Source: an uncultured Acetobacteraceae bacterium (lineage in GTDB: Bacteria; Pseudomonadota; Alphaproteobacteria; Acetobacterales; Acetobacteraceae). From it: 36,164 bases of DNA. Positions 1 to 36,164 of the stretch are shown in pieces; positions within the stretch are counted from its first letter, which is position 1, and every line of letters begins with the position of its first letter. Position numbers and translations under genes: made by a program. The notes beneath the pieces were generated by a model that saw nothing but the letters and a program-made list of their open reading frames with translations, did not search any database and had not been told where the DNA came from. The stretch covers positions 1 to 36,164 of the forward strand of contig CAIMEK010000022.1 of assembly GCA_903839965.1 (NCBI GenBank). Reading direction: 5' to 3'.

Positions 1-224
1 CGTATCAGAGCATGATCAACCGTCGTTTCATGATCGTGCCTCCTGCCCTGCCCAGCGGCGGCCACGCTGAACAGCTTGCGAAGCAAGCAAAGAATTTCCG
101 CGCCTGCTGCTTGAACTGGCGAACATGAGAGTGGATAGAATCTGACGGAAGAAACCCTCGCGAATCGGCCCACGTTGGCGGATTTCCGCCATTCCCACTG
201 GACTCATCCGTTTGGTTTTCACCA

Positions 225-575
225 CTAGGTGCAGGAGATCGGCAACGGGGGGGGGTGAAGGCCATGCGGGGCGAGGAATTCGACATCATGCTGATGGATG
301 TATAGATGCCGGTAGTGGACAGCATCAAGGCGACGCGGCCGATCAGGGCGATGCCCCGCCAGCGTGGCCGGGTGTCTGTGGTAGCGCTGACCGCCGACGC
401 GATGACCGGGGCGAAGGAATACTGCCTAGCGGCCCGGATGGATGACTCCCTGCCCAAGCCGATAGGGGCGGCGGCGCGGCCGAGCAAGCTGGCGGCGCTA
501 GTGCCGGGCGGGTCGGCCGACGGTGCGATGTATCTGGGGGGCATGACCCAGGAGCGGCTGGCTCGGTGCCGATGA
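225..575 (+). pseudogene. Response-regulator receiver (REC) domain fragment, truncated and interrupted by an in-frame TAG
   Basis: Frame reads MRGEEFDIMLMDV*MPVVDSIKATRPIRAM...VVALTADAMTGAKEYCLAARMDDSLPKPI, matching the REC pattern LMDVQMPVMDG...ALTA...GMDDYLxKP; TAG at 303-305 sits where Q is usual; the start is missing and a G9 run lies upstream. Confidence 0.7.
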
Positions 576-1669
576 GCCGGCGGGGCCGTTTGGGACGGCG
601 CCGTCTGCTGGCAGCGGCGGCGATGGTTGGCCTGACGCGGTTTGAGACCGATGCGCCGGCGCGGGCCGCATCGCAGGGAACCGAGCGGGCGGAGTGGACC
701 GAGCGGGCGGAGTGGTCGGCCTTTCGCACGCGTTACTTGCTGGCTGAGGGTCGGGTGGTCGATACCGGCAACGGCAGCGCGTCGCACAGCGAGGGCCAGG
801 GTTGGGGGCTGTTCTGCGCCGCAACTGCCGGCGATCGTGAGGCATTCGACCGCATGCTGGGCTGGACCGGACGCACGTTGCGCCGCCGCGGTGACGCACT
901 GCACGCTTGGCGCTACCTGCCTTATGCGAAGCTGAAAGTGCCGGACATCAACAATGCCACCGACGGTGATCTGTTCATCGCCGCCGCGCTCGGGCGGGCG
1001 GCGCGCCGCTGGGGTTCGTCGGCGTACGCAAAAGCCGGTGCCGCGATCGCGCAGGATGTGCTCCGCCTGCTGGTGCGTCGGAGCCGCGGGCGGACCGTGC
1101 TGCTGCCCGGCACTGGCGGATTCGTATCGGACACCACGCTGGTGGTGAACCCATCCTACTACGCGTTCCCGGCGCTGGCGGAACTGGCGGTGTTGGCTCC
1201 GTCGCCGCAATGGGACGAGATTCGCCGCGACGGCGTGGCGCTGCTCGAGGAGGGGCGGTTCGGCCGCTGGATGCTGCCTCCGGATTGGCTGCGTGTGCCG
1301 GATGACGCTTCAGTACCGCTGGCGCCAGCCCCGCCCTGGCCGGCCCGGTTCTCCTTCGACGCCATCCGCGTGCCGCTGTACCTGGCCTGGGCACGGGTGC
1401 CGGTGCCCGCGCTGATGGAGGCGTTCGTTCGCTACTGGTCGGCCTTCCCGCCCGGGGAGGCGCCGGCATGGGTGGATTTGAGCACGGACATGACTGCGCC
1501 GTTCCCGGCCGGCCCTGGAATGACTGCGGTGGCGCGCCTGGCCACCACGGCAGACCGCCGGGCGGAAGATTTGGGGATGCTGCCTACGGTTGCCTCAGCG
1601 GCCGACTATTATGACGCCGCCCTCATCCTGTTGTCGCGGATCGCTTGGCGCGAAAGCGGCGCTGGATGA
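572..1669 (+). CDS. bcsZ: Glycosyl hydrolase family 8 endoglucanase (cellulose synthase-associated, BcsZ/CMCax-like)
   Basis: Twin-Arg/Ala-rich N-terminus (RRGRLGRRRLLAAAAM); GH8-type motifs VDTGNGSASHSEGQGWGLF, INNATDGDLFIAAAL and VNPSYYAFPALAEL; first gene of a bcs cluster. Confidence 0.92.
   Translation: MSRRGRLGRRRLLAAAAMVGLTRFETDAPARAASQGTERAEWTERAEWSAFRTRYLLAEGRVVDTGNGSASHSEGQGWGLFCAATAGDREAFDRMLGWTGRTLRRRGDALHAWRYLPYAKLKVPDINNATDGDLFIAAALGRAARRWGSSAYAKAGAAIAQDVLRLLVRRSRGRTVLLPGTGGFVSDTTLVVNPSYYAFPALAELAVLAPSPQWDEIRRDGVALLEEGRFGRWMLPPDWLRVPDDASVPLAPAPPWPARFSFDAIRVPLYLAWARVPVPALMEAFVRYWSAFPPGEAPAWVDLSTDMTAPFPAGPGMTAVARLATTADRRAEDLGMLPTVASAADYYDAALILLSRIAWRESGAG
1592..1644 (+). repeat. 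Copy A of a 53-bp direct repeat (3' end of bcsZ)
   Basis: gcctcagcggccgactattatgacgccgccctcatcctgttgtcgcggatcgc; 49/53 identical by eye to 2053-2105. Confidence 0.9.
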
Positions 1670-2052
1670 GGAAATGATGGGAACGATGACTGGAAGCGCC
1701 GCCGCCACAGATCCCGCCCGTTCGCGGGACAAAGCCGCTTCGGCTTTGACCGAGGCATGGCGACTCCGTACGCGTTATTAGAGGCGTGATTTGTCCCCTC
1801 GTTGGACGGTACAACGCATTACACTAATGGCATCTGGATCGCCGCGACTTACGGCCTGCCGTAGGTACATGATTGGTTGTTGTATTGCGAGTGCAGGATC
1901 TGATAGCGGACAGCTGAATCCGACGGCTGCCGAGACCACGTGTTCCTCCTCTTCAGGTCTTCGGTGACATGCAGCCCACGCTTCGGTCAGGCGAGTCGAT
2001 CGGGGGTATAGGTGCCTGAACGGTCCGGCGCACAGTGCCGATTTGGCCTCGC

Positions 2053-2130
2053 GCCTCAGCGCCCGACTATTATGACGCCGCCCTCATCCTGCTGTCCCGG
2101 ATTGCCCGGCCTGAATGCGGAGCGGTCTGA
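2053..2130 (+). pseudogene. Relic of the 3' end of a second GH8 gene
   Basis: Encodes APDYYDAALILLSRIARPECGAV*, paralogous to the bcsZ C-terminus AADYYDAALILLSRIAWRESGAG* and to the 32073 paralogue SPDYYSAALILLSRLACQERYAA*. Confidence 0.8.
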
Positions 2131-2229
2131 TGGAACGGCGATACAATACGAGCTGCCAGAGCAGAACATCTGCTTGCGACGGCGCGGTGGGATACTGCAC
2201 AATCAGACGTTCAACCCGCGGTGTAGGCG

Positions 2230-2844
2230 ATGAGTGCACTGAACTCCAACATCGAACGAGGGCCGGAAGCACCTGGCCCGCCGGATATGATCTATCGCAG
2301 CTTTGCTGCCGACCCGAGGACCGGATCGGCGATTACCGAGCCAGGCGCCGATCCTGCGGTGTTGTTCCCGCTGCTGGAGGCAGCGTTGCCGGGCGGCCTC
2401 GGAGCCGGGCGGGCCCGACCTGACGAGTTTTTCGAGGCTTCGGTGAGCGCGGCGCCGGTGGTGCCAGCCACCGTGGCTGCTGCGCCAACGCGGGTTGTGT
2501 CACACGCCGTCCCCGCCATGCCGTTGCCCGCAGCTGCGGCGGCTACCCCGGCGGCGCTTCCCATTGGGCTATTTGCCATGCCGCCGCCGGCGCCTTCCGT
2601 GGCACGGTTCCCCCCGTTGCCACCAATCATTGCACCGGATCTGGCAGCGCCGGCGGCTCCGCCGAGGCCGCTCTGGGCGCCGCATGCGCCGCCGCCGCTG
2701 GTTACGCCATCTGCGCCGGCAGTTTTCACCGCCGGCACGACGACGCTTGAGCGCATGTTTAGGGTGCTGCGCGGCGGCGCCCCGCCACATAACGGCGGGG
2801 GCGCAGTCGGGCGCAGACTGCAAGACCTGTTCCGGTGCCTCTGA
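2230..2844 (+). CDS. Pro/Ala-rich cellulose-secretion accessory protein (BcsP/BcsO/BcsH-like by context)
   Basis: 204 aa with a long Pro/Ala low-complexity centre and a C-terminus carrying two related amphipathic segments (LERMFRVLRG and LQDLFRCL); lies between bcsZ and bcsQ. Confidence 0.6.
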   Translation: MSALNSNIERGPEAPGPPDMIYRSFAADPRTGSAITEPGADPAVLFPLLEAALPGGLGAGRARPDEFFEASVSAAPVVPATVAAAPTRVVSHAVPAMPLPAAAAATPAALPIGLFAMPPPAPSVARFPPLPPIIAPDLAAPAAPPRPLWAPHAPPPLVTPSAPAVFTAGTTTLERMFRVLRGGAPPHNGGGAVGRRLQDLFRCL

Positions 2845-2890
2845 TCTTGCGCCCAGCTGTTGCCCAACCATGCTGCGGCCAAGGGATGTC

Positions 2891-3670
2891 ATGCCACTGA
2901 TCTGCTTCGCCTCGCCGAAGGGCGGTGTGGGCAAGACCACGCTGGCCGCCAACGTGGCGTGCGAGTTGGAGCGCGCGGGAAAGGAGGTGGTGGCGCTCGA
3001 CGTCGACCCACAGAATGCCCTGCGGCTGCCCTTGGGCGTGCCGCTAGGTGAGCGGCTGGCGTTTACCGCGCTGTTGCAGGCGCGACCGGACTGGCGACGC
3101 TGCCTGCGTGCCACGCCCAGCGGCGTCGGACTGCTGGCGCACGGTCCATGCGATCTGGCGGCATCAATCGCGCTCGCCGCCGCGCTAGGCGCTGAGCCGG
3201 AGCTGCTCGCTGGACCGCTGCGCGATATGCTGGCACAGCCTGGGCTATACGTCGTGGCCGACACCATGCCGGGCCCGTCGCCACAGCTCTCGGTGATGCT
3301 GTCGCTGGCCGACCTCGTGGTCACGGTACTGCTAGTCGATGCTGGCTCGGTGTCGCTGATACCCGCAGTGGAGAGCGGCGCCAGCTATGGCGGGACAGTG
3401 CCGGCGCGGCTGGTGTACGTGCTGAACCAGTACGACCCGCGCACGCGACTTGGACCGCTGATTGCCAATGCGGTGGCGCGCCAGCTCGGGACGCGGCTGC
3501 TCGGACGGGTCTACCGCGATGAGCACGTGGCCGAGGCGCTGGCAGCACAGAAGCCAGTGGCCGACTACGCACCGGCCTCGAAGGCGGCACAGGACCTAGC
3601 GCACCTAACGGTTGCGATCGTAGCATGGCTGCAGGCGGCATCGCCGAAGGCCGGCGGGGTGCTGGCATGA
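2891..3670 (+). CDS. bcsQ: BcsQ-like MinD/ParA-family ATPase of the cellulose operon
   Basis: Starts MPLICFASPKGGVGKTTLAANVACELERAGKEVVALDVDPQNALRLPLG, with deviant Walker A KGGVGKTT; overlaps bcsAB by ATGA at 3667-3670. Confidence 0.88.
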   Translation: MPLICFASPKGGVGKTTLAANVACELERAGKEVVALDVDPQNALRLPLGVPLGERLAFTALLQARPDWRRCLRATPSGVGLLAHGPCDLAASIALAAALGAEPELLAGPLRDMLAQPGLYVVADTMPGPSPQLSVMLSLADLVVTVLLVDAGSVSLIPAVESGASYGGTVPARLVYVLNQYDPRTRLGPLIANAVARQLGTRLLGRVYRDEHVAEALAAQKPVADYAPASKAAQDLAHLTVAIVAWLQAASPKAGGVLA

Positions 3671-6600
3671 GGGTACGCCTCCTCCGACTGTTCGTGGATG
3701 ACACGGCCGTGCCGCACGGCATCGAATGGGGCGTCATCGCGCTGCTGGGCGTGGTGGGCGCGCTGCTGGTGTGGACTGCCGTTACGGTCTCGCTTGATTC
3801 GCTGCATCAGGCAGCACTGGCAGTCGGCACGATGCTGGTGTTCCTGGTTTGCAACCGGGTGCCGGGGCGGCCGATGACCCTGTTCCTGATGGTGCTCTCG
3901 TCAGCGGTGTCACTGCGCTACATCCTTTGGCGCTTCACTGAGACGCTGGACTTCGCCACTCCGCTCCAGGGCATGCTGGGCACCGGGCTAGCTCTGGCGG
4001 AGCTGTACGCCTTCCTGGTGCTGGCGCTCGGCTACTTGCAGATGGTCTGGCCACTTGAGCGCAAGCCGGTGCCGCTGCCGGCTGATCCCGAGGACTGGCC
4101 GACGGTGGACGTCTATGTGCCCACCTACAACGAGGACCTCTCGATCGTGCGCGCCACTGTGCTGGCGGCGATGACTTTGGATTGGCCGCGCGACAAGCTG
4201 CGCGTCTACATCCTGGACGACGGGCGGCGACGGGTGTTTCGTGACTTCGCCGCTGCTACCGGTGCCGGCTACATCATCCGACCCGACAACGAACACGCCA
4301 AGGCGGGCAACCTGAACCACGCGATGAAGCTGACCGACGGCGAGTTCATCGCAATCTTCGACTGCGACCATATCCCGACCCGCGCCTTCCTGCAGATGAC
4401 CATGGGCTGGATGGTGCGGGATGAACGCATGGCGTTGATACAGACGCCGCACCATTTCTACTCGCCCGACCCATTCCAGCGGAACCTCTCCGCCGGCAGT
4501 CGCGTGCCGCCCGAGGGCAACATGTTCTATGGAATGATACAACCTTGCAACGACTTCTGGGGCGGGGCGTTCTTTTGCGGTTCCTGCGCGGTGTTGCGCC
4601 GCACGGCGCTGGACAGCATCGGCGGCGTTGCCACTGAGACGGTGACTGAAGATGCCCACACGGCGCTGAAGATGCACCGCAAGGGATGGAAGTCGGCCTA
4701 TCTGCGCATTCCGCTAGCGGCCGGGCTGGCGACCGAGCGGCTGATGTTGCATATCGGCCAGCGCATGCGTTGGGCGCGCGGTATGCTACAGATCCTGCGC
4801 ATCGATAATCCGGCCCGGGGGGTCGGGCTGAGCCTCGGTCAGCGTCTATGTTACTTCAATGCAATGTTTCATTTCTGCTTCGCGGTGCCGCGGTTGGTGT
4901 TCCTGACCTCCCCTCTAGCGTTCCTGTTCTTTAATCAGAATGTCATCGCCGCGTCGCCGCTGGCCATCGTGGCCTATGCCTTGCCACACATCTTCCACAC
5001 GGTGGCGACCAATGCGCGGCTGCAGGGGCGCTGGCGCCATTCGTTCTGGAGCGAGATCTACGAGACGACTCTGGCACTGTTCCTGGTGCGGGTGACAGTC
5101 GTGACCTTGTTCAATCCTCGCGCCGGCAAGTTCAACGTGACCGACAAGGGTGGCCTGTTAGGCCGCGGCTTTTTCGATACCGGCGCGGTGTATCCCAACC
5201 TGATCCTGGGCTTGATCCTGGTGCTGGGGCTGCTTCGCGGGCTGTACGGCATCGCCTTTCAGCATCCGGACACGTTGGCATTCCAGGCCTTGCTACTGAA
5301 CTCGGTGTGGGTGTGTTTCAGCCTACTGATCGTGATGGGAGCGTTGGCGGTTGGACGAGAGACGCGGCAGATCAGGCACAGCGCACGGGTGCGAGCGCGG
5401 GTCCCGGTGACCGTGCTGCTGCCGGATGGGCGAGCGTTGCAGGGCATGAGCCACGACCTCTCACTCGGCGGCGGGGCGTTGCTGGTGGACCGGGTGGAGG
5501 ACGTGCCTCCTGACACAAGCGTGGATCTGGAGTTCGCGGTCGGCGCCGAACGGCTGCTGGTGCCGGCTCGCCTGCTGCGCTGGGAGGGCCCGTTCCTGCG
5601 GATCGCGTGGCGGAAGGACACGATCGAGGCGGAAACCCGGGTGATGCAGTTGGTATTCGGCCGGCCCGATGCCTGGCTGGACTGGGACCAATTCCCCGAC
5701 GACAAGCCGCTGGCCAGTCTGTGGCGGGTGCTGGTGAGCATCCGCGGGCTGTTCCGACCAAAGGGGCAACTGCTCGCGGCATCCGATCTGCCTGCGAAGA
5801 CGCCGCCTGCCCAACCTGTGGCGGAAGGCACGTTGGCACGCCAGAGCTTTGTCCTGCCACCGCGTGGAGCGGTAGCCGGGACCGGACGCGGGAAAGCGAT
5901 GGGCAACAAGGCCGTGGCTGCGGTTGTAATGGCACTGCTGCTCCCAGTGGCAGCGTGGGCGCAACTGCCACCTGCAGCGCCCTCCACGTCGCCGCCGATA
6001 GTGCGTCCCTATGCGTCGCCGGTTCCGCTGCTGCCCTCGGCGACGCCCCCGGCGGCACCTACAGCCCCGGCGGTACCTGCCGGTCAGGCTGGCCCGTCTT
6101 CAGTGCCGCCGCTACCACCGGTCGGTCCGGAAACCCGACGCGTGGTGCTAACCATGCGCGACCTCGGTGCGACCGAACCGATGACCATGCGCGGCGCCAC
6201 TCCTATCCAGGGCGTTCTGTTTGGAATCAGAAACGATGAGGTGGTGACCGACGCGCGGCTGTTGCTCAGCGGCGCAATGTCGCCGGCGCTGATTCCGGAA
6301 TTCTCCGCCGTCACAGTGACACTGAACGAGCAGTATATCGGCACCATCCAGGCCGAGCGTGATCACCCGCAGGTCGGGCCGGTGGAGATGCCGGTCAATC
6401 CGGTGTTTTTCCAGGACCGCAACCGGCTGAACTTCCGCTTCACTGGGCGCTATACGGAGCAATGCAACGACCCGCTGAGCGGGCTGCTGTGGGCGACCGT
6501 GTCGGACCGTTCAACACTGACACTGACCATCGCGCGGCTGCCACCGCAGCGCGACTTGGTGCGGCTACCTCTGCCGTTCTTCGACCAAAACCTGCGTACC

Positions 6601-8259
6601 CGGCTGGTATTGCCCTTCGTGCTGCCGACCCAACCCAGCAACGAAACACTGCAGGCTGCGGCGATCATCGCCTCCTGGTTCGGCAACCTGGCGGATTTCC
6701 GTGGGGTGTCCTTCCCAGTGGCGAACGAAGCCCCGGCCGAAGGTAACGCAGTGCTGGTGGCGAGCGGGCGCGACGTGCCGGGCGGGCTGGTGCTGCCACC
6801 GCTGACCGGGCCGACGCTGCTGGAAATGCCGAACCCGAACGACCGGCTGGCGACGCTGTTGGTGATTGCCGGGCGCAACCCGGGAGAGGTGTTGGCGGCA
6901 GCGAGCACGCTGGTGACGGGACCGCGGATGCTGTCCGGCAGCACGATGGCGGTACAGGCGCCGGTGGTGTCGGGGCGCCGACCATACGACGCGCCACGCT
7001 GGATCGCGACCGACCGGCCGGTGCGCTTGGGCGAACTGGTAGACGTGTCAGAGCTGCAGGGTAGCGGTTACCTGCCGGGAACGTTGCACGTGCCGTTCCG
7101 TACCTCGTCCGATCTGTACACTTGGCGGCGTCGGCCCTACACCGCCGAGATCAACTTCCGCGCTCCGCCCGGGCCGATCATCGACGTGGCACCGTCCAGG
7201 TTGGACGTATCGATCAATGGGTTGTTCCTAAAAAGCTACTCGCTTGCACCGGCGGAACGGCCGTGGAGTTGGATCGCCCGGCTGCTCGGCTTTTCGGTGC
7301 CGCAGCGGCGGGAGGCGACGTCGGTGCCGCCTTGGACCGTGTTCGGGCAGAACGACCTACAACTGTTTTTCGATGCACGGCCGCTGCACCGCGGTGACTG
7401 TGTGGCCATTCCCGACGATGTACGGATGTCGGTGGATCCGGACTCCACCATGGACTTCAGCAACGCCTACCACTTTACCGAGCTGCCTGATCTGGCGTTT
7501 TTCGTCAGCTCTGGCTTTCCGTTCACCCGAATGGCTGACCTGTCCGACACCGCGGTGGTGCTGCCGGACCGGGTCGGGACGGTGGAGCTCTCGGCGTTCC
7601 TGACGCTGATGGGACGGATCGGGGCGCTGACCGGCTATCCTGTGCTGCGAGTGACTGTGGTGCGACCGGGCGAGGCGGCGACACTGGCGGACAAGGATCT
7701 GTTGGCGATCGGCACGCTGGCGCATTTCGCAGTGGCGGCGGACCTACTGCGCGAGAGCCCGTACCGGCTGGACGGCAACGCGCTGCGGGTAGTGCTGCCG
7801 AACGCCCTGCGGGGCATCTGGCGGCTGTTCGGCGACCGCACGGACGAGGACCGGGCCAAGGCCGCAACGGCCTTGTCGTCGCCGCTGGGCAGCGGGGCGG
7901 CGGTGATGATCGGTGCGGCGGCACCGTCGCGGCACGGCCACTCGGTGGTAGCCATTCTGGCGGGCGAGCCGCAAGGATTGGGTGCCATGGTGGCCGCGTT
8001 AGGCGACGCCAGGCTGGTGCCCGACATCGAGGGCGACCTGACGCTGCTGGCCGGTGGCAAAGTGACGTCATGGCGGGCCGGACCGAGTTATACGGTGGGC
8101 TATCTGCCGCCTTGGCTGTGGCCGGACTGGCTGCTGCGCGACAACCCGCTGTGGATCCTGGGGTTGATAGTGGTCTCGGCCGGCATGCTCGGATTGGCAC
8201 TGCTGCGCATCCTCGTTTGGAGCGCGGCGCGGCGGATCGGGTGGCGGCGGCCGAGCTAG
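3667..8259 (+). CDS. bcsAB: Fused cellulose synthase catalytic subunit/periplasmic subunit (BcsA-BcsB)
   Basis: GT2 motifs DDGRR, DCD, FFCGS, TED and QRMRW; PilZ RxxxR and DLSLGGG; then an internal signal-peptide-like segment MGNKAVAAVVMALLLPVAAWAQ and BcsB-like domains, with a C-terminal TM helix, in one ~1530-aa ORF. Confidence 0.95.
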   Translation: MRVRLLRLFVDDTAVPHGIEWGVIALLGVVGALLVWTAVTVSLDSLHQAALAVGTMLVFLVCNRVPGRPMTLFLMVLSSAVSLRYILWRFTETLDFATPLQGMLGTGLALAELYAFLVLALGYLQMVWPLERKPVPLPADPEDWPTVDVYVPTYNEDLSIVRATVLAAMTLDWPRDKLRVYILDDGRRRVFRDFAAATGAGYIIRPDNEHAKAGNLNHAMKLTDGEFIAIFDCDHIPTRAFLQMTMGWMVRDERMALIQTPHHFYSPDPFQRNLSAGSRVPPEGNMFYGMIQPCNDFWGGAFFCGSCAVLRRTALDSIGGVATETVTEDAHTALKMHRKGWKSAYLRIPLAAGLATERLMLHIGQRMRWARGMLQILRIDNPARGVGLSLGQRLCYFNAMFHFCFAVPRLVFLTSPLAFLFFNQNVIAASPLAIVAYALPHIFHTVATNARLQGRWRHSFWSEIYETTLALFLVRVTVVTLFNPRAGKFNVTDKGGLLGRGFFDTGAVYPNLILGLILVLGLLRGLYGIAFQHPDTLAFQALLLNSVWVCFSLLIVMGALAVGRETRQIRHSARVRARVPVTVLLPDGRALQGMSHDLSLGGGALLVDRVEDVPPDTSVDLEFAVGAERLLVPARLLRWEGPFLRIAWRKDTIEAETRVMQLVFGRPDAWLDWDQFPDDKPLASLWRVLVSIRGLFRPKGQLLAASDLPAKTPPAQPVAEGTLARQSFVLPPRGAVAGTGRGKAMGNKAVAAVVMALLLPVAAWAQLPPAAPSTSPPIVRPYASPVPLLPSATPPAAPTAPAVPAGQAGPSSVPPLPPVGPETRRVVLTMRDLGATEPMTMRGATPIQGVLFGIRNDEVVTDARLLLSGAMSPALIPEFSAVTVTLNEQYIGTIQAERDHPQVGPVEMPVNPVFFQDRNRLNFRFTGRYTEQCNDPLSGLLWATVSDRSTLTLTIARLPPQRDLVRLPLPFFDQNLRTRLVLPFVLPTQPSNETLQAAAIIASWFGNLADFRGVSFPVANEAPAEGNAVLVASGRDVPGGLVLPPLTGPTLLEMPNPNDRLATLLVIAGRNPGEVLAAASTLVTGPRMLSGSTMAVQAPVVSGRRPYDAPRWIATDRPVRLGELVDVSELQGSGYLPGTLHVPFRTSSDLYTWRRRPYTAEINFRAPPGPIIDVAPSRLDVSINGLFLKSYSLAPAERPWSWIARLLGFSVPQRREATSVPPWTVFGQNDLQLFFDARPLHRGDCVAIPDDVRMSVDPDSTMDFSNAYHFTELPDLAFFVSSGFPFTRMADLSDTAVVLPDRVGTVELSAFLTLMGRIGALTGYPVLRVTVVRPGEAATLADKDLLAIGTLAHFAVAADLLRESPYRLDGNALRVVLPNALRGIWRLFGDRTDEDRAKAATALSSPLGSGAAVMIGAAAPSRHGHSVVAILAGEPQGLGAMVAALGDARLVPDIEGDLTLLAGGKVTSWRAGPSYTVGYLPPWLWPDWLLRDNPLWILGLIVVSAGMLGLALLRILVWSAARRIGWRRPS

Positions 8260-8268
8260 GAGCAGGCA

Positions 8269-11200
8269 ATGTTTTCAGCCACGTTTTCTCTCGTTCTGGC
8301 CCTGCTGGCCGCTCCCGCTGCCGCGGTGGCACAGACGCCCGATGTCCCGGTTGCCGCCGCGCCGTCCGATGCGACCAAGGTGCTGATTGACCAGGCGACC
8401 TACTGGATGTCGCAGAACCAGCCCGCACAAGCCCGACGCGCCCTGGACCGGTTGCTGCGGCTGGAGCCGCGCAACGCCGACGGGCTGGCGCTGCAGGCGC
8501 TGTTGCAGGCAGGCCAGGGCGACCGCACCGGGGCGCAGGCTAGTATGACGCTGCTGCGCCAGATCCGGCCCGACGACCAACGGCTGGCCACGATCGAGCA
8601 GACGTTGCGGGCCAGCGCGCTCGATTCGACAGGCCTGGCCGACGCCCGCCAACTGGCCACCGGCGGACGACCGGCGGAGGCCGTGGCGCGCTACCAGGGG
8701 CTGTTCCGCAACGGTCCGCCCCCGGGCCCGCTGGCGGTGGAATACTACCAGACCCTGGCTGCCACGCCCGGTGGGTGGGATCAGGCCCGCGAGGGTTTGG
8801 GGCGGCTCGCCGCCAATGCGCAGGACTTGCATGCGCAGTTGGCCTATGCCGAGCTTCTGACCTATCGGCCGCCGACGCGCGCCGACGGCATCGCCCGGCT
8901 TGCCGCGCTGGCACAAAACAGCCCGGTAGCCGCAGCAGCGACCAAGGACTGGCGGCAGGAGCTGGAATGGCTGCCGGTGGATACGTCCAGCATCCCTGCC
9001 TACCAGGCTTACCTCGACCACCATCCCGACAATGCCATCGCGCAGCTTCTGCAATCGGCGCGCAACCCACCACGCACTCCGGCCGACGAGGCAGCTCAGC
9101 GGCGCAGCGCCGGGTTCGCCGCACTGAACGCCGGGCGCCTGGCCGAGGCGGACACCGCCTTCCACGGGGTGCTGGCGCAGAACCCCAACGACGCCGATGC
9201 GCTGGGCGGGCTCGGGCTAGAGCGGCTGCGCCAGGGGCGTACCGAGGAGGCGCGCGAGCTGCTGAGCCGTGCCATCGCCGCCGACCCGGCCCGCAAGGCG
9301 CGCTGGGAACAGGCCTTGGCCGGAGCGAGCGTGAGTGATGACTACGCGCGCGCACGTAGTATGATCCAGCGTGGCCAGCTTGGCCCGGCCGAGCAGTTGC
9401 TGCGCGGCATCATCGGCCGCGGGGGTGATGTGGCGGGGGCGCAGGGTATGCTGGCCGATCTGTTGGTCCGCCGTGGTGATCTGCCGGGGGCCGAGGCGAA
9501 CTATCGCGCCGCGCTAACGCGCCAGCCCAACAATGCGGATTTGCTGGTGGGGATGGCGCAGGTGCTGACCCGGCAGGGCCGTGACGCCGAAGCTGACGCC
9601 TTGCTCGCGCGCATCGAGAGCACCGGCAAACGCGATGCGATCGGGCGGCTGCGCGCCGACCAGCTACGCCAGCGTGCTGCCACCCTGGCCGATCCGATGC
9701 AGAAGGTGGCGCTGCTGCGCACCGCCACCGAGGCTGACCCGTCCAATCCATGGATTAAACTCGACTTGGCGCGGGCGCTGAGCGCTAGCGGCCAAAAGAC
9801 TGAGGCACGCAATATCATGGCCGGCTTGGCGACCGGCCGCAGCACCGACGCGCTGCGCGCTTCGGCGTTGTTCGCCACCGAGGATGGTCGGCCGGCCGAC
9901 GCCGCCAGCATCATCGCCCGACTGCCGGCAGCGGCGCGTGGGCCGGATCTGCAGGGGCTGCTGGCACAGGCACAGGTGCAGACGGACATCAGCGCCGCCA
10001 TGGCACTGGCTGCCACCAGTCCGCTTGCGGCGCGGCAGAAGCTGCTCACGTTGGCAGCCGCCCCCGACCCGGATGGCGGGCGTGGGGTGGCGATCGCGCG
10101 TGCCTTCACCGAATTACGCGACCCTGCCGGTGCACGCGAGGCGCTGGCTACCGCCCAGGCGGCCACGCGCACCCCGACGCCGGCACAGCGTCTCGCCTAT
10201 GCCGGCGCGCTACTGGCCGCTGGTGACGAGACAGGTGCACGCACGCTGGTGGCCTCGCTGCAGAGCACAGGCGGGCTGACCGCCGACCAGCAGGCGGCAT
10301 TGGCACAGCTGCAGCTGGGCATGGCGGTGCGCGCGTCCGACACGCTGAACGCCGACGGGCGGCCGGCCGATGCATACGACACGCTGGCCCAGGAGCTGAC
10401 CAAGAATCCAAACGATCCAGCCCTGAACCTGGCGCTGGCGCGGCTCTACCAGAGCACACAGGATCCACGCCGAGCATTGAGCATCAGCCTGGCGGTGCTG
10501 TCGCGCAACCCCAGCGACATGATAGCGCGGCGCGCTGCTGTGTCGGCAGCGATCCAGACGCGGGCTTTCGATCGCGCCGAGGCGCTGGTGCGCGAGGGGA
10601 TGCAGCTTGCCCCCAACGACCCGCAGGTCTGGATAATATCGGCCGACCTAGCGCGGGCCCAGGGTAACAACCGGCGCGCTTTACAGGATCTGCGCACGGC
10701 CCGCTCGCTGCGTGAACAGCAGATGGGAGTGGACGCGCCACCAGCCGGCCGGCAAGGCGTGCAGGTAGCGTCGTTGATGCAGCCTCCTGGCACGCCGGAG
10801 AGCAACCCGTTCCGCCGCAGCCAGCCGACCTCGCTGTCGGATGCCTCGCCAGTGATGCCAGGACTCCCGCCGGCGGATGCGACTCTGGCCGACATCGACC
10901 GCCAGATGACCGGCCTGCGCGAGGAGCTGGCGCCGAAGGTGACGCTGGGGCCGGGACTGCGCGTGCGTACCGGTACGGCGGGGCTCGACCAGCTGAGCGA
11001 GGTGACCACACCTGTCGAGCTGATGGTGATGCCGTTCGGCCGCGGCCGCGCCACCATCATGGCGATGCCGACCTTCCTGTCGGCCGGCGAGATACCACAG
11101 AACGCCGCAAGTCAGGCCAAATTCGGCACCGCGGCGTTCGGCGGTAAGCCGCTGCCACCAAGCCAGCACGCCGAGGGCGTCGGCTTCGACGCCGCATACG

Positions 11201-12015
11201 AACTGGGTTGGCTGCGTGCCGATGTGGGCAGCACGCCAGTCGGCTTCCCGCTGCAGAGCATCCTCGGCGGGGTGGAGCTGTCACCGCAACTCGCGGACGG
11301 GGTGTTGCTGCGGCTGCGTGGCGAGCGGCGGGCAGTCACTGATTCGGTACTGTCGTATGCCGGCACGCGCGACACCACCAACCGCACGCTGTGGGGCGGC
11401 GTAACGCGGACTGGTGGGCACGGGCAGTTAGAGTTTACGTCGGGCCAGGCGAATTTCTACGCTGGTGGCGGCTGGGCCTCGGTGAACGGCACAGGCGTGG
11501 CATCCAACACCACCTTCGATTTCGGCGCCGGTGGCAATTATCCAGTGTGGCGCAACGGCAGTGATGAGGTACGGCTGGGGTTTGACCTGGTATATTTCGG
11601 CTACGACAAGAACCTGCGGTACTTCTCGTTGGGGCACGGTGGGTATTTCAGCCCGCAAAGCTATATCGCTGCGCTGATACCCGTATCGTACACCTCGCGC
11701 AGCGACACCCTGACCTGGTCGGTCGGCGGGGCGCTCGGCTATCAGACCTATCACGAGAACACCGCACCGGTGTTCCCCAACGATGCGCGGCTGCAGGCGC
11801 TACTGGTGTCGCAGGGCGGCGGCCCGACAGGGCTGACTGAATATCCGGGCCGCAACGCCTCCGGCATCACCGGTTCCGCGCGGGGCAGCGTGGAATACCG
11901 AGTGAACACGGCGTTGCTGCTGGGCGCGCGGGGAAACTACCAACACGCCGGCAATTGGAGCGAGTTCGGGGGCGCGCTGTATGCCCGTTACATCTTCAAC
12001 GGAGACACCCGGTGA
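8269..12015 (+). CDS. bcsC: Cellulose synthase outer-membrane export subunit BcsC (TPR scaffold plus C-terminal beta-barrel)
   Basis: 1248 aa; signal peptide MFSATFSLVLALLAAPAAAVAQ; many TPR-like repeats; C-terminal barrel ending GGALYARYIF. Confidence 0.95.
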   Translation: MFSATFSLVLALLAAPAAAVAQTPDVPVAAAPSDATKVLIDQATYWMSQNQPAQARRALDRLLRLEPRNADGLALQALLQAGQGDRTGAQASMTLLRQIRPDDQRLATIEQTLRASALDSTGLADARQLATGGRPAEAVARYQGLFRNGPPPGPLAVEYYQTLAATPGGWDQAREGLGRLAANAQDLHAQLAYAELLTYRPPTRADGIARLAALAQNSPVAAAATKDWRQELEWLPVDTSSIPAYQAYLDHHPDNAIAQLLQSARNPPRTPADEAAQRRSAGFAALNAGRLAEADTAFHGVLAQNPNDADALGGLGLERLRQGRTEEARELLSRAIAADPARKARWEQALAGASVSDDYARARSMIQRGQLGPAEQLLRGIIGRGGDVAGAQGMLADLLVRRGDLPGAEANYRAALTRQPNNADLLVGMAQVLTRQGRDAEADALLARIESTGKRDAIGRLRADQLRQRAATLADPMQKVALLRTATEADPSNPWIKLDLARALSASGQKTEARNIMAGLATGRSTDALRASALFATEDGRPADAASIIARLPAAARGPDLQGLLAQAQVQTDISAAMALAATSPLAARQKLLTLAAAPDPDGGRGVAIARAFTELRDPAGAREALATAQAATRTPTPAQRLAYAGALLAAGDETGARTLVASLQSTGGLTADQQAALAQLQLGMAVRASDTLNADGRPADAYDTLAQELTKNPNDPALNLALARLYQSTQDPRRALSISLAVLSRNPSDMIARRAAVSAAIQTRAFDRAEALVREGMQLAPNDPQVWIISADLARAQGNNRRALQDLRTARSLREQQMGVDAPPAGRQGVQVASLMQPPGTPESNPFRRSQPTSLSDASPVMPGLPPADATLADIDRQMTGLREELAPKVTLGPGLRVRTGTAGLDQLSEVTTPVELMVMPFGRGRATIMAMPTFLSAGEIPQNAASQAKFGTAAFGGKPLPPSQHAEGVGFDAAYELGWLRADVGSTPVGFPLQSILGGVELSPQLADGVLLRLRGERRAVTDSVLSYAGTRDTTNRTLWGGVTRTGGHGQLEFTSGQANFYAGGGWASVNGTGVASNTTFDFGAGGNYPVWRNGSDEVRLGFDLVYFGYDKNLRYFSLGHGGYFSPQSYIAALIPVSYTSRSDTLTWSVGGALGYQTYHENTAPVFPNDARLQALLVSQGGGPTGLTEYPGRNASGITGSARGSVEYRVNTALLLGARGNYQHAGNWSEFGGALYARYIFNGDTR

Positions 12016-12431
12016 CACTATTTCTGCGCGCCCTGGCGGCGGAGATCGATGGACAGGCCGGAGCGGCTGGGCGCGATGCGCTGCTTCGCGCCGTGGGACG
12101 GCGGATGGCGGCGCTGGCAGCGCTGGCGCCGTTGGCGCCGGGGGCCTCGCTGGAGGCTTTGGAGGCGGAGATGAACTCGGCGCTAGAGGCGATGGGCTGG
12201 GGGCAGGTACGGCTGATACTGCTGGAGGCAGAGCGAGCGCTGGTATTCACCCATGCCGGGCTGCCACGCACGGGCGGACTGGGTGAGCCTCCCGGGGCGT
12301 GGCTGGGAGCGGCGTTGGAGGGGTTGTACGAGGCGTGGATGGCGACGCAGCCCGGGGCTGAGGCAGGGATGGCGGCCCGGCGGACACCGGGCGGGACGGG
12401 GGAGGTTGTGGTGAGGTATGCGCGGGAGTAA
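12012..12431 (+). CDS. bcsD: Cellulose synthase subunit D (BcsD), GTG start overlapping the bcsC stop
   Basis: MTLFLRALAAEIDGQAGAAGRDALLRAVGRRMA...LEALEAEMNSALEAMGWGQVRL; position after bcsC and size ~139 aa. Confidence 0.85.
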   Translation: MTLFLRALAAEIDGQAGAAGRDALLRAVGRRMAALAALAPLAPGASLEALEAEMNSALEAMGWGQVRLILLEAERALVFTHAGLPRTGGLGEPPGAWLGAALEGLYEAWMATQPGAEAGMAARRTPGGTGEVVVRYARE

Positions 12432-12891
12432 GGATACGGTTCGAGATGCCGATGACACGGGGCGGGCGACCCAGTCAATTCGGCACCGCTGATCTATCCG
12501 CCCCCAGGAGCCCCACTCTACACGACAACGGCGCCCTTCCGGGTGGAATGCCGCACAACGTGGTGTTTCGGTAAGCGTCCGAACGCATCTCCAAAATCGG
12601 CGATGCGGCTGTGTACACTATGCCCTAAAGAAGCAGCTAACATCATTCTGACCTGCCCGTGCGGAGTCCGGCCCTGAAAAGCTGGGTAGTGCTGCCGCGC
12701 GACAATCAGGATGAGAACGCCCGACAATCAGGGTGAGAAAGCGTTCTGCCGCTTGCGGCGCAGGGAGGGCGGAGCCCGACCGGAGGCGCGAGCGGCAGAA
12801 AAGCTGGCCTGACGTTTCCCTGGGGGACGGATCGTCTGGTGATCGCGACCGACCGGGCTGTGGATGGATCCCTCGTGAAGGGATCCGCCCA

Positions 12892-13111
12892 TTGCCCGGC
12901 CGCCATGTCACCGATCACCAGATGAGGTTTTACATGACGTTCCGACAGACAGATGGCCCGGCGGTTTCCGCGGCGAAGGCGTCGATCAGCACGGCCACCG
13001 CCTATCGCTTCGAGCAGCACCACCGGCTGCCATCATCCCAGAAGGCCGTGCGGGGGCGCCGGCGTCCCGATCCGCTCGTCGACTTCTTTGACGCCGAGGT
13101 GGTGCCGATGC
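12892..13111 (+). pseudogene. istA: IstA N-terminal fragment (5' part of IS66-disrupted istA)
   Basis: (L)PGRHVTDHQMRFYMTFRQTDGPAVSAAKASISTATAYRFEQHHRLPSSQKAVRGRRRPDPLVDFFDAEVVPM; continues at 15906 as [23 protein letters not shown] once the IS66 and one TSD copy are removed. Confidence 0.85.
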
Positions 13112-13206
13112 GTAACCCTCCGGCGATGGCCGCCTGTTCGGATGAGAGTTGGTCGGCGTAGCTGCGTGGCTAACGACAGTGTTAGCCACAGGGATAGCAG
13201 CGCAGC

Positions 13207-13560
13207 ATGGTTCAGGTGAGCGTCCTGACCGGGCCGGAACGACGGCGACGGTGGAGCGAAGCACAGAAGCTGGAGTTGTTGGCTCAGGCGTTCGGGCCGG
13301 GCGGCAACCCGACTGGGACGGCGCGCCGCGCGGACGTCTGCACGAGCGTGCTGTATCGCTGGCGGCGGGCGTGCATGGCGCCGGTTGAGCCGGCGGGCTT
13401 CGCTCCGGCGGTGTTGATCGAGGGGCCGGTACCGGTGCCACAGCCGGAGCAGCGTAATGAGCCGGCGATCGTGGTGGATCTGCCTGGCGGAGCGCGGGTG
13501 AACGTGATGGCGGGTGCGCCGACGGCGCTTGTGTCGGCGACGTTGAAGGCGTTGCGATGA
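13207..13560 (+). CDS. tnpA: IS66 family accessory protein TnpA (HTH)
   Basis: RRRRWSEAQKLELLAQAFGPGGNPTGTARRADVCTSVLYRWRR; ATGA overlap with tnpB. Confidence 0.88.
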   Translation: MVQVSVLTGPERRRRWSEAQKLELLAQAFGPGGNPTGTARRADVCTSVLYRWRRACMAPVEPAGFAPAVLIEGPVPVPQPEQRNEPAIVVDLPGGARVNVMAGAPTALVSATLKALR

Positions 13561-13904
13561 TCCCGGTCCCCGCGAACATGCGGGTCTGGATCGCCACCGG
13601 CCATACGGACATGCGCCGGGGCATGATCGGGTTGGCGCTGCAGGTCCAGGAGGGCCTGAAGCGGGACCCGCACGCGGGCGATCTCTATGTCTTCCGTGGC
13701 AAGCGCGGCGACCTGATCAAGGTTCTTTGGCACGACGGGATCGGTCTATCGCTCTACGCCAAGCGGCTGGACCGAGGCCGGTTCGTATGGCCCGCGGCCA
13801 ACGGTGGGCCGGTGGCGATCACGCCGGGGCAGCTGGGCTATCTGCTTGAGGCGATCGACTGGCGTAATCCGCAACACACCTGGCGTCCGACGAGTGCCGG
13901 ATAG
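13557..13904 (+). CDS. tnpB: IS66 family accessory protein TnpB (IS66 Orf2)
   Basis: MIPVPANMRVWIATGHTDMRRGMIGLALQVQEGLKRDPHAGDLYVFRGKRGDLIKVLWHDGIGLSLYAKRL. Confidence 0.95.
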   Translation: MIPVPANMRVWIATGHTDMRRGMIGLALQVQEGLKRDPHAGDLYVFRGKRGDLIKVLWHDGIGLSLYAKRLDRGRFVWPAANGGPVAITPGQLGYLLEAIDWRNPQHTWRPTSAG

Positions 13905-13976
13905 GCCGCAATTTTCCTTGCCGGGCCTGCATTTAGGGGTACCCCAAGCGGCGGTTTTTGTGATTCCATCGGGGGC

Positions 13977-15629
13977 ATGGACCACGTGGCCATGCCCAGG
14001 TCGGAGGATGTCGAAGCGCTCAGAGCCGCGCTGGCGGCGGCCGAGGCGCGCGCCGACGAGGCGGAGGCTGAGTTGGCTGCCGCCCGCGCCCAGACCTCCG
14101 ACGACCAGGCCCAGATTGCCCATCTGAAGCTGCAGATCGCCAAGCTCCAGCGACAGCTGTTCGGAACGCGGTCGGAGCGGACGCAGCGCCTGCTCGATCA
14201 GCTCGAACTGCGGCTCGAGGAGCTGGAGGCCAGCGCCAGCGAGGACGAGATCGCCGCCGAGATGGCTGCGGCCAGGACGACGACCGTGCCGGGCTTCACC
14301 CGCAAGCGGCCCTCTCGCCAGCCCTTCCCCGAGCACTTGCAGCGCGAGCGCGTCGTCGAGCCGGCGCCCTGCGCTTGCCCGGCCTGTGGCGGGGCGCGCC
14401 TGTCGAAGCTGGGCGAGGACGTGACCGAGACGCTGGAGGTGATCCCGCGCCAGTGGAAGGTGATCCAGCACGTCCGCGAGAAGTTCTCCTGCCGGGACTG
14501 CGAGGCGATCAGCCAGGCGCCAGCGCCGTTCCATGTTACCCCGCGCGGCTGGGCCGGCCCCAACTTCCTGGCCATGCTGCTGTTCGAAAAGTTCGGCCAG
14601 CATCAGCCGCTCAACCGCCAGGCCGAGCGCTACGCCAGAGAGGGCGTGCCCTTGAGCCTGTCCACCCTGGCCGACCAGGTGGGCGCCGGCGCCGCCGCGC
14701 TCATGCCGCTCTTTAGGCGCATTGAGGCCCACGTCCTGGCCGCCGAGCGCCTGCACGGGGACGATACGACCGTGCCGGTGCTGGCCAGGGGCAAGACCGA
14801 CACCGGCCGGCTATGGGTCTATGTGCGCGACGACGGCCCCTTCGCCGGGCCGGCTCCGCCGGCAGCGGTGTTCTACTACTCGCGCGACCGCCGGGCCGAG
14901 CATCCCAAGGCCCATCTTGCCGGGTGGAGCGGCCTCCTGCAGGCCGATGCCTATGGCGGCTTCGGCGACCTCTATGCCGCCGACCGCAGGCCTGCGCCGA
15001 TATTGGAGGCGAGCTGTTGGGCGCACGGCCGCCGCAAGGTCTTCGAACTGGCCGATGTCGAGACGGCCGCCATCAAGAAGGCGCGCGGCGAGAAGCCCAA
15101 GCCGGTCTATCCGCTGGCGTTGGAGGCGGTGCGGCGCATCGACGCTCTCTTCGCCATCGAGCGTGAGATCAGTGGCCTGACGCCAGTCAAGCGCCTGGCC
15201 GTGCGCCAGGTCAGGAGCGTGCCGCTGGTCGCCGAACTTGAAGCCTGGATGACCGAGACGCGAGACAAGCTCTCGCGGGGACACGATCTGGCGAAGGCCT
15301 TGAACTACATGTTGCGCCGCTGGACGTCCTTCACCCGCTTCCTCAGTGATGGCCGCATCTGCCTGACGAACAATGCCGCCGAGCGCGCCCTGCGTGGCGT
15401 GGCCTTGGGTCGGAAGGCATGGCTCTTCTGCGGCTCCGATCGCGGCGGCCAGCGTGCCGCCGTCCTCTACAGCCTGATCGTCACCGCCAGGATGAACGAT
15501 GTCGATCCCCAGGCCTGGCTCGCTGACGTCCTCGCTCGCATCGCCGAGCATCCCGTCCAAAGGCTTGATGAGTTGCTGCCCTGGAACTGGAAGCCAGCAA
15601 GATTGCGGGCGCAATCCATGGCGGCCTGA
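13977..15629 (+). CDS. tnpC: IS66 family DDE transposase TnpC
   Basis: Coiled-coil N-terminus, FGTRSER, CPACGG zinc-finger region, HGDDTTVPVLARGKT, GRICLTNNAAERALRGVALGRKAWLFCGSDRGG. Confidence 0.96.
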   Translation: MDHVAMPRSEDVEALRAALAAAEARADEAEAELAAARAQTSDDQAQIAHLKLQIAKLQRQLFGTRSERTQRLLDQLELRLEELEASASEDEIAAEMAAARTTTVPGFTRKRPSRQPFPEHLQRERVVEPAPCACPACGGARLSKLGEDVTETLEVIPRQWKVIQHVREKFSCRDCEAISQAPAPFHVTPRGWAGPNFLAMLLFEKFGQHQPLNRQAERYAREGVPLSLSTLADQVGAGAAALMPLFRRIEAHVLAAERLHGDDTTVPVLARGKTDTGRLWVYVRDDGPFAGPAPPAAVFYYSRDRRAEHPKAHLAGWSGLLQADAYGGFGDLYAADRRPAPILEASCWAHGRRKVFELADVETAAIKKARGEKPKPVYPLALEAVRRIDALFAIEREISGLTPVKRLAVRQVRSVPLVAELEAWMTETRDKLSRGHDLAKALNYMLRRWTSFTRFLSDGRICLTNNAAERALRGVALGRKAWLFCGSDRGGQRAAVLYSLIVTARMNDVDPQAWLADVLARIAEHPVQRLDELLPWNWKPARLRAQSMAA

Positions 15630-15631
15630 CC

Positions 15632-15865
15632 ATGCAGCGCAACAAGGTCCACCACGTCTACACAGTCGGTAGCGTCGCCAAACGCCTCGGTATCGACGAA
15701 GATCTCATTCACGAGCTGACCGTTGGCCTGGAGCCCGAAGACGGCGTCATCTGGGTCTATGGGCTCGACGAAGACGATGGAACACTGGCCTTCACCGACG
15801 ACGGCGTCGAGGAGGTTCGGCTCCTCCTGGAAGAATACCGCCGCCTGGCACCCTCAAAATCCTGA
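15632..15865 (+). CDS. Small passenger protein of the IS66 element
   Basis: 77 aa immediately after tnpC and inside the IS ends: MQRNKVHHVYTVGSVAKRLGIDEDLIHELTVGLEPEDGVIWVYGLDEDDGTLAFTDDGVEEVRLLLEEYRR. Confidence 0.75.
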   Translation: MQRNKVHHVYTVGSVAKRLGIDEDLIHELTVGLEPEDGVIWVYGLDEDDGTLAFTDDGVEEVRLLLEEYRRLAPSKS

Positions 15866-18042
<2,177 letters not shown>

Positions 18043-18651
18043 CGCTTGCCACCGACAATCACACCGAACATCATCGCCTCGTTGCGATCACCAATTCTCA
18101 TCCTGATCGCCGCCCTCTCTCACCCAGATTGTCGCGCAATAGTAGTGCGGCGCGCTATTCGTTCGCATATGCGCAAGGCCAAGTTTGCGGTCGCCCGCAA
18201 CCTCGTCGTGATGCTGCTGCCGCGCGACAATCAAGGTGAGAACCGTATTGCCTCATCCGGAATGCTCCCGAGCGAGCCGGGCATTGCCTCACCAGAATGC
18301 TCCCTTGGCCGCATCAGCTTGTCAATCTCGGCGGGAGCGCAAGACCCGCTTTCCTGTTCGATCGGCAAGCCTGCTTTCCCGTCCCGACCTGGCGCCGCCG
18401 GAGCCGCGGCGCGCAGCGGAGGGGATTGGGAGGAGCGGAGCCACCCGGAGCGAGGTCCCGTCGCCGGGACGATGGATCAGGACAAGCCGCAGCTGGCTGA
18501 GCAACACCGCCGGCGAGCCGAGGGACAACCGAGGTCGGCTTGGTGGCTGATGAGGCGTGGCGGATGGTGGCCAGCTTGCCGGCTTCCTGGTCCGCTGTGG
18601 TGCGACGGCAGCAAGGGTTCAAGCTCGCCCACGATGCCGGCCATTGCGTCA

Positions 18652-18698
18652 AGCCAAAAAAACAACAAAACCGGGCCAGCCATGCTTGCACCCGGTTT
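18652..18698 (-). terminator. Putative rho-independent terminator, minus strand
   Basis: Stem AAACCGGG (18668-18675)/CCCGGTTT (18691-18698), 15-nt loop, followed on the minus strand by a T-rich tract. Confidence 0.5.
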
Positions 18699-19972
18699 CG
18701 TTGCAATCACATTCACGCACATGAGGGGACATATGGTGACACGGGTTTACTGCGCGCGGCAGTGTTAACAGAACGTTAACGCGCCCGGCCAGTTGTCAGG
18801 ATCGTTAACCGATTGCGGCAGCACAGGTATGCAGGGTTTGGGGATCTCGGTCTCGTCGCCCACAGTGGGACAGGGAACCGGACCATCGTGCTGACCTGAC
18901 CGCGCCGTCGGCAAGCCGCCAAGGCGGTGCCAGCGACTTTGTCCGGAACCGTTTGCTCCCTTAACTGACGCGATGCAAATGGGTAACGTATCTCGGGATC
19001 GAACGATCTGGACGATGGGAGATCAGCTTGGGCCGACAATTTAGCTTGCATCGCAAGCGGTATCGGTCTGCGAAGGGGCAGTTCGCTAAAATCTGAGCAA
19101 AAACGGCTGAACTTACGAATCGGGTCAGCAGGTCCCTCGTCCAGTCTGCATTGTAAGTCACAGGCGTGGGTCGCTAGGCGATTTTGATACCGGCGATTTG
19201 GCAAGTTAGTAACATTGGCGATCTTTGGCTAGCCCTGGGGCTCACGCTGGCGTCATGCCGAGCGAATTGTTGAAGGTCATGTCATTTTGGGTCTAGGCTG
19301 TCTTCCGCGGCAGACGCGAAGCTTTCCCTGCAGGATGCCTCTGGTCAAATGGCTTATGGACTTCCGCGATGCGATGGCGAGTGCTCTTCCGGCCAGGTGG
19401 CTGGGACCTTGTCCTATCAAGGCACTGCCGGTGGCGTGGACGTGTGTCCCGACAACGAGTTACCGCAACCAAGCCACGAAGATGCGGGCAACCACATTAT
19501 GTTCCCGCAAGAACGCCTGTGGTGTGGGAACAGGCGAGCGATATTACGGCCAGGTGGCAGGGGATCACCTTGAAACCCGCTTCCGTAGGCCAGAAGTTGG
19601 CGGCGTTGCGGGCGCCGGACCGACTGCCCTGGCGGGTGGCTGCGCCGCTCATCACAGTGATATCTATAGCGCTCTGGGCTGGGCTCTGGGCCGCCGGCGC
19701 TTTGCTGCTCCGACAATGAGGCTAGGGGCATCACACGCACCATCGATGTGCTGTGGTGCGCCGTTCGCAAAGCATTGCCGGTGTTCAGAGATACCGGCCC
19801 CTATCCGAAAGTGGTGAAGTGGCGCCGAATCCGATCACTCTGGTTCGCATTCTGTGGCGGTGAAGTAGCTTGCGCACTCGTGTGGTGTGAACTGCGGCAG
19901 GGCATCGCGGATCGTGTTCCAAAGGTCAGGAGTGGTGCGGGCGGCGGTTTTGCCCGTTTCGGCCATTGATCG

Positions 19973-20004
19973 AAAAAAATGTGCCATGGCCCGAACGGGC
20001 CATG
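19973..20004 (-). terminator. Rho-independent terminator downstream of the MscS-like gene
   Basis: Perfect 8-bp stem CATGGCCC-GAAC-GGGCCATG (19985-20004) with a T7 tract on the minus strand, 15 nt beyond the stop at 20019. Confidence 0.85.
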
Positions 20005-20018
20005 CGCGGTGCGGCCCT

Positions 20019-21475
20019 TCAATGCTCCAGCCCGGGCGTAAGATCCGGCAGCGCCGCGAGCATCAGAACCTCGTCCCTGGCCTGCAGCCTGCGGTCACAG
20101 AGCAGGGCGCCGGCCGCGTCCCGCCGCGCGCTGAACCATAGGCCCGGGCCGAAGGCCGCCGAACCGCCGGGCTGCAGCGTCCCGAGAAACGCCACGCGGG
20201 CCGGCTCGTTCGGGATTTCCTGCGCCACCTGCCGGTACAGGTCGTCCAGATCGGCGGAGGTCCGCGTCACCCGGGCAACGGCATACTCGGCATACGGGCC
20301 AATGCACGTCGCCAGCTCGCCCGTGATCTGCTGCACGGCGGCGGCCCGCCCGCCGCGGCGTAGGTCCAGGCCCGCGGGGCCGGCGGCGCCGTCGGCCACG
20401 CGGATGTCGACCAGGGTCTCCGCCTCGCCGCGCAGCAGCAGGAAGCGCCACCCTTCGGTCCGCTCGGGCAACGCGAGCCGCTCTCCCGGCGCGTAGAGCA
20501 GGCACTCGCCGCGCTCGGCGAGATGCTGCGCCTGCTCCGGGGTCAGACCCGGCAGGCCCGCCAGGATCAGCGGCGCGATCTCCGCTGGCGCGCAGTCGGG
20601 AAACGGGGCGGCGGCCGTGTCCCCGCCAGCGCGATCCGATGCCGCTGGAAGCCGTACCAGAGCCAGCGGTACACGTCGGCCTCGGCCCCTACCAAGTCCT
20701 GGTAGTGGGCGACCCAGTAGCGGATGCGGTAGCGGGTCGATGCGCTGCTCGCCTCCCATTCCAGCGGCGCCGCCGAGACCGACCTGGCCCGATCGACGAG
20801 TAGGGAGTCGGCGATCAATTCCGAGGCCAGCCCGACGACCAGTTGCGGCGGCACCGCGCAGGGCAACTTGATGGCGACCTCGGAGCGGACCGAACGGTCC
20901 CGGGGCAGGATCTCCAGCTCGCCGTCCGATAATTTGGCGTTCGGCAGCATGACAGCCGCACCGTCGGACCGCCGCACCACGACGTTGCGCCATGTCATCG
21001 CTTCCACCTGCATGGCCTCGCCGTCGCGCACGATCCCGTCGCCCACCCTGAGGGTGCGATCGCTGCTCAGCTCAACGCCTGAGATCATGCTGTCCAGCGT
21101 GGGCTGCATAGCGAGGCCGATCGCGGCCGTCACGGCCGAGGTGGTCAGCAGCGCCCGCACGTCGAAGCCGAAATGCTCCAGCACGGCATACGCCACCACC
21201 AGGGCCACCGCGGCGTGGACCAACAGGCGATGCAGCGCGGTCGGTGCCGCGCCGCCGCGGCGGGCCGTGCCGAGATTGAGGATCAGCCACGCTCCGCCGA
21301 ACACCAGCGCGATCGCGCTGGCGGCCACGGCCGCGGCGGTCGTCCCGGTCCTGACCTCTCCCGTGCCGAGCACCGGGCTGCTCGCCGTGAACGCCACGAA
21401 AAGCCACAGCAGGATGGCCAGCAGCCCGGCTCCGAGCCCTCCCGGACGCGACCGGAAACCTGGCAGGAGGGTCAT
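20019..21475 (-). pseudogene. MscS-family channel with C-terminal cNMP-binding-like domain; apparent single-base frameshift
   Basis: Frame 1: MTLLPGFRSRPGG...TM helices...TTSAVTAAIGLAMQPTLDSMISGVELSSDRTLRVGDGIV...; frame 2 continues GDTAAAPFPDCAPAEIAPLILAGLPGLTPEQAQHLAERGECLLYAPGERLALPERTEGWRFLLLRGEAETLV. Switch point is the C4 run at 20621-20624. Confidence 0.8.
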
Positions 21476-22383
21476 GTTTCCTTGCCCTCCGGCCTGGCCT
21501 CGGCGTTGAGCGCCGCCAGCGCCTTGTCGAGGCTCGTGCGCAGCCGTTCGATGGCGGCCCCCAGCAGGCGAATCTCGCGCACTCCGCTGTGCGGCAGGCG
21601 CGGCGATGGCGCGGCGGACAGGCTCTGCCCGTCGGCGGCGCGGGCGAGTTCGGCGAGCGGACGGGCGACCATCACATCCAGCGCCGCGGAGAGCGCAAGA
21701 TAGGCGACGACGAACACCGCCAGGAGGCCCGCGGCCAGGATGCCGACCAGGCGGACGGTGCCGCGCAGCGGTTCGGTGAGGGGCACGGTCAGCATCTCGG
21801 CCCCCACGGTCTCGCCCATCTGCCAGCCGAACCCGTTGTTCGGCCCGTAGCGCGCGACCATGCCCGCCGGCGCCCGCTCCGACGTGCTGTGGCACTCCAG
21901 GCAGACGGTGTCGGTCACCCGTATCGACCGCGCCAAGTAGAACAGCTTGTCGGTTCCGGCCTCCCGCACCCCGGTCGCCTCGTCGAGCGCAGGGTTGTCG
22001 CGAAAGCGCCTGATCACCTCGATATCGAACGGTTCGGAGCGGTCGTTCGGGTTGGTCGGGCTCATCGAGGGGAAGCGGAACGTGTAGAGCTGGGCCGTGC
22101 CGCTGACCGAGCGGAACACGGTCTGCGTGGCATAGAAAGGCACCATCTCCTGGTAGAACTCGTGCGAGGGCAGGCCGACGAGTTTCGGCAGGATGTGCGT
22201 CTCGGTGTAATTGCCCACCGCATTGGCGGAGGCGAGCATGATCCTCGCCTCCCGCTCCGCGGTTCGGAGCGCTTCGTCATAAAGCAGCAAATAGAAGCCA
22301 CCCACGCCGGCCAGCAGCGCCAGCGTGAACACAGTGATGAGAATCCGACTGATCAAACGCCCGATATCCGGAACTTCCGACAT
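21472..22383 (-). CDS. DUF3365 (Tll0287-like) membrane protein with CXXCH heme motif and HAMP-like segment
   Basis: N-terminal TM; EFYQEMVPFYATQTVFRSVSG..; VCLECHS (CXXCH); second TM followed by VARPLAELARAADGQ; ATGA overlap with the MscS-like gene. Confidence 0.8.
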   Translation of the reverse strand: MSEVPDIGRLISRILITVFTLALLAGVGGFYLLLYDEALRTAEREARIMLASANAVGNYTETHILPKLVGLPSHEFYQEMVPFYATQTVFRSVSGTAQLYTFRFPSMSPTNPNDRSEPFDIEVIRRFRDNPALDEATGVREAGTDKLFYLARSIRVTDTVCLECHSTSERAPAGMVARYGPNNGFGWQMGETVGAEMLTVPLTEPLRGTVRLVGILAAGLLAVFVVAYLALSAALDVMVARPLAELARAADGQSLSAAPSPRLPHSGVREIRLLGAAIERLRTSLDKALAALNAEARPEGKET

Positions 22384-22551
22384 GTGCTTCGACCGGGTTA
22401 CTGCGGGGCGCCACCGTATCATTTGTCGCCATCACCGGCATCAACCGGGAGTTCAGTCTGTTTCTGAGACAAGTTCTGTCCGGCAAGGATTGGGTATGAT
22501 CCGGCTCGCCGCAGGCCGTGATATTCACGTTTCCGTGATGGCCTTTCCGGA

Positions 22552-23004
22552 ATGCCCCCCGGGCGCGATATTTCCTTTCTATGGAAAGATTTTTCGGTTT
22601 CTCCATCGGAAGAAAGACATGAGGGCCCCTGCCCCCATTTCCATGCCGACCGGTGCCGAACGCCCGCGGTGGTCGGCAAGGCCGTCGTTTGCGCCGCCGT
22701 GCTGCTCGGCATGACGAACGCGGACCTGGCCCGCACGATCGGCGTCTCGGAAGCGACGGTCTCGCGGATCAGGGTCGGGAGCTACCGCCTCGAGTCCGGG
22801 ACGAAACCCTACGAGCTGTCGCTGCTGCTCATCCGGCTGTTCCGTGGCTTGGCCGCTGTCATGGGCGGCGAGGAAGTCTCCATCGGCTCCTGGATGGAAA
22901 CCGCGAACCTCGCCCTGCGCGGCGTGCCGCGCGCGCTGGTGCAGACGGTGACCGGGCTGGTGGCCACGGTGGACTATGTGGACGCTGCCCGCACTCGCGT
23001 CTGA
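22552..23004 (+). CDS. Xre/MbcA/ParS-type antitoxin of a RES-Xre module (start uncertain, possible 5' frameshift)
   Basis: VVGKAVVCAAVLLGMTNADLARTIGVSEATVSRIRVGSYRLESGTKPYELSLLLIRLFRGLAAVMGGEEVSIGSWMETANLALRGVPRALVQTVTGLVATVDYVDAARTRV; HTH plus DUF2384-like C-terminus; overlaps the RES ORF. Confidence 0.8.
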   Translation: MPPGRDISFLWKDFSVSPSEERHEGPCPHFHADRCRTPAVVGKAVVCAAVLLGMTNADLARTIGVSEATVSRIRVGSYRLESGTKPYELSLLLIRLFRGLAAVMGGEEVSIGSWMETANLALRGVPRALVQTVTGLVATVDYVDAARTRV

Positions 23005-23725
23005 GGCGACCGGCTGGAGCGGCGACCTGTGGCGGCTGGTCGAGAGCCAGTCCGCGGTCGCCACCCTGAAGCTGGTCGACACGCTCGACGAGCAGGCCAT
23101 CCTCGAGGCCGAGCTTGAAGGCAGCAAGCCCCTCGTCCCCGCTTCCTGGGCGCATCTCGACTATCTGCTGGCGACGCCGTTCCGCTACGCCCCCTACCGC
23201 ACCGGCAGCCGGTTCCGCCGCGACCGCCAGACCGACGGCTGCTTCTATGCTTCCGAACGGGTCGAAACCGCGGTCGCCGAAGCGGCCTTCCATGGCCTGC
23301 TGTTCTTCCTCGATGCGCCGGGTGCCAGGCGGCCTTCGAATCCGCAGGAGCGGACCGCGATCCACGTGCCGGGCCGTACCGCGGCGGCCATCGACCTGAC
23401 CGCGCCGCCGCTGGATGCCGATGCGTCGCTCTGGGAGCACCCGACCGACTACGCTCCGTGCCAGGACCTCGCCGACGCGGTCCGCAGGGCTGGCCTGGAG
23501 GTGATCCGCTACCGCTCCGTGCGGGACCCGGGCAGGGGCATCAACCTGGCGCTGCTTTCGCCGGCGGCCTTTAAGGCGACGCGGCCCGACCAGTGGCAGA
23601 CTTGGCACGTTTTCCTGCGCGAGGCCTCGGTGCAGACGGTGCGGGAGATGCCCCGCGCGACCTTCGAAATCACCTTCTCGGCCTGGGCCGCCGATCCCCG
23701 CGTGCCGCTCCGGCTGCCGCATTGA
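22976..23725 (+). CDS. RES-domain toxin
   Basis: LWRLVESQSAVATLKLVDTLDEQAILE...LDYLLATPFRYAPYRTGSRFRRDRQTDGCFYASERVETAVAEAAFHGLLFF; RES-typical R..Y..E residues; directly after an Xre antitoxin. Confidence 0.9.
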   Translation: MWTLPALASEATGWSGDLWRLVESQSAVATLKLVDTLDEQAILEAELEGSKPLVPASWAHLDYLLATPFRYAPYRTGSRFRRDRQTDGCFYASERVETAVAEAAFHGLLFFLDAPGARRPSNPQERTAIHVPGRTAAAIDLTAPPLDADASLWEHPTDYAPCQDLADAVRRAGLEVIRYRSVRDPGRGINLALLSPAAFKATRPDQWQTWHVFLREASVQTVREMPRATFEITFSAWAADPRVPLRLPH

Positions 23726-23753
23726 GTACGAGGAAGTGCGGCGTCCGCGCCGC

Positions 23754-24545
23754 TCACACCCGCGGCGTGCCCTCGGCGAGGTAGCCGCCGTCCACGTAAT
23801 GGATCGAACCGGTGACGTAGCCGGCCGCATCGGAGCACAGGAACGCCACCGTGCGGGCGACTTCGGCGGGCTCGCCCAGCCGGCCGAGCGGCACGCGGCG
23901 CAGCGTGGCGGCGCGCATCGCGACGTCGGCCGGGGCGGTGCTGCGGTAAAGTGGCAGGTTGATCTCGGTGGAAACGGCGCCCGGCGCCACCGCGTTCACC
24001 ATGATGCCGTGCGGGGCAAGCTCCACGGCGAGCTGCCGTGTCAGCATGTCGATGCCTCCCTTGGCGGCGCAGTAGGAGCCCATGTTCGTCTTGCCGATCA
24101 CGCCGTGGATGGAGGAGATGTTGACGATGCGGCCGGGCGCGTTGCGCGCGATGAGGTGGCGTACCACCCGGCGGCTGCACAGGAAGCAGCCGGTCAGGTT
24201 GGTGCGCAGCACATCGTCCCATTCCTGCAACGAGGTCTCCACCAGCGCATTGCGCAGGATGATGCCCGCATTGTTCACCAGCACGTCGATCCGGCCGAAC
24301 CGCGCGAGCACCTGCTACCCCAGCTCCTCCACGGCCGCCTCGCTGCCGACATCGGCCGCGACGGCGATCGCCTCGCCGCCGGCCGCTGCGATGCCGCGCA
24401 CCGCCTCCTGCAGCCTGCCACTAGCATCGCGGTCGACGGCGGCGACACGCGCGCCCTCGGCAGCGAGCGTTTCGGCAATGGCGCGGCCGATGCCGCGCGC
24501 CGCGCCGGTGACCACGGCGACCTTGTCCTGCAGGTTCAAGTCCAT
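23754..24545 (-). pseudogene. Short-chain dehydrogenase/reductase interrupted by an in-frame TAG
   Basis: MDLNLQDKVAVVTGAARGIGRAIAETLAAEGARV...EELG*QVLARFGRIDVLVNNAG...YCAAKGGIDMLTRQLAVELAPHGI...YVDGGY; TAG (cta at 24315-24317) in the same frame as the rest of the SDR. Confidence 0.88.
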
Positions 24546-25039
24546 GTCGTAACCCCATGCCACGGGTGGCCAAGGCCCGCCGGATCAGCGGGCAACCTCG
24601 CCGGCCAACACGGCGAGGTGATCGTCCGTCGGCGCGGGCAATGCGCATTGCGGGCGATTCCAGTTAGTTGCCGGAGTATGGCGGCAATCGAGACGGCTTC
24701 GCAAGGCCGCCGGCCAGCGCGGCGCGGCCGGCGATATCCCCCGTTCCTGTGGACAAGTTTGAGGGGAAAGCCGGGTGTATGCCGCCTCGGCAAGCGCTTT
24801 CAAACTCTTATACGAATTGCCCTGAATCTGGGCAGAAAACCCGAAGCCGTTGAGGGAAATCGTCGCTTTTGTGTTATCGTTGCGAGACTCCTCGGGCTTC
24901 GCCGCTGCACGCATGCCGGAGGCCTCCTGTGCGCAACCCTAAGTCGCGGCGAGGTCCTGCAATCCTCACTGGTTGTTGTGCCGATCACAGGAAATCACAA
25001 TTCTCGCGGCTGCCGAACCGCCGCCCTACAGTGCCGCGC

Positions 25040-25687
25040 ATGTGCAATCTCTATTCCATGACCAGGCCCCGCGAGGCGGTGCTGCAATTTGCCCGGGCGC
25101 TGCGCGACCACACCGGCAACCAGCCGCCGCTGTCGGGCATTTTCCCCGACCAGTTGGCGCCAGTCGTTACCCGCGATGCCGAAGGCGTACGCAGCGTGGC
25201 GGCGATGCGCTGGGGCTTCCCGCCGCCTCCCAACCTGGCGACGCGCCCGGTCACCAACGTGCGCAACCTGTCCAACCCGTACTGGCGCGCCTGGCTGCAG
25301 CCCGAGGCCCGCTGCCTGGTGCCGGCGACCGCGTTCTGCGAATACACCGACACCGCGCCGAAGGTGCCGCACTGGTTCGCGCTCGCCCCCGACCGGCCGC
25401 TGTTCGCCTTCGCCGGCATCTGGCGGCGCTGGCGGGGGGTGCGCAAGGGCGAGGACGGCGAGCATCTGCTGTTCGCCTTCCTGACCACGGCGGCGAACGA
25501 CCTGGTGCGGCCGGTGCACGCCAAGGCGATGCCGGTGATCCTGACCGGCGAGGACTGCGACGCCTGGCTGGAGGCCGACCTGCCGACGGCGCTCGCCCTG
25601 CAGCGTCCGGCGCCGCCCGGGCGGTTGCGCATCGTCGCGACGGGCAAGCGCGAGGGCACCGGCGCGGGCATGTCGGTTTTCGGCTGA
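25040..25687 (+). CDS. SRAP-domain abasic-site processing protein (YedK/HMCES family)
   Basis: MCNLYSMTRPREAV with catalytic Cys2; MRWGFPPPP; NVRNLSNPYWRAWLQPEARCLVPATAFCEYTD; VHAKAMPVIL. Confidence 0.93.
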   Translation: MCNLYSMTRPREAVLQFARALRDHTGNQPPLSGIFPDQLAPVVTRDAEGVRSVAAMRWGFPPPPNLATRPVTNVRNLSNPYWRAWLQPEARCLVPATAFCEYTDTAPKVPHWFALAPDRPLFAFAGIWRRWRGVRKGEDGEHLLFAFLTTAANDLVRPVHAKAMPVILTGEDCDAWLEADLPTALALQRPAPPGRLRIVATGKREGTGAGMSVFG

Positions 25688-25727
25688 GCGGGCTATCCTC
25701 CGGCCCGACAACGGAAGGGTTGGGTCC

Positions 25728-26384
25728 ATGCGCATCGCTTTCATCCATACGGTCGGCTTCCTGGTGGACAACTTCCGCGAGCGCGCCGCCGCCGAGCTGG
25801 CCGGGGCCGACTGCTTCCACATCCTCAACGAGAGCCTGCTGCAGGACCTGCTGCGCGGCGCGCCGAAGCCGTTGGTGTATCGCCGCGTGGTCACGCAGGT
25901 CGTGCTGGCGGCGGATGCCGGCGCCGACCTGATCGCCATCACCTGCTCGTCGACCTCGCCGGCGGTGGACGCGGCGCGGATGCTGGTGGCGCAGCCCGTG
26001 CTGAAGATCGACGACCCGATGATGGCGGAGGCGGTGCGGGCCGGGACGCGCATCGGGCTGCTGTGCACCGCGACCAGCACGGTGGAGCCGAGCACCGCAT
26101 TGCTGCACGCGCACGCCGCGGCGCAGGGGCGCACGGTGACGGTGACGCCGCATGTCGAGGCCGAGGCCTACGCCGCCCTGATGCGGGGCGAGCGTGACAA
26201 GCACGACGCCGCCGTGCGCGCGGCCGCGCGTTCGCTCGCCGCCGGGGTCGATGTGCTGGTGCTGGCGCAGGCCTCGCTCGCCCGCCTGCGCGACGACATC
26301 GCCGGCAAGGTGGCCTGCCCGGTGCTGGCGAGCCCACCCTTGCTGATGCGCGAAATCGCCGCTCGGGTACAGGCGATGAAGTAG
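25728..26384 (+). CDS. Aspartate/glutamate racemase superfamily protein
   Basis: MRIAFIHTVGFLVDNFRE...GADLIAITCSSTSPAVDAARMLVAQPVLKIDDPMMAEAVRAGTRIGLLCTATSTVEPS...VLVLAQASLA. Confidence 0.85.
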   Translation: MRIAFIHTVGFLVDNFRERAAAELAGADCFHILNESLLQDLLRGAPKPLVYRRVVTQVVLAADAGADLIAITCSSTSPAVDAARMLVAQPVLKIDDPMMAEAVRAGTRIGLLCTATSTVEPSTALLHAHAAAQGRTVTVTPHVEAEAYAALMRGERDKHDAAVRAAARSLAAGVDVLVLAQASLARLRDDIAGKVACPVLASPPLLMREIAARVQAMK

Positions 26385-26475
26385 AAAGCCAGGGCTCCGT
26401 CATCGCGCGAAGGCGCGCGCCGGGCCTGGCCCCGCCAAGGGCCTCCCGGCCCCTTGCGGGTCGAGGGCAGAGCCC

Positions 26476-27857
26476 CATAGGGGCCAACTTTAGGCACGGT
26501 GGCCGACGCGGAGGGTGGTTGCGTGGGTTCTTCGTTGTCGGGGGCGTTCAAGTAGATGGCGGGCCAGGGCTAGGGTTGCTTGGCCCGCAGTGATTGCGTT
26601 GAGTGCGCCACGAATACCTGCGAGCAAGGCGTCACGCAGCAACTGGGTTATCCGCCAGAGTGAGGCGGAACGTTGGCGCATTGCTTGTCGCACAGGGGGG
26701 AGAGTCCAGGACTTCCTGGGTAAGATCGTCAATCAGCAGAGCGAGAATGAGGTGGGCAAGCAGCCAACTTCGGGCCAGGTCGCGACGCTTCGCCGGTAGC
26801 CGATCTAGGCCCAGTTGGCTTTTCAGGCGTTTGAACGCCAGTTCCACCTGCCAGCGCACCCGATAGGCCGCCAGCACCTCATCGAGGCGCACATCCGCGG
26901 GCAATGAGGTCAACAGCATCAGGAAGCCGGCGGATTGCACCGTTATTGGTTGTAGTTCGGCATGACAGCGACGCTTGCTGTGGCCACGCCGCACCCGCCG
27001 CAGGGCCTGCTCGGCAGCCTCGGCCGTCGCGCGCCGCACGATCAGCCGGGCCTCAAACCAAGTCAGGCCGCGTTTCCCAGGGCTGCCCGAGTGCGCCACC
27101 TGCACCCGCCGCTCAATGGCGCAGCCGGGCTGCAAGCCACCGAACAGCGTCTCCCAGACCAGCGGCGTGCCGTCCGCTTGCAGCAAACGCAGGCTGGACC
27201 AGCCGACACGCACAATAAAGTCCGCGCCTTGGTCAAGCACCGACTTGAGAGCGGCGGGCTTGGCGTAATTGCGATCCCCCAAGGCCACATCGCCTGGCTC
27301 CAACCCGGCGCGCGTCAGGCTCTCCGCGCCATGCGCATCGGTCAGATCAAGATCGGTGAAGCAGCTGGACGCGGGATCGTAGGTGGCGTGCAGCCGCCAA
27401 TCGGTGCCGCGGCTGCCGGGCTGAGTGATCACGCTGCCATCAACAATACGCAGCCGCCGGCCCGGCAGAAATGCCGCGGCCCGGTGCAATCCAACGTCGC
27501 GACGCAGCAGCGCACCCGCAACCTGGCCCAGCCAGTCCGAAGCATTGCGCACTCGCTTCATCACCGCCGTATCCGACATCTCCGCCAAACCGCTCACCCC
27601 CGCCCAGGCGGCTGCGGCTCGCAAAGACAGGCCTCCGGGTCCGTAGGCAAGCGCCAGCCGAAGCAGCATCTCGCCGCTGCGTATCTCTCGTTTGCGGATC
27701 AACGCCTTCATGGCCAGGACGCTGGTGTCCAGGTCAATCAGCCCAGACACCTTCGAAACCACATCAGGCCAGTGCGACGTTAGCGTGGCTGCGTTCTGCA
27801 TCCTCGCCATGAATCATGCCTCATCCCGCGTCGATAAGCCTAAAGTTGGCGCCTATG
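26476..27857 (-). mobile_element. IS4-family insertion sequence
   Basis: Terminal inverted repeats CATAGGGGCCAACTTTAGGC/CATAGGCGCCAACTTTAGGC; 11-bp target duplication GGGCAGAGCCC at 26465-26475 and 27858-27868. Confidence 0.93.
26632..27810 (-). CDS. IS4-family transposase
   Basis: RLRIVDGSVITQPGSRGTDWRLHATYD; GDVALGDRNYAKPAALKSVLDQGADFIVRV; YRVRWQVELAFKRLKSQLGLDRLPAKR (Y-(2)R-(3)E-(6)K). Confidence 0.95.
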   Translation of the reverse strand: MARMQNAATLTSHWPDVVSKVSGLIDLDTSVLAMKALIRKREIRSGEMLLRLALAYGPGGLSLRAAAAWAGVSGLAEMSDTAVMKRVRNASDWLGQVAGALLRRDVGLHRAAAFLPGRRLRIVDGSVITQPGSRGTDWRLHATYDPASSCFTDLDLTDAHGAESLTRAGLEPGDVALGDRNYAKPAALKSVLDQGADFIVRVGWSSLRLLQADGTPLVWETLFGGLQPGCAIERRVQVAHSGSPGKRGLTWFEARLIVRRATAEAAEQALRRVRRGHSKRRCHAELQPITVQSAGFLMLLTSLPADVRLDEVLAAYRVRWQVELAFKRLKSQLGLDRLPAKRRDLARSWLLAHLILALLIDDLTQEVLDSPPCATSNAPTFRLTLADNPVAA

Positions 27858-27873
27858 GGGCAGAGCCCTCGCC

Positions 27874-29007
27874 TTACTTCCACAGCGCCCCGCGCCGATC
27901 GCTGCGCGGCTGCGGCCTGAAGGGCAGCTTGGCCAGCGCGTCCAGGTCCGGCTCGATGCCCAGCCCCGGCGTGGTCGGAAGAACAAAATGCCCGGCCTCG
28001 AATTGCACCGCCGGGCGGCTGACGGCATCGCGCGTTGCGCGCTGCGGCTCCATCTGCTCGAGGATGAAGAAATTCGGGATCGACGCCGCCAGGTGCATCG
28101 CCGCCATGGTGCAGATCGGCCCGCCCGGATTGTGCGGCGCCACCGGAATGTACCAGGTGTCGGCCAACGCGGCGATGCGGCGCACCTCGGTCAGCCCGCC
28201 CGCATGCATCAGGTCGGGCTGGATGATGCGGCAGCCGCCGTTCTCGATCAGCTCGCGGAATTCGTAGCGCGACAGCAGCCGCTCGCCGGTCGCGATCGGG
28301 GTACGCAGCTCGCGCTGCAACTGCACCATGGCGCGCGCATTCTCGAACGGAATCGGCTCCTCGAACCAGCCCGGCCGCGACGGCGCCAAGGCGTCGTCCA
28401 GCCGGATGGCCAGCCGCGGCGACAGCAACTCGCTGCACTCGATGAAAATCTCGGCCGTCGGCCCCGCGCCCTCGCGCGCCGCCGCCACCACGTCGCGCAC
28501 GCGGCTGATCTCGCCGACCTCGTCGGCCTGCAGGCCCTCGAAGGTGAGCGGGCCGCACTTGAAGCCCGTGAACCCGCGCCGGATCGCTTCCTGGGCGAGA
28601 GCAAAAGCCTGGTCGGGCGTGTGGCTGCCGCCGATCCAGTGGCTGGCGTAGACCCGCAGCCGGTCGCGATGCGCCCCGCCCAGCAGCCGGTAAACCGGCA
28701 CGCCGAGCCGCTTGCCCTCGATGTCCCACAGCGCCACGTCGAGCGCGGCCAGCGCGCTCATGAACACGGCGCCGCCGCGCCAGCGCCAGGCATTGTAGAG
28801 CCGGTGCCAGTGCTGCTCCGGACCGGCGGGGTCCTCGCCCACAAGATGCGGCGCGAACTCGCCGATGGCCGTCTCGACGCTCTCGATGGCGCCGTGCAGC
28901 GATGCCTCGCCCCAGCCGGTGATGCCCTCGTCGGTGCTGATGCGCACCAGCAGCCAGTTGCACCAGTCCACCCAGAACTTGAACGTCTCGATCCGCGTGA
29001 TCTTCAT
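27874..29007 (-). CDS. Mandelate racemase/muconate lactonizing (enolase superfamily) sugar-acid dehydratase, galactonate dehydratase-like
   Basis: MKITRIETFKFWVDWCNWLLVRISTDEGITGWGEASL...GFTGFKCGP...FIECSELL...WFEEPIPFEN...IATGERLLSRYEFRELIENGGCRIIQPDLMHAGGL. Confidence 0.9.
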   Translation of the reverse strand: MKITRIETFKFWVDWCNWLLVRISTDEGITGWGEASLHGAIESVETAIGEFAPHLVGEDPAGPEQHWHRLYNAWRWRGGAVFMSALAALDVALWDIEGKRLGVPVYRLLGGAHRDRLRVYASHWIGGSHTPDQAFALAQEAIRRGFTGFKCGPLTFEGLQADEVGEISRVRDVVAAAREGAGPTAEIFIECSELLSPRLAIRLDDALAPSRPGWFEEPIPFENARAMVQLQRELRTPIATGERLLSRYEFRELIENGGCRIIQPDLMHAGGLTEVRRIAALADTWYIPVAPHNPGGPICTMAAMHLAASIPNFFILEQMEPQRATRDAVSRPAVQFEAGHFVLPTTPGLGIEPDLDALAKLPFRPQPRSDRRGALWK

Positions 29008-30071
29008 GTCGCCTCGACCTCGGCATGGGGAATGGGAATGGTCTCGTGCCCGTCCGCGGCGCAGCATCCCATCGACGCCCGCTGTACGAGGGTGGCCTGC
29101 AACTCGATCCGCCGCGGCGGCGCGGCCGGTTCACGCATGCGCCGGGCCAGCATCTCCCAGGCGAGCGTAGCCATTTCCGCAGTCGGATGCTCGATGACGG
29201 ACAACGGAGGCTGCACGATGTCGGCCCAGTCCGGATGTTCGAAGGCGAGCAGCGAAACGTCGCGCGGCCAGGCCAGGCCCAGCGCCTGCAGGGCGCGGAT
29301 CATCCACAGCCCCACGCGCGTGTTGCTGGCGATCAGGCCGGTCGGGCGATCGGGGCGGCACAGCTGCGCGGCGAGCCGGGCGGCGAAGTCCGCCGCGTCG
29401 TCGCCGCGCTGCATCACCTCGGCCGACATCCGCAGACCCGACGCCCGGGCCGTGTGCCGGAACGCCTCGATGCGCTGGCGGGTGGTGATCAGGTGCGGAT
29501 AGCTGACGATGAACAGCAGCCGTCGATGGCCGAGCGCCACGAAGCGCGCGACCGCGTCCTGCATGGCGGCGCGGTTGTCGATGATGATTTCGTCGAAACG
29601 CTGCTGCGTCGGGGTGCGGTCGAGGATCACCGTCGGCAGGCCCTCGCGCATGACCAGGTCGAGGCTGGCGCCGGAGCGCGCGCTCGGCACCAGCAGCAGG
29701 CCGGCCAGCCGATGCGCGAGCAGCGCCGACAGGCGGCGGTATTCAAGCTCGGGGTCCTGCTGGCTCAGCACCTGCACCACTTCGAAGCCGCTGCGCGCGG
29801 CGATGCCTTCCAGCAGGTCGGCCAGCCCGGCGAACAGCGCGCTGGCCATGTTCGGCAGGCAGACCCCGACCAGGCGCGACTGGCCGCGCCGCAGCCCCTG
29901 CGCCAGGCGGTTCGGCACGTAGTTGAGTTCGCTTACCGCCGCGAGCACCAGCCGGCGCCGGGCCTCGCTGACGTTCTTGGTGCCGTTGAGCACGTACGAC
30001 ACGGTGCCGACCGACACCCCCGCATGCCGGGCAACGTCGAGGATCGTCACCTTCGTCTCGGGCGCCGCCAT
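29004..30071 (-). CDS. LacI-family transcriptional regulator
   Basis: VTILDVARHAGVSVGTVSYVLNGTKNVSEARRRLVLAAVSELNYVPNRLAQGLRRGQSRLVGV; 4-nt ATGA overlap with the dehydratase gene. Confidence 0.96.
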   Translation of the reverse strand: MAAPETKVTILDVARHAGVSVGTVSYVLNGTKNVSEARRRLVLAAVSELNYVPNRLAQGLRRGQSRLVGVCLPNMASALFAGLADLLEGIAARSGFEVVQVLSQQDPELEYRRLSALLAHRLAGLLLVPSARSGASLDLVMREGLPTVILDRTPTQQRFDEIIIDNRAAMQDAVARFVALGHRRLLFIVSYPHLITTRQRIEAFRHTARASGLRMSAEVMQRGDDAADFAARLAAQLCRPDRPTGLIASNTRVGLWMIRALQALGLAWPRDVSLLAFEHPDWADIVQPPLSVIEHPTAEMATLAWEMLARRMREPAAPPRRIELQATLVQRASMGCCAADGHETIPIPHAEVEAT

Positions 30072-30186
30072 CAGACACTCCCTGCCGGCGTGGTGAAACC
30101 TTTCATTTTGACATGCTGTGCCTTCCCCGGGGGACGGTCAAGCCATTCGCGGCCGGCGGCCTGGGGGGATCGAGTCGCCGCGGTTT

Positions 30187-30336
30187 GGACTCTACTGACG
30201 CCCCCGGGGCGGTGGATTCGTCCTCGGCCAGCAAAACTTATCCCCAGGACTCTACTGACGGGGATTCGGACTCTACTGACGCGACTCGGAGTTGTCCCCT
30301 GGACTCTACGCAGGGGGAATTCGGACTCTACTGACG
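30187..30336 (+). repeat. Reiterated IS-end motif GGACTCTACTGACG (four exact, one degenerate copy)
   Basis: Copies at 30187-30200, 30247-30260, 30268-30281, 30301-30309 (partial) and 30323-30336; inverted copy CGTCAGTAGAGTCC at 30870-30883. Confidence 0.9.
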
Positions 30337-30783
30337 CGACTCAACGCCCTGGCCTACGCTGGGAAGACGCAGCGCCGGATCGTCTCCGCCTGGATCGGCA
30401 CCGCCTTTGCCCAGGACGATGCCACCGCCGCCCGCAAGCAATGGCGCCAGGTTGCCGACCTGGCCAGCCCCCGCGTGCCCAAACTCGCCGCGCTGATGGA
30501 AGAGGTAGAGGACGACGCACTGGCTTACATGGACTTCCCTGTCCAGCACGGGACCAAGCTGCACAGCACCAATCCGCTCGAACGTCCCAACGGCGAGATC
30601 AAGCGCCGCAGCGAGATGGTCGGTATCTTTCCCAACGAGGACGCCGTCGTCCGTCTCATCGGCACGCTGCGGCTTGAACAGAACGATGATTGGGCGGTCC
30701 AGCATGCCCGCCATATGTCGCTGAAAACCATCGCCCAACTCAGCGATGATCCCATGGTCAGCTTGCCGCCATTGGCGGCCTGA
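30328..30783 (+). pseudogene. IS256-family transposase C-terminal fragment
   Basis: KTQRRIVSAWIGTAFAQDDATAARKQWRQVADLASPRVPKLAALMEEVEDDALAYMDFPVQHGTKLHSTNPLERPNGEIKRRSEMVGIFPNEDAVVRLIGTLRLEQNDDWAVQ; mutator/IS256 C-terminus with the N-terminal two thirds absent. Confidence 0.88.
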
Positions 30784-31204
30784 CCAGGCGGCTCAACCCC
30801 ACCCAAGAGTATCGCTCCTACACCACGGCACGGGGCACGACCGGTACAAATAACCTTCCTAATGGCCTGCGTCAGTAGAGTCCAACTCGCATTCGCTGAA
30901 ACGAACTCGCCAAATTAAGTGTGCAGTCCCGGGCCAGAACCGGCAGCCGTTGGTCAACACGTCGAAGGAAGCCCAGCCTTGAGCGCTTCCTCGGGCCTTG
31001 CGGCACGGCCATTGGCGCACGTGTTGGAGCGGCCCCCCAATTTGACAGGACAGGCGGCGTAACCGTGAGGGTTTTGAGGCGTCGGCATATTCCTTACGGA
31101 CGAAACCTAGCCCGACATAAGAGGACGGAAGCGCCGTTTGATTGTGAGCCACATGCCCGTTACGATGCCCAGTTGTTCCGCCCGATAAATGTGATAAATA
31201 TCCC

Positions 31205-31350
31205 CTAGCAGCCTGTCGGAGTGGAGGAGTTTGCAGAATTATCTTTCAAGATTCGCCAAAATCACTACCTTTTCTTCCGTATAGTGCGGAGACCGCGGAA
31301 GTAATGTCTATTTTGTTCTATTTATGTTCTTAACTCCGACAGGCTGCTAG
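31205..31350. mobile_element. MITE-like element flanked by CTAG
   Basis: CTAG-CAGCCTGTCGGAGT ... ACTCCGACAGGCTG-CTAG; perfect terminal inverted repeat, ~138 bp, AT-rich, no coding capacity. Confidence 0.8.
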
Positions 31351-31475
31351 CGATCAATATCAGGACTGGGAAGATCCGAGCCTCACCGCGGCTCAGGTCG
31401 CCGAATGTTACGGGCTCAAGCGGCGCCAGGTGTTCCACTTTTTCAACGGAATCCCCGAGGCATGAGGGAAATCTG

Positions 31476-31736
31476 ATGACCACTTCCGAGACGACGCCGG
31501 CCTCTTCAGAGACCGTCGCCTGCTACGTCGAGCGTGAGATTAATTACCTACGAGAGTGCAAAGCGCTACATGCCGAGGTCGAACGGCTACGTGCTGAGAG
31601 CGAGTTGCGCCGCAAGCTCGCCATCCACTGGCAGCAGATTGCGTGGCAGCTGCACGACCTGGCCGAGGCCGGCGCGCGCGACACGATGGAGCGGCTCACC
31701 GAAATGACGAAGTGCATCAATGCCGAGCATTCCTGA
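31476..31736 (+). CDS. Small hypothetical protein (predicted coiled coil)
   Basis: 86 aa; CYVEREINYLRECKALHAEVERLRAESELRRKLAIHWQQIAWQLHDLAEAG; overlaps the next ORF. Confidence 0.55.
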   Translation: MTTSETTPASSETVACYVEREINYLRECKALHAEVERLRAESELRRKLAIHWQQIAWQLHDLAEAGARDTMERLTEMTKCINAEHS

Positions 31737-32007
31737 AACGTTCGGCCGCACTTACCGCTTTACTCCCCCGCAGCGCCGAGCGTTATCTTGGTTGCCCGCT
31801 GATGGGTCCTGGGCGTGCACCGACCGACTTATTGATACTGCCGTGGAAAGCCTTCACCACAATTGCCGCGACCTCGTCGAGTGGGAGAACCGCGCCGGCC
31901 CTGGCGGCGGGAAGCGACGAGAATGGCGACTCACGCCAGCCGGGCTGGCAGAGCGCGGCAAACTGCAGAGTGCTATGGGCCCTTCCGAGACGACGCCACG
32001 GGGGTGA
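31720..32007 (+). CDS. Small winged-helix-like hypothetical protein
   Basis: RYRFTPPQRRALSWLPADGSWACTDRLIDTAVESLHHNCRDLVEWENRAGPGGGKRREWRLTPAGLAERGKL resembles small phage-type helix-wing proteins. Confidence 0.55.
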   Translation: MPSIPETFGRTYRFTPPQRRALSWLPADGSWACTDRLIDTAVESLHHNCRDLVEWENRAGPGGGKRREWRLTPAGLAERGKLQSAMGPSETTPRG

Positions 32008-32072
32008 AGTGGTTGGCGTATTCGCCTGCAGCGAGGACTCCCTGAGCTGCGCACCAAGCCGTTGACCGTTGC

Positions 32073-33191
32073 CTACGCGGCGTATCTTTCCTGGCATGCC
32101 AGCCGCGACAGCAGGATCAATGCCGCGGAATAGTAGTCTGGTGAAGCCCTAACTGCGGGTAGATCGAGTGGCACATCGATTTTTTGTTCCCGCGGCACCG
32201 ACGCCACACGGGCAACTGCCGCCATGCCCGGCGGTGCACGATATTGCGCGCGTGCGCCGGTCACCAAATCCACCCAGGCTGGCGGGTTTGCGTTCCGTGC
32301 CCAGAAACTGACAAACGCGTCCTGCGCTTCCCGACACCTCCCTCCCGACCAGGCCAGGTACAGCGGAACTCGAATGGCGTCGTAGGAGAATCGCGGCGGC
32401 CAATGTGGATGCGGCTCCAAGGAACCATCCCGTCCCACCCGCAGCCAATCCGGTGGCAACCGCCAAAACCCGAACCGTCCAGCGTCAATCAACTTCTGCC
32501 CGTCCGCAGAAAGCTGCGACCAAAGCGGGGACGGCACGGCCTCCGCCAGTTCCGCCAGCATGGGGAATGCATAATAGGACGGGTTGACGGTCACGCTGTC
32601 GGCAAAATCAAACCCCTCGGCGCCGGGCAGCAGCACGGTATGCGCGCCGAGCGTACGCACCAGCAGTCGCAACATGTCTCCCGCGATCCGACGCGCCAGC
32701 GTGGCATGCTCCGCGCATCCCCACCGCCGCGCGGCGCGCCACAGTGCACAAGCAATGAAGAGATCGCCATCGGTGGCGTTGTTCCAATCGGCAACCCGGA
32801 AGGGCAGGTTGGGCTGGTAGCGCCATGCATGCAGGTAGTCGGAAGGGCGGCGCAACGTGGCGATCGTCCAGGCCAGGATAGATTCGAATGCGGGCCGATC
32901 GTTGAATGCGACCGCAAACAGCAACCCCCACCCTTGGCCCTCGCTGTGCGAGCAGTCACCATTCCCAGTATCGATGATGCGACCATCCGGCGCTAGAAAT
33001 CGCCGCTTGAATTCCTCCCACTCGCAGCGACCGACGGCCACGAAATCGGCGAACCGCACACTGCCGCGCTGTGCAACCGCCGGCTTGGCCAAGGAAAATT
33101 GCGATACTCCCACCGTGGCAGAAAACGCTGCCGCACGAACCAAGCAACGCCGCGAAACCAGAATGGACTCAGCACACTTTTGATTGCGCAT
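32073..33191 (-). CDS. Second GH8 endoglucanase, BcsZ paralogue outside the bcs operon
   Basis: IDTGNGDCSHSEGQGWGLLFAVAFNDRPAFESILAWT...DWNNATDGDLFIACALWRAARRWG...VNPSYYAFPMLAELAEAVPSPLW; full length with signal-like N-terminus. Confidence 0.9.
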   Translation of the reverse strand: MRNQKCAESILVSRRCLVRAAAFSATVGVSQFSLAKPAVAQRGSVRFADFVAVGRCEWEEFKRRFLAPDGRIIDTGNGDCSHSEGQGWGLLFAVAFNDRPAFESILAWTIATLRRPSDYLHAWRYQPNLPFRVADWNNATDGDLFIACALWRAARRWGCAEHATLARRIAGDMLRLLVRTLGAHTVLLPGAEGFDFADSVTVNPSYYAFPMLAELAEAVPSPLWSQLSADGQKLIDAGRFGFWRLPPDWLRVGRDGSLEPHPHWPPRFSYDAIRVPLYLAWSGGRCREAQDAFVSFWARNANPPAWVDLVTGARAQYRAPPGMAAVARVASVPREQKIDVPLDLPAVRASPDYYSAALILLSRLACQERYAA

Positions 33192-33671
33192 AACCACTCT
33201 CCATCCCACATGCAGACTGCATGCCGATCTCGTCTATAGTTAGCGTCGCATTACGTTATTCCATTCTGGAGGCGATCGATTGGCCGCAAGGTCAGAACCG
33301 TGCCACAAACTAGATGCATCGAATGCGTCCAGATTGGAATCACTAGGCAGGTATTTTAGTACCGCTTTTTCCCACCAGCTGTCAGCCTGGTCGGGATGAC
33401 TAGTCCTTTCGGGGGACGGGACACCCCCGGGCATATTCCTCGAGCCGATACAATTCCCCGCCAAGTGCCGTTAGGGGAGCCCATCGGCTCGTCCCAACGA
33501 GAAGCGAGGCCCCGCGCGAGTGGCATTCAGACACCGAGGGCCGGCCAACCCGAACTCCCTTGGCTTCTCTTGGCCGGATTGAATAGGGGCCTTCCTCCAC
33601 GCCGATACGCAACGCGCCGGTCCAGTGATGGATGCCGATGGCGATCGATGTGGCGGAAGCAGCACCATGCC

Positions 33672-34334
33672 TTATGGCTTTGGTAGCCGCACGCCGGAGC
33701 CACCGCCGCTCTCTTCAATGAATTCGACTCCGCCGGCTTCCAACACGGCTCGGATCGCTTCGACTGTACGCGGATAGAGGCTTTCGCCACACTCAAGTCG
33801 GGCGATCGTCGATCGTGACACCTTCGCAGACTCCGCAAGTTCACGGACTTCGATTAGCAGGGCAGCACGTGCCATCCGGCACTGCGCGGCGCTCAGTTTG
33901 TCGCCTTGTGACAAATTCCACTGTCCGGGGCGGGGAGTGTCACTATCCACGGAGCTTGTTGCGGCTTGACAGAGCGCTGGACGCGATGTGGCGAGCATCT
34001 CGCTCGGCTTGACCAACCCGAGCTCGCTGGAGCTGCGGAAGTAGCCGTCTCCCAGAATATCCCACCTTCGCCCGTGTGACGCCGGTTGTTGCCGGACTGC
34101 GCCTTTCCACAGTCGCACACCCGGACCGCCGCCATTCTCCGAGATGAACTCGACGCCGGCGCCCTCAAGGACGGAACGGATAGCCTTCAGGGTTCGCGGA
34201 TGCGGTTGATGCCCGCCCGTCTCGAAACTTGCCAACGCCGATTCGGACACTTTCGCCGCCTCAGCGAGCTGAACCCTGGTGAGCCGCAGCATCGCGCGTG
34301 CGCCAAGGCATTGCTCAGACGAAATCCCAAACAT
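33672..34334 (-). CDS. Tandem HTH (Xre-like) regulator with two repeated units
   Basis: Unit 1 ...GARAMLRLTRVQLAEAAKVSESALASFETGGHQPHPRTLKAIRSVLEGAGVEFISENGGGPGVRL; unit 2 ...ARAALLIEVRELAESAKVSRSTIARLECGESLYPRTVEAIRAVLEAGGVEFIEESGGGSGVRL. Confidence 0.82.
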   Translation of the reverse strand: MFGISSEQCLGARAMLRLTRVQLAEAAKVSESALASFETGGHQPHPRTLKAIRSVLEGAGVEFISENGGGPGVRLWKGAVRQQPASHGRRWDILGDGYFRSSSELGLVKPSEMLATSRPALCQAATSSVDSDTPRPGQWNLSQGDKLSAAQCRMARAALLIEVRELAESAKVSRSTIARLECGESLYPRTVEAIRAVLEAGGVEFIEESGGGSGVRLPKP

Positions 34335-34437
34335 TGGTCCTCAGAATTAAGATCTTCAGTTGCCGGTGACCATGACCGACATCGGCCGAAAATACCATAC
34401 CAAGCAGGCGACGCGCAAACCTCAGCCGGGCCAACAT

Positions 34438-34734
34438 CTACCGCCTGCTAGACGCGGAGTAAGGTGAAGCAGATGCCATGCGAACGTAGTCCTCTGTAGG
34501 TACCCTACTCCGTAGCCGCACTCCGGCGCCACCCCCGTTCTCGTCTATGAACTCGACACCAGCCGATTCAAGCGCGGTACGGATGGCCACCAGCGTCCGA
34601 TCGTATGGGCGGCTCCGGTCCAATTCGAAGTCTATTATGGTCTTTTTCGATACGCTTGCCGCAGCCACCAAATCGGTCTGCGACCATTTCACTAGTGCCC
34701 GTGCCGCCCGGCATTGTGCGGGAAAAATCACCAT
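34438..34734 (-). CDS. HTH (Xre-like) regulator, single unit of the same family
   Basis: AQCRAARALVKWSQTDLVAAASVSKKTIIDFELDRSRPYDRTLVAIRTALESAGVEFIDENGGGAGVRL. Confidence 0.85.
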   Translation of the reverse strand: MVIFPAQCRAARALVKWSQTDLVAAASVSKKTIIDFELDRSRPYDRTLVAIRTALESAGVEFIDENGGGAGVRLRSRVPTEDYVRMASASPYSASSRR

Positions 34735-34814
34735 TTTGAAGCAAACCCTAGATTGAGAGTCTCGACCAGATCCTGATCAACGTTATGCCATAAAATTAAC
34801 ATAACGCCACAACA

Positions 34815-35252
34815 TTAGCAGCTCAGCCTGGGACCCACCGGGCTGCCAACGCCCCCCCGCGTCACCACCGGGCGCACGCGCGGCAGGTCGGTCTTGTCGT
34901 AGCGCGCGTCGAGCGTCTGGTCGGCCTCGGTAAATGCCGCTTGGCAGTGCCCGCAGCGAGCAGGTTTGGCGACCACCATGTCGTCGGGGTCCGCCGACAG
35001 CGCCCGCCCGCCGCCGTCACGGCCCAGACTGCCCTTGCGCGGGCCAAGCTGCTTGGCCTTGTCCGGTCGGTTCGGCTTCTGCGCCTTCGACGGCAGCACA
35101 CTGGAATTGTCCGGCGTCTTCGGCGGCTTGCCCAGCTTGGCTTCCAGCGCCAGAACCCGCTCCGTCAGCGCCTGAACCTGCGACCAGGGCGCACGGATCA
35201 ACGCGTCCTTCTCGTCATCCGACAGCCGACTGAGATCGGGAAACTGGGTCAC
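34815..35252 (-). pseudogene. IS66-family transposase N-terminal fragment
   Basis: LSRLSDDEKDALIRAPWSQVQALTERVLALEAKLGKPPKTPDNSSVLPSKAQKPNRPDKAKQLGPRKGSLGRDGGGRAL...CGHCQAAF...DLPRVRPVVTR, then diverges and stops. Confidence 0.88.
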
Positions 35253-35341
35253 CCATAGCTTGAATCGCGCGCCTCGTGATCACGTCAAGCGATCTTCAGA
35301 ACACCCAAGCCCGCTCGCCCCGGCTGGCCTTCATGGCTGTT

Positions 35342-36164
35342 CAACGCTCCGTCACTCCGACGAGGTTGAGGAGCGGGTCGAGGCCGCCGAGCGCCGCGCG
35401 GTAGCGGTCCTGTGGAAGTGTGCCTGAGCGGTTGGACTTGAGGATGTTGAAGGCGAAGCTGCGAATGCGGGCGAAGATGCCGGGGTTGGATCGGATGCGG
35501 GAGCGGTCCTCGCCCATGGTGACGTCGCGGCTGTAGTGGGATGTGGTTTCGACGCTCCAGTGAGCGCGGATAGCATCGGCAGCGACCGTGGCGGCGAGCG
35601 GTTGGTTGGCGAGATAGTAGGCTGTCTCGGCCGAATGATGAAAGCCGCAGCTGGCATCGCAGGTGAAGACGTCGCGCTCGACCCGGATGATGGTCCTGAC
35701 GTGATCATCCCAGTCGGTGTCGACAAGTCTGTCACCGGGATCGAAGGCCGTGACGATGCGACGTTCGATGCGATTGCGCCCTTTGCCTTGGTTGCTGGAG
35801 GCATCGAGCGGCGTGGTTGTCGCGCAGATATCGCGGGTCTGGGCGAGCAGAGTGGGCTGATTGTCCTTGAGTTGGACGATCAGGGTGAGGTCCGCGGCGC
35901 GGGCGACCTCGAACAGTTTTTTTGGCAGTGCAACGCATCGAGCGTGACCAGGGCACCGGAGGCGATACCGAGTTCGGCGAGCAGCGCCTGCGCGGCTGGG
36001 ATCTCGTTGGATTTCGCGTCGATGTCGACGTGGGCGAGCACCAGGACGGTGTCGGTGGCGAACGCGCTCAGCACCTGCGCGGCGGCGCGATCATGGAACG
36101 CGTCGAAGCTGCCGCGCAGCGTCTTGCCATCCAGCGCGATGCTGCTGCGTCCGCCGCCCCCGCA
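35342..36164 (-). pseudogene. ISAs1-family transposase, frameshifted, running off the window edge
   Basis: ATDTVLVLAHVDIDAKSNEIPAAQALLAELGIASGALVTLDALHCQK then, after an A7 run, LFEVARAADLTLIVQLKDNQPTLLAQTRDIC...RDVFTCDASCGFHHSAETAYYLANQPL...HWSVETTSHYSRDVTMGEDRSRIRSNPGIFARIRSFAFNILK. Confidence 0.85.

Follow-up and report, generated by a model that had tools for sequence, protein, structure and literature searches.

A haem-Cache/HAMP receptor gene paired with Ser/Thr kinases or MscS-type channels that carry a common tail module

HAMP-terminated receptors that lack an output domain are commonly treated as orphans, and a two-gene locus of an uncultured Acetobacteraceae bacterium raises the question of what such a receptor might act on. 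The locus lies in a stretch of 36,164 nucleotides (contig CAIMEK010000022.1 of assembly GCA_903839965.1), which was analysed as a whole and is referred to here as the window. A sequence-only reading had described it as a candidate signalling operon in which a DUF3365-HAMP haem sensor is translationally coupled to an MscS-type channel with a cyclic-nucleotide-binding-like C-terminal domain. The features on which our analysis rests are collected in Table 1.

Table 1. Features of the receptor-channel locus, in window positions
Feature	Position	Strand	Evidence
Sensor gene	21472..22383	-	PF11845 Pfam match; 58% identity to Crenalkalicoccus homologue
CLECH codons, c-type haem attachment motif	21896..21910 (approximate)	-	sequence; aligns with family motif
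ATGA overlap (channel start codon and sensor stop codon)	21472..21475	-	sequence
MscS-type pore ORF	20567..21475	-	PF00924 E 7e-8; alignments with relatives
Frameshift interval, pore frame to C-terminal frame	20570..20640	-	three-frame translation; nine intact homologues
Channel C-terminal domain, out of frame with pore	20019..20624	-	homology; AF2/Foldseek of homologous domain
Tail module (IGPYAEYAV...)	20172..20342	-	kinase-only HMM E 1.6e-7; alignment
Terminator-like hairpin with T run, after the operon	19985..20004	-	hairpin/T-run scan

The receptor gene and its frameshifted neighbour

The predicted sensor matched PF11845 (formerly DUF3365; Tll0287) in Pfam at E 1.1e-30, from profile position 3 to 144 of 144, and PDB entry 5b82 at E 2.4e-4. 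Its layout consists of a transmembrane segment, a periplasmic haem-c Cache domain, a second transmembrane segment (TM2) and a HAMP domain, without any output domain, in agreement with the earlier description. The start codon is at 22383, with an alternative farther upstream at 22422, and the stop codon occupies 21474-21472. The CLECH motif, within the sequence VCLECHS, sits in the periplasmic part of the protein; among 62 relatives of the sensor, CxxC was invariant and CxxCH was present in 92%. The HAMP domain, located after TM2, gave 18.2 bits in the window sensor, under the Pfam cut-off of 25 bits, and 32.7 bits (E 9.4e-8) in the intact homologue L027, and the sensor matched the AF1503 HAMP structure at E 0.016, which bears out what had been read as a HAMP-like linker. 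Genes for Ccm-type haem assembly are present in the window's genome, and we infer that the sensor is loaded with haem. Five kinase-linked sensors, which form a single clade, carry CATCY in place of CxxCH and have lost the axial His; these may carry no haem or rely on a different ligand.

The channel start codon and the sensor stop codon overlap in the expected ATGA, an arrangement that, judged from the sequence, makes translational coupling of the two genes likely. Four-base overlaps between sensor and partner were also present at five other loci. The terminator proposed to close the operon was recovered as well: a scan found five terminator-like sites in 3 kb, compared with 1.2 expected in shuffles, and the site listed in Table 1 is the one directly past the stop codon.

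The second gene departs from its earlier description, in which an MscS pore continues directly into a cNMP-binding-like domain. Both the pore helix and the beta domain of MscS were recognised in the pore ORF (PF00924 E 7e-8; the model of a homologue resembles MscS structures). Homology to relatives, however, stops at about 20627, from where the ORF continues out of frame for about 20 codons up to a stop codon, and the C-terminal part lies in another frame. In relatives, pore and C-terminal domain occupy one intact ORF of about 480-515 aa, and each of nine aligned homologues showed a single continuous channel frame. The sequence-only reading had overlooked this frameshift; of its observations, the sensor, the overlap, the terminator and the tail sequence stand, and the channel as a single ORF does not. 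As assembled, the window copy would yield the pore part only and not the full channel.

The C-terminal frame is about 40-43% identical to relatives, and its GC content by codon position is still coding-like (0.81/0.55/0.90), so that the frameshift is either recent or an assembly or sequence error in the MAG. We give even odds to the explanation that the unit is a decaying pseudogene in this strain, with a truncated, tail-less MscS pore as the only channel product. The frameshift itself, an in-frame stop near 24315 in a short-chain dehydrogenase gene of the same contig and the many insertion sequences close by argue for decay. Coding composition and about 40% identity retained in the C-terminal frame argue against it, as does the quality of the assembly: the window spans an entire contig of a fragmented MAG (88% complete, 966 contigs, 7% contaminated), so that the shift might reflect an error of assembly or sequence. 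With its channel copy broken, the unit may lack function in this strain. A programmed frameshift is not favoured, because the G-rich site near 20628-20620 lacks a slippery heptamer, the frame is continuous in the nine relatives and another gene on the contig is broken too. Separate translation of the C-terminal piece was likewise rejected, as its frame has no well placed start codon before 20471.

Kinase and channel partners of the receptor

Among 100 related genomes, the sensor query was positive in 18 and the C-terminal query in 5; in the three closest relatives, the two genes are adjacent and a single ORF encodes pore and C-terminus. When named genomes were scanned, the sensor-channel pair was recovered from Crenalkalicoccus roseus, Pseudoroseomonas aestuarii, P. 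rhizosphaerae and P. coralli, and it was also present in Roseomonas sp. E05, Roseicella sp. DB1501, an Acetobacteraceae MAG and Ciceribacter sp. L1K22. Sensors that are more distant but have this domain layout were found directly upstream of Ser/Thr kinases. We surveyed the family by PF11845 in 398 genomes and fetched the loci around the positives (67 genomes). The gene next to the 64 near-full-length sensors was a kinase in 50 cases, an MscS channel in 10 and neither in 4, and five strong cases from other families or classes added four kinases and one channel. In total, a tail-bearing Ser/Thr kinase is the partner at 54 loci and a tail-bearing MscS channel at 11, window included. The channel loci are spread over Acetobacteraceae, Rhizobiaceae and another alphaproteobacterial family. 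These results substantiate the proposed co-occurrence of a DUF3365-HAMP sensor with an MscS-type channel as a conserved two-gene unit.

The pairing did not extend to MscS genes or PF11845 proteins of other kinds. No sensor was detected next to the tail-less MscS genes of nine loci, and at a further one, L053, the nearby PF11845-like match was weak, partial and on the other strand. Conversely, no tail-bearing neighbour was present at eight divergent PF11845 proteins or at short stand-alone ones, which represent separate branches of the family. A maximum-likelihood tree of 67 sensors placed all eleven channel-linked sensors in one clade (support 100/98) beside the kinase-linked ones, and a species of the window's own genus carries the kinase version. 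A single channel-linked clade points to one output swap, most simply a replacement of kinase by channel in which the tail was retained.

The usual partner resembles the PknB-like Ser/Thr kinases that occupy a PpkA-like position in type VI secretion clusters. Several kinase loci adjoin type VI secretion genes (TssK, FHA, TssM, TagF and VgrG-like). The kinase of the pair is cytosolic, with one or two tails at its C-terminal end, and its receptor is a separate haem-HAMP protein. Other genes were observed around the kinase pairs. A caspase-like (Peptidase_C14) gene identified by Pfam precedes the pair at L036 (7167-8219), and Peptidase_C14-like ORFs were seen by eye at three other loci. At L030, a protein combining Fer2 and guanylate/adenylate cyclase domains (4150-5937, minus strand) is divergent from the pair. 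L126 has two sensor genes at one locus (2279-6460), just one of them followed by a kinase.

A tail module in two unrelated outputs

The helical-tail sequence quoted by the sequence-only reading is real and lies in the C-terminal frame; what had been overlooked is that, by sequence similarity, the channels have this tail in common with the Ser/Thr kinases that usually partner this sensor. It is about 55 aa long, with the consensus L..hIGPiA.vLV.Raa....l..L...LA..I.....R..FL, and is short and helical in AF2 models; kinases carry one or two copies at the C-terminal end, often two. An HMM built from kinase tails only was run over the 7953 ORFs from all fetched loci and found the channel tails at E-values from 1.3e-14 to 1.7e-4. 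Its matches were sensor-adjacent kinases and MscS channels apart from two others, namely a broken-kinase fragment (L140) and the window's own C-terminal ORF. The window thus has both the tail (E 1.6e-7) and a sensor gene directly upstream with a four-base overlap. A comparison of profiles A3 and A4 was partly circular, as A3 includes channel tails, and was excluded from the evidence. When 337 genomes of the class were searched for the tail first, six contained it, all six with the sensor directly upstream, and none of the 337 had a tail outside sensor-linked genes. The tail was rejected as a known domain, since no Pfam entry matched it and the PDB held no convincing sequence relative, the sole match being partial, at E 0.02, and regarded as chance.

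On this distribution we lean towards the tail being a coupling element between receptor and output. It could instead be merely an oligomerisation or membrane-docking element of both outputs, with the sensor acting via another part. A short, helical and often doubled tail would suit that role, and both kinase dimers and MscS heptamers assemble; its absence outside sensor-linked genes in the 337 genomes, however, better fits a partner-specific role, and we regard mere oligomerisation or docking as improbable. Conserved adjacency could also come from shared regulation instead of direct coupling. The two proteins would then be uncoupled neighbours, the sensor signalling elsewhere and the channel being an ordinary tension-gated MscS that protects against the same stress. 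The MscS pore is indeed typical, operon proximity by itself is no proof of contact, and other partners are conceivable for HAMP-only proteins. Nevertheless, the tail occurs only in partners of this sensor family, which are of two unrelated types, an enzyme and a channel, and the sensor is absent beside tail-less MscS genes. We therefore consider uncoupled co-regulation unlikely, and it is very likely in our judgement that receptor and channel (or kinase) act together.

Channel fold, ligand and a model of coupling

The AlphaFold2 model of the intact Roseomonas sp. E05 channel (pLDDT 75) contains an MscS pore, which matched MscS structures with a Foldseek E of about 1e-12. Because the search with the whole channel gave MscS matches only, the C-terminal domain of this channel was folded and searched alone. 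The resulting model (pLDDT 74.5) consists of beta strands, the helical tail and again beta strands, and its top 50 Foldseek matches in the PDB were almost exclusively cNBD structures, with probabilities of about 0.9-1.0 and weak E-values, the best being 0.014. In contrast, the intact channel homologues gave no sequence match to cNMP_binding (PF00027) even at E 5-10, a profile search found no PDB cNBD, and the usual GE...R pattern of the phosphate-binding cassette was absent by eye from the expected segment of the homologue alignment. A classical cNMP-binding domain was therefore rejected at the sequence level. Taken together, the model and the missing sequence match and cassette suggest a fold that probably derives from a cNBD, is broken up by the tail and need not bind a cyclic nucleotide. 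The cNMP-binding-like domain proposed earlier is suggested by the model, at weak E-values, and not by the sequence. With the conserved co-occurrence described above, neither of the two outcomes named as refuting the sequence-only reading came about.

The channel might still be a classical bCNG-like MscS, its C-terminal domain being a binding site for cAMP or cGMP and the haem sensor a mere neighbour or one that feeds a cyclase elsewhere. The likeness to bCNG-type MscS lies in an MscS pore with a C-terminal domain behind it whose model is cNMP-binding-like and nearest to cNBD structures. Against it stand the lack of a cNMP_binding match in any intact homologue and of a recognisable phosphate-binding cassette, and the inserted tail that interrupts the fold. 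This makes a bCNG-like channel highly improbable, and gating by cyclic nucleotides, which the sequence-only reading had implied, is very doubtful; what remains of that interpretation is its conserved sensor-channel pair and the resemblance of the modelled C-terminal domain to cyclic-nucleotide-binding folds. The obligate pairing with a haem receptor also sets the channel apart from the bCNG type. E. coli MscS shares the pore and the beta domain with the channel (PF00924; Foldseek E about 1e-12) but has neither a C-terminal regulatory domain nor a receptor partner.

With regard to the ligand, a 2026 preprint (PMC12889525) renames the PF11845 domain sCache_heme and reports CXXCH in 99%. Its Cluster 2 proteins with HAMP have in common with the window sensor a periplasmic Cache fold, CXXCH haem and two TM segments. 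One protein described there, from P. azotoformans, has two TM segments, a Cache-haem domain and HAMP, the same architecture without an output domain; it bound NO with slow dissociation and did not form a stable O2 complex (PMC12889525). These data concern a distant homologue of the window sensor, and by this analogy NO is a reasonable candidate for the physiological ligand, at somewhat less than even odds. The available part of the preprint (PMC12889525) names no partner gene; what is added here is the identification of partners, tail-bearing kinases or channels, as the next gene. A full-text search of open-licence literature found no paper linking MscS channels to such sensors.

Our best reading, to which we assign a probability of roughly 0.55, is that a trans-acting periplasmic gas or redox receptor gates the MscS channel through the tail. 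Binding of a small ligand, for which nitric oxide is the leading candidate, or a redox change at the sensor haem would twist the helices of HAMP, and the HAMP end would engage the tail of the adjacent channel. This tail lies within a degenerate cNMP-binding-like fold beneath the pore, and gating would change as a result. The same receptor family would, in most bacteria, drive a soluble Ser/Thr kinase with one or two tails, and the channel would be one derived replacement of that output. We hold more tentatively the specific form of this reading, that a periplasmic NO (or redox) receptor opens or closes a separate channel by direct HAMP-to-tail contact, the kinase having been swapped for a channel that kept a portable coupling module. 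Genomics names a partner for an output-less HAMP receptor, and two unrelated outputs have in common a short module without a Pfam entry. If the tail is the contact, it would explain how a transmembrane receptor signals to a separate, unfused protein, assign an output to the newly described haem-Cache NO sensors and predict a gas-sensor-controlled bacterial channel testable in E. coli. Trans-acting transmembrane receptors would then have, in effect, a plug-in output system.

The surroundings of the locus were also annotated. Directly upstream of the sensor and divergent from it lies an Xre/MbcA/ParS antitoxin and RES-domain toxin-like pair (22552-23725, plus strand). The short-chain dehydrogenase gene with the in-frame TAG (23754-24563, minus strand) is close to the frameshifted channel. 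The contig is rich in insertions, with transposase genes at 13207-18042, 26632-27810 and about 30292-30783; they comprise IS66, a DDE_Tnp_1 transposase, a short transposase remnant seen by eye and an IstA/IstB-like pair with a weak Mu-transposase C-terminal match. A cellulose synthesis cluster occupies 566-12431 and includes a fused BcsA-BcsB (1544 aa), BcsC and a GH8 endoglucanase, and a second GH8 gene is located at 32073-33209, 20 kb from this cluster.
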